Shown here in pieces: positions 1-64,000 of a stretch of 64,000 nt of DNA; position 1 is the first letter of the stretch, and every line of letters starts with the position of its first letter. The notes under the pieces were generated by a model. It was not told the DNA's origin. It saw nothing but the letters and a program-made list of their open reading frames with translations, and searched no databases. The position numbers and the translations under genes are program-made. Origin of the DNA: a virus; IMG/VR virus record IMGVR_UViG_3300034037_000036, positions 1 through 64,000 of that record; one strand, written 5' to 3'.

Positions 1-95
1 GTCCCCCCCCCTTTTTTCAAACCACATTTTTAAAAATACATATTTTTTTTATATTGTTATGAAAAAAATTATTTTTTTAAAAAAAAAGATTAAAC

Positions 96-114
96 TATTT
101 AAATATTAGGATAA
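96..114 (+). promoter_or_regulatory. candidate phage promoter motif, copy 1
   Basis: Gene-strand TATTTAAATATTAGGATAA, 58 bases before the ATG of the first gene. It matches ten other copies in the window (listed at their own positions) that share TATTTA, an A/T step, a G-containing step and then ATA. The preceding ATTAAAC is shared with the copy at 48004. The promoter role is inferred from repeated placement at unit starts. Confidence 0.5.
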
Positions 115-153
115 AACCCATAAGAATTAAGTGATTTTAATTCAATAAAAGAT

Positions 154-3100
154 ATGCCAAAAAATATAAATAATATTTCTGAAAGTATTAGGAAATCTCT
201 ATTATCAAAGAATTTAAAATTTAGTAGCGAGGTTAAGGAAAATAATTTAATTAATTTTGTTGGTGATAGAAAATATATACCAAAACTTGCTAATAAAGTA
301 GAATCAACAAATGTGTATTTTTTAAATAGTGATATTTATTTGCATAATAATATATCAAGTAACAAATATATTGGAAGTGAAGAAATAACAATAAATGAAT
401 TAACTGGGAATAAATCAAAATCAAATAACACTTTCATTAAAGTAAAAAAGCAAAGTGATTTAGATTTTTCAGAAGATCCAAATTTACCATTAAATAAATA
501 TGCTAAGATTGCCTCATCCCAATTTTACAAGAATATTTATTTTGATTCTGATGAAAAAAGAAAAATACAATTAAGTGGTGAGTTATTAAATTCAGATAAA
601 AAAGGAGTTTATTCTGTTAAACCACCAAAAGGTACTGAAGAGCTGGTTAAAATATTTAGTGTATTAGGCATTGACAATGTATCACCATTTTTTGGTAATC
701 CATTTTCAACTGGAAGTGAATTAGAAGATGTAAGTAGAAAGGAATTATTAAATCAATTGAAATATACAGTATCCAACAAAGCAGTTAGTGGTGGTGTTGG
801 TGGAATATTAAAAGGAATTAAAAATGCTTTAAAAGAAGGGAGTAGTATTGTTTTTTCTGATTTTAGAATAACAAGACCAAAAGGTAGTGTTGGTAGTGTT
901 ATAGATAAAGTTTCAGTATTTGAATCACCAACATCAATAATTCCTGATAGTGCATTACCGTTATCATCTTTTTCAGATAATGACATTAAGGCAAATAAAG
1001 AGTTATTATTATATACTGGGAAAGGTCAAATTATTGCATTAATAGAAAATTTAAATAATAACAGATTTAAATTAAAATTAGAGGACAATAGAGGGAAAAA
1101 ATTAATTGGCACAATAAATCCAAGAATTTATTATTTGGACAATGGAGATGGTGATATTTTGTTAAAAGGTGGTGAAAAAACTGATTTTGAAAAACGTTTT
1201 GGTTATATCACATCCGAAAACGACTTAAAAGGTTCTTCATTATTAACATTTGATGAAAATTCTGCTGATGAGATTGGTGGGATGGAAATATTCTCTTGGT
1301 CTGATGAGAAATTAAACAAACAATTGTTGGAAAGTTACAGCAATGCAAATGAATTGATGAAAGAAGCAGATTCGTTGCTTTATAAAACCCAACAGTTGTT
1401 TAACACAAATAAAATAAATATGCTGTTGACAGCAAAAGGAAAAATTCATCATAACGATAAAATGATGTCAACAGTAAAATTAAATGGAACAAGATATATT
1501 TCAAAAGGTTCTCAAGTTTTAACAAAATCAGCAATAGATGGGAATGAAACAGATCCCAACAACATATTTTGTAGAGTTTGGAATATAATAGATAGATATG
1601 ATGAGGTTTCAGATTTACAAAAACACAGCGGGTTAAATTATTATTCAGAAGTTGGTGAAAATAATATATCAAAATTATCAGTCCTTGATGATAATGGATT
1701 TGTTAGAATTGCACCAGATTTTGAAAGTAAAGACATAAAAAAGTTTATGTTTTCAATTGAAAATTTAGCATATGATGTTAATATATCAAATTTGTTACCA
1801 GAAGAAATTGGAGATGGTGATCCGATTACTGGGACAAGAGGAAGGATAATGTGGTTTCCACCATATGATTTAACATTTACAGATAATAGTGATGTTAATT
1901 ATGATTCAATAAATTTTATTGGTCGTGGTGAACCAATATATACTTATAACAACACAGAAAGAAGCGGAACATTAAGTTTTAAATTGCTTGTGGATTACCC
2001 CTCATATTTGGAAAATATTAAATCTTTAAGCGGTGAAAAAGAATATTTGAATAATCTTGCACATAGTATGATTGCTGGTTGTGCTGATGTTCAAATGCCA
2101 AATATAAACTTTATGACGCAAAAAGAAAAGGATGAGGTTGAGGCAAAAACCGTTGTTGCAGAAGATGAGGTTATTATTGAAAAAAAGGATGTTCCACCAC
2201 CTGATTTTAAAATATATTTCCCAAATGATTCATATTCATTTTCATTATTGGCTGATTATGAAAACGGAGATGGAGTTGGTCTTGGTGTTACATATTCAGA
2301 TGGTGTGGTTTTTGAAGGTTGTGGTGGCGGTGCTGTAAGGTCAAAATTAGGATGTCCATGCGCACAATCAGATAATACCGATTTTGGCTTAAATGCCCAA
2401 CAAATTACATTACCTGATGGGAATAGTTATAATGGAATTTCTGACCCGTTATTTTTTCCATCTCTTGCTGAATATATTGTAAAAAATTGTAAATCTTGCA
2501 GAATTAAAATATCTGGATTTGCTTCAAATGATGGGGTTTCAAATAAAAATCAGGAATTATCACAAAAAAGAGCGGAAGCAATAAAAGATTTTTTGTTACA
2601 ACAATTACAATTAGCAAATGATCCCATTGGTGAAAAAAGATTTGCTGGTCAACCAAGTGGTGAAGGAGAAATATCATCACAAGGTTGTCCCAAACTATCA
2701 CATGATTGTTCTTCAATAGATGTTATTCCAGATGTGGATAAAGAATGTAAGAAAAAATCTCGTTCTGTATTGGTTAGTTTTGAAATAGATGAGACATTGA
2801 CAGAAGATTTTGAAAAAAGTAAAAAAACACCACAAAATATTGATCCTGAAAAAGAATCAGTTCAATTTACAAATGATGTTAAGAGAAGAGTTTTTAATGA
2901 ATATTTATTTTTTAAAAAACTTGGTGAATTTGACAAGTTTGCTTTGGATAATATTACAGATAAAATAAAATTTTTCCATCCTGCATTTCATTCTATAACA
3001 CCTGAAGGATTTAATGCAAGGTTGAATTTCTTAAAACAATGCACAAGACAAGGACATACTGAAAACAATGGTGATCCTAATAACTTGGCTTTCGGTAAAC

Positions 3101-3867
3101 CCCCTGTATGTATTTTGAGGATTGGTGATTTTTATTATACAAAAATAATTATAACAAATGTTGATTTTGATTTTAGTGAAGGTTTATGGGATTTAAACCC
3201 TGAAGGTATAGGTGTTCAACCTATGATTTGTAATGTATCTATAAACTTTAAATTCATTGGCGGTTCTTCATTAACTGGACCAATTCATAAGTTGCAAAAT
3301 GCAATTACTTCAAACTTTTTTGCAAATACAATGGTTTATGATACCACATCAAATTATAACAAAGATGGCAAAATAGAAGGTGGTCTAAAATTGAAAAAGG
3401 GTAAAGAAGAAGAAAAGAAAGCAGATATTTCAACAGATAATATTACAACCCCAGAAATAAATCAAGAAGAATTTGCATTAAATAATTCGGAAGCAACAAA
3501 TGATGAAGTGTTAAACGAAAATAAAAAATTGTTTAAATTTTTAAGCAAAGAAACAATATTGACATTTATTGATACGGATGGGGATGATTTATTATTAACA
3601 GTAAAATCCAAATTTAAAATTGCAAAAGTTGATAATTTAGTGGATGATGTTTATAGAATTAAGACTTATATTGTGGACAAAGAAACGAACGAAGCGGTAT
3701 CAGGAGAAAAGACAATTTTGTTTAATAAAAATGAAACTGAAAAGGAATATGAAATTGATTGGAATATAAGATTAACAAACAAAATTGATATTAATTTGAA
3801 AATAAATGATAATTTAAACGAAATTTTAGATATTTTTATAAGTGTTAAAGGTGTAAATATTATTTAA
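154..3867 (+). CDS. tail-tube-adaptor/baseplate protein with inserted OmpA-like domain
   Basis: A 1237-aa virion protein. Residues ~560-620 (WFPPYDLTF, then RSGTLSFKLLVDYP) and ~940-1065 (FHPAFHS, CTRQGHT, VCILRIGDFYYTKIIIT, WDLNPEGIGVQP) look like two parts of a tail-tube adaptor or baseplate protein of contractile systems; this rests on remembered family patterns. Between them, residues ~679-885 form an OmpA-C-like domain: a first strand FKIYFPNDSYSFS, then RIKISGFASNDG, NQELSQKRAEAIKDFL and a closing RSVLVSFEI. OmpA-C domains bind peptidoglycan, so the insert may anchor the baseplate to the cell wall. The N-terminal 550 residues are not recognised. The gene starts a run of three baseplate genes; the next ATG follows the stop by one base (TAATATG). 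A candidate promoter lies 58 bases upstream. The OmpA-like call is fairly sure, the adaptor call moderate. Confidence 0.65.
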   Translation: MPKNINNISESIRKSLLSKNLKFSSEVKENNLINFVGDRKYIPKLANKVESTNVYFLNSDIYLHNNISSNKYIGSEEITINELTGNKSKSNNTFIKVKKQSDLDFSEDPNLPLNKYAKIASSQFYKNIYFDSDEKRKIQLSGELLNSDKKGVYSVKPPKGTEELVKIFSVLGIDNVSPFFGNPFSTGSELEDVSRKELLNQLKYTVSNKAVSGGVGGILKGIKNALKEGSSIVFSDFRITRPKGSVGSVIDKVSVFESPTSIIPDSALPLSSFSDNDIKANKELLLYTGKGQIIALIENLNNNRFKLKLEDNRGKKLIGTINPRIYYLDNGDGDILLKGGEKTDFEKRFGYITSENDLKGSSLLTFDENSADEIGGMEIFSWSDEKLNKQLLESYSNANELMKEADSLLYKTQQLFNTNKINMLLTAKGKIHHNDKMMSTVKLNGTRYISKGSQVLTKSAIDGNETDPNNIFCRVWNIIDRYDEVSDLQKHSGLNYYSEVGENNISKLSVLDDNGFVRIAPDFESKDIKKFMFSIENLAYDVNISNLLPEEIGDGDPITGTRGRIMWFPPYDLTFTDNSDVNYDSINFIGRGEPIYTYNNTERSGTLSFKLLVDYPSYLENIKSLSGEKEYLNNLAHSMIAGCADVQMPNINFMTQKEKDEVEAKTVVAEDEVIIEKKDVPPPDFKIYFPNDSYSFSLLADYENGDGVGLGVTYSDGVVFEGCGGGAVRSKLGCPCAQSDNTDFGLNAQQITLPDGNSYNGISDPLFFPSLAEYIVKNCKSCRIKISGFASNDGVSNKNQELSQKRAEAIKDFLLQQLQLANDPIGEKRFAGQPSGEGEISSQGCPKLSHDCSSIDVIPDVDKECKKKSRSVLVSFEIDETLTEDFEKSKKTPQNIDPEKESVQFTNDVKRRVFNEYLFFKKLGEFDKFALDNITDKIKFFHPAFHSITPEGFNARLNFLKQCTRQGHTENNGDPNNLAFGKPPVCILRIGDFYYTKIIITNVDFDFSEGLWDLNPEGIGVQPMICNVSINFKFIGGSSLTGPIHKLQNAITSNFFANTMVYDTTSNYNKDGKIEGGLKLKKGKEEEKKADISTDNITTPEINQEEFALNNSEATNDEVLNENKKLFKFLSKETILTFIDTDGDDLLLTVKSKFKIAKVDNLVDDVYRIKTYIVDKETNEAVSGEKTILFNKNETEKEYEIDWNIRLTNKIDINLKINDNLNEILDIFISVKGVNII

Positions 3868-3868
3868 T

Positions 3869-4192
3869 ATGCCAAGAGAATCATTTGATAGATATAAAAA
3901 GTTTATTAAGGATGGTGAAATAAAACCAATACCTGGAATTAATATACCAAAATCAGATAGTGATAAAAAAATACTTTATAAAGTTGGTGAAACAAGGTTG
4001 GATAAAGTATCTCAAGAATATTATGGTTCGCCTTTATTTGGATGGTTGATTTTATTGGCAAATCAAGAATATGGTGGTATTGAATTTGATATACCTGATA
4101 AAACAGTAATAAGAGTTCCATTCCCTTTAAAGTCAGCAATAGAAAGATACATTACTGAAGTAGAAAAACATATTAGACTTTATGGCGAATAA
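3869..4192 (+). CDS. 53: baseplate wedge protein, gp53-like
   Basis: A 107-aa protein. Residues ~30-95 (KVGETRLDKVSQEYYG, then FGWLILLANQ, then TVIRVPFPL) fit the small LysM-like domain of T4 gp53 baseplate wedge proteins. In that family the GETLDxIA-type stretch begins a LysM fold and the closing hydrophobic strand ends with a proline. The start is fixed by TAATATG coupling to the preceding stop. Its own stop overlaps the start of the giant hub gene by 11 bases, so the three genes are probably translated as a set. Its place between a tail-adaptor-like gene and a hub gene supports a baseplate role. Confidence 0.65.
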   Translation: MPRESFDRYKKFIKDGEIKPIPGINIPKSDSDKKILYKVGETRLDKVSQEYYGSPLFGWLILLANQEYGGIEFDIPDKTVIRVPFPLKSAIERYITEVEKHIRLYGE

Positions 4193-7100
4193 TAGTTTAG
4201 AAAGTGGGAACATTATTTTAATTGACCCCAATAGATTAAATAATGGGGAACATTTGCGTATTGAAGATTTAAATATATATGTATCATTATCAGTTACAAG
4301 AAGAAACAGAATGTATATTGGCAATGATATTGAGGCGGATAAAATTGTTATTGAGGGTAGTTTTGGTGGTAATGAAACAATAAACATATTAAGTTCTTCA
4401 GGGATTGGTATTGACAATTCTTTAACTACAGCATATACAGAATTATCCACAGAATTTGGAAAGGGGAAAAAGAATCTTGAGAGTTTTGGGATGGAAAGAA
4501 TATCAATTGATTTTGATACATCATATACACCAATAGTAACAATTGATTTTGTAGATGTAAGGGGTAAATTATTTGAACAAAATAAAAACTCTTTATATAA
4601 TTTCTTTTTTGATTTACCTTACCCAATGTTTGAATTAACAGTAAAAGGGTTTTTAGGTAAATCAGTTAGTTATTGTTTACATCTTACTAAATTTAGTGCA
4701 AAATTTAATGATAGGACTGGTAATTTTGAATTAACTTGTAATTTTATAGGATATACATATGCTTTTCTTACAGATATTTTGATGGCTTATATTAAAGCAA
4801 TACCTGGAACAAAATGTGGTAGAGAAAAGATATTGGAAAGAAAACGGTTAAGTGAAAGAACAACATCCGCAAAAGGAAGTGTTTTTATGACAATTGGTGA
4901 ACTTGATGAAAAGATACAGAGGTTAGGTGTTGAGGTTGAAAAAATGAAAGAAGATGAAAAAATTAAACAATTATCATTGGCTGAAGAAATTGTGGTGAAA
5001 CTGGATGAATTAAAATCATTAATTGTAGATAAATTAATTTTAATGAATAATGGTCTTGATTTAGCCAGTTATAAAAATGGATATATAAATATAATTAAAA
5101 GTAAACCAGTTTTTGATAGAAAAAGGTTGGATACATACAATGGTATTATAAAAAATCAGGTAGAAAATATAAATAAAAAAATAAATTCAGAAAAATATAA
5201 ATTAAATTATGAAGATTTTATAATAAAATATAAGAAGAATTTTTATAGAGGGTTAAATGTAGAAGATTTTTTTGATATAAATGATGGTGTTTTAGAAGAA
5301 AAAACTACAATTTCTAATGAGTTAAAAAATAAAATATTTAAATTAAGTGATGAATATACTAATATAGATGAAAAAGAAAAATTTTATAATGATTTAAAAT
5401 CAATAATTAACATTACTTATAATGATAAAAAAATAAATGATAAAACAAATTTTGATATAATATATTTGATTGATATTGTAAATAAAATTGATGAAACTAA
5501 AAATAGGATAAGAAATGATGTTAATTTTTTAAGAGAGACAATTTCTAATGATTTTTCTGAAAAACTGGAAAATTTATTAGCAATAAAAGATAAAGATGGT
5601 AATATAATACAACCATTTAAACCAACAATATATAATATTTTCAAGATTTTATGCGACCATGTGGATATATTTATGGAATGCCTTGAAGATATTGGTAATG
5701 ATATATTAAAAAATAAAGAAAAAAGAAAATCTGATTTATCTGAAATAATTGGAAATTTAGACTCTTCTCCAAAGAGTGATGTTAATGTAAGTCCATTTCC
5801 AGAATACAGGGAAAAAGATTTTAATAGTGGTGCATTTGTTGAAAAATGGATTGGTTCAAAAGCTCCGAATTTACCTGAAGTTAAATTTGTTGGTGAGATG
5901 TTGGATTCTATGCTTAAGGTGGCAAGTGAGGATAGGGCAACTTTTTCCACAATAAAATCACAACAAAAACAAGGTTGGTTACCTACAAACCCATTAGATA
6001 CACCATTAATAATAAATAATGACATATATAATATATATGAACTTGTAGATAATGGTAAATGGTTTGATGTTATTAAATTTCTTGGGTTGAGGTTAACTAG
6101 TTTTTTAGGTTTAGCTGCAAGAAAATTAGATGAGGAAGATATAAAAGCATTTGCAAAATCAGAAGTTAGAGCAATATTTAATTCTATAAAAAATGATGAA
6201 GTATTAGATATTATTTTTAGTGGTTTAAATGATGAGGGTAGTGAATATATAAGTGATATTATTTCTTCTATGACAGGAGAAGAAAATATAAAAAATTATA
6301 ATAAGTTTTTAATAGATGGGAAAGAAATATATGTAAATGGACCATCAATAATAGACAAAGTTTTTATACAAGATAGTAGTTTATTTGGGTTATATGAATC
6401 GAAAAAAGAATATTATTCATATAAATATGACTTTTATTTTGAGGGTGTTGAAAACATAACCGATGTTGATAAAACTTTAATTCCAAAATATTCACCCCCA
6501 TTATCGGAAGATAATTTTAGAACTGTATTGCCAATATATATACCAGATTCAAAAAATAACAATAAATTAATTGGTGGCGGATTTTTAACAATTAAAAATT
6601 CTTATGATAAATATTTTAAAAATGATATTGGCGATTTTGTTTCAAATTCTGAAAGAATAAAATTAAGAGATTCTGGTGTTATTTTTATTAGTGATTATAC
6701 GGGATATGGTAATAATAGCGGAGAAAAAGTTGATGATGGGTCAACATTTATAAAAATTATCAATAGAGAGGATTATGATAGATTAAATATAAGTTTAAAT
6801 GATGATATATCTGAAGCAGTTGAAAAAGTAAAAGGTGAAAACATTATAAATTTAGATTCCATAGATAGCATGGTGGATATTGTTGAAGAAAAAAGAATTA
6901 TAGATGGTAGTATTTTTAATGGGAAGTATGGGTTTAGGGAATTTTTTTGGTGTAAAGTTAATGATGAACATTTAAAATTTGGTTCAGGTGATATATTCCC
7001 ACATTATTTATATTTTTATGGGTTTAAGTCCACAACAAACGCTGATTCAGATGATTTTATTAATAGAAAATTATTGTTATCACAAACTGATGAATATGAT

Positions 7101-10004
7101 TTATATTCAATAGATACTTTATCTGGTAAAAAAATAAATTTTAATTTTAATAAAGCAAAACAGGATATATTTAAAAATATTTTTTCAAATGGTAATAAAG
7201 AAATAATTTATGAATATCAAGATGTTTTATATGAAACAATAGATGGGGTTGGTGATAATAATATAGTATTATCATTATCTTTTAAAACATTTGATAGTGC
7301 AGTATTAAATAAGGAATATTTTGTTTTTGGTAGTAAGTTTTATTATTATCAGGATAATGAATATGCAAGAGCCTATATATTTTTAAGTTCTATATTTGAA
7401 TATTTTAATAAACTAATGTTGGATTTTTCATTTTCTGTTTCAAATGGATTTATTGAAGTACCATATTCATTTATTTTATATATTGGTTCAATACTTAAAA
7501 GATTGGATAATGATTATATTAAACATTATGATTTATTAGATTGGGCTGATATAGAATTACCATCAGGTGATAAGTTTACTGATACATATAAAATGAATTT
7601 TGAAATATTGTTAAAAGATTTAAAATATTTACCTGAAAGTGTAAAAAATGAATTTATAAAAGAATTTGAAAATTGGGTTAATTCAGAAAACGGGTGGAAA
7701 GATATATATAGTAAACTTGAAATATTTAATAGGGATTCTAATGGAAATTTTGATACAAGTATAATTGATGATTATTATACAAATTTTAAAGATGATATAA
7801 ATAGGTATTCTAATAATATATTAAGTGAAAATATAAATGATTATAATATATTTTTAAATGATAGTAGTGAAAATGATAATTTTTTCTTATTAACTAAATC
7901 AAATGGTGTAGGAGTAGAAACAGTTATAAACTTTCTACATAAAACAAAAATAATAGCAAATGGTTCTTGGAGAATATGGGTTGATTTAAGTGATATAGAT
8001 TTTGATAAGAAATCACAACCATTTTTTATATCAGATGATGATTTTAATATTTATAAACTTTCATTTAAAAATGAATTTATAAAACAGTATAATTTAAAAA
8101 TTGAAGGAAAGAAAACCGATTTTGAAAAGGAAAAAGAAACTATATTTGGAACATTAAATAATGAAGATATATTGTTGAGGATTTATAAAAATTTTAAATC
8201 AATTTACGATAAGTGGATTTCTGGTGGTAGAGGAAATTGTGCAGTTAGAACATTAATTGATAGATTTAAATTTATTGATAGAGCTTATAATGATATATCT
8301 GATGATTTTTTGATAAATCCTGTAAATTTAATTGAATATATATCAAAAAACCCAAATACTAATTTATATTCGATTATTGAGAAGATTCTTACAGATAATA
8401 AAATGTTATTCATACCATTACCAAATTATATAAATTATAATGATAAAAATGAAATTGAAGATGTATTTAAACCTTTTAAATTTAATGAATCAGCCAACAC
8501 AACTGGACCACAATTTGTTTGTGTATATGTAGGAGAGTTGTCAAATTCATTAGATTTATCTGATGGTAATTTTGAAAATGATGGTATGGATATTAAAATT
8601 GAAAATGGTGCTTTAAATTTGGATAATATTGGGGATGATTTCAAAAAAAATAATACTGAAAAAATACCTTTTTTTGTTGTTAGATATGCTGATGAAAATC
8701 AAAGCATATTTAGTAATATTAAATTAGACCAAAGCGAATTTACAGAAACAAATGAAACACTTTATATTATTGATGAAATATCAAAACGTGGTTCATTTAA
8801 TGAAGTAACATCTATTGGACAAAATTTGTATGACATATATAAAAATCGTTCTTATAGTATAGAAGTTGAAATGTTGGGTAATGTGCAAATACAACCATTT
8901 ATGTATTTTCAAGTTGAAAAAATTCCAATGTTTCATGGTGTTTATATGATTATTAAAGTGTCTCATACAATAAAAGCAAATTCTGTAATAACAAAATTTA
9001 AAGGTATTAGGGTAAGGAAATATAGGACAAAATATATTGATAAGTCAACATTATTTATGAATTTGATTGGTAATTTAAGTAACACTAACTTTGAAGATGT
9101 AAAATTAACAAACTTAAATAAACTTGAAGAAGGGAATATTAGCATTGATTCAGGTAGAAGTGTTGAAGAACCAAATATTGTATTTAATGATTTATTTATG
9201 AATCCAACAGATAATAATGGAAATAAATTAATAGTACCAATAATTATATCTAATATTGGATATAGAAATCTTAATGGGAATTTTAGGATTCATGAAGGAA
9301 TTGATATAGCATTTAGATATAAAAATAAAAATGGTCTTAAAATTATTAATAATGAAAATTTAAATGAAATTTTTAAAGATGATAATGTTTTATCTGAAAA
9401 TGGTGTAATAAGAAAAAATATTGAATTAAAAGCTCCATATGATTCAGTTATTTATGGTGTAAAATTATCTAAATCAGTAGGACTAATTTTGGATACATAT
9501 GTTAAATTTAATGATAGGAAAGATGGGTATATATTAAGATATTTACATCTTATTGATATAGATAAAAAAATAATTGAAAGAGCATTAGTATTATATAACA
9601 AACAGAATGGAACTAATATAACATATGATGATTGGTTAAATAATAGTTTTAATACTAATGGAAAAGATTTTGTGGTGTCAAATTTTAATTATAAAGTAAA
9701 AAAAGGAGAAACATTAGGATTAGTAGGTGGATTGAAAAACACAAGAATAATAAATGGAATAGACACAGCTGGAAAATCAACAGGGACTCATCTACATTTA
9801 GAGTTGTTGTATTTGGATGAAAATAATTTTAAAGTAGAAGAAATATCTAAATGTGTTTCTTGTTCAAGAAAATCATTAAAGAAAATTAAGGGTATTGATG
9901 CTCAATTGAAAAACTTTGTTGACTATTGTGAAGATTGTATATCCTATTGGTCAATAGGAAATGATAGTAATAGATATGATTCTGACAATACATCATCAAC
10001 ATAA
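4182..10004 (+). CDS. giant baseplate hub protein with C-terminal M23 metallopeptidase
   Basis: A 1940-aa protein, the largest in the window. The N-terminal ~210 residues (YPMFELTVKGFLGK, LHLTKFSAKFNDRTGNFEL, FIGYTYAFL) and the segment around residues 1560-1620 (GNVQIQPFMYFQVEKIPMFH, then IIKVSHTIK) resemble hub proteins of the gp27 kind. A charged coiled-coil-like stretch covers ~235-450. Residues ~1690-1890 are an M23 (LytM-type) peptidase with complete metal ligands: H1704 and D1708 in HEGID, and H1870 and H1872 in THLHLEL. M23 enzymes cut peptidoglycan cross-bridges, so this is probably the tail-tip enzyme used at DNA entry. T4 instead carries a lysozyme domain on gp5. The C-terminus has CVSC and CEDC pairs that could bind a metal. 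The middle ~1100 residues are not recognised. Confidence 0.7.
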   Translation: MANNSLESGNIILIDPNRLNNGEHLRIEDLNIYVSLSVTRRNRMYIGNDIEADKIVIEGSFGGNETINILSSSGIGIDNSLTTAYTELSTEFGKGKKNLESFGMERISIDFDTSYTPIVTIDFVDVRGKLFEQNKNSLYNFFFDLPYPMFELTVKGFLGKSVSYCLHLTKFSAKFNDRTGNFELTCNFIGYTYAFLTDILMAYIKAIPGTKCGREKILERKRLSERTTSAKGSVFMTIGELDEKIQRLGVEVEKMKEDEKIKQLSLAEEIVVKLDELKSLIVDKLILMNNGLDLASYKNGYINIIKSKPVFDRKRLDTYNGIIKNQVENINKKINSEKYKLNYEDFIIKYKKNFYRGLNVEDFFDINDGVLEEKTTISNELKNKIFKLSDEYTNIDEKEKFYNDLKSIINITYNDKKINDKTNFDIIYLIDIVNKIDETKNRIRNDVNFLRETISNDFSEKLENLLAIKDKDGNIIQPFKPTIYNIFKILCDHVDIFMECLEDIGNDILKNKEKRKSDLSEIIGNLDSSPKSDVNVSPFPEYREKDFNSGAFVEKWIGSKAPNLPEVKFVGEMLDSMLKVASEDRATFSTIKSQQKQGWLPTNPLDTPLIINNDIYNIYELVDNGKWFDVIKFLGLRLTSFLGLAARKLDEEDIKAFAKSEVRAIFNSIKNDEVLDIIFSGLNDEGSEYISDIISSMTGEENIKNYNKFLIDGKEIYVNGPSIIDKVFIQDSSLFGLYESKKEYYSYKYDFYFEGVENITDVDKTLIPKYSPPLSEDNFRTVLPIYIPDSKNNNKLIGGGFLTIKNSYDKYFKNDIGDFVSNSERIKLRDSGVIFISDYTGYGNNSGEKVDDGSTFIKIINREDYDRLNISLNDDISEAVEKVKGENIINLDSIDSMVDIVEEKRIIDGSIFNGKYGFREFFWCKVNDEHLKFGSGDIFPHYLYFYGFKSTTNADSDDFINRKLLLSQTDEYDLYSIDTLSGKKINFNFNKAKQDIFKNIFSNGNKEIIYEYQDVLYETIDGVGDNNIVLSLSFKTFDSAVLNKEYFVFGSKFYYYQDNEYARAYIFLSSIFEYFNKLMLDFSFSVSNGFIEVPYSFILYIGSILKRLDNDYIKHYDLLDWADIELPSGDKFTDTYKMNFEILLKDLKYLPESVKNEFIKEFENWVNSENGWKDIYSKLEIFNRDSNGNFDTSIIDDYYTNFKDDINRYSNNILSENINDYNIFLNDSSENDNFFLLTKSNGVGVETVINFLHKTKIIANGSWRIWVDLSDIDFDKKSQPFFISDDDFNIYKLSFKNEFIKQYNLKIEGKKTDFEKEKETIFGTLNNEDILLRIYKNFKSIYDKWISGGRGNCAVRTLIDRFKFIDRAYNDISDDFLINPVNLIEYISKNPNTNLYSIIEKILTDNKMLFIPLPNYINYNDKNEIEDVFKPFKFNESANTTGPQFVCVYVGELSNSLDLSDGNFENDGMDIKIENGALNLDNIGDDFKKNNTEKIPFFVVRYADENQSIFSNIKLDQSEFTETNETLYIIDEISKRGSFNEVTSIGQNLYDIYKNRSYSIEVEMLGNVQIQPFMYFQVEKIPMFHGVYMIIKVSHTIKANSVITKFKGIRVRKYRTKYIDKSTLFMNLIGNLSNTNFEDVKLTNLNKLEEGNISIDSGRSVEEPNIVFNDLFMNPTDNNGNKLIVPIIISNIGYRNLNGNFRIHEGIDIAFRYKNKNGLKIINNENLNEIFKDDNVLSENGVIRKNIELKAPYDSVIYGVKLSKSVGLILDTYVKFNDRKDGYILRYLHLIDIDKKIIERALVLYNKQNGTNITYDDWLNNSFNTNGKDFVVSNFNYKVKKGETLGLVGGLKNTRIINGIDTAGKSTGTHLHLELLYLDENNFKVEEISKCVSCSRKSLKKIKGIDAQLKNFVDYCEDCISYWSIGNDSNRYDSDNTSST

Positions 10005-10013
10005 AATATAAAT

Positions 10014-10598
10014 ATGAAAATAGGTAATATTGTTATTAAAGAAGAAATTGATTTTAATTATCTTGATTTCTTCAATATAGTAAAAGATTATAATTCTATT
10101 GACAAAAATCTTCCAACATTAATTGTTGGTATTGATTTGGTTAAAAGTATAATTGGGAGAGATCCCGATGATTATGTTGAAAGGAAATTAAATGATATGT
10201 TGTTTTGGACTTTTGATGAGTCTGATATTATGACAATGTTTTATGAAGATTTATTTAACTTTTTGGTTTATTGTGTTTCATTTTTAAAGAAAAATGTTAA
10301 GTATGAATATGTTGATTTTGTTAATTATAGATATTCACAATACAAGTCATTGATAAATAAAATAAAAAGTAACAAAATAAAAAAATTAGTTCATTTAAAA
10401 GATAAAAGATTATATGTCTTGTTGAAAAATGAAATTTATGGTATAGATTTGTTTACATTAGATTTTTTTGGATTTTCAAAAGAAAATATTATTAAATTTT
10501 TAAAAGAAAATTCTGAAAATTTTGTTGAAGTTGATATTATTGATAAAAAAAAGATGGAAGTGATAAAGGATGTTTATTTAATTTCTAAATTTTTGTAG
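10014..10598 (+). CDS. unknown protein, baseplate operon
   Basis: A 194-aa protein that I do not recognise. It is lysine- and aromatic-rich with no clear membrane segment; FNFLVYCVSFLKKN at ~80-95 is hydrophobic but short. It starts nine bases after the hub gene stop and so is probably co-transcribed with it. A new candidate promoter follows it, so it is likely the last gene of this unit. A virion or assembly role is guessed only from position. Confidence 0.6.
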   Translation: MKIGNIVIKEEIDFNYLDFFNIVKDYNSIDKNLPTLIVGIDLVKSIIGRDPDDYVERKLNDMLFWTFDESDIMTMFYEDLFNFLVYCVSFLKKNVKYEYVDFVNYRYSQYKSLINKIKSNKIKKLVHLKDKRLYVLLKNEIYGIDLFTLDFFGFSKENIIKFLKENSENFVEVDIIDKKKMEVIKDVYLISKFL

Positions 10599-10615
10599 GT
10601 TTTTTGAAAAAAAAG

Positions 10616-10637
10616 TATTTAATAATAGAGAGTAATA
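10616..10637 (+). promoter_or_regulatory. candidate phage promoter motif, copy 2
   Basis: TATTTAATAATAGAGAG followed by TAATA, 48 bases before the ATG at 10664. The first 14 bases are identical to the minus-strand copy at 17097-17117. Confidence 0.5.
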
Positions 10638-10663
10638 AGTATAATAATTAAAAATAATGTATT

Positions 10664-10843
10664 ATGAGAGAAGAAAAAAAAGAATTAAAAGATAAATTAA
10701 AAAAAGCATTAAATAAAGATATTGATAAAGAAAAAAATATTTATGATGTTGATAATATAGATATTATCAATGAAGATAACATTGTTGAAAATGTTGATAA
10801 ACGATATTTTTTAAATGATGGTAGAGAATTAATAATTGAATAA
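10664..10843 (+). CDS. small charged protein, unknown
   Basis: A 59-aa reading frame starting MREEKKELKD and ending GRELIIE. It has a lysine-rich first half and an acidic, asparagine-rich second half. The full frame was checked codon by codon. It lies between a candidate promoter (48 bases upstream) and the next gene, whose ATG is 14 bases past its stop. The composition is typical of small phage proteins, and no family is recognised. Position right after a promoter motif and good coding appearance make it likely real. Confidence 0.55.
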   Translation: MREEKKELKDKLKKALNKDIDKEKNIYDVDNIDIINEDNIVENVDKRYFLNDGRELIIE

Positions 10844-10857
10844 TATTGATATTAAAA

Positions 10858-11412
10858 ATGGATAAAGGAGATATTAAAATAGACAACATCATATTAGAGC
10901 AAGTAAATAGAATGAATGCTTTATCCGAATTTAATTTTATTTATGAGGATGAGAATGAAAAAGATATAATTAATGATGAAGATATTAACAATGTTGATGA
11001 AGATAAAGAAGAAAAAGATATTGTATCTTATGATGAAGATGAGAAAGAGATTGAAATTGATGTTAGTGATATTGTTAATAAAATGGAAGAAATTGAACAA
11101 AAAGTTGATGAAAATAAAAATATAAATGAAAGATTGGTAGAACTGTATAATTCATTAAATGAAAAATTAAGTGAGTTGGAAGAAATATCTTCTACATTAG
11201 AATCTATGAAGAATGAATTTGTAAAAAGATTACCAACAAAAGAAGAGGTAATAGAATTAAGAGCGTTAGATTCTTATCCTTATAATGAAAAATTAGATGA
11301 TTTTTGGAAAACTGAAGAAAAATATAAAATAAAAAAAGAATTTCCATTAAAGATAGATGATGAAGTAGTTAATAGCGATTATAATGAACAATATATAGCA
11401 AAAACACTTTAA
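10858..11412 (+). CDS. acidic coiled-coil protein, unknown
   Basis: A 184-aa protein from ATG 10858; a TTG four codons earlier is possible but less likely. Residues ~30-75 are very acidic (DEDKEEKDIVSYDEDEKEIE), and ~75-130 form a predicted coiled coil (NERLVELYNSLNEKLSELEE). No family is recognised. It is followed by a strong intrinsic terminator, so it ends the small unit that begins at 10664. Acidic coiled-coil proteins next to gp32 are often scaffold-like or DNA-mimic proteins, but nothing here decides between these. Confidence 0.6.
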   Translation: MDKGDIKIDNIILEQVNRMNALSEFNFIYEDENEKDIINDEDINNVDEDKEEKDIVSYDEDEKEIEIDVSDIVNKMEEIEQKVDENKNINERLVELYNSLNEKLSELEEISSTLESMKNEFVKRLPTKEEVIELRALDSYPYNEKLDDFWKTEEKYKIKKEFPLKIDDEVVNSDYNEQYIAKTL

Positions 11413-11439
11413 TATATTTATCTCATATTTAAGCCTATA

Positions 11440-11475
11440 AAAAACCACAAAAAAAATTTTGTGGTTTTTTTTTTA
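11440..11475 (+). terminator. intrinsic terminator before gp32
   Basis: Inverted repeat AAAACCACAAAA / TTTTGTGGTTTT followed by a long T run. It separates the 10664-11412 unit from the gp32 gene. Confidence 0.8.
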
Positions 11476-11504
11476 TTTTTTTAAAAATATATAGAAAAAA
11501 ATCA

Positions 11505-11512
11505 TATTTTTG
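11505..11512 (+). promoter_or_regulatory. host-type -7 box TATTTTTG upstream of gp32
   Basis: TATTTTTG followed by TA fits the Bacteroidota -7 consensus TAnnTTTG. It lies 33 bases before the gp32 ATG and directly after the terminator. A clear -33 TTTG box is not visible because the upstream region is T-rich. Confidence 0.55.
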
Positions 11513-11544
11513 TATCAAGTTTAACACATAAAAAATTTATAGCT

Positions 11545-12507
11545 ATGAGTATCAAATCAATTTTAGAACAGTATGAAAAAAATTCTGAAGGTTCAAATTA
11601 CATTTCTTCAGAAGAAAGACTTAAATTGTATTTTACAACACACTTGAAACCTAATGAAAAATCAGGTATTAGAAAAATTAGAATTTTACCAGATCCTGAT
11701 GGGGGTAGTCCATTTAAAGAAGTGTATGGACATACCATACAAAAATCAGATGGTAAATGGCAAACATTTATTTGCCCCAATAAAATGGATAAAAAACCAT
11801 GTCCTTTTTGTGAATTAAATAAAAAACTTTTGGATAGAGGGGATGAAATTAGTAAAGAATTAGCAAAAAAATATTATGCTAAAAAAATGTATGTTGTTAA
11901 AGTTATAGATAGAGATAATGAAGAAGATGGTCCTAAATTTTGGAGATTTAAACATAGTTTTAGTAAAACAGGTGTATTTGATAAAATTTATGCAATATTA
12001 AAAAGTATTGAAAATACATCAGCACCAGATATAGATGATCCTGAAAACGGAAGAGATTTGATAATTACCATTAATAGAAATCATAATAATATACCGACAA
12101 TTGCTTCCATCATACATTCTGAACCTTCTAAATTAAGTGATAATGAGGAATTGGTTAAAGAATGGTTGAACGATAGTATGACTTGGAAAGATGTATATTC
12201 AATAAAAGAATATGATTATCTTAAAATTATAGCTGCTGGTGGTGTTCCATACAGAATTGAAACTGAAGATGGTGGGTATAAATGGGTAGATAAAGAAACT
12301 TTAGATGATGATAGTGGTAATAATGATAATACAACTTCATCAGAAAAAGATATTGATGATATAAATAATTTGGATACTAGTGGGGTAAAAGATGATGTTA
12401 AAGATAGTTCATCTAAAGAAAATACTAATGGTGATAATAAGTTTAAAGATGCTTTATTTAGTGAAGAAGATTTTGATGATGATGATAATGATGAAATACC
12501 ATTTTAA
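11545..12507 (+). CDS. 32: single-stranded DNA-binding protein, gp32-like
   Basis: A 320-aa protein, close to T4 gp32 (301 aa). It coats single-stranded DNA during replication and recombination. The zinc site is visible as H63, C77, C86 and C89, almost the same spacing as T4 gp32 (His64, Cys77, Cys87, Cys90). The C-terminal ~60 residues are acidic and serine/asparagine-rich, ending DFDDDDNDEIPF, as in the gp32 tail that contacts other replication proteins. It has its own host-type promoter and an A-rich leader with AACACATAAAAAA. UvsX and RNase H follow, which is a coherent replication-recombination set. Confidence 0.92.
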   Translation: MSIKSILEQYEKNSEGSNYISSEERLKLYFTTHLKPNEKSGIRKIRILPDPDGGSPFKEVYGHTIQKSDGKWQTFICPNKMDKKPCPFCELNKKLLDRGDEISKELAKKYYAKKMYVVKVIDRDNEEDGPKFWRFKHSFSKTGVFDKIYAILKSIENTSAPDIDDPENGRDLIITINRNHNNIPTIASIIHSEPSKLSDNEELVKEWLNDSMTWKDVYSIKEYDYLKIIAAGGVPYRIETEDGGYKWVDKETLDDDSGNNDNTTSSEKDIDDINNLDTSGVKDDVKDSSSKENTNGDNKFKDALFSEEDFDDDDNDEIPF

Positions 12508-12525
12508 TTTAAAAATTGTTGATAT

Positions 12526-13635
12526 ATGGCAAGATTAAAAAAGAAAAGCAGCAATAGTAGTGGAGAAAAAAATAAATCTTTTGATTTGGATTCATTTTTA
12601 GAAAAGGAATCATTAAACACAACAAATCAAGAGAAAGAAAAAAGCTGGATACCAATGCCAAAAGCATGGCATGATGCTTTAAAAATACCTGGATTTCCAA
12701 GAGGATATGTGAGTTTAATTAGAGGTTATTCAAATACAGGGAAATCTACAGCGTTTTATGAGGCGATTGCTGGCGCACAAAAAATTGGTGATTTACCCGT
12801 GGTTATCGAAACAGAGGGCAATTGGAATGATGAACACGCAAGACAGGTTGGTGTTAAATATAAGGAGATTGTTAATCCTGAAACAGGAGAGGTGGTGTAT
12901 AAACCAGATAATTTTATAATTATAAAAAATAAAGATTTATATGAGCGATATAAAAACTATTGCCATAAAGATAATAAATATAAATCTAAATCAACTAGAA
13001 ACCAACCTGTAATTGAAGATGTTGCTCTTTTTATAAATGAAATGTTAAACAAACAAGCCAATGGTGAATTACCAATGAATTTATGTTTTTTATGGGATTC
13101 AATTGGAACTTTAAATTCATATCGTTCTGCAACATCTAATACACAGAACAATCAATGGAATGCAGGTGCTATGAATTGTTTTGGCTCTATCGTAAATTAT
13201 TTAATTCCTTCATCAAGAGATATTGATAGCAAATATACAAATACTCTTATATGTGTTCAAAAAATTTGGCTTGATAATGAAAATAAAGTCATTAAACATA
13301 AAGGAGGCGAATTTATGTTTTATAATTCAAGATTAATTGTTCACTTAGGAGGAGTATTATCACATGGAACTAAAAAATTAAAAGCAATTTCTTTAGGTCA
13401 GGAATTTCAATATGGAATTGAAACACAAATAAAATGTGAGAAGAATCAAGTTACTGATGTTGTTAAAGACGGAAGAATTGCATCAACTATTTTTGGATTT
13501 GTATCACCTGATGAATTGGATAAGTGGAAAAAAGAAAATGCAGATTTCATTAGACAAAAATTAAAAATGTCTTATGATGATGAAATATCATTTGTAGAAG
13601 AAGAAGGTGTATTTGAAAGTGAAGATATTGGATAA
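12526..13635 (+). CDS. uvsX: UvsX-like recombinase
   Basis: A 369-aa RecA-fold strand-exchange protein. The P-loop GYSNTGKST is at residues 67-75, followed by the glutamate strand PVVIETEGNW. A Walker B-like strand LCFLWDSIGTL precedes a QNNQWNAGAMN segment corresponding to RecA loop regions. TNTLICVQKIW and GGEFMFYNSRLIVHLGG complete the core. Its length is near T4 UvsX (391 aa). It follows gp32 by 18 bases and precedes the 5' exonuclease, so it is likely co-transcribed with them. Confidence 0.9.
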   Translation: MARLKKKSSNSSGEKNKSFDLDSFLEKESLNTTNQEKEKSWIPMPKAWHDALKIPGFPRGYVSLIRGYSNTGKSTAFYEAIAGAQKIGDLPVVIETEGNWNDEHARQVGVKYKEIVNPETGEVVYKPDNFIIIKNKDLYERYKNYCHKDNKYKSKSTRNQPVIEDVALFINEMLNKQANGELPMNLCFLWDSIGTLNSYRSATSNTQNNQWNAGAMNCFGSIVNYLIPSSRDIDSKYTNTLICVQKIWLDNENKVIKHKGGEFMFYNSRLIVHLGGVLSHGTKKLKAISLGQEFQYGIETQIKCEKNQVTDVVKDGRIASTIFGFVSPDELDKWKKENADFIRQKLKMSYDDEISFVEEEGVFESEDIG

Positions 13636-13652
13636 CATTTAAATTAAATTAA

Positions 13653-14753
13653 ATGCGTGTACCACCAAGAAAAAAGAAAGAGGTATTTGATAAGGAAAAG
13701 CATACTTTGTTAATAGATTCAAACTCATTATTTAAACTTGGATTTAACGGAAGAAAGAATGAATTTAATACTGATGGTATTCATGTTGGCGGTATCACTC
13801 ATTTTATTATATCATTAAGAAATATATTAAATGAAAATTCATTTGATAGAATAATAGCATTTTGGGATGGTGAGAAGAGTGGGAAGTTAAAGAGTAATCT
13901 ATATAAGGATTACAAAATAAAAAGGAATAGGGATTATAAAAAAGGGAACAAAATACAGGACAAATATGAAGAGTTTGAGATTAATGTTATTAAATCTATA
14001 ATGAGTGATTTATGTATAAGACAATTTGATAACGATGGGTTTTGTGAAGCAGATGATTTAATTGGTTTTTATTGTTCAAATAAGGCTGATAATGAAAAAA
14101 TCACCATATTAACAAGTGATAGGGATTTATGTCAATTAGTAGATAAAGATATTCGTGTCTATTTGATAGATAGAAAGAAATACGTTACAACCAATACATT
14201 TAAGTATAATTCACGTTCTGATAAGGTAAATATTTTCAATTTCCATTATAAAAATGTGGCATTAGTTAAAGTAATGTGTGGGGATGCTTCTGATTCCATA
14301 CGTGGTGTTAAAGGGTTAGGAATGAAAAAGCTATTATCCTTATTCCCTTTTATGTCTGAGCGTGAATGTACAATTGAAGATATTTTGAATGAAGCTAAAA
14401 AAATAAAAAAAGAAAGGGAAGATTCTGGCAAAAAACCAATTAAAATAATTGATTATATAATTGAAGGTGTAACAACAGATTTTGATGGGAACACAATAAA
14501 AATGGGCATGGATTTATATGAGAGGAATATGAAAATAATTGATTTAAAAAATGCAATGGTTACGTCAAATGATATTAGAAAAATAAATGATTTAAAAACA
14601 ATGATTTTTGAAAATGAAAATGGTGATTTAAAAGAAGTATATAGAAAATTAAAAAAGATTGGAATTGATAGAAAAATTAGTAACTTTGGAGATGATTTTT
14701 TAATACCATTTAAAAAGATTATAAAAAAAGAAAAGAAATTAATAACGAATTAA
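13653..14753 (+). CDS. rnh: 5'-3' exonuclease / RNase H (FEN family)
   Basis: A 366-aa structure-specific nuclease of the FEN/T4 RNase H family, which removes RNA primers and 5' flaps on the lagging strand. Visible landmarks are LLIDSNSLF near the N-terminus (first metal Asp), IAFWDGEKSGKLKSNLYKDY (helical arch start), FCEADDLIGFYC, ILTSDRDLCQLV, and the helix-hairpin-helix stretch MCGDASDSIRGVKGLGMKK that grips duplex DNA. The family acids are all present. The length compares with 305 aa in T4; the extra length is mostly C-terminal and lysine-rich. It sits in the gp32-uvsX unit. Confidence 0.88.
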   Translation: MRVPPRKKKEVFDKEKHTLLIDSNSLFKLGFNGRKNEFNTDGIHVGGITHFIISLRNILNENSFDRIIAFWDGEKSGKLKSNLYKDYKIKRNRDYKKGNKIQDKYEEFEINVIKSIMSDLCIRQFDNDGFCEADDLIGFYCSNKADNEKITILTSDRDLCQLVDKDIRVYLIDRKKYVTTNTFKYNSRSDKVNIFNFHYKNVALVKVMCGDASDSIRGVKGLGMKKLLSLFPFMSERECTIEDILNEAKKIKKEREDSGKKPIKIIDYIIEGVTTDFDGNTIKMGMDLYERNMKIIDLKNAMVTSNDIRKINDLKTMIFENENGDLKEVYRKLKKIGIDRKISNFGDDFLIPFKKIIKKEKKLITN

Positions 14754-14766
14754 AAATTTAAAAAAG

Positions 14767-15276
14767 ATGAGCAAAAATTGGGATTTTAAAAAAGAAAGAT
14801 TTGAATTTATGTTTAAAATAAACGGGCATCCCGTTTGTCAACGTTATTTTAAAATTTATAATTATAATGAGGATTTCAAAAATTCTATTGAATTAAAAGA
14901 AATGTTGGATTCAATATGTGGTTTAAATATTGATAAGTATGGAAGTATGGGAATTATTCCTGAACACTTGAAAAAGAAAAGCGTTGATATTTTATGGGAA
15001 AGACATAATCCATATATGACAGTTCAGGATTACATAGAATATTATGAAAATTTAGAAGAGAGTGAAAAAGATGATAATAAAGAAAACAATGAAAGGGATA
15101 TTTTTACATTTGAATTTAAAGTTGATGGCAAAGTGGTAGGTCAATATCATTTTGAAAATGTATTTTATAAGATGACTTCTAAACACCAAATAGATATTAG
15201 ACCAATAATAAAAGATATTATTGATAATATCATATATTACACCACACTAGAAGAGTTAAACATGGTAACAGAATAG
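14767..15276 (+). CDS. unknown protein with internal duplication
   Basis: A 169-aa protein of unknown function. It contains two similar halves: FEFMFKINGHPVCQRYFKI near residue 15 and FTFEFKVDGKVVGQYHFENV near residue 115, joined by an acidic linker rich in E, D and N. Each half resembles one small beta-rich unit followed by a helix. It lies 13 bases after the exonuclease gene in the replication unit, so a role beside DNA metabolism is possible but unproven. Confidence 0.6.
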   Translation: MSKNWDFKKERFEFMFKINGHPVCQRYFKIYNYNEDFKNSIELKEMLDSICGLNIDKYGSMGIIPEHLKKKSVDILWERHNPYMTVQDYIEYYENLEESEKDDNKENNERDIFTFEFKVDGKVVGQYHFENVFYKMTSKHQIDIRPIIKDIIDNIIYYTTLEELNMVTE

Positions 15277-15284
15277 ATAATAAA

Positions 15285-15677
15285 ATGGAAATTTATTTTG
15301 ACATATTTTTTTATATATTTATTTTATCTATCTTGTTTTTTGCTTATTTAAAATTTTTGAGAGTTGATAGGAGTAATTTGAAAATAAATAAAATGTCCTT
15401 TAAATATAAAGATGGTGATAAATATATTGATATTGTTATACGCAATATATATTTAATTGATAAAGATGATATTAAAATATTGGATACTGATTTTTTCAAA
15501 TTTTCTAATTTAGAATTATGTGTTGATGGCATAAAATTTAAAGGTAATGATATTTTAAAAGAAAATGAATTTTTATGCAATGTACATTCTATTGTGGTTG
15601 GAATAATAAATACACATGAGACAGGTGATTTAGATTCTTATGGAATTGTTGATTTAAATATTGAATATGATTTATGA
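15285..15677 (+). CDS. small membrane-anchored protein, unknown
   Basis: A 130-aa protein with one strong N-terminal transmembrane segment (FDIFFYIFILSILFFAYLKF, residues ~5-24), followed by a basic stop-transfer (LRVDRS) and a soluble beta-rich domain. No lipobox. The family is not recognised. The start of the primase gene overlaps its stop by four bases (ATGA), so the two are translationally coupled even though the functions look unrelated. Confidence 0.6.
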   Translation: MEIYFDIFFYIFILSILFFAYLKFLRVDRSNLKINKMSFKYKDGDKYIDIVIRNIYLIDKDDIKILDTDFFKFSNLELCVDGIKFKGNDILKENEFLCNVHSIVVGIINTHETGDLDSYGIVDLNIEYDL

Positions 15678-16639
15678 ATAATTTCATTGTTGAATTATTA
15701 GGCAGATTTTTAGGTGAATGTAGAGGAGTTAATGAAAAAAGTGGGCAATTGAGATTTGATTGTCCAAAGTGTTCTGAAATAAAGGGTATTGTTGGTGGGG
15801 ATGGTAAAGGAAATCTTGAGGTTAATGTTAATGAAGGTGTTTTTAACTGTTGGTCGTGCGGTGAAACTCATGGTACAAGGGGAAATATAGATAAATTATT
15901 CTGGTTATTTGCAAATAGGGAGTTATATAATGAATACAAAGAATTATATTCTGATGATCATATAAGTTATCTTGCTAAAGAAGGAATAAATGATAAGAAT
16001 AAGGTTATTTCATTACCAAAAGAATATATTGAATTGGATAAAAAAAACATAAAAAAGAATGGGTTTATTGATGCGTTTAATTATTTAGTTACATATAGAG
16101 GATTAAATGATTTAATAATTAAAAGATATAAAATTGGTTATTGTAATTCAGGTAAATATAAGGGCAGGATAATATTACCATCATTTGATGTAAATGGGAA
16201 TGTTAATTTTTTTACATCTAGAGCATTTCATAATATAAAACCAAAATATTTAAACGAAAAAATTGATAAACGGACAATAATTTTTAATGAATATTTTATA
16301 AATTGGGATGCGAATATATATTTAGTTGAAGGTCCATTTGACCATATAGTAGTTCCAAATTCAATACCATTGTTAGGTAAAGTTTTATTAGATGAAATTT
16401 TTATAAAGATAAATGATAGAGCAAATTCAGATGTGATTATATTTTTAGATGGTGATGCTTATGAAAATTCTCTGAATATATATAAAAAACTATCTTCTGA
16501 TAGATTATATGGTAGAATTAAAATAATAAAATTAAAGATGGGATTAGACCCATCTTTAATCTTTAAGAAATATGGTAGTAAAGGTATTTTTGAAGCATTA
16601 AAAAGTGCTGAAAAAGTCAGCTTCAGCAAAATTTTTTAA
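15674..16639 (+). CDS. 61: DNA primase, gp61-like
   Basis: A 321-aa primase, similar in length to T4 gp61 (342 aa). The N-terminal zinc ribbon has CPKC (~residue 32) and CWSCGE (~60). The TOPRIM fold has IYLVEGPFDHIVVPNS (catalytic glutamate) and DVIIFLDGDAYENS (the DxD-type acid motif). This enzyme makes the RNA primers for lagging-strand synthesis with the replicative helicase, which is not in this window. The start overlaps the preceding stop. The gene ends in a terminator hairpin shared with a convergent minus-strand gene. Confidence 0.85.
   Translation: MNNFIVELLGRFLGECRGVNEKSGQLRFDCPKCSEIKGIVGGDGKGNLEVNVNEGVFNCWSCGETHGTRGNIDKLFWLFANRELYNEYKELYSDDHISYLAKEGINDKNKVISLPKEYIELDKKNIKKNGFIDAFNYLVTYRGLNDLIIKRYKIGYCNSGKYKGRIILPSFDVNGNVNFFTSRAFHNIKPKYLNEKIDKRTIIFNEYFINWDANIYLVEGPFDHIVVPNSIPLLGKVLLDEIFIKINDRANSDVIIFLDGDAYENSLNIYKKLSSDRLYGRIKIIKLKMGLDPSLIFKKYGSKGIFEALKSAEKVSFSKIF
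16606..16637 (+). terminator. terminator between convergent genes
   Basis: TGCTGAA / TTCAGCA stem with a nine-base loop, then AAATTTTTT. It lies in the last codons of the primase gene and overlaps the 3' end of the convergent 139-aa gene. A second perfect 9-bp hairpin (AAAGATGGG / CCCATCTTT, 16534-16557) lies further inside the primase gene and may stop the opposing transcript. Confidence 0.6.
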
Positions 16640-17055
16640 ACAAATTTTTCTCGTTTAAAATCAATTACCAAAATTTTCGCACCATTACCAGATTCAATTT
16701 CATAAACAACATCACCACCAATCTTTTTTAGTTTAGAGCATTCTTTCATGTAGCATTGGGTAATAACATGTTTAATTTTTGGTAATTTGGTGAATATAAA
16801 TTTAAAAACTTCTTCAGGTTTAATTTTTGTGTTGTCAATTTCCAAAGTTGTGTCGTCAATAACAATAGCTTTTTGAAATTCATTATCACCAAATTGATAA
16901 TTTCCAATATCCATTACGTAAAATTCAGCAACAGGTTCATCATCTTTATAGATAACATTTAAACCTTCTTTTTTAAATCTTCCATTGTTAAAATACATTG
17001 GTTCATTGATAATAACTTTTTCGATTTCTTCTAAAATAATTTGCTTGATGTTCAT
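16636..17055 (-). CDS. unknown small protein with helical N-terminal tag
   Basis: A 139-aa protein, the only minus-strand gene among the replication genes. The first 14 residues (MNIKQIILEEIEKV) are an amphipathic helix of a type repeated in several small proteins of this window. The rest is a mixed alpha/beta domain with EFYVMDIGNYQFGDNEFQKA and KIKHVITQCYMKECSK. No family is recognised. A candidate promoter motif is 42 bases upstream on the minus strand. It may be a later-acquired cargo gene. Confidence 0.6.
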   Translation of the reverse strand: MNIKQIILEEIEKVIINEPMYFNNGRFKKEGLNVIYKDDEPVAEFYVMDIGNYQFGDNEFQKAIVIDDTTLEIDNTKIKPEEVFKFIFTKLPKIKHVITQCYMKECSKLKKIGGDVVYEIESGNGAKILVIDFKREKFV

Positions 17056-17096
17056 TTTATTATAATTTATTTTATTATTATTATTATGAAAAAAAT

Positions 17097-17117
17097 ATTT
17101 GTTTCTATTATTAAATA
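17097..17117 (-). promoter_or_regulatory. candidate phage promoter motif, copy 3
   Basis: On the minus strand TATTTAATAATAGAAAC followed by AAAT, 42-62 bases upstream of the ATG at 17055. It is identical over 14 bases to the copy at 10616. On the plus strand the same spot carries AATATTTG (17094-17101), a 7/8 match to the host -7 box that could serve the gene at 17158. Confidence 0.5.
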
Positions 17118-17157
17118 GATAGATATTAAAAAAAAATTCTGTATTTTTAAATAAAAA

Positions 17158-18084
17158 ATGTCTAATAAATTAAAAGAAATTTCTGAAGAAATCCGCAATA
17201 TTATTATTGAGGAACAAAAAAATCGTGGGTTAAAATTTATTGAAGAATCTCACAAATATTTTATAAAAAATAAAGATGGTGAATTGGTTTCTGATTTACC
17301 ATCAGTTTCAAAAGTTATTAAACAGTTTTATGAACCATTTGATACAGTTGGAATATCTGAAAGGATTTCAGGTGGTGATATTGAATTACAATATCAAAAA
17401 ATTATGGAATGGCGTAATGCGGGTAAAGACGGCATGAATATCGGCTCAATAGTACATTATTTTTTAGAAAAAGACATAACACGTATATTTGACATAAATA
17501 AAGATGTTAGGAAGCCAATATTTGAAATTAAACCTGAAATAAAAAGTGTTGTTAACAATATGGTAAAAGCTGGGAATAGTTTTATAAATACAATGATTAG
17601 GAGAGGGTGTTATTTAATAGATACAGAAATTGTATTAGGTTCTTATGAATTGGGTTATGTTGGTCAACCAGATAAGATTTGGATTATTGAACATAATGGA
17701 AAAATTGGATTTATTGTTACAGATTGGAAAACAAATAAAGAAAAGGCATTTAAACCAAATGCATATACAAAAAAAATGTTTCCTCCATTTGATTTTCTTG
17801 ATGATACTTCTTTATCCAAATATAAATTGCAATTATCGTTTTATGGGAGATTATTTATAGACATGCTTAAAAACAGCAAATATAAAAACCTTCCGTTCTT
17901 GGGTGGTATCATTGTTAATTTAAAACGAAATGGTGATTTTAATGAATACATGATAGAGAAAAAAATAATAAAAAAGGTTATGAAGATTGACCCATTGGAA
18001 AATATTAATATGGTTTATGAACAAGAAAGAAATGAAAAAAGAATAATAAAAGAAATTGAAAATAAATTAAATGGAAAAAATTAA
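17158..18084 (+). CDS. PD-(D/E)XK nuclease (RecB/Cas4-type exonuclease)
   Basis: A 308-aa predicted nuclease. The order of motifs is IGSIVHYFLE (motif with the metal-binding His), YVGQPDKIWII with D172, and FIVTDWKTNKE with D189 and K191, the canonical D...D-x-K signature of the PD-(D/E)XK superfamily, then LSFYGRLF (QxxxY-like helix). RecB-like phage exonucleases process DNA ends for recombination or degrade host DNA. The gene overlaps gp47 by 14 bases and is the first gene of the nuclease-gp47-gp46 set, so a role in end resection is likely. Confidence 0.8.
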   Translation: MSNKLKEISEEIRNIIIEEQKNRGLKFIEESHKYFIKNKDGELVSDLPSVSKVIKQFYEPFDTVGISERISGGDIELQYQKIMEWRNAGKDGMNIGSIVHYFLEKDITRIFDINKDVRKPIFEIKPEIKSVVNNMVKAGNSFINTMIRRGCYLIDTEIVLGSYELGYVGQPDKIWIIEHNGKIGFIVTDWKTNKEKAFKPNAYTKKMFPPFDFLDDTSLSKYKLQLSFYGRLFIDMLKNSKYKNLPFLGGIIVNLKRNGDFNEYMIEKKIIKKVMKIDPLENINMVYEQERNEKRIIKEIENKLNGKN

Positions 18085-18898
18085 ATATATAGCACATATT
18101 GGAGATATACACATAAGAAAATATAAAAGACATGATGAATATGAGAAAGTGTTCAATAAATTATATAAAAAATTATATGATTTATTTAATGGTGTTGAAT
18201 ATGATTTTAGGAGGATTGTGATTGCTGGTGATTTATTTCATGATAAGGTTAATGTTACTAATGAATTATATATGTTTACATATAATTTTATTAAAAATTT
18301 ATCAGAGATTAGTCCTTTAATAATAATTCCAGGAAATCATGATTTATTAGAAAATAATGTTGATAGAATTGATACAATAACGCCAATAGTTTCAGCATTA
18401 AAAGAGAATGGTAAGACTATTGGTTACTTAAAAGAAAGTAAATGTTTTGTTGATAAAAATATAGTATGGTGCCATTATTCTATTTTTGATGGATATAAAA
18501 AACCAAATATTGAAAAATATAAAAGAAAATATGGTGATAATAAAGTTTTTATTGGTTTATATCATGGTCCATTAAGTGGTGCAATAACAGATACTGGATA
18601 TGTATTTGATGATACAAATATTTCAATGGATATATTTGATGGGTTAGATATTGTTATGATGGGGGATATACATAAGAGAAGTTTCTTTAAATATAAAGAA
18701 ACCATATTAGCATATCCTGGAAGTTTGATACAACAAAATTTTGGTGAGAGTGTAAGTAAACATGGGTTTTTATTTTGGGATATAGAAAACAAGAAATATG
18801 AAGAGGTTAATATTTACAATGAACATTCATTTTATTCATTTAAAATATCGGATATTACAGATTTTGATAACATAAATTTTAATTGGTTAAATAAGTGA
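18071..18898 (+). CDS. 47: recombination endonuclease subunit gp47 (Mre11/SbcD-like)
   Basis: A 275-aa calcineurin-like phosphoesterase, the nuclease half of the gp46/gp47 complex that resects DNA ends. Metal-binding motifs appear in order: HIGDIHIRK (D12, H14), IAGDLFHD, IIPGNHDLL, VWCHYS, LYHGPLSG and MMGDIHKR. It is shorter than T4 gp47 (339 aa); the C-terminal capping domain looks reduced. The start lies inside the end of the preceding nuclease gene and the stop overlaps the next start (GTGA). Confidence 0.9.
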   Translation: MEKIKYIAHIGDIHIRKYKRHDEYEKVFNKLYKKLYDLFNGVEYDFRRIVIAGDLFHDKVNVTNELYMFTYNFIKNLSEISPLIIIPGNHDLLENNVDRIDTITPIVSALKENGKTIGYLKESKCFVDKNIVWCHYSIFDGYKKPNIEKYKRKYGDNKVFIGLYHGPLSGAITDTGYVFDDTNISMDIFDGLDIVMMGDIHKRSFFKYKETILAYPGSLIQQNFGESVSKHGFLFWDIENKKYEEVNIYNEHSFYSFKISDITDFDNINFNWLNK

Positions 18899-19266
18899 TA
18901 AAAGAGAGTTTATATAATGAAATATTGGAATATTGTAAATTAAACAATATTGAAGATGTGGAAGGTTTAATAAATAAAATGCTTGAAAGAGGGTTTCAAA
19001 TTGAAAAATATGGTGAAACACCAATTAAAATAAATAATGAAATTGTTAAAGAAAAAATAGTATATTTGAACAATGATGAAGAGGTATTAAAAATGAATGA
19101 TATTATAAAGGATAAGGATAATGAGATAGAGAAATATAAAGTGATGGTTGAGGAATTAAAGGAAGAATTAAATAAAATTAAGAATGGTGATGATGATATA
19201 TATAACGAAGAAAAAAAAGGTATCTTTGGGTCTAATATAATGGATTTATGGAAAAAGAAAAAATAA
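18895..19266 (+). CDS. small coiled-coil protein between gp47 and gp46
   Basis: A 123-aa protein starting with GTG that overlaps the gp47 TGA. The N-terminal third has NNIEDVEGLINKMLERGFQI followed by EKYGETP, a helical pair I have seen next to gp46/gp47 in other large phages (memory only). Residues ~65-100 form a coiled coil (EIEKYKVMVEELKEEL). The C-terminus ends in a lysine cluster and overlaps the start of gp46 by 19 bases. Strict embedding between the two subunits suggests it works with the complex. Confidence 0.65.
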   Translation: MIKESLYNEILEYCKLNNIEDVEGLINKMLERGFQIEKYGETPIKINNEIVKEKIVYLNNDEEVLKMNDIIKDKDNEIEKYKVMVEELKEELNKIKNGDDDIYNEEKKGIFGSNIMDLWKKKK

Positions 19267-21608
19267 AAATATCTGAAAATTCTAGGATTCGCATATATTG
19301 GGAGGACGATCCGTTCAAATATACTAAAGATAATAAGAATATTATTAAAGAAAGATTTTCAGAAAGGTATGGTATAAATAAAAAAAACATTGAAGTAGTA
19401 TTTCACCCCAAATTAAAAAACGTTAATGAAAAATCAAATAATTTATTAGATATTGGTAATACATTTTTTAAAAACACAAGAGATTTAAAATATCATCACG
19501 AACTTTTTAAGGAGTGTATAGAAAGAAATGTATTAGATGTTAATTTTGATGAAATTAAAAAAATAGATGAGAAGGTAAACTCATTATTAGATATTGATTT
19601 AGCAGAATCAAACATTTATAAGATAAATTGGATAGAGTTAAATGGGTTTTTATCATATGGTTATGATAATTTTTTAAACTTTAAAGATTTAAATGGTTTA
19701 ATTATAGTAAATTCAATACCTTCAAATCAAGGTGGTAAAACAACATTATGTATAGAATCTTTAAAATTTTTATTTTTTGGTAAAACTAATAAGGCTAATA
19801 ATACAACCCAAATATTTAATAAATTTATAAATGGTGAGGTGGCTTCAGTAAAGGGTTCATTTAATATAAATGGTGAAGAATATATTATTGAGAGATCATT
19901 AACAAGAACTAAAAATAAATCTGGTAGATTTAATAAAACAATAAAGAGTAAGGTTAATTTTTATAAAAAGGTTGGGGATGAGATTATAAATATGAATGAT
20001 GAAGATTCAATATCAACTAGTAATAAAATTAAGAATATAATTGGTAATGAAAATGATTTTGAATTTAGCATATTAACAACTTTAAGAAACATTGATGATT
20101 TTATTTCATTAGGTCCAACAGAGCTTACCAGAATAATAAATAAATATATTGGTCTTGATATAATTGAGAAGAAAGAACAAATTGCAAAAGATTTATTTAA
20201 TAAATTTAGTAAAAAATTAAATAAAAATTTATATTCAATAGATGATTTGAAAAAAGATATTGAAAATTTAAATAAAGATAAAACATCATTGGAAGATAAA
20301 AATAAAGAATTAAATGTTTTATTAGAAAAGAAAAGGTCGGAGTTAAAAGAATTGGAAAAGGAGAAAGAAGATTTAATATATAGCAAGAAACCAATTGATG
20401 ATGAAATAAAGGGATTAAATTTGGAAAATTTAAATAATGAATTAAAAACAATAATAAAAGAAGGAAAATCAGTTTCCTCAAAGATTAATAAATTAAAAGA
20501 AGAAATTGATACATTATCTGATATAGAATATGATGATAAAAAATATATAGAAACAGTAAATAATTTAATATCAATAAATGATGAAATCAGCACAATAAAC
20601 AACCTTATTTCATTAAAGAAATCAGATATAAAAACTTATTTGGAAGAACAAATATGTCCAAAATGTAAAAGACCATTAGATGGTATTGATAATACGGAAA
20701 AAATAAATAAATTAAATAATGAAATTGAAGATTTGAATAATAAATTATTGACATTAAATAATAAGAAAAAAGAAATTGAAAAAGAAAAAGATGAGCTTGA
20801 GGAATTAAAGAAAGAACATGATTATAAATCATCACTTGAAATTAAGTTGGATAAATATATTGTTGAAAAAGAGGGGTTGGAATTGAAATATAAGACAGTA
20901 AAAAATAAAATAAATAAGATAAAAGATTATAATAAAGTAATAGAACATAACATATCTATAGATTGTAAAATAGAATATGTTAAATCCCAAATACAAATAA
21001 AAAACAATGAGATTGAAAAACTTATAGGTGAAATTGAAGGAAACAAAGGTAAAATAGATAATATAAATGATAAAATAATTGACAATGAAGAATTAATTAA
21101 GATAATAAATAAAGAAATTGAGGATGAAAAAAATTTTAAGGATTATTTATTATTAGTGGGGAAAGGCGGTATTAAAAATTTGATATTAAAATCAATATTA
21201 CCAATTTTAAATTCTGAAATAAAAAGATTGTTAGATGATATTGTTGATTTTGATGTTGAATTGGTATTAAATAACAACAATTTAATTGATTTTATTTTAG
21301 TAAAAGGCGATAAAGAAATGCCTTTAAAATCTGGAAGTGGATTAGAATTATCTGTAAGTTCTGTAGCAATAAGGTCATTACTTGGAAGGATGTCATCATT
21401 ACCAAGACCAAATTTTATTGTATTTGATGAGGTATTTGGGTCAATTTCTGATGAAAATATTGAAAAAATAAGACCTTTATTTTATAAGATAAAAGACATG
21501 TATGAAAAAGTTTTTATAATAACCATGAGGGAAGAGGTTAAAAATTGGGCAGATACCACAATAACAGTAGTAAAAGAAAATAATATATCTAAATTAAAAA
21601 TAAAGTAA
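19248..21608 (+). CDS. 46: recombination ATPase subunit gp46 (Rad50/SbcC-like)
   Basis: A 786-aa SMC-type ATPase, longer than T4 gp46 (560 aa). The Walker A is SNQGGKTT around G162-K164-T165. The residue at the usual first glycine is a proline (P-S-N-Q-G-G-K-T), a departure from GxxxxGK. Two long coiled-coil arms (~320-465 and ~485-640) flank the zinc hook CPKC at C470 and C473. The signature-like LKSGSGLELSVSSVAIRSLL precedes Walker B NFIVFDEVFGS with D727-E728. An N-terminal ~130-residue extension precedes the ATPase fold. It pairs with gp47 just upstream. Confidence 0.9.
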   Translation: MEKEKIKISENSRIRIYWEDDPFKYTKDNKNIIKERFSERYGINKKNIEVVFHPKLKNVNEKSNNLLDIGNTFFKNTRDLKYHHELFKECIERNVLDVNFDEIKKIDEKVNSLLDIDLAESNIYKINWIELNGFLSYGYDNFLNFKDLNGLIIVNSIPSNQGGKTTLCIESLKFLFFGKTNKANNTTQIFNKFINGEVASVKGSFNINGEEYIIERSLTRTKNKSGRFNKTIKSKVNFYKKVGDEIINMNDEDSISTSNKIKNIIGNENDFEFSILTTLRNIDDFISLGPTELTRIINKYIGLDIIEKKEQIAKDLFNKFSKKLNKNLYSIDDLKKDIENLNKDKTSLEDKNKELNVLLEKKRSELKELEKEKEDLIYSKKPIDDEIKGLNLENLNNELKTIIKEGKSVSSKINKLKEEIDTLSDIEYDDKKYIETVNNLISINDEISTINNLISLKKSDIKTYLEEQICPKCKRPLDGIDNTEKINKLNNEIEDLNNKLLTLNNKKKEIEKEKDELEELKKEHDYKSSLEIKLDKYIVEKEGLELKYKTVKNKINKIKDYNKVIEHNISIDCKIEYVKSQIQIKNNEIEKLIGEIEGNKGKIDNINDKIIDNEELIKIINKEIEDEKNFKDYLLLVGKGGIKNLILKSILPILNSEIKRLLDDIVDFDVELVLNNNNLIDFILVKGDKEMPLKSGSGLELSVSSVAIRSLLGRMSSLPRPNFIVFDEVFGSISDENIEKIRPLFYKIKDMYEKVFIITMREEVKNWADTTITVVKENNISKLKIK

Positions 21609-21609
21609 T

Positions 21610-22152
21610 ATGGATAATTTATCAATGTTTACTTACCTTATAATATTTTTTGGTGAGTTGGAAGATGAAAAAATTGAATATCTAAATTCAATAAATAATA
21701 TGAGTAATGGAAATTTTTGTATGAAATACAAAGGCAAAACATTTTATGTAATGCATACAAACCATTATATATTTGAGATGAAAGAATTGTTGGAAAGAAA
21801 GATTAGTTTGGAACATGTCATAAATATGTTTGAAGATATAGGATTTTCTTGGAAATTTAATGATGATAAAATAAATAAATTTTTAGATGAAAATATATTA
21901 AAGATTAAATATATAATTGAAAATATGAAAAATAGTTTTTTTATTCCAAGCCCATTTAACAAAATGTCTAAAACAGATCAGGCAATTTATAAAAAAAGAG
22001 AATTAAATTTAGATGATGTAAAAGATTTATCAATAGATGAAATAAACAATATGATAAATAAATATTTGGATTTTGGTATAAATAAATTAGATGATGTGGA
22101 CAAGAGGAATTTAGAGTTATTAACAAATTTGTTAAATGAAAGAAAAAAATAA
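21610..22152 (+). CDS. unknown protein downstream of gp46
   Basis: A 180-aa protein coupled to gp46 by TAATATG. It is mostly helical by composition, with a C-terminal LSIDEINNMINKYLDFGINK helix pair. An SPFNKMSKTDQAIYKKRELN segment in the middle is basic. No family is recognised. Position between gp46 and a sigma factor gives no firm functional hint. Confidence 0.6.
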   Translation: MDNLSMFTYLIIFFGELEDEKIEYLNSINNMSNGNFCMKYKGKTFYVMHTNHYIFEMKELLERKISLEHVINMFEDIGFSWKFNDDKINKFLDENILKIKYIIENMKNSFFIPSPFNKMSKTDQAIYKKRELNLDDVKDLSIDEINNMINKYLDFGINKLDDVDKRNLELLTNLLNERKK

Positions 22153-22176
22153 TAATATGTTAAAATCGTTATTTAA

Positions 22177-22905
22177 ATGGGTAATCAATGGAACAATGAA
22201 TTTTCAGAAGAGAATGTTTTGAGATATTTTAAAGATGTTAAAGAAAGCGAAACAGATTATAATGAAGAAATTGAACTTTTTAAGAAAATAAAAAAAGGTG
22301 ATAAGAAATCACGTGATTTAGTATTAAAGAAACATTTAAGATTTGTAATAAAAGTAGCTAAAACATATAAAGGTTGTGGTTTACCAATTCAGGATATTAT
22401 TGGATTTGGGAATTTAGGTTTAGTTAAAGCCATAGATACTTTTGATATAAATAAAAATTGTAGCTTTTTAAGACATGCTTATTTTAGCATAAAAGGTGAA
22501 ATATTGAATAATTTAAGACAACATTCAAATATAATCAGAATACCAACATCTACAATGAGGAAAAATAAAGATAATAAAAAAATATATTCATATGAATATG
22601 ATTTAGTAAAATTATATAATGTTTTGTATAGTGATTCTGATGGTAATTATAAATCAGCAGATTATGATATATTATTATATGAAAAAGACTTTTTTTATAA
22701 TAAATTAATTGAAAAAATTGAATTATTATCAGATGAAGAAAAAGATATAATAAAGAAAAGTTATGGTATTAAATGTAAAAAAGTTGGATTAAACGATTTA
22801 TGTAAAGAATATGGGACACATAGACCAAAAATTGTTGAAATAAGAAAAAATGGTCTTAGAAAATTAAGGTATTTTCTTGCAGATGATATTAAAGAATATA
22901 TTTAA
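22177..22905 (+). CDS. sigma-70 family factor, first copy
   Basis: A 242-aa sigma-70 type protein. Region 2 is clear: VLKKHLRFVIKVAKTYKG, then LPIQDIIGFGNLGLVKAIDT and FLRHAYFSIKGEILNNLRQ, the -10 recognition and melting helices. A region 4-like helix-turn-helix is at the C-terminus (VGLNDLCKEYGTHRPKIVEI, then RKNGLRKLRYFL). Region 1.1 is absent and region 3 is short. It would direct host RNA polymerase to phage promoters. The ATG lies inside TTATTTAAATGGGTAATC, which resembles the candidate phage promoter motif. The stop codon lies inside another copy that serves the next gene. Confidence 0.85.
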   Translation: MGNQWNNEFSEENVLRYFKDVKESETDYNEEIELFKKIKKGDKKSRDLVLKKHLRFVIKVAKTYKGCGLPIQDIIGFGNLGLVKAIDTFDINKNCSFLRHAYFSIKGEILNNLRQHSNIIRIPTSTMRKNKDNKKIYSYEYDLVKLYNVLYSDSDGNYKSADYDILLYEKDFFYNKLIEKIELLSDEEKDIIKKSYGIKCKKVGLNDLCKEYGTHRPKIVEIRKNGLRKLRYFLADDIKEYI

Positions 22906-22920
22906 TATTGAGAGGTAATA
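22899..22920 (+). promoter_or_regulatory. candidate phage promoter motif, copy 4
   Basis: TATTTAATATTGAGAGG followed by TAATA, overlapping the stop codon of the sigma gene and 46 bases before the ATG at 22945. Confidence 0.5.
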
Positions 22921-22944
22921 TAATTAAATATAAAAATAATTAAA

Positions 22945-23967
22945 ATGAATAAAAGATTTATCGGTTATATAACTATAATTTTTGCTATAATTTTATCATC
23001 TAGTGCAGCATATATTTCTATTATTGGTTGGGGTAAATTATTTTCTGGAAATTCTGTATTGGTTATGATTGTTATGGGAGTATTAGAAGCAAGTAAAATA
23101 ATAGTATCATTATATTTACATAAAGTTTTTAATAGTGTAAATAAAATAACATTTAGTAGTATTTTAAAATCAATATTTTCTATTGAATCTTATTTAATAA
23201 TTGGTGTAATAGTTACGATGTTCTTAACATCTATTGGTATATACGGATTTTTAAGTTCATCATATAAACAAAGTTTTAATGGGTTAACCAAACATGAGGG
23301 AAGAATAAAGATAATTGAAAATAAGATAAAATTTTTTAATGATAATAAAAAGGATATTGAAGATTTAATTGAATATAAAAAGAAACGAATTGACCAATTG
23401 GTTTCAATAAGAGTTCAGCAGGAAGCAAGGTTGGATTCGTTAATTAAAAATAACCATTGGTATAATGTAAAAAAAACACGTGAAGATATAAACAATGCTA
23501 ATAATGAGATAAAAAATTTAAATGTAGAAATTGGTAATCTAAATAATAATTTATTAAGTTTACAGGATTCAATAAATAGATATAATGAAAAGAAAATTGA
23601 TATTGAAACATCAACAAATGAAACATATGAAATTGGTCCAATATTATATATGGCAAAATTATTAAATAAAGATTTAGATGATATTGTTAATTATGTTATA
23701 TTTTTAATAATATTTATTTTTGATCCAATGGCAATTTCTTTATTGATTGTATCAGATAAAATATTGAGTGAGAAAGTTGTAAATGTGAATAAAGTTGAAC
23801 CTAAAGTATTCAATTATCAAAAAAAAGAGGAAAATAATAATATAACCAATGATAACAGAGGATTTAGCACTAATATACCCAACCCTAAAAAAGTTGTTGA
23901 GAGAAAGTTAGGTACTAATAAAAAAATAGTTGATGACAATACTATAATCTTTAAGAAAAAAAGATAG
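22945..23967 (+). CDS. multi-pass membrane protein with long coiled coil
   Basis: A 340-aa protein. Three hydrophobic segments are at the N-terminus (~7-29, ~34-58, ~78-105). A coiled coil follows (~115-215, with IKNLNVEIGNLNNNLLSLQD). A fourth segment (~248-272, YVIFLIIFIFDPMAISLLIV) precedes a polar, lysine/asparagine-rich tail. The charged coiled coil between membrane anchors suggests a large periplasmic or cytoplasmic loop. The FDPMA motif in the last segment is familiar from membrane proteins of other large phages, but I cannot name a function. It is probably in the inner membrane. A candidate promoter is directly upstream. Confidence 0.65.
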   Translation: MNKRFIGYITIIFAIILSSSAAYISIIGWGKLFSGNSVLVMIVMGVLEASKIIVSLYLHKVFNSVNKITFSSILKSIFSIESYLIIGVIVTMFLTSIGIYGFLSSSYKQSFNGLTKHEGRIKIIENKIKFFNDNKKDIEDLIEYKKKRIDQLVSIRVQQEARLDSLIKNNHWYNVKKTREDINNANNEIKNLNVEIGNLNNNLLSLQDSINRYNEKKIDIETSTNETYEIGPILYMAKLLNKDLDDIVNYVIFLIIFIFDPMAISLLIVSDKILSEKVVNVNKVEPKVFNYQKKEENNNITNDNRGFSTNIPNPKKVVERKLGTNKKIVDDNTIIFKKKR

Positions 23968-24008
23968 TTAAAAACCATATAATCTGTATTTAATTTAATA
24001 TTAGCCAC

Positions 24009-24026
24009 TATTTATATAGTGGATAA
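24009..24026 (+). promoter_or_regulatory. candidate phage promoter motif, copy 5, inside a dyad
   Basis: TATTTATATAGTGGATAA, 72 bases before the ATG at 24081. The TATTTA core forms the loop and right arm of an inverted repeat CCACTAT / ATAGTGG (24005-24022), so this copy could also be an operator. Confidence 0.5.
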
Positions 24027-24029
24027 ACT

Positions 24030-24057
24030 ATGGGAATTTAATATAATTCCCATTTTA
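24030..24057 (+). terminator. hairpin downstream of promoter-like dyad
   Basis: ATGGGAATT / AATTCCCAT stem with a six-base loop followed by TTTA. It lies between the candidate promoter and the gene at 24081. It may be a weak terminator or attenuator, or it may stabilise the 5' end of the transcript. Confidence 0.4.
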
Positions 24058-24080
24058 ATATTATTTTAAAATTATTATTT

Positions 24081-24461
24081 ATGGACGAAAGAGAATATAG
24101 TGTTAAAATATTGAATTTATTTAGAAATAAAAAGATTATCACAGAAGAGGTTGAGACTAATATAAATATTGATGAAGTTAAAGAAGAGGAAAAAAGATTA
24201 CGTAATTTTATAGATTCATCAATAAAGATAATTAGTTTCAATGTATATAAAGATGTTAATAATGTTGTAATGTATTGTCAAGCAATTGGAATGGAGGGTA
24301 TTGAATTTCAATTTACATTAGAAGATAGTAATGGTGTTTATATAACATTAAATAATGCAAATTTGACAGAGGATTTATTAAACAAATTGGGTAAATTATA
24401 TAGGTTTTATAAACAATGGAGAGATAGGTGGTTTGAATATTTAAATGAAACAAATGTATGA
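24081..24461 (+). CDS. unknown protein
   Basis: A 126-aa protein with an acidic, lysine-rich N-terminus and a small alpha/beta domain (VVMYCQAIGMEGIEFQFTLE). It ends in an aromatic helix (YRFYKQWRDRWFEYLNE). No signal peptide or membrane segment. Its stop overlaps the next start (ATGA), so it is coupled to the spanin-like gene at 24458. No family is recognised. Confidence 0.6.
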   Translation: MDEREYSVKILNLFRNKKIITEEVETNINIDEVKEEEKRLRNFIDSSIKIISFNVYKDVNNVVMYCQAIGMEGIEFQFTLEDSNGVYITLNNANLTEDLLNKLGKLYRFYKQWRDRWFEYLNETNV

Positions 24462-25201
24462 TTACTAAATTAAAAAACATATCAATAATTGTTTTGGTTA
24501 TAATAATCATTTTATTATTGTGGAATAATAATAAGATAAAAAATGATATATCATTATATAAAAACAATATTGAATATCTTAAAGATTCTTTAAGATATGA
24601 ACATGAATATAATGATAGATTGGTAGCATCACATAGAGCTTTGGTTATTGAAAGAAAAAACCTTAAAGAGATTAATAAAAAATTAGATGAAGAAATAAAA
24701 AAAGTAAAAGGAAAAGTAATTGAAGTTATTAAAACAAAAAGCGTTATTGTTCATGATACGGTTGAAGTTGTAACCAATTATACTGTTTACAACACAAATG
24801 GAATATATAATTTAAAACTCAATTGGGAATATGATACTTCATTTACATCAGAAGATTGGTATGTAATATCTGGTTATAATGATGTGAAGTTAGATAGTTC
24901 AATGGGAGTTTTGGATGTTAAAACTGTTATAACAAAACATGATATTGGATTTTCATTAATTACTGGATTGCGTGAAAAGGATAAAAAAGTTGAAATTTTT
25001 GTTACCAGCAATTATCCAGGATTAAAACCAACAAGCATTGATGGTGCGATAATAGATCCCAAAAAACACCCAATTTTTAAGAAATATTCAAAAAAGAAAA
25101 AGATTGGTATTGGTCCTTATGTTGGGATTGGTATTAATGGGGTAGGAAAACTATCTCCGCAAATTGGTGTTGGTTTACAATATAATTTAATAAAATTTTA
25201 A
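24458..25201 (+). CDS. inner-membrane-anchored coiled-coil protein with C-terminal beta strands (spanin candidate)
   Basis: A 247-aa protein. It has one N-terminal transmembrane helix (IIVLVIIIILLLWNN, ~9-23) and a periplasmic coiled coil (~25-90, RKNLKEINKKLDEEIKKVKG). A beta-rich domain ends IGPYVGIGINGVGKLSPQIG and QYNLIKF. The last strand alternates polar and hydrophobic residues and ends in phenylalanine, as in outer-membrane beta proteins. An inner-membrane anchor, coiled coil and outer-membrane-like end is what a one-piece spanin needs to bridge the two membranes at lysis. This is inference; a structural or receptor-blocking role is also possible. Confidence 0.55.
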   Translation: MITKLKNISIIVLVIIIILLLWNNNKIKNDISLYKNNIEYLKDSLRYEHEYNDRLVASHRALVIERKNLKEINKKLDEEIKKVKGKVIEVIKTKSVIVHDTVEVVTNYTVYNTNGIYNLKLNWEYDTSFTSEDWYVISGYNDVKLDSSMGVLDVKTVITKHDIGFSLITGLREKDKKVEIFVTSNYPGLKPTSIDGAIIDPKKHPIFKKYSKKKKIGIGPYVGIGINGVGKLSPQIGVGLQYNLIKF

Positions 25202-25211
25202 TATTTATATT

Positions 25212-25406
25212 ATGACAAAAAAAGAATTTAAAGAGTTTTTGAAATCTGATGAATTTAAGAAATTGGTAAAGAAGGAAATTTTGGATGGCTTAAAGAACGA
25301 CAATAGAGTAAGGCAGGAAGTTTATGAGATTTCAAAAGACGTTTTAATTAAATTATATAAAGCATTTTGGGTAAAAAGAAATTTTTGGACTAATTATATT
25401 AAATAA
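25212..25406 (+). CDS. small helical protein, unknown
   Basis: A 64-aa protein, basic and helical: KKEFKEFLKSDEFKKLVKKE, then VYEISKDVLIKLYKAFWVKR and NFWTNYIK. The C-terminal ISKDVLxxLYKAFWxKRxFW pattern is one I associate with short proteins of other T4-type phages of this kind, without a known function. It starts ten bases after the spanin candidate and is followed closely by a putative virion protein. Confidence 0.6.
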   Translation: MTKKEFKEFLKSDEFKKLVKKEILDGLKNDNRVRQEVYEISKDVLIKLYKAFWVKRNFWTNYIK

Positions 25407-25417
25407 TATTGAGAAAA

Positions 25418-26503
25418 ATGAAATTGATAATAACTGAAAATCAGGTAAAATATTTAATTAAGAAAATACATAAGAAGAGTGATAAGATTGATAATGAAGA
25501 AAACGATTCAAAGTCATTTAATTTTTTTGTAAATAAAACTCTAAATTTTATAAATAAACTATTATTTGATCCTAATTTAACTATAAGTGATAAATATATA
25601 AATGATTTGTCAATAAATTCTGATGATTTTATCAGATTATTGTTTCATGTTGGTATATTAAAAAAGGATGATAAAAGAATAATTGTAGATAAATCAAATT
25701 TAAGAGACAAATTAAAGGATTTATATAATATAATGCTATCACCAGCATTGGCTACTGAAAATACAACTACAGCCTCTAGCGGAGCTTATGTTGGTCCAAT
25801 GATTATCACACCAATAAAAAGAGATTTTAACTTATTTAGTCCTTTATTTGAAGATGTGGATATTGAATTATTGGATGAAAGTTTATTATATGAAATATCT
25901 TCAACAATTTTACCTAAAAATGAGAAAAAAGAAGATGTTTCTTATTTATTGGATAGTTTAAAATATAAATGTTTTGCATTACCAAAATTTGGTTCTTATT
26001 GTATAAACAAAGCATATAAAGTTATAAATGGTGATAAAACTATATTTGAAATACCTTTAATGTCAGATGATGATAATTCTGAAAAAATAGAATTATTATA
26101 CACTAAAACTGGAGATAATAAGGGAGATTTATTTGTTTATTTTGTTGATTATGGAATAATTAAAGATGCGTTTTTATTATTTCCAAAAGAATTTAGAGTA
26201 TTATTGTTAAAAGAAATTATAGAAAGATTGGAAGAAGGTAATAAATTAATTGATGAGAATACTGACACTTCATCTGTTGGTTATTATGCAACACCTGGTT
26301 TTTTGGGTAGCGATTTTTTTGGAAATAAAAATGGTAAAGGTATTGTAAATAAAGGCATAACACATAAAAAACCATTTTTTGCAGGTGGTAAATTTGTTAA
26401 ATTTGATGATTGTGTAAGACCCAATAATAATAAAGAAGCACAAAATGGAGGCTGTTCTCAAGGTGCAGCTGATAAAGTTGTTAAATTAGTAGATAAATTA
26501 TAA
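25418..26503 (+). CDS. putative virion protein with helical N-terminal tag
   Basis: A 361-aa protein from ATG 25418; a TTG three codons upstream is in frame. The N-terminus (MKLIITENQVKYLIKKI) belongs to a class of short leading helices found on several proteins here. The middle carries TENTTTASSGAYVGPMI, a low-complexity Thr/Ser/Gly segment like those of structural proteins in marine T4-type phages. The C-terminus has PFFAGGKFVKFDDCVRPNNN and QNGGCSQGAADKVVKL. I suspect a head-internal or core protein that could be cut by the prohead protease; this is a guess from pattern. Confidence 0.55.
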   Translation: MKLIITENQVKYLIKKIHKKSDKIDNEENDSKSFNFFVNKTLNFINKLLFDPNLTISDKYINDLSINSDDFIRLLFHVGILKKDDKRIIVDKSNLRDKLKDLYNIMLSPALATENTTTASSGAYVGPMIITPIKRDFNLFSPLFEDVDIELLDESLLYEISSTILPKNEKKEDVSYLLDSLKYKCFALPKFGSYCINKAYKVINGDKTIFEIPLMSDDDNSEKIELLYTKTGDNKGDLFVYFVDYGIIKDAFLLFPKEFRVLLLKEIIERLEEGNKLIDENTDTSSVGYYATPGFLGSDFFGNKNGKGIVNKGITHKKPFFAGGKFVKFDDCVRPNNNKEAQNGGCSQGAADKVVKLVDKL

Positions 26504-26523
26504 CATTAAAAAATTATATAATT

Positions 26524-27615
26524 ATGGATTTAAAGAAAATTATAAAAGAAGAAGTTCATATAGCAATGGGAACTATAAAAAATATCCTAAATAAGGATAA
26601 AGAATTTAATGAAGATTATTATGAAAATGTTGGAAAAAAGTTTGAAGAATATTATAAAGATTTAAAGGATGATTCTAAAGAATTGGATAATAAATATGAA
26701 ATGACTGATGAGGAAAAAGAAATTCATGATTTGTATGAGATAAGAAATGGTCTTGAAATGATTGAATATGATAATGAACCATCAGAAAAATTTAAAGAAA
26801 GGGCAAAAGAAGCGATTGTAGGAAGTTCAAAAATGGGAAATCCAAAAGAAACTGGTGGTAAAGGTTTCAAACCATCAAGTGTTGATGAGAATGAAAAAAT
26901 TTTTAAGGATGCATTAAAAAGCAAGAAAAAAAGAGATGAGGCGAAATTAAATTATATTAGTATGGGAGATGATATTGAAATGATAAACGGTGGAAAGGGA
27001 AGGAAAAATAAAAGAAAATTGGCATTTGAAAGCGAAGAATATGAAGAAAAACTTAAAGGTGGATATGCTGATAATATGACACCAGAAGATATTGCAGAAA
27101 AACATGGTGTTGATGTTGATAAAATATATAAACAACTTGAAAAGGGAATTAAGATTGAAATGGAACATACCAACAGTAAAGATGTGGCAAGAGAAATTGC
27201 TTTGGATCATTTGTTTGAAAACCCAGATTATTATGATGATTTAGAAAGAATAGAAAATGAAGAAGAAACTGAAGAAATTGTTGTTGAAAATAAAAATGTT
27301 TTTTATTCAAAAGAAAAATTTAATAGTTTTGAAGATGCTTTAAATTTAATTACTGAAGATAAAAAAGTTGATGGTAATAAAGTAGTTGTTACTGATGGGA
27401 ATGAAAAATATGAAATTTTATTTAAAGATGGTGAACCAATTGTTGAAAATTATGAAAATAAAAAAATGTTAGAAGAAAGTATAAACAAAATAAATAAGTT
27501 ATATAATTTTGATCAATTCAAAGAGTTTGCAGGCTTAAATGGAAATGAAAGAAAATCTGAAGATGATAAATTTTCTGATATATTGAAAAAAATGAAAAAC
27601 CTTGCTGAAAAATAA
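26524..27615 (+). CDS. virion-associated protein with DUF5661-like segment
   Basis: A 363-aa, very charged protein starting MDLKKIIKEEV, again the short helical leader. Residues ~176-240 (LKGGYADNMTPEDIAEKHGV, then LEKGIKIEMEHTNS and AREIALDHLFENPDYYDDLE) match my memory of the DUF5661 family, small helical domains common in phage genomes. The second half has an EDALNLITEDKKVDGNKVVV and EKYEILFKDGEPIVE beta-hairpin domain and a helical end. The function is unknown. It forms one unit with 25418 and ends at a good terminator. Confidence 0.6.
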   Translation: MDLKKIIKEEVHIAMGTIKNILNKDKEFNEDYYENVGKKFEEYYKDLKDDSKELDNKYEMTDEEKEIHDLYEIRNGLEMIEYDNEPSEKFKERAKEAIVGSSKMGNPKETGGKGFKPSSVDENEKIFKDALKSKKKRDEAKLNYISMGDDIEMINGGKGRKNKRKLAFESEEYEEKLKGGYADNMTPEDIAEKHGVDVDKIYKQLEKGIKIEMEHTNSKDVAREIALDHLFENPDYYDDLERIENEEETEEIVVENKNVFYSKEKFNSFEDALNLITEDKKVDGNKVVVTDGNEKYEILFKDGEPIVENYENKKMLEESINKINKLYNFDQFKEFAGLNGNERKSEDDKFSDILKKMKNLAEK

Positions 27616-27635
27616 TAATATTTAAATCTAATTTG

Positions 27636-27671
27636 AAAAATCCCACAATATGAATTTGTGGGATTTTTTTA
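27636..27671 (+). terminator. intrinsic terminator
   Basis: TCCCACAA / TTGTGGGA stem with a seven-base loop, flanked by A and T runs. It ends the 25418-27615 unit just before a host-type promoter box. Confidence 0.8.
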
Positions 27672-27692
27672 TTTTTGTTTTATTTTTTTTGG

Positions 27693-27700
27693 TAATTTTG
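27693..27700 (+). promoter_or_regulatory. host-type -7 box TAATTTTG
   Basis: TAATTTTG followed by CA, a match to the Bacteroidota -7 consensus TAnnTTTG. It lies only 12 bases before the ATG at 27712, so the leader would be very short. A TTTG at 27674-27677 is a possible but close -33 box. Confidence 0.5.
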
Positions 27701-27711
27701 CAATTAAAAAT

Positions 27712-27948
27712 ATGAATAAAGAATTGGAAATATTAAAAAAAACTGTTCTTTTAGAAATTGAAAAAATAGAAGTAGAAATAAATAATATTTTACATAACGA
27801 ATCATTAAATATTGATGATAAAATTGATCAATTAAAAAATTTAATTGAAACATTTACAATAAAAGAATTATCTTTAACATTAATAAATAACATTATCAAT
27901 AATACAACAAAAAAACAAAACGAAAATGGAAAAATTGATGAGACTTAA
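27712..27948 (+). CDS. small helical protein, unknown
   Basis: A 78-aa protein from ATG 27712. An upstream in-frame start lies inside the terminator and is unlikely. It is entirely helical with an amphipathic pattern (LEKTVLLEIEKIEVEIN-like periodicity). It overlaps the histone H1-like gene by 23 bases, so the two are probably expressed together from the host-type promoter. The family is not recognised. Confidence 0.6.
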   Translation: MNKELEILKKTVLLEIEKIEVEINNILHNESLNIDDKIDQLKNLIETFTIKELSLTLINNIINNTTKKQNENGKIDET

Positions 27949-28102
27949 AGAATTAATGGTGTTAATCGAAGAAAATGCCAAAGAAACTTTTGAAAAAGGT
28001 GTTAAAGCATCAGCTGTTAGAGCAAGAAAGTATTTGCAAGAAATGAAAAAATTGGCTCAAGAATTAAGAATTGAATTGAATGAATTAAGAAAATCAAATT
28101 GA
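27926..28102 (+). CDS. histone H1-like (Hc1-type) DNA-binding protein
   Basis: A 58-aa protein: MEKLMRLKELMVLIEENAKE, then FEKGVKASAVRARKYLQEM and KKLAQELRIELNELRKSN. This follows closely the pattern of the small histone H1-like proteins of Bacteroidota, in which a short acidic helix is followed by a GxKxAxxRxRKxxQExKKLAQExR helix. The resemblance is from memory. In a phage it may compact DNA, alter the host nucleoid or act in packaging. The frame was verified codon by codon and starts inside the end of the 78-aa gene. A terminator hairpin follows immediately. Confidence 0.7.
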   Translation: MEKLMRLKELMVLIEENAKETFEKGVKASAVRARKYLQEMKKLAQELRIELNELRKSN

Positions 28103-28103
28103 T

Positions 28104-28128
28104 GGAAAGCCCTTAAAGGGCTTTTCAT
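28104..28128 (+). terminator. hairpin terminator after histone-like gene
   Basis: AAAGCCCTT / AAGGGCTTT stem with almost no loop, followed by TTC. It starts one base after the stop codon. Confidence 0.65.
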
Positions 28129-28146
28129 TATTAAAAAAGTTTGAAA

Positions 28147-28653
28147 ATGGAAGAAAAAATTTTAAAATTATCTGAATATATTAAATCAATTCAATTTCCA
28201 AAAGATGGGAATATTGTATATATAGAAATATTGTTGCCATTAAATTGGAAAACATTTGAAGAAAATTTGGTTAAAATTGTAAAGGGTGAAGTTGAAGGGG
28301 ATAAAGTATCATATTATGTGTATTCTGAATCTAACAACGATATAAGTAGATTACTTAATTATGTAGATAAAGTTGTTAAATTAAATAAAGAACTTGAAGA
28401 GAAAAAGAAATTATTAATAGGAAAGATAAATGAGTTAAAAGAAATTTTTAATGAAAAAAGTTTAGAAGAATTGAGAAACATCAAATTTGTAATAGAAGAT
28501 AATATAGATTTAGATATTACAACCGATGGAGACAATTCATTGATGGTTGATTCATCAAATCTAAATGAAGACATTATTGATAATAAAGAAAAAGGTGAAG
28601 AGAATGGTGATAATATAATTAATAATGAAAAAACTAATGTAGAAGATGTTTAA
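28147..28653 (+). CDS. unknown protein with coiled coil and acidic tail
   Basis: A 168-aa protein from ATG 28147; TTG two codons earlier is possible. The N-terminal ~70 residues look alpha/beta (IVYIEILLPLNWKTFEENLV). A coiled coil (~85-115) follows, then an acidic asparagine-rich tail. It overlaps the next gene by eight bases. No family is recognised. Confidence 0.55.
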   Translation: MEEKILKLSEYIKSIQFPKDGNIVYIEILLPLNWKTFEENLVKIVKGEVEGDKVSYYVYSESNNDISRLLNYVDKVVKLNKELEEKKKLLIGKINELKEIFNEKSLEELRNIKFVIEDNIDLDITTDGDNSLMVDSSNLNEDIIDNKEKGEENGDNIINNEKTNVEDV

Positions 28654-29029
28654 GGATGATTTTAATGAAAGAGAAATTTCTATTGAACATTTATTAAATA
28701 TTGCTAAACACCAAATCAAAGAAGAGGTTGATAATATTAAAAAAGAAAAAGATGATTCTGATTTATTAGATGAAGAATCTTATGATAAAGAAGTAAAAAA
28801 ATTAAATATTGATACTGAAATTCATAAAAAAAGATTAGCCCAACAATATTTGACTGAATACAAAAAAGAAATTACTAATTGGGAAAAATTAAAATATAAA
28901 TTAGTTTTAAAGAATATTTTTAGAAGATTTATATTTAAAGTTAGAAAAGTTTTACTGAAGATAAAAGTTTTTTTCTATTTTTTATTTTATTTGATAAAAT
29001 TTTTTTTTCAAAAAAATAAAGGAGATTAA
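28646..29029 (+). CDS. tail-anchored membrane protein, unknown
   Basis: A 127-aa protein. It is soluble and highly charged up to ~residue 90, with a basic stretch (RRFIFKVRKVLLKIK) and a C-terminal hydrophobic segment (VFFYFLFYLIKFFF, ~108-121) ending KNKGD. This is the layout of a tail-anchored membrane protein. Function unknown. It overlaps the upstream gene and is followed by a rare good Shine-Dalgarno for the next. Confidence 0.55.
   Translation: MFKDDFNEREISIEHLLNIAKHQIKEEVDNIKKEKDDSDLLDEESYDKEVKKLNIDTEIHKKRLAQQYLTEYKKEITNWEKLKYKLVLKNIFRRFIFKVRKVLLKIKVFFYFLFYLIKFFFQKNKGD
29018..29024 (+). promoter_or_regulatory. canonical Shine-Dalgarno AAAGGAG
   Basis: AAAGGAG eight bases before the ATG at 29033. 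This is unusual here, because most starts in the window have only A/T-rich leaders, as is typical in Bacteroidota. Confidence 0.6.
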
Positions 29030-29032
29030 ATT

Positions 29033-29347
29033 ATGTTAACCTCTAAAGAAGATAAATTGATTGATAAAATTCTTAAAGATGTTTTTCTAATTGAGAAATC
29101 ATTAAATGGGAAACCAAATTTCTCATTATTATATGAAGTCAGTAGTGAAGAATTTAATAAAATATGTATAGAAACAAATAATTATAACCAAGATATTGGT
29201 ATTTTATATATTAAATTTAGTAATACTAATATTATAATTATTAATGAAAATTTTGATTTTAAATTGGTAAATAATGGTAATGGGAAAGATAATGTTGAAA
29301 AAAATAAAAATTTTTTTAAAAAAATAATAAAAAAATTTGGATTTTAA
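29033..29347 (+). CDS. unknown small protein
   Basis: A 104-aa protein. It has a mixed alpha/beta body (FSLLYEVSSEEFNKICIE, then GILYIKFSNTNIIIINEN) and a lysine/phenylalanine-rich end (KNFFKKIIKKFGF). The strong Shine-Dalgarno supports the chosen ATG. No family is recognised. It is the last gene before a host-type promoter. Confidence 0.55.
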   Translation: MLTSKEDKLIDKILKDVFLIEKSLNGKPNFSLLYEVSSEEFNKICIETNNYNQDIGILYIKFSNTNIIIINENFDFKLVNNGNGKDNVEKNKNFFKKIIKKFGF

Positions 29348-29359
29348 AAAAATTTTTAT

Positions 29360-29367
29360 TATATTTG
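29360..29367 (+). promoter_or_regulatory. host-type -7 box TATATTTG
   Basis: TATATTTG followed by CATAAAC, an exact match to Bacteroidota TAnnTTTG. It lies 24 bases before the lipoprotein ATG, after an A/T-rich spacer. Confidence 0.65.
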
Positions 29368-29390
29368 CATAAACAAAAAAATCAATAGTT

Positions 29391-29876
29391 ATGAAAAATT
29401 TATTTTTATTTATGTGTTTGTTTTTAATTCTGTCTTGTAAAAAAGAACCTGTTGAACCAGTAGTTCAACAACAAGACATGGTTGATTCTTTAGATAATGA
29501 ATATGAATATGGTGGTGTATATCAGAATGGGACTGGTGCTGATGTATTAACATTATCAGGAACTGAGTGGGTTTTGGAAAAGGTTGTTTTTAAACCTGCC
29601 ACAACTTATGAATATCCAAAAGATACTGTAAGATTTATAAGTGATAGTGAATATACAATAAATTCCGACACATTAAAAAGAAAATATGTATTATCACCTG
29701 TTATGGGGTCAACAAATTATAGTTTGAGTTTGTATTTCTTTGAACCATTTGGTGGTAGTTTATATGGAGGTCAAATTGGTGCATATTCAATACAAAGTGG
29801 TCAATTGTCAAATGTAGAATTTGATGATTTGCAAGATGATTCAAAATATGTTACTGCATGGTTTGTTAAACTGTGA
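29391..29876 (+). CDS. phage-encoded lipoprotein
   Basis: A 161-aa lipoprotein. The signal peptide MKNLFLFMCLFLILSC ends in a lipobox (LILSC, Cys16). The mature start CKKEPVEP is lysine then acidic, as in lipoproteins sent to the cell surface in flavobacteria. The mature domain (LSGTEWVLEKVVF, then DTVRFISDSEYTI) looks like a small beta-barrel, lipocalin-like fold. Expression from a host-type promoter suggests early production. A surface lipoprotein made by a phage could block receptors (superinfection exclusion); this is inference. The downstream gene is convergent with a two-base gap. Confidence 0.75.
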   Translation: MKNLFLFMCLFLILSCKKEPVEPVVQQQDMVDSLDNEYEYGGVYQNGTGADVLTLSGTEWVLEKVVFKPATTYEYPKDTVRFISDSEYTINSDTLKRKYVLSPVMGSTNYSLSLYFFEPFGGSLYGGQIGAYSIQSGQLSNVEFDDLQDDSKYVTAWFVKL

Positions 29877-29877
29877 A

Positions 29878-30564
29878 TTACCACTTAATTTTATTCTTTC
29901 TAATTTTAATAAAACTCCATCCAGTAAGTTCCATTAATAAATCATATTTTAATAATTTAGCATAAGGATCTTCAATGACACCAGTAAAAACAAGAGATTT
30001 GTTCCATCGGCTTTTGGCAGATTTTTCTATCTTCTTATAAAGTCTTATTGCATCTTCTTTTGTTTTACATAATACTATTACCAATTCACTGTCTGAAAAT
30101 TTTACTACTTTATTATTTATTACGTAAACTTCAAAAAAATCGTTCTTTGACAACCTGTTCCTTAAAAAGATTTCTTCAATTTCTTCATACTTTAATCTTT
30201 TATAATCTTTACCACTATTGATATATACAGTAAAAACTTCTTCTACTTTCCATAATGCTCTATCAACCACAAGCATTCCGCCTACTAAATCTTCTTTAAC
30301 TAATCTTCCCAATTCATCTCTTACAATTCTTGGTTCATCACCTTCATCTAAATACCTTTTTAATATTGCGATTTCATATTTTACTGGTTTTATTTTATAT
30401 TTAACTCTAACATATTGTTTTTCAAATTTTACATCATTGTTTTCAGCAATCATTGAATTAAAGTTGATATATGCTGAATCCAACTTATGAAAAAACCTTA
30501 TTTTTTTTAATATTTTTGAGTTTCGTAATAAGTATAGACCATATTTTGCTATGTTTCTAGCCAT
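29878..30564 (-). CDS. unknown protein, minus-strand
   Basis: A 228-aa basic protein with an alpha/beta pattern. Segments EIAILKRYLDEGDEPRIVRD, LVGGMLVVDRALWKVEEVF, VIVLCKTKEDAIRLYKKIEK and SLVFTGVIEDPY are visible. Basic residues are spread evenly, which would suit nucleic-acid or membrane-surface binding, but no family is recognised. It is divergent from the gene at 30650 and convergent with the lipoprotein gene. The 85-base gap upstream holds the plus-strand TATATTTG; no box is obvious for this gene. Confidence 0.6.
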   Translation of the reverse strand: MARNIAKYGLYLLRNSKILKKIRFFHKLDSAYINFNSMIAENNDVKFEKQYVRVKYKIKPVKYEIAILKRYLDEGDEPRIVRDELGRLVKEDLVGGMLVVDRALWKVEEVFTVYINSGKDYKRLKYEEIEEIFLRNRLSKNDFFEVYVINNKVVKFSDSELVIVLCKTKEDAIRLYKKIEKSAKSRWNKSLVFTGVIEDPYAKLLKYDLLMELTGWSFIKIRKNKIKW

Positions 30565-30602
30565 TTTTTTTAAAAAAAATTTTTTTATTATGAAAAAAAT
30601 TA

Positions 30603-30610
30603 TATATTTG
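30603..30610 (+). promoter_or_regulatory. host-type -7 box TATATTTG
   Basis: TATATTTG followed by CATTC, an exact TAnnTTTG match, 40 bases before the ATG at 30650. The preceding TTATTATGAAAAAAAT also occurs at 17082-17097, upstream of another TATTTG. Confidence 0.65.
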
Positions 30611-30649
30611 CATTCAATAATAAATAATAAACTTTAAAAATTAGTTGTT

Positions 30650-31063
30650 ATGAAGAACTACAGAGAACCACAAGAAGAAACAAGAAAAATTATTGAAGAA
30701 GTATTTTCAAAGACTGATTTGGATAGAATTATATTTTTGGATATTTTATGTGATGATAATCAAAAAGATCTCTTTAGATTATATAAGACGAATGAAATAA
30801 CCAGATATTTGACAAAAAAAGATTTAATTATTGTGGTTAATGAAAAGGCATTTGATATGTTACCAGAGGATATTAAACTTCTCAAATGTGAAGAAGTGTT
30901 TTCTTCAGTATATTGGGATTTTGAAAAAAGTGTGTTAAAAATAAATAAAGGTGATGTTAATACATTTAGTTTATTCTTAAAAAAATATGGTTATGATACA
31001 TTTGAAAGAATGGAGGAATCTATAAAATCTGTATTTGACACCCTTAAAAATAAAGAAGAATAA
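30650..31063 (+). CDS. unknown protein
   Basis: A 137-aa acidic protein with an alpha/beta pattern: DLDRIIFLDILCDD, LTKKDLIIVVNEKAFDML and VYWDFEKSVLKINKGD. It lacks an HExxH or other clear catalytic motif. No family is recognised. It begins an apparent unit (31076, 31414) driven by a host-type promoter, which suggests early expression. Confidence 0.6.
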   Translation: MKNYREPQEETRKIIEEVFSKTDLDRIIFLDILCDDNQKDLFRLYKTNEITRYLTKKDLIIVVNEKAFDMLPEDIKLLKCEEVFSSVYWDFEKSVLKINKGDVNTFSLFLKKYGYDTFERMEESIKSVFDTLKNKEE

Positions 31064-31075
31064 AATTTATTGTTT

Positions 31076-31408
31076 ATGGGAATGATTAAATTTGAAATTA
31101 AAGATATTCATTTATCTTTATTCAAATACATTGATTTAAAAAATTATTATAAGTTTATTTTAAAGTTTGATGATGAAATAATTTTTGATAATGATGATAA
31201 GGATTTAGTGGAATTGATAAATGAGTTTGGTTTGGTAATTTATGGGAAAGAAGGTGGGTTTATGAATTATAATGAAGAGCAAATTGAGAATATAAAAGAA
31301 CATATAAAAGATTTTGAAAAAGTAATACAAATATTTCAATGTAATTCCAATATTGAGACAGGAAATTATGTTACAAGAACTTTTAACATTGATTGGATAA
31401 AAAAATAA
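31076..31408 (+). CDS. unknown small protein
   Basis: A 110-aa protein from ATG 31076 (MGMIKFEIKDIHLSLF); an in-frame TTG two codons earlier is less likely. It is an acidic alpha/beta protein with a run of negative charge (FDDEIIFDNDDKDLVELIN). No family is recognised. It lies between a promoter-proximal gene and the large phosphoesterase gene and is probably co-transcribed with both. Confidence 0.55.
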   Translation: MGMIKFEIKDIHLSLFKYIDLKNYYKFILKFDDEIIFDNDDKDLVELINEFGLVIYGKEGGFMNYNEEQIENIKEHIKDFEKVIQIFQCNSNIETGNYVTRTFNIDWIKK

Positions 31409-31413
31409 TCACT

Positions 31414-34400
31414 ATGGACAGTAAAATACTAACTAATTTATTAAATGTTAATAAATCATGTGATTTAACTTCAAAAGAATGGGATAGTGAATATGTTGAA
31501 TATGTTGAAAATTATGGTCCCGCATTAACTTCAAAAGGGATTAAATATTGTGCTGAATTATATTTAAATGACAACTTATCAATAGATGATAAAATAACTA
31601 AAATAGTAAAAGAATTTAATGTTCCACCAAGTATAGCCATTTATCTATATCCGATAAATGTTAATGTGAATGGATATAAAGACAATGTTTATTTTAATAA
31701 AATAAAGAAGTTATACGGAATTTCAGATAAAGATATATATAAAATTTATGAAATTTTTAAAAAAGAAAAAAGTATTGTTGAAATTGTAAGAAAAGTTTTG
31801 AATTTCACTGATTTAAGTGAAATAGAAATAATATCAATATATAATTTTTATAAATATAAATTATCTGATGATGGTAAAAGATATTATTTATCTACACGGT
31901 ATCATTTTATAAAATTATCAAACTTATTTTTAAATTTTAGTGGTAGAAGTAATATATATAGGAAATTCTTTTTATCAAGTGATTATTATAATTTTTATTA
32001 TAAAAAATTTTTAGATTTATATTTGTCTGATTATGATTTTATTAAACATTTATATAGTAATTTAAAGAGTGGTAATTTATTTTATAATTCAGAAAAATAT
32101 AAAGTTAATTATGATGGTGCTAAAGTTTTATTGAATATATACAGAAGTAAATTAGAGAAAAAAGAAAAAATAAATTTAATTAAAGAAATATTTGATGTGA
32201 ATAGTAAGATTGGGAATGATTTAATTCCCAATTTTATTATTAATAATAAAGTTTATATAACATTATATTCAGGTATAAAAAATTATTTGGGATTATCTGA
32301 AACAGATTTTAATAGGGTGTTGGATATATTAAATGGGGAATATTCTTTTGATGATAAAATCAATAAAATATCAAAAATAGTAAATCTTGATTATGATATT
32401 ATCTTTAATTGGTGTTTGGCTAAAAATGAAATGTTATTTGTAAATAATATTATTTTAAAAGAATTAAATAAAATAAAATATGAAAATTTAAGAAAATTAA
32501 AATTTTGTTTTATAGACATTAAAAAAGAAATTACTTTAAATGAAAATATAAGTGATATTGAAAGTGAAATAAAAAAATTAAAAAAGGTAAAATATATAGG
32601 TTATGATAGTTTGGGTATATATGAGTATAAAAAGTTATTTGATTTTAAGATAAAAGAAAAGTATTCACATAACATTATATATTTAATATCCAAATTTTTT
32701 AATATAGATGAAAATGAAAGTAAAAAGTTAGAACCTGTTTATGTTTTTAACATTAAAAATGATAATTTATCAGAAAAAATATCTAAATTATATAAAATAG
32801 ATGAATCTATTTCTAATAAAATAATCAGAATAATTGGTAATAAAAAATATGGTTTAGATAATAAGATAAACTCTATAATAAAATTAACTAAAGTAAATTA
32901 TTTTACAGTTAAGTTTTGGTGTCTTAGATATTATAAATGTTTTTTATTAACAAATTATGATATTGAAAATATAATAAAAACCATAAAAGAAAATGAGTTA
33001 AATTATAAAACAGCTATAAAATATGTGATGTTGTATTATATGGTATCTTATAACTTTGTGAAGAAAAATTTAAAAGATACGATATTAGAACATTCTAAAG
33101 GTGAAGGGGGTGTTGATTATAAAAAATTAAATAAATTGATTTATGTGGGTTTTGATGATATAAAAAGAACAGATAATGAAAACAATTTAGATGAAAAAAA
33201 TGATGATAATAATAAATATGAAACTGGTAGAAATAGTTTATTTAGTTTTTTGGGTGATAAATTAAATGGATTTTTTAATATATTTGCAAAAAAGAATAAA
33301 AAAAGTAATATGGGAAAAAATAAAATTAAAGAAACTAACGACATAAATAGTGATGAAAAATTAAATAAAGAAAAAGATAAGGAAAATGAAGTAAATGAAT
33401 ATGAAATTGCAAAGGAGAGAGAATTTGATAAGAATAAAAAATATTTTTTAATAACATGGGCGCAGAATAATACAAAAGTTCATAGACAGTTTTTCTATAA
33501 TTTGAAAAAATATGCCGAATATCTGAATGCAGATATACATGTTATTGCTGGAAGATATAAAAATCCAAATTCATTATCCGCATATAAAAAAATAGATGAA
33601 AAATGGTCAAAAATTGTTAGTCCATACTTGGATGCCAATAGACATAAATTACATAAAAACATATGGATTATGTCCGATATAAAGATACAACCAACCGCAA
33701 TAAACCCAATGAGCGGTATGGAAGCATTGTCTAGAAATAATTCTTGTATATTTGGGCATCCAAAAGTACATTTTCAAGTTATCCCAACAATAAATTCTGA
33801 AAATCCAAAAGTTATATTAACTACTGGTGCTTGCACTATTAAAAATTATACGGATTCAAAAGCGGGTAAAAAGGGTGAATTTAATCATCAACTTGGATTT
33901 TGTATTTTGGAAATACATGATGAAGAAACTTTTTATGTTAGACAAGTTACTGCTGATGAGAATGGTGATTTTATTGATTTAAATAAAAAAGTATATTTTA
34001 AAGGAAATATTATAAAGAAGAAAGTTAATGATGAATCATATTATGAGAGTTTTTTTGAGGATGATGATTATGAGTTTAACGGAGAATTTGTTGTAGAAAC
34101 TATTAAGGAGGTTGAATGTTGTGTCATGGGAGATATTCATTGTGGGAAAGAAGATAAGAAGGTTGTCAATGAAACTTTTAATATGTTTAAAAAATTAAAG
34201 CCAAATACAGTTGTTTTACACGATATATTTGATGGATATTCAATATCTCATCATGACGCAAAAGATCCGTTTATTCAATATTCAAATGAATTTCATAATA
34301 AAAATTCTTTGAAAGATGAATTGGATTATATGTTAAAATTTTTAGATAAATTTAAAAAAATAAAAAATGTGGTTATTGTTAGAAGTAATCATGATGATTT

Positions 34401-34890
34401 CTTAGACAGATGGTTAAAAAATAGTGATTGGAAAAAACAACCAACACCCAAAAATTATAAATTATATATGGAAATGAGTAAAATTTTAATGGAACAATAT
34501 GAAAAAAATCCAAATTATGTTAAGGGTGTTATTCCTGAAATAATAAATAATAAATATCCAAATTATATAACATTAGCACGTGATGATTCATTTAAAATAA
34601 AAGGATGGGAACTTGGGATGCATGGGGACAAGGGGATAAATGGTGCTAGACCAAATGTAAATTCTTTTAGAAAACTAAATACACGGCTTATTGTTGGTCA
34701 TTCACATTCACCAGAGAGAAAAGATGGGGTTATTGTTGTCGGGACTTCAACAAAGAAAAAACTTGGGTATAATGTTGGTCCTAGTTCTTGGGCTAATGCT
34801 CATGCAATAATACACCCTAACGGTAAAGCTCAATTAATATTATTCTTTACAGATTTAAACAATAAAATAGGATTTTCTGACATATTGTAG
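31414..34890 (+). CDS. metallophosphoesterase, phage T5 A1-like, with long repeat-like N-terminus
   Basis: A 1158-aa protein from ATG 31414; an in-frame TTG seven codons earlier overlaps the previous gene. The C-terminal ~480 residues start YFLITWAQNNTKVHRQFFYN, carry an ATP/GTP-like FGHPKVHFQVIPT stretch and end in a calcineurin-like domain. Its metal motifs are MGDIHCG, LHDIFDG, VRSNHDDF, GMHGDKG and VGHSHS. This layout reminds me of the phage T5 A1 DNA-transfer protein and relatives; the comparison is from memory. Residues 1-~560 contain repeated units of the form DDKIxKIxKIxNLxYDxI, for example at ~55, ~310, ~445 and ~475, which read like degenerate helix-turn-helix modules. A charged linker (~600-680) joins the halves. 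Confidence 0.65.
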   Translation: MDSKILTNLLNVNKSCDLTSKEWDSEYVEYVENYGPALTSKGIKYCAELYLNDNLSIDDKITKIVKEFNVPPSIAIYLYPINVNVNGYKDNVYFNKIKKLYGISDKDIYKIYEIFKKEKSIVEIVRKVLNFTDLSEIEIISIYNFYKYKLSDDGKRYYLSTRYHFIKLSNLFLNFSGRSNIYRKFFLSSDYYNFYYKKFLDLYLSDYDFIKHLYSNLKSGNLFYNSEKYKVNYDGAKVLLNIYRSKLEKKEKINLIKEIFDVNSKIGNDLIPNFIINNKVYITLYSGIKNYLGLSETDFNRVLDILNGEYSFDDKINKISKIVNLDYDIIFNWCLAKNEMLFVNNIILKELNKIKYENLRKLKFCFIDIKKEITLNENISDIESEIKKLKKVKYIGYDSLGIYEYKKLFDFKIKEKYSHNIIYLISKFFNIDENESKKLEPVYVFNIKNDNLSEKISKLYKIDESISNKIIRIIGNKKYGLDNKINSIIKLTKVNYFTVKFWCLRYYKCFLLTNYDIENIIKTIKENELNYKTAIKYVMLYYMVSYNFVKKNLKDTILEHSKGEGGVDYKKLNKLIYVGFDDIKRTDNENNLDEKNDDNNKYETGRNSLFSFLGDKLNGFFNIFAKKNKKSNMGKNKIKETNDINSDEKLNKEKDKENEVNEYEIAKEREFDKNKKYFLITWAQNNTKVHRQFFYNLKKYAEYLNADIHVIAGRYKNPNSLSAYKKIDEKWSKIVSPYLDANRHKLHKNIWIMSDIKIQPTAINPMSGMEALSRNNSCIFGHPKVHFQVIPTINSENPKVILTTGACTIKNYTDSKAGKKGEFNHQLGFCILEIHDEETFYVRQVTADENGDFIDLNKKVYFKGNIIKKKVNDESYYESFFEDDDYEFNGEFVVETIKEVECCVMGDIHCGKEDKKVVNETFNMFKKLKPNTVVLHDIFDGYSISHHDAKDPFIQYSNEFHNKNSLKDELDYMLKFLDKFKKIKNVVIVRSNHDDFLDRWLKNSDWKKQPTPKNYKLYMEMSKILMEQYEKNPNYVKGVIPEIINNKYPNYITLARDDSFKIKGWELGMHGDKGINGARPNVNSFRKLNTRLIVGHSHSPERKDGVIVVGTSTKKKLGYNVGPSSWANAHAIIHPNGKAQLILFFTDLNNKIGFSDIL

Positions 34891-34952
34891 AAATGTTATG
34901 GGAGTCGTATTATTTAATTAAATTCATTTATAACACATAAAAAAATATAACA

Positions 34953-35285
34953 ATGAAAAAAAATAAACTAACAATTCATGAATACGAAAGATTTTATAAG
35001 ATTATCATGAATAGACTTGAACAGTTAAGAAACAAAACTAAAGAATATGGTAAAGAAAATGATATATTTGATAATTTTAATAGAGCTTCATCCATTTTAA
35101 ATATGCCACCAGAAGATGTTATTGTTTGTTATAAAACAAAACATACGGTATCAATTGATAAAATTAAAGAAGAATTATTAAATGGCGAAAAATTTGATAA
35201 TGATTTTATTTTAGAGAAAGTTTGTGATTCAGTAATGTATGAAATATTACTAGGAATATCATTATTAAATCGTAATAATGATTAA
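34953..35285 (+). CDS. DUF1599/MazG-like all-alpha protein
   Basis: A 110-aa helical protein. TKEYGKENDIFDNFNRASSI, PPEDVIVCYKTKHTVSIDKI and FILEKVCDSVMYEILLGISL fit a common phage family with a YGxxxD...NFxRA...KHxxS...DxxxYxxLL pattern. I relate that family to DUF1599 and MazG-type nucleotide hydrolases. The acidic E-x-D-x-F and D-x-x-M-Y helices would be the metal site. A role in nucleotide pool control is possible. The leader TAACACATAAAAAA is shared with the gp32 gene. Confidence 0.5.
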   Translation: MKKNKLTIHEYERFYKIIMNRLEQLRNKTKEYGKENDIFDNFNRASSILNMPPEDVIVCYKTKHTVSIDKIKEELLNGEKFDNDFILEKVCDSVMYEILLGISLLNRNND

Positions 35286-35314
35286 TTTTATGTCTAACCA
35301 TAAAAATTTATAAT

Positions 35315-36223
35315 ATGAGTAATAGAAAAAGATATAAAAGTTGCGTTGTATTATTGGAGAGAATATTAAATCCAAGTGAAGGCGCTGTAAAAAATTATTT
35401 TAAAGATGTCAGAGACCAAAAGACATTAACAAGGGAAGAAGAAATTGATCTAATAAGAAAATATAAAGAAGAGGGGGATATTAAGGCAAGGGATACTGTA
35501 ATAAATGCCAATTTAAGATTTGTTATTTCTGTTGCAAAAAGTTTGTCAATTTGGGATGTTGATATAATGGATTTAATAAATGAAGGAAATATTGGTTTAA
35601 TAAATGCAATAGAAACTTTTGATTATAAAACAGGTAATAAATTTATTTCTTATGCCGTATGGCATATAAGAAAGGAAATAATGTCGTTTATAAGGTCTCA
35701 TAGTTCTTCAATTAGAATACCAGAGAACAAATTATCCAATATTGCAAAAATGAAAAAAGTAATTAATAAACAAGAACAGATTTTGGGCAGAAATGTTTAT
35801 CCAGATGAAATTGATTTTAAAGATGAGATTGGTGAATATACTGATTTTGAAATTAGATTTTTAGAAAATGAAAATATTGCCAGACCAATTTCATATGATA
35901 AAAAAATAAAAAGTGAAGAAGATTCAAATGATTTATTATCTTTATTAAGTTCCAATGATAATTTTGAAAAAAACTTTATTATAAAAAATGATTTAAAGTA
36001 TATATTATTTAGATTATTGTGTAGATTAGATGAAACTACTAGGAAAATTATTTTATTGTATTTTGGTATAAATGATGAAAACATAAGATATACTTATGAA
36101 GAAATAGCCCAAAAATGTAATTTAACAAAAAAAGAAGTTATCACAAAAAAGAATATGGGTATATATACATTAAAAAAATTCGCAAGAATGAAATATAAAT
36201 CTATTAAAGAAATATATAGTTAA
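35315..36223 (+). CDS. sigma-70 family factor, second copy
   Basis: A 302-aa sigma-70 type protein, more like a bacterial primary sigma than the one at 22177. Region 1.2 (VKNYFKDVRDQKTLTREEE) is present. Region 2 has VINANLRFVISVAKSLS, DIMDLINEGNIGLINAIET and FISYAVWHIRKEIMSFIRS, then IRIPENKLSNIAKMKKV (region 3). Region 4 is YTYEEIAQKCNLTKKEVITK with a helix-turn-helix. Region 1.1 is missing, as in RpoD of Bacteroidota. It may compete with the host sigma for core polymerase. The neighbouring minus-strand gene is convergent. Confidence 0.9.
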   Translation: MSNRKRYKSCVVLLERILNPSEGAVKNYFKDVRDQKTLTREEEIDLIRKYKEEGDIKARDTVINANLRFVISVAKSLSIWDVDIMDLINEGNIGLINAIETFDYKTGNKFISYAVWHIRKEIMSFIRSHSSSIRIPENKLSNIAKMKKVINKQEQILGRNVYPDEIDFKDEIGEYTDFEIRFLENENIARPISYDKKIKSEEDSNDLLSLLSSNDNFEKNFIIKNDLKYILFRLLCRLDETTRKIILLYFGINDENIRYTYEEIAQKCNLTKKEVITKKNMGIYTLKKFARMKYKSIKEIYS

Positions 36224-36450
36224 TTTTTTGTTTGATTTTTTTCATTAAATTCATAACAGATTATTACTAATGTATTGTTTGATATATCATGTATAAAATT
36301 ATGAATTACATAATATTTATTTAATTTTCTAATATATATTAATTCACCATAACTTGGTGGTTTTAATAGTTTGTTTGTTTCAAATAGTAATTCCCAATTT
36401 TGGTCTATTATTTTAATTCTTTTTTTAAAGAAAAATTGTAATAATTTCAT
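36220..36450 (-). CDS. small basic protein, unknown
   Basis: A 76-aa protein. A lysine-rich start (MKLLQFFFKKRIKII) is followed by a beta-rich body (LLKPPSYGELIYIRKLNKYY, then NNTLVIICYEFNEKN). The start overlaps the stop of the holin-like gene, so the two are co-translated. Its own stop overlaps the convergent sigma gene by four bases. No family is recognised. Confidence 0.55.
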   Translation of the reverse strand: MKLLQFFFKKRIKIIDQNWELLFETNKLLKPPSYGELIYIRKLNKYYVIHNFIHDISNNTLVIICYEFNEKNQTKN

Positions 36451-36683
36451 TTAGAAAATTTTTCTGAAGCTATTGTACCTAAACCAGCTAATATTATTGT
36501 GATGATACCATCATAAATATATTCATCAATTTTAAAATTAAACATTAAATTCATTAATGTTATAATCGTGATTAAAAACATACCAATTATTGTAACTAAT
36601 CTTTTGCTGGAAATTTTTTTATCCTTGTCTAATAAGGATTCTACTATTTTATCTTTAATATTTTCAAGTTTCAAAAATCCCAT
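36447..36683 (-). CDS. holin-like small membrane protein
   Basis: A 78-aa protein from ATG 36683, with an in-frame TTG directly before it. A basic region DKDKKISSKRLV is followed by two hydrophobic segments (TIIGMFLITIITLMNLMF and YDGIITIILAGLGTIA) and a SEKFSK end. A charged start, KISSKR and two membrane helices is a pattern I know from holin-like and other small membrane proteins of Bacteroidota phages. No endolysin gene is adjacent, so the lysis role is unproven. Confidence 0.5.
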   Translation of the reverse strand: MGFLKLENIKDKIVESLLDKDKKISSKRLVTIIGMFLITIITLMNLMFNFKIDEYIYDGIITIILAGLGTIASEKFSK

Positions 36684-36770
36684 CAACTATAAATATATTA
36701 AATAATTGAAAGAAACGATTATTTTTTTTTTGTATTTTTATGATATTGAACATAAATTAATTAAAAAAAT

Positions 36771-36884
36771 ATGAAGGCGGGAATGTTAAATCCAAATTTA
36801 ATTAAAATAATTAGTGAAGAAAATAAGATTGGTATGAAAGAAATAATTATTGAAGAAATAAATAAATTATTTAAATCAAGTTGA
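36771..36884 (+). CDS. 37-residue peptide with IIxEEI helix
   Basis: A small frame MKAGMLNPNLIKIISEENKI followed by GMKEIIIEEINKLFKSS, verified codon by codon. It contains two copies of the amphipathic I-I-x-E-E motif that heads several larger proteins in this window. It overlaps the end of the minus-strand gene at 36876 by nine bases. It is short, so it could be a coincidence. The clean start, composition and motif make it worth keeping. Confidence 0.35.
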   Translation: MKAGMLNPNLIKIISEENKIGMKEIIIEEINKLFKSS

Positions 36885-37340
36885 TAAAATATCAAATCTA
36901 ATAATTAGCAAAATATTAAATATTAACCCAATTAAAAAAAATATTGTTCTATTCACAGGTGTCATATATTTAGTTAATATTGCAGTTGATGTAGTGCTTT
37001 GATCAAACCACTTTTTATCATATATTGGTTTTTTCTTTCCTAATTTTTTATCAATTAAATTTCTATAATAATAAATTATACCATTATGTATGAAACTAAA
37101 CATAAGCATATATGATACTGGTATTATAAACAACATAATTCCTTCATAATAATAATAGAAATTTAATAATGTTAATGATACAATAAATATCATTCTTTGA
37201 ACTGAAAATAATGGGTGTAATTCTATTGAGGATAATTTATCTTTTTTATTATAATTTGCTTTATAAAACCATAAAAAAGATTCTCTATAACCTTCTAAAA
37301 AAGAAAATAACATAAATAATATTAATGTTAATAAAATCAT
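36876..37340 (-). CDS. multi-pass membrane protein, unknown
   Basis: A 154-aa hydrophobic protein with four likely transmembrane segments (~1-15, ~48-65, ~68-85, ~130-150), separated by short basic loops (NYNKKDK, DKKLGKKKPIYDKKW). No signal peptide or recognised family. Its start overlaps the stop of the 88-aa membrane gene by four bases, so the two could form a membrane pair. Confidence 0.6.
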   Translation of the reverse strand: MILLTLILFMLFSFLEGYRESFLWFYKANYNKKDKLSSIELHPLFSVQRMIFIVSLTLLNFYYYYEGIMLFIIPVSYMLMFSFIHNGIIYYYRNLIDKKLGKKKPIYDKKWFDQSTTSTAILTKYMTPVNRTIFFLIGLIFNILLIIRFDILST

Positions 37341-37603
37341 TTTTTCTTTTTAGATTTATAGTCTCTTATAGGATTTATTATTAGTCCATATATTATCATA
37401 ATAAAAGAGAATCCAACAATATAAAGTGTTGGTATAATAGCAACATATAATGCCCAATCATTATAACCTTCTGAAAAATTATATAATAATTTATGAATGG
37501 TAAGAAATAATATTGCTAATATAAATGATGATAACAATCTACCAATATTGGACATATATAAAAATTTAATTTTATCAGAGATGTTTTTTTTAGTTTTAGC
37601 CAT
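37337..37603 (-). CDS. two-pass membrane protein, unknown
   Basis: An 88-aa protein. A lysine-rich start MAKTKKNISDK is followed by two transmembrane segments (LLSSFILAILFLTIHKLLY and LYVAIIPTLYIVGFSFIMII) and a basic tail DYKSKKKK. The size and topology would suit a holin or antiholin, but nothing specific is seen. It is coupled to the downstream four-pass membrane gene. Confidence 0.55.
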   Translation of the reverse strand: MAKTKKNISDKIKFLYMSNIGRLLSSFILAILFLTIHKLLYNFSEGYNDWALYVAIIPTLYIVGFSFIMIIYGLIINPIRDYKSKKKK

Positions 37604-37633
37604 AATAAAATATTATTAATATATTATTAATTT

Positions 37634-37686
37634 GAGAAATGGTTTCTCATATTATATCAATTATTTTATTACACCAAATATTGGTG
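37634..37686. other. two short hairpins in a 127-base gap
   Basis: GAGAAA / TTTCTC (37634-37648) and CACCAA / TTGGTG (37672-37686), each with a three-base loop. They lie between two minus-strand genes. There is no T run on the minus strand, so transcription termination is uncertain. They may protect RNA ends. Confidence 0.35.
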
Positions 37687-37730
37687 ATTAAAATTTTTAT
37701 GAAATAAATATGAAAAAATATATTTTATTT

Positions 37731-37970
37731 TTACATTTCTTCTCCAGTCAAGAAATCATCCATTCTTTTGTCAATATTAACCTCTTCTGCTGCTTCTTCT
37801 ATGTTTTCTTCTTTTTCTACAGCTTCTTCATTTTTTTCAGCTAAACAATCTGGACAATCGCTTATTTTAAAATTTTCTAATGGATTAGCTTGTTCTTCTG
37901 TTAATATTCTTTTAACAACATTTTCTACAATAAGTTCTAATGTAGCTAAATTAATTTTTTTTACTTTCAT
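37731..37970 (-). CDS. small acidic protein with helical leader
   Basis: A 79-aa protein. The leader helix ATLELIVENVVKRILTEEQ is followed by a CPDC pair (possible metal or redox site) and a glutamate-rich stretch EEAVEKEENIEEAAEEV. It ends DKRMDDFLTGEEM. It resembles other tagged small proteins in this window. Function unknown; an internal head protein is one possibility because of the acidic composition. Confidence 0.5.
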   Translation of the reverse strand: MKVKKINLATLELIVENVVKRILTEEQANPLENFKISDCPDCLAEKNEEAVEKEENIEEAAEEVNIDKRMDDFLTGEEM

Positions 37971-37998
37971 TTTTTTAGTTTTATTAAAATGTTATACT

Positions 37999-38673
37999 TT
38001 AAATTTTACCAGGTCCTAGATATACATATTTAAAATGTGGATTTTTCCATACTTTACCACCAGCTGCTATTTTAGCAATTCTATCTAAAATTAGTAATTT
38101 ATGGTTAATATCATATTTATTTGCTGACGGTTTTCTTTTAGGTAAATACTTGTAAACAGTTTCTTTATCAATTTCTTTCCACCCATCATCTTCTAAAACA
38201 GAATATGAAGATTTGGCATCTTTTGCATTTATTGGCATATATAATCCACTTTTTCCAGCCAATATCAAATCATAACCAGTAAATTTTTGAAATTCGCCTT
38301 TTCTTTTTTCAGGTACAAAACTTTCATCGCCACTTTTTCTTCTAACAGCTTCAGTATATGTTTCACCAAAATTAAATAAGAAAAGATTATTTTTAAACAA
38401 TTTTCCATATAACGGATTTGGAACTTTTTCACCATTTTCATCAACAATAAATTTGTTTAATCTTACTGGTGAAGTATAATATACATAAGCAAATGTGTTT
38501 TTTGAAGGTTCGTCTTTAAACAAATCAAAAAAATCAATTATTTCTTTTGATACTTTTTCAGCTTCATTTTTGGGTTTATCTTCTGATACCCCTTCAGCAT
38601 TACCATTTTCATCTTCTTGAATGATAATGGCATTTTTAAGTATCTCTTCCATAAATAATTTATAATCTTCCAT
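37999..38673 (-). CDS. unknown protein, possible virion component
   Basis: A 224-aa protein. The first ~50 residues are helical and acidic (DYKLFMEEILKNAIII, then EDENGNAEGVSEDKPKNEAE). The rest is a well-ordered domain with FAYVYYTSPVRLNKFIVD, NPLYGKLFKNNLFLFNFG and LLILDRIAKIAAGGKVWKN. The domain looks conserved but I cannot name it. A copy of the candidate phage promoter motif is 34 bases upstream. Confidence 0.55.
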   Translation of the reverse strand: MEDYKLFMEEILKNAIIIQEDENGNAEGVSEDKPKNEAEKVSKEIIDFFDLFKDEPSKNTFAYVYYTSPVRLNKFIVDENGEKVPNPLYGKLFKNNLFLFNFGETYTEAVRRKSGDESFVPEKRKGEFQKFTGYDLILAGKSGLYMPINAKDAKSSYSVLEDDGWKEIDKETVYKYLPKRKPSANKYDINHKLLILDRIAKIAAGGKVWKNPHFKYVYLGPGKI

Positions 38674-38706
38674 TTTTATAATTTTTTATTTTAAAATATA
38701 ATAATT

Positions 38707-38726
38707 GGTTATCTATACTATAAATA
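38707..38726 (-). promoter_or_regulatory. candidate phage promoter motif, copy 6
   Basis: On the minus strand TATTTATAGTATAGATAACC, 34-53 bases before the ATG at 38673 and just after the terminator of the upstream minus-strand gene. Confidence 0.45.
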
Positions 38727-38732
38727 TAAAAT

Positions 38733-38760
38733 TAAAAAAAAACCGCCATAAAAGGCGGTT
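38733..38760 (-). terminator. intrinsic terminator (minus strand)
   Basis: AACCGCC / GGCGGTT stem with a six-base loop. On the minus strand it is followed by a run of T, ending the transcript of the UVR-motif gene at 38785. Confidence 0.8.
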
Positions 38761-38784
38761 AAAAAATGGTATTAAATTTTAAAT

Positions 38785-39126
38785 CTATGTTGATTTTGAA
38801 GATTTTAATGAATCAATTTTTTCTTTAATCTCAGCAGCTTTCCTATAATCTTCCCTAGACACAGCTTCATTAAGTTCCTTTTCAAGCATTTGTATTTTGT
38901 TTTTTTCAATAAATTCATTTTTAAATGTTTTAAGTTCTTCAATAATATTATCAATTGTTTCTTCATTTAATTCACCATTAAATTTAATTACCAATTTTTT
39001 TTCTGTTTTGTTTTCTATGTTAAATGGTGAAATATTAAAAAAAGGATCATTAAAAAAATTTAAGAAAGGATTGAATGTTGAAAAATGCTCATTTAAAATT
39101 AAAATTTCTGGTTTTTTTCTTTCCAT
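38785..39126 (-). CDS. UVR-motif protein
   Basis: A 113-aa protein from ATG 39126; an in-frame TTG is two codons upstream. The C-terminal ~40 residues (MLEKELNEAVSREDYRKAAE, then IKEKIDSLKS) are a clear UVR helical hairpin, as in UvrB/UvrC and McsA where it mediates protein contacts. The N-terminal part (FNPFLNFFNDPFFNISPF) is aromatic and beta-like and resembles no repair domain I know. It is a single-gene unit ending in a strong terminator. A repair link is only suggested by the motif. Confidence 0.6.
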   Translation of the reverse strand: MERKKPEILILNEHFSTFNPFLNFFNDPFFNISPFNIENKTEKKLVIKFNGELNEETIDNIIEELKTFKNEFIEKNKIQMLEKELNEAVSREDYRKAAEIKEKIDSLKSSKST

Positions 39127-39238
39127 AGGCAAACATTTTTTTTTATGTTATTATTTTTAATAAAACATTAATCAATAATTGTGCAATAATATATAATAAG
39201 AAAAATTGTCAATAATTTAACAGTCAAATTTACAGATT

Positions 39239-41434
39239 ATGATAAAAGTATTAGTTGTTCCAAGTGATAAAGCGGGTGTTGGTTATCATCGTTCAATATC
39301 TGGTCATGTATATCTTAATAAAAAATATGGGGATTTATTTAAGGTGGACATAACATATGATTTTAATATAAACAATATTGATTTTATAAAACAATATGAT
39401 ATAATACATTATCATAGAACATTAGGTTCTTATGAAGATATGGAAAACACGCTTAAAACCCTTGATGATTTGGGAATAGTAACAATAATGGATATTGATG
39501 ATTACTGGGAGCCTAGTAAGGAACATCCTGCATATCATTCTATAAAAATGAATAATATTGATAAAAAGATATTAAATAATATAAAAATTGCAAGAAATGT
39601 AACAACCACAACTGATATTTTCAAAGAAGAAATTGAAAAATATAATAAAAATGTTTTTGTTATTCCAAATGCAGTAGATGATGAAGAAAAGCAATTTATC
39701 AGCAATCCAGTTGAGAGTGATAAAATAAGAATTGGTTGGCTTGGTGGTTCTTGTTATGATGAAGACACTGAAGTATTGACAAATTATGGTTGGATGAAAT
39801 TCAAAGACCTTATGGGTCATGAAAAGGTGGCTACATTGGATAAAGAAAGTGGAAATATTGAATATCAAACACCAGTAAGATTTATTAAGGAAGATTATAA
39901 TGGTGTTCTTAATGTAGGAAGGAATAATTATATTGATTACAGGGTTACACCAAACCATAATATGTTTGTTTGTTTAAGAGGTGAAAAAGAATTTAAATTA
40001 ATTGAATCTGAAAAAGTTCATAAGAAAAGTTTAAGGTTTAAAACTACTGGGAATTGGGAAGGTGATGAATATGAAAAATTTCCATTTTTAACTTTTGGTG
40101 ATAGGAATGAAAAATTTGAAATGGATGATATGATGATATTATACGGTTTCTTTTTATGGTGTGGTGAATTTAAAAAAATAAATGATGATAAGTGTATTAA
40201 GTTTGAAGATAAAACAAATCATATTCATTTAAAAAGAATTATAAAAAAATATTTTGATTCTGATATACCAGTTATTTTTGAACCCAAAGTAGTTAGATTT
40301 TTTGAAGAGATAAATAATAAAAATAAAAGAATACCAAGAGATTTCTTAAATATTTTTTCTAAAAAACATTTGGAAAAAATATTATATGGTTATAAAATTG
40401 CTTGTGGTGATGTTATTAAAGATGTAGATAATTTATATACAAAGGAATCAAGGTTAGCTGATGATTTTCAAGAATTGTTATTTAAATTAGGTGAACATAC
40501 CATAAAATCCAAAAAGAAAGAGAAAATTGATGGTTTATTATATTATAAACTTATAAGTGTAAAAAATGATAAAGATTATGTAACTTTAAAACCATCCCAA
40601 CAAAAAGAGGTTGAATATAACGGAAAAATATATTGTGTTGAAGTTCCAAACCACATTCTTTATGTGAGGAGAAATGGAAAACCTTATTGGTGTGGTAATA
40701 GTCATTTAAAAGATTTGGAAATACTTAATGGTGTTGTATCAAAATTTAGAAAAGAAGGATTGTTAGATAAAGTTCAGTTTGTTTTATGCGGTTTCGATAC
40801 AAGAGGATATATTACATTTCTTGATAAAAAAACTGGTAAACAACATAAGAGAAAAATAAAACCTGAAGAAAGTGTTTGGTATAAATATGAAAAAATATTT
40901 ACAGATAATTATTCAACAGTTTCAGATAGATATAAAAAGTTTTTAATGGAGTTTAAGAATGAAGAATATGATGATGTTGATAATGAACCTTATAGAAGAG
41001 TTTGGACAAAACCAATAACAAGATATGCAGAAAATTATAATTTATTTGATATTTCATTAGCTCCGCTTGTGGAAAACAAATTTAATAAAATGAAATCTCA
41101 ATTAAAGGTTATTGAAGCTGGTGTACACAAAAAGGCTTTAGTTGCACAAAATTTTGGACCATATACTATTGATATTATCAATGGTTTTGTAAAATCCAAT
41201 AATAAAAAAATGCAATCATATTATTCAGATGAGGGAAATGGTATTTTAATTGATACTAGTAAAAATCATAAGGATTGGTTTAGACATCTTAAATATTTGG
41301 TGGAGAATAAAGATTATATAAATATACTTGGAGAAAATCTTTATAAGACAGTTAAAGGTAAATATACATTGGATTCTGTTACAGATATTAGAAAAGATTA
41401 TTATATTAAATTGTATGAAAAAAATAAAAAATGA
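39239..41434 (+). CDS. glycosyltransferase (GT4-like) interrupted by an intein
   Basis: A 731-aa precursor: a ~415-aa extein and a 316-aa intein. The extein is a GT-B glycosyltransferase of the phage type: VLVVPSDKAGVGYHRS at the start, IIHYHRTLGSYEDM, TIMDIDDYWEP, then IRIGWLGGS joined after splicing to SHLKDLEILNG. The second Rossmann half has LFDISLAPLVENKFNKMKSQ, LKVIEAGVHKKALVAQNFG and a nucleotide-sugar site around EAG. Its likely job is to glycosylate phage or host components. The intein breaks a GGS-S loop of the C-terminal Rossmann fold that should be needed for nucleotide-sugar binding, so the precursor is probably inactive. It starts a glycosyltransferase-rich region. Confidence 0.85.
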   Translation: MIKVLVVPSDKAGVGYHRSISGHVYLNKKYGDLFKVDITYDFNINNIDFIKQYDIIHYHRTLGSYEDMENTLKTLDDLGIVTIMDIDDYWEPSKEHPAYHSIKMNNIDKKILNNIKIARNVTTTTDIFKEEIEKYNKNVFVIPNAVDDEEKQFISNPVESDKIRIGWLGGSCYDEDTEVLTNYGWMKFKDLMGHEKVATLDKESGNIEYQTPVRFIKEDYNGVLNVGRNNYIDYRVTPNHNMFVCLRGEKEFKLIESEKVHKKSLRFKTTGNWEGDEYEKFPFLTFGDRNEKFEMDDMMILYGFFLWCGEFKKINDDKCIKFEDKTNHIHLKRIIKKYFDSDIPVIFEPKVVRFFEEINNKNKRIPRDFLNIFSKKHLEKILYGYKIACGDVIKDVDNLYTKESRLADDFQELLFKLGEHTIKSKKKEKIDGLLYYKLISVKNDKDYVTLKPSQQKEVEYNGKIYCVEVPNHILYVRRNGKPYWCGNSHLKDLEILNGVVSKFRKEGLLDKVQFVLCGFDTRGYITFLDKKTGKQHKRKIKPEESVWYKYEKIFTDNYSTVSDRYKKFLMEFKNEEYDDVDNEPYRRVWTKPITRYAENYNLFDISLAPLVENKFNKMKSQLKVIEAGVHKKALVAQNFGPYTIDIINGFVKSNNKKMQSYYSDEGNGILIDTSKNHKDWFRHLKYLVENKDYINILGENLYKTVKGKYTLDSVTDIRKDYYIKLYEKNKK
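39752..40699 (+). other. intein 1 (in glycosyltransferase), 316 aa
   Basis: Residues 172-487 of the precursor. It starts CYDEDTEVLTNYGWMKFKDL (block A, Cys1). Block B is YRVTPNHNMFV with the TxxH pair. It ends HILYVRRNGKPYWCGN, and the +1 residue is Ser. The penultimate residue is Gly instead of the usual His. The central ~200 residues look like a LAGLIDADG endonuclease, with ILYGFFLWCGEF and ILYGYKIACGDV at the places of the two motifs. In both, the catalytic acid is replaced by Cys. Splicing is probably kept; cleavage activity is probably lost. Confidence 0.85.
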
Positions 41435-41466
41435 ATTATTTTTTATGGTATTTTTGAAAATAAAAA

Positions 41467-42021
41467 ATGTTGACAGAACAAGAGATTAAATTAGAATCTG
41501 AAAAGTATTTTAAGAATGGAATAAAATATGGGGCATTAACGGAAGATTTGATAAATGACTTTGGAATTAAATTAATGAAAAGCCCCCTTTTTTCTACAGC
41601 TGATCAACCCTGTTCATATGAGGGTGGTTTAATATTATTTTTAAATAAAACAGCTGAATATTCTTATAGATGTGGTAAAATGTTGGATATTGGTGATGAT
41701 AATTTAAATTCATTAGCTAAAGTATCATTATTGCATTATATTGGGAGATGTTTTTTCTTTAAAAAAGTTAATAATGAATGGAAATTAAATAAAGGGATAT
41801 TATATGAATATAATGATAATTTAATGGCATTAACAACTATCAATTATACAATAAATTTATGCTTAAAATATGGGATAAAATTGAATGATTATGAATATGA
41901 AGCAATTGTTAATGTAGATAAAGAATCTTATCAGGACAAATTTTATGGTGGTATCATATCAAGACTTCTTAAAATTGGAAGAGAAATGGCTATAACCAAA
42001 CTTAAAATGGATGGTAAATGA
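41467..42021 (+). CDS. degenerate HD-domain protein
   Basis: A 184-aa protein that follows the layout of HD-type hydrolases (an EGGLLEHSL-like helix, then LLHDIxK, then a late helix with D). The metal ligands are missing: PCSYEGGLILFLNKTAEYS lacks the first His, and LLHYIGRCFFFKK has Tyr for the Asp of the HD pair. The rest of the fold appears intact (YNDNLMALTTINYTINLCLK). I infer a non-enzymatic protein, perhaps structural or nucleotide-binding. Its stop overlaps the next start. Confidence 0.5.
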   Translation: MLTEQEIKLESEKYFKNGIKYGALTEDLINDFGIKLMKSPLFSTADQPCSYEGGLILFLNKTAEYSYRCGKMLDIGDDNLNSLAKVSLLHYIGRCFFFKKVNNEWKLNKGILYEYNDNLMALTTINYTINLCLKYGIKLNDYEYEAIVNVDKESYQDKFYGGIISRLLKIGREMAITKLKMDGK

Positions 42022-42875
42022 AAAAAATTAAATCACTAATAACGGCTTTTTTTATGGGTATTAAAAAGATAGAAGATAAAATAACTTCAAACAATGATTC
42101 TGATGTATTATATAGAGAAGATATAAATGCGAACAGACTATCAGATGCTTTGCTCAGAGGTGAATTAACTGAAGAGGTTAAAAAATTAAGATGGAGAATA
42201 TATAAAATATTATCTTATTATGATGAAAAAGATTTTGTAATAAAGGGTTATGATGAAAATGACATCCCTATAATTGAAGCTAAAAAGAAAACTGTTAATA
42301 TTAAGAAATTAAACATATACAAAGATGATAACGATATAGAAATGATAATTAAAAATGTAAATTATTATTCAGGGGTTTCAGATGCTTCAGGGAATGAAAA
42401 ATTAGATTTAATTGGGATGGAAAATGAAACAAAGTCAAATACTAAAATAGAAATTGAATATAATTCATTACCCAAGTTCAATTTAGAAGAATATATAGAA
42501 AAAATGGTGGTTAAGAAAAAGGGTGAATCTTATATAAATGAATTATATGTTAATAAGTATGAAAAATGTGAATATAGGAGGCGTGATAAATTATTTTTAT
42601 CTGAAATTAAGAAAATTAAAGATAATAATTTTAAAAGTAGTATAACTGATATTAAAAAAATAAAATTTATTTCAGATTTTTCAGATTTAAAAGTTAAATT
42701 ATTACATGAATTTGAATTTGATATTATAAAGTTAATTGATGTAATAGAATATGATTATTGGTATATAATTAGACTTGAATCAAAAGAAGGGGAAATATTT
42801 AATAGAGCTATATATGAAGATTACATAAATAAAGAATTAGAGGAAAAATATAAATTAAAGGCTAGAAAAAAATAA
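42018..42875 (+). CDS. unknown protein, possible virion-associated
   Basis: A 285-aa protein starting MKKIKSLITAFFMGIKKIED. The segment RLSDALLRGELTEEVKKLRW, then RIYKILSYYDEKDF, recalls conserved uncharacterised proteins of T4-type phages of Bacteroidota and marine hosts (memory only). The middle is lysine-rich, and the end is beta-rich with YDYWYIIRLESKEGEIF. It overlaps the degenerate HD gene. No membrane segment or enzyme motif is seen. Confidence 0.55.
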   Translation: MKKIKSLITAFFMGIKKIEDKITSNNDSDVLYREDINANRLSDALLRGELTEEVKKLRWRIYKILSYYDEKDFVIKGYDENDIPIIEAKKKTVNIKKLNIYKDDNDIEMIIKNVNYYSGVSDASGNEKLDLIGMENETKSNTKIEIEYNSLPKFNLEEYIEKMVVKKKGESYINELYVNKYEKCEYRRRDKLFLSEIKKIKDNNFKSSITDIKKIKFISDFSDLKVKLLHEFEFDIIKLIDVIEYDYWYIIRLESKEGEIFNRAIYEDYINKELEEKYKLKARKK

Positions 42876-42877
42876 TA

Positions 42878-43276
42878 TTATTTTTCATCTTCTTTATTTT
42901 TCTTTTTTACTATTTTAAAACCCAATACAACTAACCATTTGTTTAACAACAAAACCAAGTCATCTAAAAAGACTTGTACCACAATGAATGAATATATTAT
43001 ATATATCAATTGTTGATAATATCTTATTGGATCAGCAAACAAAATCGGGATATATCTTATTATTTCCAATATTGCTAATACAGTTCCTATTAACCAAACA
43101 CCTTTTGTTCTCCCTTTTTTCCTAACAGGTGAAAAGAACCAATTAATCCAATTAAAATTTTCTGAAAAATATAATCCATACGAAACCAATATCACAATTA
43201 ACATATATTCATAATCTAAATTTTTGATAAATTCAGTTATTGTTTGTGATATTAGTTCAGTTCCTAATTCTTTCAT
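42878..43276 (-). CDS. multi-pass membrane protein (holin-like?)
   Basis: A 132-aa protein with three or four transmembrane segments (~23-37, ~62-80, ~86-118) and a lysine-rich C-terminus (IVKKKNKEDEK). The basic cytoplasmic loop SPVRKKGRTKG follows the positive-inside rule. Its size fits a large holin, but no lysis gene is adjacent. It is convergent with the 285-aa gene with a two-base gap and has its own candidate promoter. Confidence 0.55.
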   Translation of the reverse strand: MKELGTELISQTITEFIKNLDYEYMLIVILVSYGLYFSENFNWINWFFSPVRKKGRTKGVWLIGTVLAILEIIRYIPILFADPIRYYQQLIYIIYSFIVVQVFLDDLVLLLNKWLVVLGFKIVKKKNKEDEK

Positions 43277-43295
43277 TATGAATTTTAATGTTTGA

Positions 43296-43320
43296 TATTA
43301 ATAGCTTCTAATATTAAATA
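43296..43320 (-). promoter_or_regulatory. candidate phage promoter motif, copy 7
   Basis: On the minus strand TATTTAATATTAGAAGC followed by TATTAATA, 20-44 bases before the ATG at 43276. The 79 bases from here to 43399 hold no other recognised signal except a partial host-type CATATTTG. Confidence 0.5.
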
Positions 43321-43399
43321 TTTAACAAAATTCAATTACATATTTGTTATTATATTTATTTTTAATTTAAGTTTTAAGAATAAATAAAAAGATTTATTT

Positions 43400-44005
43400 A
43401 TGGTAAGATTAGGAATATCATTAAATGACGTAATGAGAGATTTTATTGGTCAATTGGAATATGTATATATGAAATATTATGACAATGATTTTGAAATTGA
43501 TTATGATACTATAGTTGATTTTGATAACTTACATAAATATTTTAATTTTAAAACAAAAAAAGAATTTTATAAATTTATTTATGAGGATGCACCATTGGAA
43601 GTTTTTGGTCATGCATCTCAAAAACACGATAATTTATTTAATGATTTTAATAATTTTATATTGGATATTGAAGATTTTGAAGAACCATTGGACGTAATTG
43701 TTGTTAGTAGAGAATTTTCCACATCAATACCATCAACATATTTTTTTCTATCAAAAGTTTTATGTAAATCAAATAAAGTAATTTTCTATAAAGAATATGA
43801 AGATGTTTGGAAACATGTTGATATATTGATTACAGCAAATCCAATAGAGATTAGTAATAAACCAATAGATAAGGTAGTAATTAAATCATTAATGCCATAT
43901 AATAAAAATATTATTGCGGATTATACATTAGAAGATGTTAGAGAATTTTTTAATGATTATAAATTTAGAAATAAAATAATAGAAGAAAAAAAATTATTAT
44001 CATGA
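43400..44005 (+). CDS. HAD-like protein with lost catalytic Asp
   Basis: A 201-aa protein with the order of a small HAD phosphatase: a first strand RLGISLNDVMRDF where active enzymes have IGLDIDGVLADF, a cap-like helical part (~50-80), VIVVSREFSTSIPSTYFFLS (motif II Ser/Thr strand) and VDILITANPIEISNKP (motif IV region). The two nucleophile aspartates read Ser and Asn. It is therefore probably not a phosphatase. Homologous-looking proteins sit near glycosyltransferases in related phages as I remember them. It overlaps the next gene by four bases. Confidence 0.45.
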   Translation: MVRLGISLNDVMRDFIGQLEYVYMKYYDNDFEIDYDTIVDFDNLHKYFNFKTKKEFYKFIYEDAPLEVFGHASQKHDNLFNDFNNFILDIEDFEEPLDVIVVSREFSTSIPSTYFFLSKVLCKSNKVIFYKEYEDVWKHVDILITANPIEISNKPIDKVVIKSLMPYNKNIIADYTLEDVREFFNDYKFRNKIIEEKKLLS

Positions 44006-44346
44006 TCAAATCAGGAAATTATTCATTTTATTTTGATTTAGAAAGAATGAATGAAGTAATTCATAACAGAGAAGATTTAAAAGCTGGATGTATTGAAGAT
44101 GTTACTGAATATATTAAATATGATTCAGAAGGAAAGGTATTAAATAAAACAATAATTAAAAAGAAAAAACATAAAGAAGAATTATATGATGGTCCATTAT
44201 ATGAAATGATTTCAAATATGATATTTGCTTTAATGGGAATGGACTATGATGATGATACTATAAATATAGATTTTGAAAATATGAGTTTTAATAATAAACT
44301 AATTTTTAACACATTGTTAAATTTAGGAATAATAAAATATAAATAA
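44002..44346 (+). CDS. unknown small protein
   Basis: A 114-aa protein. A beta-like start (NYSFYFDLERMNEVI) is followed by a basic loop (NKTIIKKKKHKEELYDG) and a helical acidic end (FALMGMDYDDDTINIDF, then NTLLNLGIIKYK). Translation is coupled to the HAD-like gene. No family is recognised. Confidence 0.55.
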   Translation: MIKSGNYSFYFDLERMNEVIHNREDLKAGCIEDVTEYIKYDSEGKVLNKTIIKKKKHKEELYDGPLYEMISNMIFALMGMDYDDDTINIDFENMSFNNKLIFNTLLNLGIIKYK

Positions 44347-44374
44347 ACATAACTTAAAATAAAACTTTTAAAAT

Positions 44375-45502
44375 ATGAGCGAATTAGAAAAAAAGATTTC
44401 TGATGTAGAAAATTCAATTGAAAAATTGAAAAATAATGAATTTAATTTTCATTTTATTACTATAGACAGTAAAGGAGTACCAAATGATTATGTGGAAAAC
44501 ATTTATGACCATGTTAAAACATTAACAGAAATGGGTCATAATGCAAATATATTATATGAAAAAGAAGATTATGTTGATGCTTCTGAATGGCTTGGAGAGG
44601 AATATAAAGATTTGAAAAAATTAGTTATAGAAGGAAGTGATTTAAAAGTATCAATGCATGATTTTATTGTAGTACCAGAAGCATTTCCAAATATTATGAA
44701 ACAATTAAAAAATCTACCAAGCAAAAAGATTGTATTATGTCAAAATTATGATTATATTCTTGACACATTGCCTTTTACTTCAAGATGGGTTGATTATGGA
44801 TTTGTTGAAGCAATTGTAACATCTAATTGGCTTGGTGAAATCACCTCAACATTATTTCCAAACGAATCCTTAAATATCATACCATTTGGCATTGACACTA
44901 AATTATTTAATAAACCGAATAAAAAGAAAGATTGTAAGATTGCAATATATACAAATGATAGTGGATTAAGTGCTAGGATAATCAAAGCATTTTATTTAAA
45001 ATATCCAATGTATAAATGGTTAACTTTTGTTGATTGTAAATCATTAACACCTCAAAAATTATCTGAAGAGTTGAAATCTTGTTGTTTATCTGTTTGGATT
45101 GATCCAAATACAACCAACTCAACATTTCCGTTAAAATCAATAGAGTGTGATACTCCAGTTATTGGAAAAATACCTGAAATTATTCCAGATTGGATGAAAA
45201 ATGTAAACGAAGAAAATGGTTCATTTACCATTGAAGATAATGGTTTGTGGATTAATAGTACAATAGCCATTCCTGATATTATTGCACAATATATGAAAAA
45301 TTGGTTTGAGGATAATAAATATGAAGTTCTCAATGAAAAAATGGAAGAATTGAGAGGAAAATATACAAAGGATAAACAAAAAGAAGCTATTCAAACTGTA
45401 TATAAATCATTAATTGAAAAAAGATTATCAGAATTAAATAATGTTTTAAATAATTTAAAAGAATTACAATCTAAAAATTTAGTGTCAGATGAAGAAAAAT
45501 AA
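44375..45502 (+). CDS. glycosyltransferase, GT-B fold
   Basis: A 375-aa protein with two Rossmann-like halves. The N-terminal half has FHFITIDSKGVPNDYVENIY, TLTEMGHNANILYE and KKIVLCQNYDYILDTLPF. The hinge IVTSNWLGEIT and NIIPFGIDTKLFN are typical of GT4 enzymes. The C-terminal half has CCLSVWIDPNTTNSTFPLKS followed by IECDTPVIGKIPEII, the position of the E-x7-E donor-binding region, here reduced to one acid. It is followed by a helical C-terminus and overlaps the GT-A gene by 14 bases, so the pair is likely to act together on one glycan. Confidence 0.75.
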   Translation: MSELEKKISDVENSIEKLKNNEFNFHFITIDSKGVPNDYVENIYDHVKTLTEMGHNANILYEKEDYVDASEWLGEEYKDLKKLVIEGSDLKVSMHDFIVVPEAFPNIMKQLKNLPSKKIVLCQNYDYILDTLPFTSRWVDYGFVEAIVTSNWLGEITSTLFPNESLNIIPFGIDTKLFNKPNKKKDCKIAIYTNDSGLSARIIKAFYLKYPMYKWLTFVDCKSLTPQKLSEELKSCCLSVWIDPNTTNSTFPLKSIECDTPVIGKIPEIIPDWMKNVNEENGSFTIEDNGLWINSTIAIPDIIAQYMKNWFEDNKYEVLNEKMEELRGKYTKDKQKEAIQTVYKSLIEKRLSELNNVLNNLKELQSKNLVSDEEK

Positions 45503-46307
45503 AACAGATATTACAGTATTGATTCCAATTCATGAATTGGATGAGAGTACACAATCACTATTTGAAAAAGCAATTAAAAGTGTTGAAAATCAAGAAATGT
45601 TGCCGCAAAAGGTAATGATTATTGTCCCCAAAGGAAGTTATGTGATAGATTTACTTAAAAAAATGGATTATGGGGATATTAAAGATATTGTAGAAATTGT
45701 TGAAAATGATAGTGGTGATACTTCATTTCAGGCACAAATAAATTATGGTGCTAATAAAGTTGAAACAAAGTATTTCACAATATTGGAATTTGATGATGAA
45801 ATGGGTTCTATTTGGTTGAGAAATGCCCATGAATATATTGAAGAAAAAGGAAATGAAGTTGATGTATTCCTACCAATAGTAATTGATACGGATAAAAATA
45901 ATGTATTTGCTGGATTTACAAATGAAGCTGTTTGGGTATATGGTTTTAGTGAAAGAATGGGATATTTAGATAGTGAAGCATTGGATAATTATAATAGTTT
46001 TTCTATTGATGGGATGGTAATTAAAACAGAGGTTTTTAATGAAGTTGGTGGATTGAAAACAAAAATAAAAATATATTTTATATATGAATTTTTATTGAGG
46101 CTGGCTTATCTAGGTCATAATATTTTTGTAATACCAAAATTTGGTTATAAACATACAAACGAAAGGGAAAACTCATTATTTTACAATTATAAAAAGGAAA
46201 TTAGACCAGATGAGGCAAAGTGGTGGCAATCGGTTGCAAAAAGAGAATATATGTTTAAAGAAGATAGAGACATTCCTATTTTGGAGAAAGTTGATGATTC
46301 TGAATAG
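45489..46307 (+). CDS. glycosyltransferase, GT-A (family 2-like)
   Basis: A 272-aa protein. It starts ITVLIPIHELDESTQSLFEK and has KSVENQEMLPQKVMIIVPKG, a DTSFQAQINYGANKV stretch and EFDDE (the DxD metal-sugar motif region), all typical of GT2-type enzymes. The acceptor side shows DGMVIKTEVFNEVGGL and FIYEFLLRLAYLGHNIFVIP, where the E-x-D-x-x-L-R-type base region is visible. It is coupled to the preceding GT-B gene. A long hairpin follows in the gap. Confidence 0.75.
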   Translation: MKKNKTDITVLIPIHELDESTQSLFEKAIKSVENQEMLPQKVMIIVPKGSYVIDLLKKMDYGDIKDIVEIVENDSGDTSFQAQINYGANKVETKYFTILEFDDEMGSIWLRNAHEYIEEKGNEVDVFLPIVIDTDKNNVFAGFTNEAVWVYGFSERMGYLDSEALDNYNSFSIDGMVIKTEVFNEVGGLKTKIKIYFIYEFLLRLAYLGHNIFVIPKFGYKHTNERENSLFYNYKKEIRPDEAKWWQSVAKREYMFKEDRDIPILEKVDDSE

Positions 46308-46339
46308 TTAAGTTATTATAAATAAATAATATTAAGTTA

Positions 46340-46377
46340 TTTGGTGGGATTCATTAACCCAATAAAATCCCACCAAA
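46340..46377 (+). terminator. hairpin in intergenic gap
   Basis: TTTGGTGGGATT / AATCCCACCAAA, a perfect 12-bp stem with a 14-base loop, followed by A/T-rich sequence without a clean T run. It is likely a terminator after the glycosyltransferases. TATAAATA at 46317-46324 precedes it. Confidence 0.6.
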
Positions 46378-46444
46378 TTAATTTTAATATAGAAAATTAT
46401 ATCCAATATGTTATGTTTAATAAAATGAACAATATTTTTTATGA

Positions 46445-47164
46445 ATGGGAAAGAAAACAAATAAAAACTATTTTGGCAAAGAAGAAGAGGAAGCTGTAGT
46501 TAGATTTATTTCTACAGACGATCCGATAGAAAGGGATAAAATTTACAGGGAATATCTTGAAAAACCATTAAATAGAATGGTTGATTCTATTATCAAAAGA
46601 TATAAATTGATAAGAAAACATATTGATTATAGTGAATTGCATGCAGACACATTATCTTATTTATTAACAAAAACAGACAAATTCAAACCCAGCAAAAATA
46701 AAAAGGCATATTCTTATTATGGAACAATATGCAAAAATTATCTTATTGCATCATTATTAAATGATAATAAAAGATTAAAAACATTTCTTGAATTTGATCC
46801 CCATAAAACACAGATTGATAAACGTGATGATTTGGTTTATTATATAGATAATGAAGATTTTGACACATCAAAATTATTTAGCAATATAATTGAAGAAATT
46901 AGTAATATATTAGAGAACGGAGCTTATGAAAATAAAAAATTAAATGATAATGAAATAAAAGTTGGAAAATCTCTTATTGAAATTTTTACAAATTGGGAAT
47001 TGATTTTTGGTAACTTTGGCAAAAGTCCAAAATATAATAAAAATTTTGTTTTAAATGTGATTAGAGAATATACAAATTTAAGCACAAAAGAGATTAGAGA
47101 TTCAATGAAGAAATATAAGATAGTATATAATATTATAAAAAACAATCAATTAAATTCTGATTAA
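46445..47164 (+). CDS. 55: late-transcription sigma factor, gp55-like
   Basis: A 239-aa protein. NYFGKEEEEAVVRFISTDDP, IYREYLEKPLNRMVDSIIKR and YKLIRKHIDYSELHADTLSY, then FKPSKNKKAYSYYGTICKNY, follow the phage late-sigma pattern. This is a minimal region 2 with the SYFGTIAKNYLI motif, as in T4 gp55 (185 aa) and its relatives. The C-terminal helix-turn-helix-like part (NVIREYTNLSTKEIRDSMKK) would be extra. It should direct host polymerase to late promoters with a clamp co-activator. The stop is directly followed by thyA. Confidence 0.75.
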   Translation: MGKKTNKNYFGKEEEEAVVRFISTDDPIERDKIYREYLEKPLNRMVDSIIKRYKLIRKHIDYSELHADTLSYLLTKTDKFKPSKNKKAYSYYGTICKNYLIASLLNDNKRLKTFLEFDPHKTQIDKRDDLVYYIDNEDFDTSKLFSNIIEEISNILENGAYENKKLNDNEIKVGKSLIEIFTNWELIFGNFGKSPKYNKNFVLNVIREYTNLSTKEIRDSMKKYKIVYNIIKNNQLNSD

Positions 47165-47989
47165 ATGGAACAATATCATAAATTGATAAGATATGTATTG
47201 GATAATGGAAAGGAAAAATCAAATAGGACTGGCATAAATACAATTAGTGCATTTGGTTATCAAATGAGATTTAATTTATCAGATGGTTTTCCAATTGTTA
47301 CAACAAAGAAAATACATTTTAAATCAGTTGTTCATGAATTATTATGGTTTTTAAAAGGTGATACAAATATAAAATATTTAAATAAAAACGGGGTTACAAT
47401 TTGGGATGAATGGGCAAATGAGAACGGTGATTTAGGTCCGATATATGGTTATCAATGGAGGAATTGGAATGGGGAAGGTATTGATCAAATAAGTAATGTA
47501 ATTAAAGAAATTAAAGAAAATCCAAATAGCAGAAGGTTAATTGTAACCGCATGGAATCCATCGGTTTTGCCAGATGATAAAAAAAGTTTTTCAGAGAATG
47601 TTACAAATGGTAAAGCAGCATTACCGCCATGTCATTCATTTTTTCAATTTTATGTGCAAGACAATAAATTAAGTTGTCAATTATATCAAAGAAGTGCTGA
47701 TGTGTTTCTTGGTGTTCCATTCAATATTTCATCATATTCTTTATTATTGCATATGGTAGCACATGTTTGTTCATTAGAACCTGGTGAATTTATACATACA
47801 TTTGGAGATGTTCATATATATAAAAATCATTTAAGTCAAATTGAAGAATTATTATCAAGAGATTTTAAAGAATTACCTAAATTAGAGTTAAATAAGGATA
47901 TAAAAAACATATTTGATTTTAAATATGAAGATATTAAATTGATAAATTATCAATATCATCCGCCAATTAAAGCTAATGTAGCCATATAA
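47165..47989 (+). CDS. thyA: thymidylate synthase
   Basis: A 274-aa ThyA, full length compared with 264 aa in E. coli. It makes dTMP from dUMP with methylene-tetrahydrofolate. Catalytic Cys156 lies in [13 protein letters not shown]. Other hallmarks are [13 protein letters not shown] (phosphate Arg), [47 protein letters not shown] and HIYKNHL. No missing residues seen. It starts right after the gp55 stop. A phage copy raises thymidine supply, which fits an AT-rich genome. Confidence 0.97.
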
Positions 47990-48003
47990 TTTTAAAATTA
48001 AAC

Positions 48004-48028
48004 TATTTATATATGTGGAATATTAATA
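48004..48028 (+). promoter_or_regulatory. candidate phage promoter motif, copy 8
   Basis: TATTTATATATGTGGAAT followed by ATTAATA, starting 44 bases before the ATG at 48048, at the head of the tail operon. It is preceded by ATTAAAC as at the copy at 96. Confidence 0.5.
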
Positions 48029-48047
48029 CATATAAAAATTTTACATT

Positions 48048-48416
48048 ATGGCTACAAGAAGAACATTAAAAATAAGATTAACTAACAAAAAAAGTGTTGA
48101 AACATTATTACAAGAAGTATATAATGACGCATGCTTACAAGTAATTGATGTTAACAATACTATAAATGAACTAAAAAAAACATTTGAACCCGAAGATATA
48201 AATGAATTAGCTTTAATTACAAAAGAAAAATCAACATTATTGAAGGTAAAAGATTCGGCAATAAAAATAAAATTGGATGTGGGTAGATTATTATCAGATA
48301 TTATGAAAAAAGGTGGGGATATTGAAGAAGTTAATGAAATGAGAAAAGCTGAAGGGTTACCAACTCTTGATGAATATGGGAAAATTAGAGAGATGTTAAA
48401 AGAAATGAAAAAATAA
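48048..48416 (+). CDS. helical protein at head of tail operon, unknown
   Basis: A 122-aa, almost fully helical basic protein: RRTLKIRLTNKKSVETLLQE, then VYNDACLQVIDVNNTINELK and KEKSTLLKVKDSAIKIKLDV. It carries a DIMKKGGDIEEVNEMRK linker and a short C-terminal helix. It is the first gene after a candidate promoter and shares a unit with baseplate genes. Size and composition would allow a small terminase subunit or a chaperone, but I see no helix-turn-helix, so I leave it unnamed. Confidence 0.55.
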   Translation: MATRRTLKIRLTNKKSVETLLQEVYNDACLQVIDVNNTINELKKTFEPEDINELALITKEKSTLLKVKDSAIKIKLDVGRLLSDIMKKGGDIEEVNEMRKAEGLPTLDEYGKIREMLKEMKK

Positions 48417-48426
48417 AATATGTATC

Positions 48427-49869
48427 ATGTCATTAAAAGATACGAAAGAAGAAGTATTTGGAAAGATAGCTGCATTAAGGGTATCAAACGAGGGATTCCC
48501 GTCCATAAATTTAAAAAATTCATTTGATTCAATAAATGAATCAGCCAATCCAATTGATTTTATAATTGATGTTTTAAAATCTGTAAAAGGTTCAAGTGGT
48601 GATATAAAAAGCACTTTAATAGATATATTAACATTTAAGATTGATGATATTGAAAAAACCATTAAAGAAAATTTAAAACTTAAAATAAGAGAATATGGTT
48701 TATGCGGAATATCACCATCAATACCAGATTATATAAAACATCATACCATAGTTCCTCAATCAACAGGGGTTGATTTAGAGTTAGATAAATTAGATTTCTT
48801 TAAATTGTTTTTTATAAATCCTACAAGTGATAATGGTAAGTTGTTATATTTTGACAACAATTCATCAACAAATAGTGAGGATTTGAATGTGGTTTTATTT
48901 GAAACGGTTCAAAACGATAATGTTGAGGTTAATTGGGGTTCTCAAACAACAGACAATGATATTTTTTCATTTGTGTTTAAATCATCCACCACAAATGGCA
49001 ATAATATATTAAATGTTAAAGTAAGTCAATTTTATAGTGATCCTTCAAATAATAAAACATTTGTTGATTTAATATCTGATTATATTGATTCAATTAAATT
49101 ATTTAATACCACAAATATAATTACTGGTGTGTTTGACAGTTTATTTGGAACAATATCATCAGCAATTGATAAATCAATTTCATTATTGGAAAAGGAAACA
49201 GAATTTGAAATAATTATTGAAAGGATAATAAACAGCATTGATGAGGAAGAGATTGATGATTCTTATTTTTCATTTTCAAATGATTTGGGATATATAAATG
49301 AAATTGCAACTAATAAAAGGAAGGGTATTACTAAATTTTTAACATGTACAGAAGAAGAGAAAAGTGTTGTGAATGATAAAATAATTGAAATGAATGATGG
49401 GATATTAAACTCATCAAGCAAAGTTGAAGTTAAAGAAGTATTAAAAAACACGTTTGATAGCGTTGTTAGTGATTTTAGCACAAATGGTGATGTTAATAAA
49501 GATGCAAAAGAAGTACATTTTTTTACAGAATTTTTTAAGAAATTATCTTTAATTTTAACAAAGGGCATTTTTACACCGAAAATATATTTTATATTATTAT
49601 TTGTAAGCAATGTGGTTTTGAATAAACAAAATGAGACACCCATAGAATGGATTAAAAATAATAGGGAGTTAATCAGAAATATTTTAAAAGAAATACGAGA
49701 ATACATTATTGATATTATATTAAAAGAGATATTAAAAGAATTGAAAAAATTGATTGTGAAGCATTCATTAAAATTATTGGAAGAAAAGGTTTTAAACAGA
49801 AAATTGCAGATGAGCAGTTTGAGTGGGTTGCCCCCAAATGTTTTGAGAGCAATAAAAGATTTAAAATAA
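48427..49869 (+). CDS. structural protein of the baseplate/tail operon
   Basis: A 480-aa protein. The N-terminal ~85 residues (FDSINESANPIDFIIDVLKS and KSTLIDILTFKIDDIEKTI) are helical. IREYGLCGISPSIPDYIKHH, a beta-rich centre and a hydrophobic C-terminal helical region (FFKKLSLILTKGIFTPKIYF, then ILLFVSNVVL and IIDIILKEILKELKKLIV) follow. The order of these parts matches a conserved uncharacterised virion protein of large T4-type phages as I recall it. Its neighbours support a baseplate or tail role. It ends SGLPPNVLRAIKDLK and is followed in six bases by another structural gene. Confidence 0.6.
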   Translation: MSLKDTKEEVFGKIAALRVSNEGFPSINLKNSFDSINESANPIDFIIDVLKSVKGSSGDIKSTLIDILTFKIDDIEKTIKENLKLKIREYGLCGISPSIPDYIKHHTIVPQSTGVDLELDKLDFFKLFFINPTSDNGKLLYFDNNSSTNSEDLNVVLFETVQNDNVEVNWGSQTTDNDIFSFVFKSSTTNGNNILNVKVSQFYSDPSNNKTFVDLISDYIDSIKLFNTTNIITGVFDSLFGTISSAIDKSISLLEKETEFEIIIERIINSIDEEEIDDSYFSFSNDLGYINEIATNKRKGITKFLTCTEEEKSVVNDKIIEMNDGILNSSSKVEVKEVLKNTFDSVVSDFSTNGDVNKDAKEVHFFTEFFKKLSLILTKGIFTPKIYFILLFVSNVVLNKQNETPIEWIKNNRELIRNILKEIREYIIDIILKEILKELKKLIVKHSLKLLEEKVLNRKLQMSSLSGLPPNVLRAIKDLK

Positions 49870-49875
49870 TATATT

Positions 49876-50274
49876 ATGACAGGAATTGATAAAATTTTAA
49901 ATGTATTAAAAGGGGCAATGGATATTGTAAATATTCCAATAGAACCATTACCCCCTCCATTGGTATTAACGGGAGCAAACATAAGACCAGGACTGTCAGC
50001 AAGGAATATTGCATCAAGAATAATACAAAGACAATCAGAAGCTGGCGCACCACAAGGTGCAGTTTTTTCAGAAGGGGAAAATATATCAGAAAAAATGGAA
50101 TTAATAAGAATTGAAGAAATATTATATGCATTATTAAATGAAAGCAAAATAGAAATAGCAATACCACCAGCATCTATACAGGTTTCAACAGTCGGTGTCG
50201 GAAACTTGGGAATACCAATAATAACAAGTGGAGCTAATACAAATATAGTTCCAGGTGTTGGTGTTATAAGATAA
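49876..50274 (+). CDS. small structural protein with Gly/Pro-rich strands
   Basis: A 132-aa protein: IPIEPLPPPLVLTGANIRPG, LSARNIASRIIQRQSEAGAP and KMELIRIEEILYALL, then a repetitive beta end PASIQVSTVGVGNLGIPIIT and NIVPGVGVIR. Alternating Val/Ile/Gly strands resemble trimeric fibre or spike-like proteins. It lies between the 480-aa gene and the OB-fold spike gene, so a baseplate part is likely. GC is somewhat higher than that of its neighbours. Confidence 0.6.
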   Translation: MTGIDKILNVLKGAMDIVNIPIEPLPPPLVLTGANIRPGLSARNIASRIIQRQSEAGAPQGAVFSEGENISEKMELIRIEEILYALLNESKIEIAIPPASIQVSTVGVGNLGIPIITSGANTNIVPGVGVIR

Positions 50275-50287
50275 ACAATATAGGATT

Positions 50288-50587
50288 ATGAGAGAAATAA
50301 AAAACATATCAAATTATGAATTATTTGAAGAAATAAAACATTGTGAGAAAGTTTTTGAAGAAATAAAAAATGAAATTCTCCGTGATTTGGATATTATTGA
50401 AGAAATAAAAAAAGATGTTGATAAAATTAATAAGGGTGAAGAAATTGATGAATTAAAAATTAACAAGTTAAATTTTGATTTAAATATAATAGAAGAGGCA
50501 ATTGAAAACAATCTAATAAGATTAAATAAAATTGAAGAATTATATAATAACCTTATAAAAGAATATAGAAAAAGATTAAACATATAA
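50288..50587 (+). CDS. coiled-coil protein in tail operon
   Basis: A 99-aa protein, a continuous helix with heptad pattern: LFEEIKHCEKVFEEIKNEIL, then DLDIIEEIKKDVDKINKG and LIRLNKIEELYNNLIKEY. TAGGATT just before the ATG may act as a weak ribosome site. It is joined to the spike gene by TAATATG. It could be a small tail chaperone or a component of the spike complex. Confidence 0.55.
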   Translation: MREIKNISNYELFEEIKHCEKVFEEIKNEILRDLDIIEEIKKDVDKINKGEEIDELKINKLNFDLNIIEEAIENNLIRLNKIEELYNNLIKEYRKRLNI

Positions 50588-50588
50588 T

Positions 50589-51494
50589 ATGTCATTAAGA
50601 AATTATATATTAGGTAAATCAATATATGAAGGAAATACAATAGATAATATTTTTTATTGGGGTGAAGTTGTATCAGTTACAGATCCATATGATGCAAATA
50701 GGATAAAAGCAAGAATTAAGGGTATTGATGATAAAAAAAGTGATGAAGAATTACCATTTGCTTTCCCAATGATGCAAAGATTTTTGCATATAGTTCCAAA
50801 AGTTGGTGAAACCGTAATTATATTTGTACCTAATAAAAATAATATTGAGGTTGATAGAATGTATATTGGTCCAATAATTTCACAACCACAATTTTTGGAA
50901 AAAGATAAACATTTATTTACCTCAAAATCATTGTTAGATAGTGGTTATAAAAACCCAATACAATCTCATAAAAAAAATCCAAAAACAGCAGGCGTTTTTC
51001 CAGAAAAGGAACATATAGCACTACAAGGAAGATTAAATACAGATATTTTATTTAAAGAAAATGAAATCTGTATAAGGGTTGGAAAATATATTGAAAATTC
51101 TAATAAACAATTTGAATTTAATAAAAAAACACAAGGATATATAAATATAAAACATGATTATGAAATAGATGAAAATACAAAAGGTTCAGTAACAAATATT
51201 GTTTCAAATAAAATAAATTTATTAACATATGATGGACATGACAAAAAAGAACTTGCTGATAATAAAGAGCAAATAAAGAAAGAAGTATTGGATGAAATTT
51301 TGGAAAAAGCACAACCTCTTGTTTTTGGTTATGAACTTTTGGAATATTTAAAATTAATGAAGGACGCTTTTATAAACCATTTACACAGATACCCTGGATT
51401 GCCACCAGAAGATCCGTCAGGTACTGAATATATTGATAAATTTGTTAATTTTGATTTAAATAAATTAATATCTAAAAATATAAGAATAAATTAA
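50589..51494 (+). CDS. baseplate central spike protein with OB fold (gp5/gpV-like)
   Basis: A 301-aa protein. Residues ~20-100 form an OB domain of the gp5/VgrG type: YWGEVVSVTDPYDANRIKAR, IKGIDD, FPMMQRFLHIVPKVGETVII, then FVPNKNNIEVDRMYIGPII. A middle beta stretch (HIALQGRLNTDILFKENEIC, then IRVGKY) and a C-terminal helical part (LEKAQPLVFGYELLEYLKLM) follow. There is no lysozyme domain, unlike T4 gp5; the M23 domain on the hub at 4182 may take over that function. It is coupled to the coiled-coil gene upstream. Confidence 0.75.
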   Translation: MSLRNYILGKSIYEGNTIDNIFYWGEVVSVTDPYDANRIKARIKGIDDKKSDEELPFAFPMMQRFLHIVPKVGETVIIFVPNKNNIEVDRMYIGPIISQPQFLEKDKHLFTSKSLLDSGYKNPIQSHKKNPKTAGVFPEKEHIALQGRLNTDILFKENEICIRVGKYIENSNKQFEFNKKTQGYINIKHDYEIDENTKGSVTNIVSNKINLLTYDGHDKKELADNKEQIKKEVLDEILEKAQPLVFGYELLEYLKLMKDAFINHLHRYPGLPPEDPSGTEYIDKFVNFDLNKLISKNIRIN

Positions 51495-51506
51495 ATATTT
51501 ATAAGT

Positions 51507-52901
51507 ATGGTAATAAAAACATATTTTGATAAAGACAACGTCATCGTTTATAATGATGACATCAATACTGGAAGAAATGAAATATTGGAATTGTTTTATG
51601 GTGGTGATGGTATAAATTATGATTATAGCAGAGCATTAATTTATTTTGACGAATCAAGAATTAAAAAATTCTATGAAGATGGTTATTTTTGCGATTTATC
51701 AAAATTAAAACATACATTAAAGTTATATAATGCCACATTTTTTAACGAATCTTTATTGGGTCAAGAAACGTGTGATGGTAAAAAAAGAGCTTGTTCTTTT
51801 GATATGATTGTGTTTAAAATACCTCAAGAATGGGATGAAGGAATTGGTTATGACTATTGTAATAAAACATATATCGGTGATCAAGAATTAATATCTACAT
51901 GCCCATCAAATTGGTTATATGCAAAAGAAAATGTTTCTTGGAATAATGGAAATGGTGTTTATTCTGGAATACCACAATCTGAAATAATAGCAACACAACA
52001 TTTTGATTGGGGCAACGAAAATCTTGAAGTTGATATAACGGATTATGTTAATGGAGTTCTAACAGGTGATACAAATTATGGATTGGGAATAGCCTTTTCT
52101 TCTGATTTTGAATTAACAATAACCAATGAAAAAAAATATGTTGGCTTTTTCTCAAGACATACAAATACCTTGTTTGAACCATTTGTAGAAACAAGATATG
52201 AAAATTATATAACTGATGATAGATATGATTTTTATGCCAATAAAACAAATAAATTATATCTATATGTTAATATCGGTGGACAAATGGTTAAATTAGATAA
52301 TCCACCAGTTGTTACAGTATATGATAATAATGATAATATTTTTTCTTCAATAACATCAACTTGTGAAAGTAAAGGAATATATTCAATAGAATTAAATGTT
52401 CCATATAACAATTCTTATGAAGATTGTCCCACATTTAAAGATGTATGGAGTAATATATTTTTAAATGGAACACCATTAAGTGATGTTGAAATGGAATTTA
52501 TTGTTAAAAATCCTAATGATTATTATATGCTGTCTAATGAAATCGGTGATGATGTTAGATATGATGTGAAAGTGTATGGTATAGGTTCTAATGAGAGAAT
52601 TAAACGTGGAGATATTAAAAGGATAAATGTATTGGTCAGAAAACCTTATGATGTAGATGGTAAAATTACAATAGATAATATGTTTTATAGGATTTATGTT
52701 AAAGAAGGTAATTCTGAATATACAATAATTGATTGGGATAATGTAAATAGAGCAAGTAATTCAAATTATTTCCTTTTAGACACTAATAGTTTAATTCCTA
52801 CAACTTATTATTTGGAAATAAAAGTAAATACATTAAATGAAGTATATACAACAACACCAATTAAATTTGAAATTATTGGTAATGCTGAAATGAAAAATTA
52901 A
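51507..52901 (+). CDS. tail/fibre-type structural protein
   Basis: A 464-aa beta-rich protein. The N-terminal ~230 residues (EILELFYGGDGINYDYSRAL, FNESLLGQETCDGKKRACS, SWNNGNGVYSGIP, DITDYVNGVLTGDTNYGLGI, FSRHTNTLFEPFVETRYEN) look like a jelly-roll of the kind found in phage structural or adhesin proteins. Two Ig-like strands sets follow (~245-350, ~355-460). Several cysteine pairs are present. It is the last gene before a bidirectional terminator. The start lies in TATTTATAAGTATGG, which overlaps a motif-like sequence. Confidence 0.6.
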   Translation: MVIKTYFDKDNVIVYNDDINTGRNEILELFYGGDGINYDYSRALIYFDESRIKKFYEDGYFCDLSKLKHTLKLYNATFFNESLLGQETCDGKKRACSFDMIVFKIPQEWDEGIGYDYCNKTYIGDQELISTCPSNWLYAKENVSWNNGNGVYSGIPQSEIIATQHFDWGNENLEVDITDYVNGVLTGDTNYGLGIAFSSDFELTITNEKKYVGFFSRHTNTLFEPFVETRYENYITDDRYDFYANKTNKLYLYVNIGGQMVKLDNPPVVTVYDNNDNIFSSITSTCESKGIYSIELNVPYNNSYEDCPTFKDVWSNIFLNGTPLSDVEMEFIVKNPNDYYMLSNEIGDDVRYDVKVYGIGSNERIKRGDIKRINVLVRKPYDVDGKITIDNMFYRIYVKEGNSEYTIIDWDNVNRASNSNYFLLDTNSLIPTTYYLEIKVNTLNEVYTTTPIKFEIIGNAEMKN

Positions 52902-52924
52902 AATTATTTAATAAATTAAATGAT

Positions 52925-52957
52925 AAAAAAAAGCGGGAAAAATTCCCGCTTTTTTTA
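52925..52957. terminator. bidirectional terminator between tail operon and capsid gene
   Basis: AAAAAGCGGGAA / TTCCCGCTTTTT stem with a three-base loop and A and T runs on both sides. It serves both the plus-strand tail operon and the minus-strand capsid gene. Confidence 0.85.
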
Positions 52958-52975
52958 TTTGGTGTTTACATTAAA

Positions 52976-54763
52976 TTAACGCAATTCTGCAACGTTAAAG
53001 GTAGGTACACCATCAACTCGTACATGTCCATAATAACGGTTGTTAACAACCTTTTTAGCATAACGAGTCATAATACCTTTAACATTTGCAAAGTTAAACG
53101 GATTTGACAATGTTTGAGTCAATTGCATAGGTACATAAGGTGCATAAATATAACCAGTATCTAGCAATGAACGACCTTTATGTCCAACAATAACTGACCA
53201 AGAAGGTGCATACGGATCTCTATAAACTTGGTAACGTCCTTGGAATGTTCCAATTCTTTCGATACCCATGTTATAAACATCTTGTTCAGGAGAAGCATCG
53301 CTTGCATGGAAATATTCAAGGTCATTGAAGATTGCAGACACTTCAGAAGAAACTACAATAAAGTTAGCACCTCCACGCAAAGTTGTTTTATGGATTTGTG
53401 CAGACAATTGATTGATTACAGTAATCAAAGTCTGATTCCATTCTTTTTGAGTGTAAGGTGAAGCAGCATTAGATGCTTTTCTCCATCCGTTGTAGTCCCA
53501 ACGAAGTTGCCAAGCAGCAGCTTTACGCAAGTCTCTTAATACTTCTCTGTCAATTTCAGCAGCAATTTGCTCAGACAAAGTTGCAGTCAATTCTGCTTCA
53601 GCATCAATGTTATGGAATGCTGCAACATCTTGTGCTTGTTCAGGAGACCAAGTAGCTCTTAATTTTCTTTCTTCAACAGATACGGTAACAAAATCCAAAG
53701 TAAATGAAACTTCACCAATTTCAGTTTCAAATTCAAGAGTACCATATTCTGCCCAGCTTGCAATGAAATCGGCACCAGTCATTCCTGAATGTGCTGAAAA
53801 ATCAAGACCAATGTAGCCATCATAAGTTTCAGTACCATTAGCTGCAGCAGGATGAGTTAAATCCAATTCAAGATAAATAATTCCATTAGCATCGCAAACA
53901 TCACCATACTGAACAATTCCTTTTCCATATTTTTGAGTAACAACTCTAAAAGGAATTTCAGCATTAGCTGCAACTACAACATTACCATCAGGGTCAACCA
54001 AATCAGTTCCCCCATTTACAACTTTTAGAGAAGCAAGGAAACTTTCAGTATCCATAACATTTCCATCAGGTCCAGTAAGACGACCAGCTCCAGCAGAAGT
54101 AAATCCAGATACAGCAATCATTAGATGTCGCAAAGTTCCATCAGTAGCTAAAGGTGCAGTAGAAGCATCAGCTTCAACAGTAAATTCACCACCAGCAGTA
54201 ATTTTTACAATTGAAACTGCTCCAGTTTGAATAGTGATAGCACCTTTTGAATGATCGAACAATCCATCATTATAGAAGATGTCATAAAGATTTTTCTTTT
54301 GGAATTGAGTTAATGAACAACCAGCACCTTCAACAACACAATCAGGCAATTGTCCATCTGCCAATCCTGTATGTGCGCTGTATTGAGGATCAACATGAGG
54401 ATCACCAGGATCTCCACTTGCATTAACTCTGCTGGAAACAAGAGGTACATAGTAATACAATCTACCGATAGGCATTGTTAATGCTTGAACTGATGCAATG
54501 TCGTTTACTAAAAGTTTAGAATAAACTCTTCGCACAATGGGGAATGCAACAGTTTCAAAAGAACCAGAGTTATCAGCCCCAGTGTTTTCTGTAATTAAGG
54601 TTTTAGCTTGGTTTTCATATAGAACTGCAATATTTTCTTTGATAGGACCTTTTAATCCATCAAGAATACCAAGAGATGACCATCTATTTAAGATTTCTTC
54701 TTTTAATTGTTTTTGTTGGTTATATTGAATATTTCCAACAATTCCACTTTTTAATATACTCAT
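52976..54763 (-). CDS. 23: major capsid protein, gp23-like
   Basis: A 595-aa protein; T4 gp23 is 521 aa. The N-terminal part has LYENQAKTLITENTGADNSG, VAFPIVRRVYSKLLVNDIAS and VQALTMPIGRLYYYVPLVSS, the typical gp23 order. The C-terminal part has RATWSPEQAQDVAAFHNIDA, ELTATLSEQIAAEIDREVLR, ANFIVVSSEVSAIFNDLEYF and YVPMQLTQTLSNPFNFANVK. Residues ~190-340 form an extra beta domain (GEFTVEADASTAPLATDG, then DGNVVVAANAEIPFRVV) not found in T4 and probably a surface insertion. Base composition is richer in GC than neighbouring genes (26 of 60 in 54121-54180), consistent with selection on codon use in the most abundant protein. It follows protease and scaffold as in T4. Confidence 0.95.
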   Translation of the reverse strand: MSILKSGIVGNIQYNQQKQLKEEILNRWSSLGILDGLKGPIKENIAVLYENQAKTLITENTGADNSGSFETVAFPIVRRVYSKLLVNDIASVQALTMPIGRLYYYVPLVSSRVNASGDPGDPHVDPQYSAHTGLADGQLPDCVVEGAGCSLTQFQKKNLYDIFYNDGLFDHSKGAITIQTGAVSIVKITAGGEFTVEADASTAPLATDGTLRHLMIAVSGFTSAGAGRLTGPDGNVMDTESFLASLKVVNGGTDLVDPDGNVVVAANAEIPFRVVTQKYGKGIVQYGDVCDANGIIYLELDLTHPAAANGTETYDGYIGLDFSAHSGMTGADFIASWAEYGTLEFETEIGEVSFTLDFVTVSVEERKLRATWSPEQAQDVAAFHNIDAEAELTATLSEQIAAEIDREVLRDLRKAAAWQLRWDYNGWRKASNAASPYTQKEWNQTLITVINQLSAQIHKTTLRGGANFIVVSSEVSAIFNDLEYFHASDASPEQDVYNMGIERIGTFQGRYQVYRDPYAPSWSVIVGHKGRSLLDTGYIYAPYVPMQLTQTLSNPFNFANVKGIMTRYAKKVVNNRYYGHVRVDGVPTFNVAELR

Positions 54764-54789
54764 TTTTTTAAATTTTTTTGAGCGTGTTA

Positions 54790-56055
54790 TTAACTAATTT
54801 TATTGATTATTTCTTTAATTCTAGAAATACCTAAATCATCTGATTTGTAAGCCGTATTTTCAGCAATGAACTCTTTTCTTTTTTCAGAATAAGGTTCTTT
54901 GGAAGCACTGTCAATAGGCTTATTGAATTTTTCATCAATTGATTCAATAATAGGTTTACCCTTTTCTAATTCAGAAATGATTGTTTTATAAAGCATTTTT
55001 GATTCTGTGATTGTTTTAGCTTCAGAATCAAATCTTTTCATAATCATTTCTTTTTCACTTTTAGAAGTCGGGTATTTTGTTAAGATTTTAACAACGTGTT
55101 GTAGATTTGTATTAAATACAACGTGTTCAACAAGGACTTTTTTAAATTCACCTAGAAGAGTTTTGAATTTTTTGTTTTCCTCTTTTAATTTTTTAAATTC
55201 ATTTAAAAATTCTTCAGTTAAAAGAGGTTTTTCAGTTTCTTTATTTTCAACCAACTCTTCTTTTCTTTTTGGATGATGATCATCACCACCATATTTAGCA
55301 CCTTGTCGTCCAGCATAACCACGTGTGCTACCCAGATTTTCTTCAATTTCTTCTTCTGGGGATTCTAACTCTATTTCATAATAGACTTCCTCTTCATCTG
55401 ATGGTTTATCTGAAGTACCATCACTTTCTTTTTCAAGCTCAACTTGGATTTTTGAGCCACTTTCTTTGTCTTTAAATTCAACTTTTTTGTCAGAGACAAC
55501 AACCACTTGGTCGTCATCTTTGAGCTTCATATAAACAGACAAAACTTCTTCTGGTGATTTATCAGTCAAGTCAACGATTTCTTGACTTTCTTCACCACTT
55601 TCATCTTTTTCGTGGTTTTCACCACCTTCCATTTCAGTATCAACTAAATTTTCTATAGTATTATCAATTTCAGTATTTTCTTCTTGAGATTCTTCACCAG
55701 TTTGAGTTTCCTCACCAGTTTCTACTTCTTCACCAGTTTCACCTTTTTCCTCATTTTCTACTTCTTCACCAGCTTCAACTTCTTCTTTGATTTCTTCACC
55801 AGTTTCAACTTCTTCCTCATTTTCTACTTCTTCACCAGCTTCAACTTCTTCTTTGATTTCTTCTTGGGGTTCAATTTCCTCAACCTTTTCTTTACCTTCA
55901 TCCATTATATCAGATATTGATTCGGTTATAATACTTTCAATTTCTTCTTTTGCCACAGTTTTCAATAACTCTTTAGCATTACTTTTTAATGCTTCGGTTA
56001 ATTGATTTAATTCTAAAATTGATTCCTCAATTATTGATTTTTTTTCTTGAGACAT
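54790..56055 (-). CDS. 22: prohead core scaffold protein, gp22-like
   Basis: A 421-aa, extremely acidic protein between the protease and capsid genes, where T4 has gp22. The N-terminal helix (KKSIIEESILELNQLTEALK) resembles the leader helices of other tagged proteins here. Residues ~60-130 are Glu-rich repeats, including two copies of EEIKEEVEAGEEVENEE encoded by a 66-base tandem. A central part carries STRGYAGRQGAKYGGDDHHP. The C-terminal helices (EFLNEFKKLKEENKKFKTLL, then LYKTIISELEKGKPIIESID) resemble the gp22 coiled coil. The core is removed by the prohead protease during maturation. Confidence 0.75.
   Translation of the reverse strand: MSQEKKSIIEESILELNQLTEALKSNAKELLKTVAKEEIESIITESISDIMDEGKEKVEEIEPQEEIKEEVEAGEEVENEEEVETGEEIKEEVEAGEEVENEEKGETGEEVETGEETQTGEESQEENTEIDNTIENLVDTEMEGGENHEKDESGEESQEIVDLTDKSPEEVLSVYMKLKDDDQVVVVSDKKVEFKDKESGSKIQVELEKESDGTSDKPSDEEEVYYEIELESPEEEIEENLGSTRGYAGRQGAKYGGDDHHPKRKEELVENKETEKPLLTEEFLNEFKKLKEENKKFKTLLGEFKKVLVEHVVFNTNLQHVVKILTKYPTSKSEKEMIMKRFDSEAKTITESKMLYKTIISELEKGKPIIESIDEKFNKPIDSASKEPYSEKRKEFIAENTAYKSDDLGISRIKEIINKIS
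55748..55863. repeat. 66-base tandem in scaffold gene
   Basis: A ~50-base segment is repeated exactly with a 66-base offset (55748-55797 and 55814-55863), encoding EEIKEEVEAGEEVENEE twice. A recent duplication by slippage or recombination is likely. Confidence 0.75.
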
Positions 56056-56107
56056 CTTAAAAATGTTTATTTTTGTTATTTAAAAAAAATAATATTAACA
56101 AATTATT

Positions 56108-56132
56108 GGATTTTATATCCACTATATAAATA
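56108..56132 (-). promoter_or_regulatory. candidate phage promoter motif, copy 9
   Basis: On the minus strand TATTTATATAGTGGATATAA followed by AATCC, 53-77 bases before the scaffold ATG at 56055. It shares TATTTATATAGTGGATA with the copy at 24009. Confidence 0.55.
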
Positions 56133-56153
56133 TGTGTTATTTTAAAAAAAATA

Positions 56154-57872
56154 TTATTTTTTTAATTTATTCAAAAAAGAATTTAATTTTTGTTTTATAT
56201 CATCATTTCCTTTATTTTCATTTTCAACAAACATAGATGCTTCTGTTGTATTGTTAAATAGGAAACTTCCAGGTGAACTTGGTCTATGAACAATATCCCA
56301 ACAAATCAAATCAAAATCATCAGCTACTTTAACAACACCACTATTATCTCTAACTAAAGTTCCAGCACCTCTTAATGAAATACCTATTGTTACATTATTT
56401 CTTAACAAGTTTGCAATTCTATCACCTTCACATGATATGATACCTTGTTCAACAAAAGCAGGAGACATTAAAATTTCAATTTTACCCAAAATTGTGTTTT
56501 TATCCCACCAAATATCTCTTATTATATGAGAAACATTTTTATTATGAATTGAAGGTCTTGTCGGATGGTCGCTATTATGTGTCCATAAAATTGAATCATT
56601 AAATTTCATTAACCAAGTTCCATTTTCTACGGTAACACAATAAACCATATCATCATAAGGAATTTTTTCAGCTTTTAAAGAACCATCATATAATCTAATA
56701 CCATTATCTTTTTTTCTAATGGTGATTATTGTTTCATATTCATCTTTTATTTCATCCAACCCAAAAACAAGTTCTTTTTTTACTTTATTTATGGTTAATT
56801 GGTAAGAAGATTTTAATGCAATTTCTGTGATAAGAGATAAATAATTTTCATTTATATTTCTATAACTTTGTTCAATATAATTTGAACATACATTTGATAT
56901 GTTTCCATTACCAACATGCATCCAATCAAAAATTAATTTGAAATGTAAATCACTTAGATTTTTTATACTATCAGGTAATGCTCTTTCTTTTAAAGAACCA
57001 AATTTTGCTAATTCAGTAATAAGATTTTCATCACTTATAATAATATTATAGTTATCAGTATCGTAATAATTTAATTTTAATTGATTTAATATTGATTTAA
57101 TAGGATTTATATTATTTTGGTTATAATTTATAATAATGTTATTATTGTCAATATAACCAGCAGATAAATAAATGCCAACAAATTTAGCCCACAAAAAAGA
57201 ATTTAATTTTTTATTTCCTATTTTAATAGAATGGGTAATTTTACCTTTCCAATTACCACTTGATTTTATATATGAATTTAATACTTTTTTATCATTTTCT
57301 TTTATTTTATTATATAAATCTTCTGCTAATAATATATATGGTGAATTATTTTCATCCCAAAGAACAATTTTATGATTTTTTGTGACCATCATCTCAATAC
57401 CACTTTCATTTTTTATTTTAATTAAATCATCTTTATAGTGGTGAGATGGTTTTTTTAATATTTTCTGTATTTCAATTTGATTAGTTTCAAGATTAAGAGT
57501 ATAAATTTCATCATCGTCTTTTAAATCTTCAATATTAACCCAACCATTTTTTGTAAAAATTTTTGTCCCTTTTGGAACACATTCACCAACGGCTTGATTT
57601 GTTTTTATATATTCTTTATATTTTTCAACCTCTCTTTCAAGAATGTATTTTTCATAAATTCTATTGTTTCTATTAACAACATTTGCTTTTCCTAATATTG
57701 CGATAAATTCTAACGGTTCTTTTATTTTAATTCCATTATCTGTTTTAATAAAACTTTCTGATATAATTTTTTTATTTTCATTATTATTGGGATCTATTGA
57801 GCCAAATTCACTTTCAATAATAATTCCATATTTGTTAATATCTTTATTCGTCAAAATTTTAAATTTATCCAT
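56154..57872 (-). CDS. 21: prohead protease, gp21-like, interrupted by an intein
   Basis: A 572-aa precursor: a ~236-aa extein and a 336-aa intein. The extein begins KFKILTNKDINKYGIIIESE and has PLEFIAILGKANVVNRNNRI, then VGE and, after the intein, SDHPTRPSIHNKNVSHIIRD, VTIGISLRGAGTLVR and VADDFDLICWDIVHRPSSPG. This matches T4 gp21-type proteases: His in DHP and Ser in GISLRG are the expected catalytic residues. The protease cuts scaffold and capsid in the prohead. Because the intein separates GE from SDHP, three residues from the catalytic His, the precursor should be inactive until splicing. Lies in the order portal - protease - scaffold - capsid. Confidence 0.9.
   Translation of the reverse strand: MDKFKILTNKDINKYGIIIESEFGSIDPNNNENKKIISESFIKTDNGIKIKEPLEFIAILGKANVVNRNNRIYEKYILEREVEKYKEYIKTNQAVGECVPKGTKIFTKNGWVNIEDLKDDDEIYTLNLETNQIEIQKILKKPSHHYKDDLIKIKNESGIEMMVTKNHKIVLWDENNSPYILLAEDLYNKIKENDKKVLNSYIKSSGNWKGKITHSIKIGNKKLNSFLWAKFVGIYLSAGYIDNNNIIINYNQNNINPIKSILNQLKLNYYDTDNYNIIISDENLITELAKFGSLKERALPDSIKNLSDLHFKLIFDWMHVGNGNISNVCSNYIEQSYRNINENYLSLITEIALKSSYQLTINKVKKELVFGLDEIKDEYETIITIRKKDNGIRLYDGSLKAEKIPYDDMVYCVTVENGTWLMKFNDSILWTHNSDHPTRPSIHNKNVSHIIRDIWWDKNTILGKIEILMSPAFVEQGIISCEGDRIANLLRNNVTIGISLRGAGTLVRDNSGVVKVADDFDLICWDIVHRPSSPGSFLFNNTTEASMFVENENKGNDDIKQKLNSFLNKLKK
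56574..57581 (-). other. intein 2 (in prohead protease), 336 aa
   Basis: Residues 98-433. It begins CVPKGTKIFTKNGWVNIEDL (Cys1). Block B has MMVTKNHKIVLW with TxxH. It ends VENGTWLMKFNDSILWTHN with the standard His-Asn, and the +1 residue is Ser434. The central part has FVGIYLSAGYIDNN and LIFDWMHVGNGNISN at the LAGLIDADG positions. The acids expected at these places appear as Ala and Asn, so the endonuclease is probably inactive, while splicing motifs are complete. Confidence 0.88.
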
Positions 57873-57943
57873 TCACATAAATTTTAATTTTATTATTAAA
57901 CATCTAAAATCCATCACTATTACAAATAAATATGATGAATTGT

Positions 57944-57966
57944 TTTTATATTCCTTAATATAAATA
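57944..57966 (-). promoter_or_regulatory. candidate phage promoter motif, copy 10
   Basis: On the minus strand TATTTATATTAAGGAATATA followed by AAA, 72-94 bases before the protease ATG at 57872. The 164-base gap 57873-58036 holds nothing else recognisable except the start of a divergent plus-strand gene. Confidence 0.5.
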
Positions 57967-58036
57967 TTAAATTTTAATATATTGTGTTAATTTATTAAGA
58001 AAAAAGCAATATTTTTAAAAAAAATGAAATTAAGAT

Positions 58037-58399
58037 ATGGGTGTTAAAATTGTTGATAAAATAGATAAGGATTATAAAATTATGTCAATTGGAAATGATT
58101 GTTTTTCAATTATTAAAATTAAAAGTAATTTTATAAAAAAAGATGGTGAATTAAATATTTATTATGTTAAAAATAAATTGTGGGTTTTTATCAATAATCT
58201 AATAAAAAATAAATATAATGATTATTTTAAAGATACTTTTTTTATAACTTATACATCAAAATTCAAAAATATAAATAAGAATAAAAATCTAATAGTTTTT
58301 GAAATAAATATATTCCCTAAAAAAAATGAAAACTTTGATGAAAAAATACGTGAGTTTATTGATGATATTGACTTAAATGAGATTATTAAATTGATATAA
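58037..58399 (+). CDS. unknown protein, lone plus-strand gene in head module
   Basis: A 120-aa basic protein of alpha/beta type: YKIMSIGNDCFSIIKIKSNF, NKLWVFINNLIKNKYNDYF and KNLIVFEINIFPKKNENFDE. No family is recognised. It is the only plus-strand gene between 52.9 and 64 kb and ends one base before the stop of a convergent minus-strand gene. Orientation against the head module suggests an inserted accessory gene. Confidence 0.5.
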   Translation: MGVKIVDKIDKDYKIMSIGNDCFSIIKIKSNFIKKDGELNIYYVKNKLWVFINNLIKNKYNDYFKDTFFITYTSKFKNINKNKNLIVFEINIFPKKNENFDEKIREFIDDIDLNEIIKLI

Positions 58400-58762
58400 T
58401 TATTCCCCCATCTTTTTCCAAAAGATTAAAAACCCCATAATAGCTTGTATTATAGACCATATAGTAATAGCTTTAACTTTAAAAGTTTTTAACGAATCAA
58501 TTTCATTATATAAATGATCGATTTCTTCTTTATTTAATAATGGTTCAACTTCATTTTTCCATTTCTTTATTGATTTTAAATCATCAATGGAAATTACCTC
58601 ATCCAAATTATCCTTCCACTTGGTTATTGAATCCAACACAACAATACTTTTATCAATTCTATTAATATTTTCATACAAATAATCTAACTTATTATTTATG
58701 TCTTTTTGCGTTTCTCTAATCTCATCCAATCTATGTATGATAATGTCTATATTTGAACTCAT
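58400..58762 (-). CDS. tail-anchored coiled-coil protein (XhlA-like layout)
   Basis: A 120-aa protein. The N-terminal half is a coiled coil (HRLDEIRETQKDINNKLDYL). A second helical part (LLNKEEIDHLYNEIDSLKTF) precedes one C-terminal transmembrane segment (AITIWSIIQAIMGFLIFW) ending KKMGE. This layout resembles haemolysin XhlA-type and other phage membrane accessory proteins. A link to lysis is possible. The start overlaps the stop of the 261-aa gene by four bases. Confidence 0.55.
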   Translation of the reverse strand: MSSNIDIIIHRLDEIRETQKDINNKLDYLYENINRIDKSIVVLDSITKWKDNLDEVISIDDLKSIKKWKNEVEPLLNKEEIDHLYNEIDSLKTFKVKAITIWSIIQAIMGFLIFWKKMGE

Positions 58763-59544
58763 TTTAAGCTATTTTTTAATGATATTAAATTTATCGCAGT
58801 TTGATTAAATGTATCTTCATAAAATTCACTATTTTCAATAACCTCATTTGCCTCTTTTAGTAGATTAAGAAGTTCACCATCATTTTCATTATTTTTGTAA
58901 TTTTCTTCAATCAATTTCTTACAATCACTTTTTAATTCTTCTAAAAAATTTATTTTTTTATTTGTATCGTTTTCAATAATTATTGATAATAACTTTTTTT
59001 CTTCTTCATTTAAATCACGATATTTTTCATTAAATTTTTTAGTCGCTATTTTTAAAAATGCAGTTGTTGGAATAATATCAGTTTCTTCAGCAATTACATT
59101 TTTATCTGTATCATTAGTTAAAACTTCTTCACAAATATTGTTTATACATTCAATTAATAATTTTTTATTATTTTTGTTTATCGTATAATTTTTTATATTT
59201 TCAAATAAAATATCTTCACTTAAATCAGATTCTATGTCAATTTTATTTTCGATTAAAAAAGTTTTCAATTTTTCAATTGAATTATCAAAATCACTTTCAC
59301 TATACCCATTCAATTCTGAAAGATTCATATTCACATATTCAATAAGCAATGGTTTTTCTTTAAACTTATTATTTTCAATAGCATGATATACTTTTATTAA
59401 TTTTTTTAATTTTTTATCTTCAGTAATGAGTTTTATATATTTTTTTAGTAATTTTTTACCTTCTTCTTTTGATTTTAAAGTTCTTTTAAGAATTTCAGTA
59501 ACTATGCTATCTTTTATATTTTTAAAATTGTTTGTTAATGACAT
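58759..59544 (-). CDS. unknown helical protein in head module
   Basis: A 261-aa, highly helical and charged protein (NNFKNIKDSIVTEILKRTLK, LLIECINNICEEVLTND, YRDLNEEEKKLLSIIIEND). Its position between portal and protease is where T4 has small head-core genes (67, 68), so it may be a core or head-assembly protein, but the sequence gives no proof. A candidate promoter lies 40-63 bases upstream. Confidence 0.55.
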   Translation of the reverse strand: MSLTNNFKNIKDSIVTEILKRTLKSKEEGKKLLKKYIKLITEDKKLKKLIKVYHAIENNKFKEKPLLIEYVNMNLSELNGYSESDFDNSIEKLKTFLIENKIDIESDLSEDILFENIKNYTINKNNKKLLIECINNICEEVLTNDTDKNVIAEETDIIPTTAFLKIATKKFNEKYRDLNEEEKKLLSIIIENDTNKKINFLEELKSDCKKLIEENYKNNENDGELLNLLKEANEVIENSEFYEDTFNQTAINLISLKNSLK

Positions 59545-59583
59545 ATTATTAGTTTTTATTTTTTATTATTTCTAACATGAATC

Positions 59584-59607
59584 TGTAATACCTTACACTT
59601 TTAAATA
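59584..59607 (-). promoter_or_regulatory. candidate phage promoter motif, copy 11
   Basis: On the minus strand TATTTAAAAGTGTAAGGTAT followed by TACA, 40-63 bases before the ATG at 59544. It is one of the more divergent copies. Confidence 0.4.
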
Positions 59608-59645
59608 TCGGGAAAAAAAGAAAAAAGGTTAAGTTTTGATAGTAT

Positions 59646-61448
59646 TTATTGGTTGTCTTTTGTTAATATATCATTAATTTCTTTAATTATCCCATCAATG
59701 CTTTCATTTATAATAAATTCTTTTGAATATGGTTTTGTATTTGTAATTATTGTTTTATTTTTTAATTTTTCATAGGATTCTTCAACATTTTCTTCATTGG
59801 TTTCAACATTTTCTTCACTTCCAATTTCCTCAAAAGCATTTCCAACAGATGGTGTTCCTCCCATACCTCCAATTTCCTCATTATTTTCTTCTTCACCATT
59901 TTCTGCATTACCATAATCTGGATTACCATATAATTTATCTACTTCATCAAATAGTCCACTATTTTTAATAACATTTGATGTATTTTTAATTTCGTTACTT
60001 GCAGCAGCTTCAAGTCTTTGTTGCAAGAAATCCAATTTTATATCACTTTCATTCCATCCAAGAATTAGTTCTTTGGCTTTAGTCATACTCATTGGAGCAA
60101 ATCCATTACCAATATCCCTTGTAGCATCATGGAACAATTGTATTTTTTGTTGCATTTGTTCCACCTTCAACATTTCAGCTTGGTTTGATGGATTGTTTAA
60201 GGTTAATGTGAAATTGGTTAATTCATCTTCAAAACCAAGTATCAATAAATGTGTTATTGCAATTTGATTAAGACCTCTTAATATTGATTGCTGTATTCTA
60301 TTTACAGTTCTTGAAAATCTAATATCTTTCAATGCTAAATTTTTACCCTCACCAACAGCTTCCTCAAACCCAATAAATTCTTTTGGTATTCTTAAACTTG
60401 ATAATAATTTCTTTTGTAAATATTCAATATCAGCAATATCGGATAGGTTTTGTGCGCCAGGTAAAACTTCTATAGGACTTGGTGCATTTTCGTCTCTAAC
60501 AGGAATAAAAATATCTTGGTCATTTGCTAATTGATTATATCTTAAATCAATTTGACCAGTTTTAGGGTCTATGATGGGACTTCTTTTAAATCTATTAGCA
60601 ATTTCATTTACATAAGAATATACATCTTCATCATCAATATTACCAACATATATTTTATAAATTCTTCTTTCTGCTGCTCTTGTTACTCTATATATTAACA
60701 TTGCATCTTCTGCTAAAACAAGTTGCTTCCAAATTCTTCTTGATTTTTCTAATATTGAAGTTCCGTATGGTAATCTTCTGTCATCTCCTAATAATCTAAA
60801 ATGTATGACTTGCCAGGGTTTAAATGTTATATTATTTGATCTCCATACAAATTCAACCTTTTGTTCTTTAAGAGTTCCATCATCATTAATTTGTTTCTTT
60901 AAATTACCCTCTCTTCTTTCAATTTCAATGTTTGGTAATTGTCTTGCACCAATAATCCCATTTTTATTGTTTATATTTAATAAAATAAAATTATCACCAT
61001 ACTTACACAAATTTCTTACCCACATTGGTAATACACTGTGTAAATCTAATCTGTTGTAAAATAAATCTTCAAGAATTTTTACAATTCTTTTTGATTTTGA
61101 ATATATATTTAGCATTTTACCATTTGAATCTACAGTTGTACTTTCTTCCATAAAAATATCTAATGCTGCAGATATTTCAGGGTAAAATTCCATAGATTCA
61201 AAATCAGAATATGCTGCTAATCTTGTAGTCTCATAATTGACACTATTTCTATAAACTTCATTTTCAACTTTAACCCATAAACTGTTTAAGAATTTTTGTT
61301 GTTGTTTTTCAAGTTTAATTCTATTATATTCATCTATATTTTTAGCTATATATTCCTTTCTATCTGATAAGTCAATAAATCTAGATATATTACCAACATT
61401 AGTATTAAATTGTTCAGATAATTTTTGAAAAACAGTTTTTTTTGACAT
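59646..61448 (-). CDS. 20: portal protein, gp20-like
   Basis: A 600-aa protein; T4 gp20 is 524 aa. It forms the dodecameric ring at the packaging vertex. Landmarks are DRKEYIAKNIDEYNR, YSDFESMEFYPEISAALDIF, NLCKYGDNFILLN, KPWQVIHFRLLGDDRRLPYG, RRIWKQLVLAEDAMLIYRVT, RAAERRIYKIYVGNIDDEDV and LLSSLRIPKEFIGFEE, all in the usual gp20 order. The C-terminal ~100 residues are acidic (EENNEEIGG) and less conserved. It is downstream of the terminase gene and an unknown 77-aa gene. Confidence 0.93.
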   Translation of the reverse strand: MSKKTVFQKLSEQFNTNVGNISRFIDLSDRKEYIAKNIDEYNRIKLEKQQQKFLNSLWVKVENEVYRNSVNYETTRLAAYSDFESMEFYPEISAALDIFMEESTTVDSNGKMLNIYSKSKRIVKILEDLFYNRLDLHSVLPMWVRNLCKYGDNFILLNINNKNGIIGARQLPNIEIERREGNLKKQINDDGTLKEQKVEFVWRSNNITFKPWQVIHFRLLGDDRRLPYGTSILEKSRRIWKQLVLAEDAMLIYRVTRAAERRIYKIYVGNIDDEDVYSYVNEIANRFKRSPIIDPKTGQIDLRYNQLANDQDIFIPVRDENAPSPIEVLPGAQNLSDIADIEYLQKKLLSSLRIPKEFIGFEEAVGEGKNLALKDIRFSRTVNRIQQSILRGLNQIAITHLLILGFEDELTNFTLTLNNPSNQAEMLKVEQMQQKIQLFHDATRDIGNGFAPMSMTKAKELILGWNESDIKLDFLQQRLEAAASNEIKNTSNVIKNSGLFDEVDKLYGNPDYGNAENGEEENNEEIGGMGGTPSVGNAFEEIGSEENVETNEENVEESYEKLKNKTIITNTKPYSKEFIINESIDGIIKEINDILTKDNQ

Positions 61449-61469
61449 TTAAAATAAATTTATGTTTAA

Positions 61470-61703
61470 TTATTCAACATAATCACATTCAACATATGCA
61501 AGTCTATATTTTTTATTTTTCTTTTCGTCATAATGTATTTCATAAACATAATCAACAAAATAATCTTCACCAAGCGGATTTGAAGCTGTAGCGTTACAAA
61601 ATTGTTTTACAATAGTATCATCATCACTAACTTTTGGGTTTAGTGTTGTGGTTGGTGTCCATTTTAAACCACCAATTTTAGAATAGAAAAATTTTTTGCT
61701 CAT
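61470..61703 (-). CDS. small protein between terminase and portal, unknown
   Basis: A 77-aa protein: SKKFFYSKIGGLKWTPTTTL, then DDTIVKQFCNATASNPLGED and YFVDYVYEIHYDEKKNKKYR. It is beta-rich and acidic at the end. Its start overlaps the terminase stop by four bases (ATGA), so it is co-translated. In T4, genes 18 and 19 lie between 17 and 20, so the tail sheath and tube genes are missing from this place. The function is unknown. Confidence 0.55.
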   Translation of the reverse strand: MSKKFFYSKIGGLKWTPTTTLNPKVSDDDTIVKQFCNATASNPLGEDYFVDYVYEIHYDEKKNKKYRLAYVECDYVE

Positions 61704-64000
61704 TTTTTAAAGTTTTTTCCGAATAACCAAATATAATCATCATTTTGGTTATTGTTATTATTATTAATAAACCAATCAGTTTTGTTAGGTCTTTTATTAT
61801 AAATATTCTGTTTAAGATCTTTTCCCGAAACCCATGCATTAATCATTGCTTTTGTCATATTTTTTGATTTTTCCAATTCTTTAAAAGACCTTTCAAGAAC
61901 CCATAAAGCCATTGCCGAAGCCATTATTAAATCATCATTTTTTCCTGGCTTATGATCTGGTCTCCCCTTATTATTATATACAAATGTTTTTAATTCATTT
62001 ACTAATCTTATTGACCTTATTTTAAATTCATTATTTCTTAACATATATTCAAAATGTGAAATCATTTGAAGTCTAACACCAGAAGCATTAAATCCTGGTA
62101 TTTTCCCATCTTTTGAATGTATATTTAATTTTTTATTTAATGAATTTCCAATACTTTTATCATAATATAATTTATCATATCCTTTATTTAATAATTGTAA
62201 TATTGTTGAAACACCAATACCACCAGCAATATCAATAACTGTAAATGCATTATATAGATTCCCATATTCTTCTATTATTTCTGCAAATTCATCTGGCAAA
62301 CATTTTCCTTGATATTCCATAACTTGCTCCATCTCATCAGTATCAATAACAACAATTGTTGAATAATCTTTACCATCACCTCTTGCCACATCGCAATTAT
62401 GTGTGGTTATATGATGACAAATATAAGTATGAGTATCACATTCAAAATTATATACAACACCAGAATATTTGGTGGTATCTATGTTAGATATGGTAAATAA
62501 TATATAATCATTATTTTCAATGAATTTTTTTTGAATGTTGTTTGGTTCTTTAATTAAATCTGCTGTAATAATATTATCATTAACATTTATTTCTTTTAAT
62601 ATTTCATTTAATAATTTATAGCTATAATAGTTATCTAATTTTAGATAAATAATATTTAGGTTATGTATTGGATTATATAATAATTGGGACATTTCTGAAA
62701 AAACTCCCAATGATAATAAAATATTTTGAATTGATTCCAATATCTCAATATCATAATGTACAAATAATATTTCTAACACTTCTTCATTAAAAATATTATA
62801 TTCCCCACAGCCATCAAAAAATCCTTTTATTATATGTTTTTTAAAATTTAAATCAAGATGTTTTATTTCTTCCGATATTATTTTATTATTTTCATTATAA
62901 AATACTTTATTGAAAAATTTATATAATATATCATCATTTATTTCTATTTTAATTGTATTACTACAAAAATCTATTTTTAAATCTATATTTAATTTATTGG
63001 CAATATTATTTTTTATATTTTCTAATATACGTTTTTGTTTATCATGTAATACTATAGTAATATTATCATTTAAAGCCGTTCCTTTTGCAATAAACACACC
63101 AACAAACCACCAAAATATTTCATCTTTAAAAATATATTCTTTATCTTCGTCTATAAAATCTTTAATAATAGTATTAATATCAATAATATTTTTTTTATAT
63201 ACATTTGGGAATTTTATTATATCACCAACATTTACATTTTCACATTTTACGTATTCAAAATTATCCCCACCATCTTTTGAAACCAATATCGGATGTTCTT
63301 TTGTGAATTTTGTTGTTCGTAAAGTGTGAGATAATTTTATTTCATATAAAGGTTCATCTTTTACCTCATATATTTGTTTATTGATAATATTAACATATTC
63401 ACCATTTTCATTTATCAGTTTAAAATTATTATCAATATCTTCAATGTTTTTTAATCCTTTATTTGTTAAAACTTTTTCTCCTGGTGGTAAACATCCCATT
63501 ATATATTTATGATCGTTTTGTGGATATTTCCATATATAAAACTCATCATTTTCCCCACCAATCCATTCTGGTTCTTTAACATTGGTTTTTTCATGCATCA
63601 TTATAACATCATCAGATATTACATTTCCACCAGAACCAATAAAAGAAACATCCAATTCTTGTGCAATCATTCTTTTGTTACCATTTAAAGCATCACACAT
63701 TTCAATATACCAATCAGATATTGGTTTCCACCCATCCTCAATTCTTTTGTTATAAGATTCAATTGTAAAGTCTTTTTCATATTCAACTATTTCATCAAAC
63801 CCACCATCATCTAATGGTATTTTCTTTACCCATCTTAAATTTTTATTATATCTTGGATCTTCATACCATCTTAATTCAATAACATTAAACCCGTTCTTTT
63901 TTTCTTTTGCTTGTATATATGTTTCATAATATAATGGGTCTTGACCATTTGGGGTTTGGTGTCCCAATATACCATTATAAATTATTGAATGACACCAAAA
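61700..64000 (-). CDS. 17: terminase large subunit, gp17-like, C-terminal part, interrupted by an intein (cut at window edge)
   Basis: The frame stays open to the window end (upstream codons encode FWCHSIIYNGILGHQTPNG, a piece that fits the terminase motif region around TPNG), so the ATPase domain is outside. After ~158 residues with NGFNVIELRWYEDPRYNKN, DWYIEMCDALNGNKRMIAQE and LDVSFIGSGG, an intein follows YIMG. The nuclease domain then reads CDVARGDGKDYSTIVVIDTD (first catalytic Asp), NAFTVIDIAGGIGVSTILQL (second acid) and PGKNDDLIMASAMALWVLER (third acid), as in the gp17 RNase H-like headful nuclease. Residue numbers here count from 63967. Confidence 0.93.
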   Translation of the reverse strand, partial: FWCHSIIYNGILGHQTPNGQDPLYYETYIQAKEKKNGFNVIELRWYEDPRYNKNLRWVKKIPLDDGGFDEIVEYEKDFTIESYNKRIEDGWKPISDWYIEMCDALNGNKRMIAQELDVSFIGSGGNVISDDVIMMHEKTNVKEPEWIGGENDEFYIWKYPQNDHKYIMGCLPPGEKVLTNKGLKNIEDIDNNFKLINENGEYVNIINKQIYEVKDEPLYEIKLSHTLRTTKFTKEHPILVSKDGGDNFEYVKCENVNVGDIIKFPNVYKKNIIDINTIIKDFIDEDKEYIFKDEIFWWFVGVFIAKGTALNDNITIVLHDKQKRILENIKNNIANKLNIDLKIDFCSNTIKIEINDDILYKFFNKVFYNENNKIISEEIKHLDLNFKKHIIKGFFDGCGEYNIFNEEVLEILFVHYDIEILESIQNILLSLGVFSEMSQLLYNPIHNLNIIYLKLDNYYSYKLLNEILKEINVNDNIITADLIKEPNNIQKKFIENNDYILFTISNIDTTKYSGVVYNFECDTHTYICHHITTHNCDVARGDGKDYSTIVVIDTDEMEQVMEYQGKCLPDEFAEIIEEYGNLYNAFTVIDIAGGIGVSTILQLLNKGYDKLYYDKSIGNSLNKKLNIHSKDGKIPGFNASGVRLQMISHFEYMLRNNEFKIRSIRLVNELKTFVYNNKGRPDHKPGKNDDLIMASAMALWVLERSFKELEKSKNMTKAMINAWVSGKDLKQNIYNKRPNKTDWFINNNNNNQNDDYIWLFGKNFKK
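62396..63493 (-). other. intein 3 (in terminase large subunit), 366 aa
   Basis: Residues 159-524 (counting from 63967). It begins CLPPGEKVLTNKGLKNIEDI (Cys1). Block B is TKFTKEHPILVS with TxxH. It ends DTHTYICHHITTHN, and the +1 residue is Cys525. Insertion is exactly before DVARGDGKDYS, one residue from the first catalytic Asp of the nuclease. The LAGLIDADG positions read FWWFVGVFIAKGTA and IIKGFFDGCGEYN, where the catalytic acids appear as Lys and Cys. Splicing motifs are complete; endonuclease activity is probably lost. Confidence 0.88.

Follow-up and report, generated by a model that had tools for sequence, protein, structure and literature searches.

The window covers the initial 64 kb of a virus record that is 86.6 kb long. 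A 1237-amino-acid protein encoded at its start carries a genuine domain of the OmpA/Pal/MotB type. This protein (154..3867, + strand) was taken from the list of open reading frames and belongs to a family of more than 120 viral loci. In relatives, its gene is seated between those for a tape-measure-like protein and a gp53-like protein plus hub, and the gene product resembles a tail-tube cap or initiator. The OmpA-like domain is inserted into this protein throughout the lineage, judging from the sequences collected here, and not just in the window. The contractile-tailed phages that bear an OmpA-like domain in such a tube-cap-like tail protein make up a large lineage, most of it uncultivated. 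The literature searched contains no account of a phage baseplate that carries a domain of the OmpA type.

Identification of the OmpA-like domain

An initial sequence-only reading of this DNA had placed an OmpA-C-like domain at aa ~679-885 (positions 2190-2810). This assignment is borne out, with limits now drawn at aa ~684-880 (2203..2793, + strand). Pfam reports PF00691 (OmpA) at aa 771-821 with an E value of 2.4e-7 and a score of 31.5 bits, above the gathering cut-off of 27.2, and this is the single family matched, with no second one elsewhere in the 1237-aa protein. NCBIfam models of the OmpA type and PDB chains of the OmpA kind also give weak matches.

The same reading had asked for structure prediction, and models of two segments both contain an OmpA fold. 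An AlphaFold model of aa 676-900, made with an alignment of 32 relatives, has a pTM of 0.82 and a mean pLDDT of 84.5. When this model is compared with the PDB by using Foldseek, 68 matches are obtained at E<=1e-3, and among the 50 of these that were listed nearly all are OmpA-C, TagL, Pal, MotB, YfiB or similar proteins. The model displays the beta-alpha-beta-alpha-beta fold characteristic of OmpA, Pal and MotB, with target-normalised TM values of up to 0.68 (to 3td5). A larger AlphaFold model spanning aa 482-1074 yields the same OmpA-type matches with Foldseek.

The inserted region (window 2200-2800) is rich in cysteine, as seen in the stretches GCPC, NCKSC and GCPKLSHDC. A cysteine occurs at aa 779 in 17 of 57 relatives, and at aa 782 likewise in 17, and the two possibly constitute a disulfide or metal pair.

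A family-wide insertion into a conserved core

Relatives were located by using a degenerate DNA pattern for PEGFNxRLxFLxQCxRQG, a core motif that lies outside the OmpA-like domain, such that the sample consists solely of members with this exact motif. The pattern matches more than 120 viral contigs and three contigs from bacterial bins. Among 82 long relatives, the flanks of the OmpA-like domain form one conserved core whose best blocks are 73-89% conserved. The first half of the core (aa ~525-640; 1726..2073, + strand) includes a beta-hairpin with GRIMWFPPYDL and FIGRGEP..YTYNNTER, and was recognized by its conservation, by strands in the model and by its detection in an insert-less protein described below. 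The second half (aa ~905-1060; 2866..3333, + strand) has invariant columns in PAFHSITPEGFNxRLxFLxQCTRQG, GxPPVCxLRIGDFY and WDLNPEGxGVQPM, and is the source of the DNA search pattern. Thus, the proposal that the domain sits between two tail-adaptor-like pieces holds, with the pieces being a single core that is split by the insert.

Every one of the 82 long relatives has an insert between the core halves. In all 57 non-redundant relatives the insert occupies the same point, and it is recognisable as OmpA in most of them. Pfam calls OmpA at E<=0.01 in 32 of the 57, and most of the remaining 25 keep a GxAS...N..L...R motif. It is exceedingly improbable that the match in the window is a chance motif match in a low-complexity, AT-rich protein. 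The Pfam match does span merely ~50 residues, but its recurrence across relatives, together with the predicted structure and the Foldseek matches, leads us to reject this explanation.

Isolated phages were searched with the core alone after joining its halves. This query finds Flavobacterium phage immuto with an E value of 4e-4 (188 query residues on 170 target residues); no match among isolated phages was obtained in protein searches with the full 1237-aa protein or the hub. The immuto cassette comprises a tape measure, a small gene, a 716-aa adaptor, a 101-aa protein and a 938-aa hub that ends in a VanY carboxypeptidase. No Pfam domain is found in the immuto adaptor. There, the two halves of the core are no more than ~30 residues apart, and the second gives a weak match when taken by itself. 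Because these halves adjoin without an insert, the core is able to work by itself and the OmpA-like domain is an addition to it. The domain-bearing family and this domain-less isolate form a pair that makes the question of wall holding testable.

Gene context and probable assignment as a tail-tube cap

Upstream genes are seen in relatives alone, as the upstream side of the window ends at the contig end. Where the upstream DNA of a relative is long enough, the gene order is sheath, tube, a ~400-aa gene, a ~860-aa tape-measure-like protein and the OmpA adaptor. The sheath matches phrog_23 (E 1e-44, in relative L087), and the tail tube matches phrog_4542 (E 2e-18). Downstream, relatives encode a ~105-aa gp53-like protein and then a hub of 1500-2200 aa, and their loci hold 103 homologues of the gp53-like protein and 95 of the hub N-terminal part. 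The window has a gp53-like baseplate wedge protein of 107 aa (3869..4192, + strand), which matches the baseplate wedge subunit phrog_7145 (E 1.7e-6) and Pfam gp53 below cut-off (E 0.028), and whose homologues adjoin the adaptor in relatives. It also has a giant hub-like protein of 1940 aa (4182..10004, + strand), whose homologues in relatives follow immediately after the gp53-like gene.

A tail-tube initiator gene is expected between the tape measure and the hub of a contractile tail module, and this is the place of the adaptor gene in relatives and likewise in immuto. When the aa 482-1074 model is compared with a viral library by using Foldseek, it matches CIS tube N-terminal proteins (prob 0.99, E 5e-3 to 2e-2) and the Synechococcus phage S-CAM9 tube cap (prob 0.57). 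PHROGs provides no tail annotation for the core. Because of the gene order and the fold matches to contractile-injection tube and tube-cap proteins, the 1237-aa protein is most likely a tail-tube cap or initiator. We infer its copy number and exact seat.

Host and other genes of the window

The three bacterial-bin contigs with a family member are L124, L126 and L125, the last of which is titled Mycoplasmatota. L124, L126 and the immuto relative suggest, but do not establish, a Bacteroidota host. A search of 395 Bacteroidia genomes gave a match in the source genome alone, which fits unintegrated phages. Mycoplasmatota have no cell wall, and the presence of OmpA-type genes in the L125 bin suggests that it is mis-binned.

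Elsewhere in the window, a 1165-aa protein (31393-34890) matches the PHROG 'DNA transfer protein' phrog_1745 over its C-terminal half (E 3e-155), also matches a metallo-phosphoesterase family, and has ~600 extra N-terminal residues. Two separate phage sigma-factor genes at 22177-22905 and 35315-36223 match phrog_351 (E 3e-33 and 7e-39, respectively). A T4-like recombination and repair set at 17158-21608 and 12526-13635 includes a UvsX-like recombinase, an exonuclease and SbcD- and SbcC-like subunits.

Conservation of the putative peptidoglycan-binding pocket

TagL requires N494, L497, S498, R501 and A502 to bind the cell wall, and its D486 is a further contact to diaminopimelate (DAP) (PMC8253398). 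Similarly, PorE holds the DAP residue by three side chains, those of D576, N584 and R591 (PMC7192894). An Asp that hydrogen-bonds DAP is common to OmpA, Pal, PorE and TagL. These TagL and PorE pocket positions map without gaps to S791, N799, L802, S803, R806 and A807 of the phage protein. Ser791 (2524..2526, + strand) is the equivalent of the DAP-contacting Asp, whereas Asn799, Leu802, Ser803 and Arg806 (2548..2571, + strand) and Ala807 directly after Arg806 (2572-2574, + strand) preserve the spacing of the five TagL residues and of PorE N584 and R591. Thus, the Asn and Arg that mark a DAP binder in PorE are present in the window as N799 and R806, but the Asp is not. On these residues, the OmpA-like domain is not classed as a canonical DAP binder.

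Across the 57 relatives, N799 is conserved in 44, L802 and R806 in 49 each, and R870 in 46, while at the Asp-equivalent position 46 have Ser and none has Asp. All five TagL wall-binding residues, with A/S and A/G exchanges allowed, are found in 28 relatives, and at least four of the five in 43. The six pocket positions have a mean conservation rank of 19 of 200 in the domain, which is equalled by only 2 of 100000 random sets. Arg806 was lost a single time on the core tree, in one clade of eight of the 57 relatives (L010, L016, L025, L033, L047, L055, L091 and L114; support 99), where Arg870 is also gone and the insert is retained. In 32 pocket-intact relatives, a set picked for its intact motif, N691, Y702, N747, S791, R806 and R870 are invariant. 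Strong conservation extends to family-specific residues outside the canonical pocket, namely Y702, E703, D740 and N747.

From this pattern, the pocket looks as if it has been retained under selection with one fixed change, unlike simple decay. Given that the Asp-equivalent residue is mostly Ser and never Asp, peptidoglycan binding, if any, would be altered or weak. The grip on peptidoglycan that was originally envisaged for this domain is therefore upheld only in part: most pocket residues are kept over deep divergence, but the Asp that contacts DAP is missing throughout and one clade is also without the Arg.

Among Bacteroidia cellular OmpA-type proteins near the phage domain, 23 of 25 carry TD. 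The best cellular match, Bacteroidota OmpA L147, carries AS as in the phage domain and reaches only E 4e-8. On this match, a recent transfer from host OmpA is not upheld, and an origin of the domain in Bacteroidia is possible, but unproven.

Wall-cutting enzymes of the hub

The M23-like peptidase region of the hub (9285..9803, + strand) was read directly from the motifs RIHEGID (9285-9305) and GTHLHLE (9783-9803). Both metal motifs are present (HxxxD as HEGID, and HxH in THLHLE), and the Pfam M23 match is below cut-off (E 0.025). An M23 enzyme on the hub is not a family-wide feature, as the motif pairs are rare and relatives have other enzymes. The hub tails of 29 relatives include tail lysozyme (5), M15 types, M23 (3), M74, transglycosylase, CHAP, amidase and NlpC/P60, although some signatures are weak. 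Thus, the OmpA-like domain is a constant of the family, whereas one hub enzyme is exchanged for another.

These results alter the earlier picture of a fused grip-and-cut device with an M23 hub immediately next door. The 107-aa gp53-like gene stands between the two genes, the grip candidate and the cutter are separate proteins, and M23 is one of several hub cutters. Because the cutter is exchanged and resides on a separate protein, the arrangement is better described as a neighbouring grip candidate and cutter. Hub tails of the pocket-lost type (L016, L030 and L047, where L030 is absent from the tree and resembles the clade without Arg806) have no Pfam match, which hinted at a tie between loss of the pocket and loss of the cutter. 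This idea was dropped, since four pocket-intact hub tails likewise have no Pfam match.

Possible functions of the OmpA-like domain

The leading explanation, to which we assign an even chance, is that a tube-cap ring with OmpA-type domains holds the tip at the peptidoglycan while the hub enzyme opens the wall. In a contractile-tailed phage, the protein would sit as a ring directly over the hub and cap or initiate the tube. Insertion of the domain into a loop of the ring protein would place several copies round the tube tip. Upon sheath contraction, the tip would enter the periplasm, where the domains could contact peptidoglycan stem peptides through Arg806 to the DAP carboxylate and Asn799 to the amine, with Ser791 replacing the usual Asp. 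The many kinds of wall-cutting enzymes at the hub tips of relatives also place the module at the peptidoglycan step.

A substantial, though lesser, possibility is that the domain has lost peptidoglycan binding and been converted to a structural element of the baseplate. It would then occupy the space that hub, tube cap and wedge leave between them, a place taken by LysM in phage Mu gp43 and comparable initiators. The absence of the Asp from all relatives and the retention of the insert in the clade without Arg806 and Arg870, where the pocket is wholly gone, favor this role and count against a grip. The same is true of the precedent in other myophages, whose tube initiators contain LysM modules described as structural (PMC11915804). 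Moreover, the conserved positions are part of the general OmpA motif as well, such that folding could account for their retention, and the family-specific ones outside the canonical pocket could be protein contacts. Nonetheless, keeping the pocket Arg and Asn over deep divergence, with a single Arg loss, is more than would be expected of a mere spacer. The immuto protein weighs on both sides, as this phage manages without a wall-holding domain but equally has the same cassette with no filler in it.

It is also conceivable, but unlikely, that the domain recognizes a different ligand. This could be a stem peptide in modified form (e.g. with amidated DAP or a different diamino acid), some other component of the envelope or an envelope protein of the host, and Ser791 and added loop residues would set the new specificity. 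Invariance of Ser791 in the pocket-intact relatives suggests fixed new chemistry rather than decay. Also, the conserved Y702, E703, D740 and N747 fall between strand 1 and helix 1, and the corresponding loop in TagL borders the DAP groove (PMC8253398). However, nothing points to any particular ligand, and ordinary peptidoglycan may still be the ligand of the cellular OmpA L147, which shares the AS change.

If wall holding is the correct explanation, a broader proposal can be made, which we offer tentatively and at short of even chance. The tube tip in this large contractile-phage lineage would be ringed by wall-gripping domains of the OmpA type, whose Ser-for-Asp pocket would be specific to the lineage and tuned to host peptidoglycan, and a constant grip would be combined with exchangeable hub cutters. 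How contractile tubes pass through peptidoglycan is understood in part, and wall binding at the tube tip would contribute a further step, that of anchoring. With its Ser-for-Asp pocket, the domain would represent a new subtype of OmpA.

Comparison with known systems

The T4 baseplate, with its gp48/gp54 tube cap, gp53 and gp27-gp5 hub, likely has parts with the same roles, including a gp53-like neighbour and an enzyme on the hub. The enzyme on T4 gp5 is a lysozyme, in contrast to the M23-like peptidase in the hub of the window. T4 is not known to have an OmpA-like domain. Flavobacterium phage immuto (gp035-gp033) has the same order of tape measure, core adaptor, small ~101-aa protein and hub with VanY, but unlike in the window its 716-aa adaptor is without the OmpA insert. 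The tube initiators of phage Mu (gp43) and Milano (gp25) carry a module of a peptidoglycan-binding type between tube and hub, as here, although that module is LysM and not OmpA, and is considered structural (PMC11915804). TagL, an accessory protein of the EAEC type VI secretion system, has the same fold and identically spaced N, L, S, R and A wall-binding residues, differing by D486 where the phage domain has Ser. Like the phage domain, TagL belongs to a contractile injection machine. However, TagL anchors its machine in the firing cell's own envelope, whereas the phage domain, being in the tail of the particle, would meet the wall of the target.
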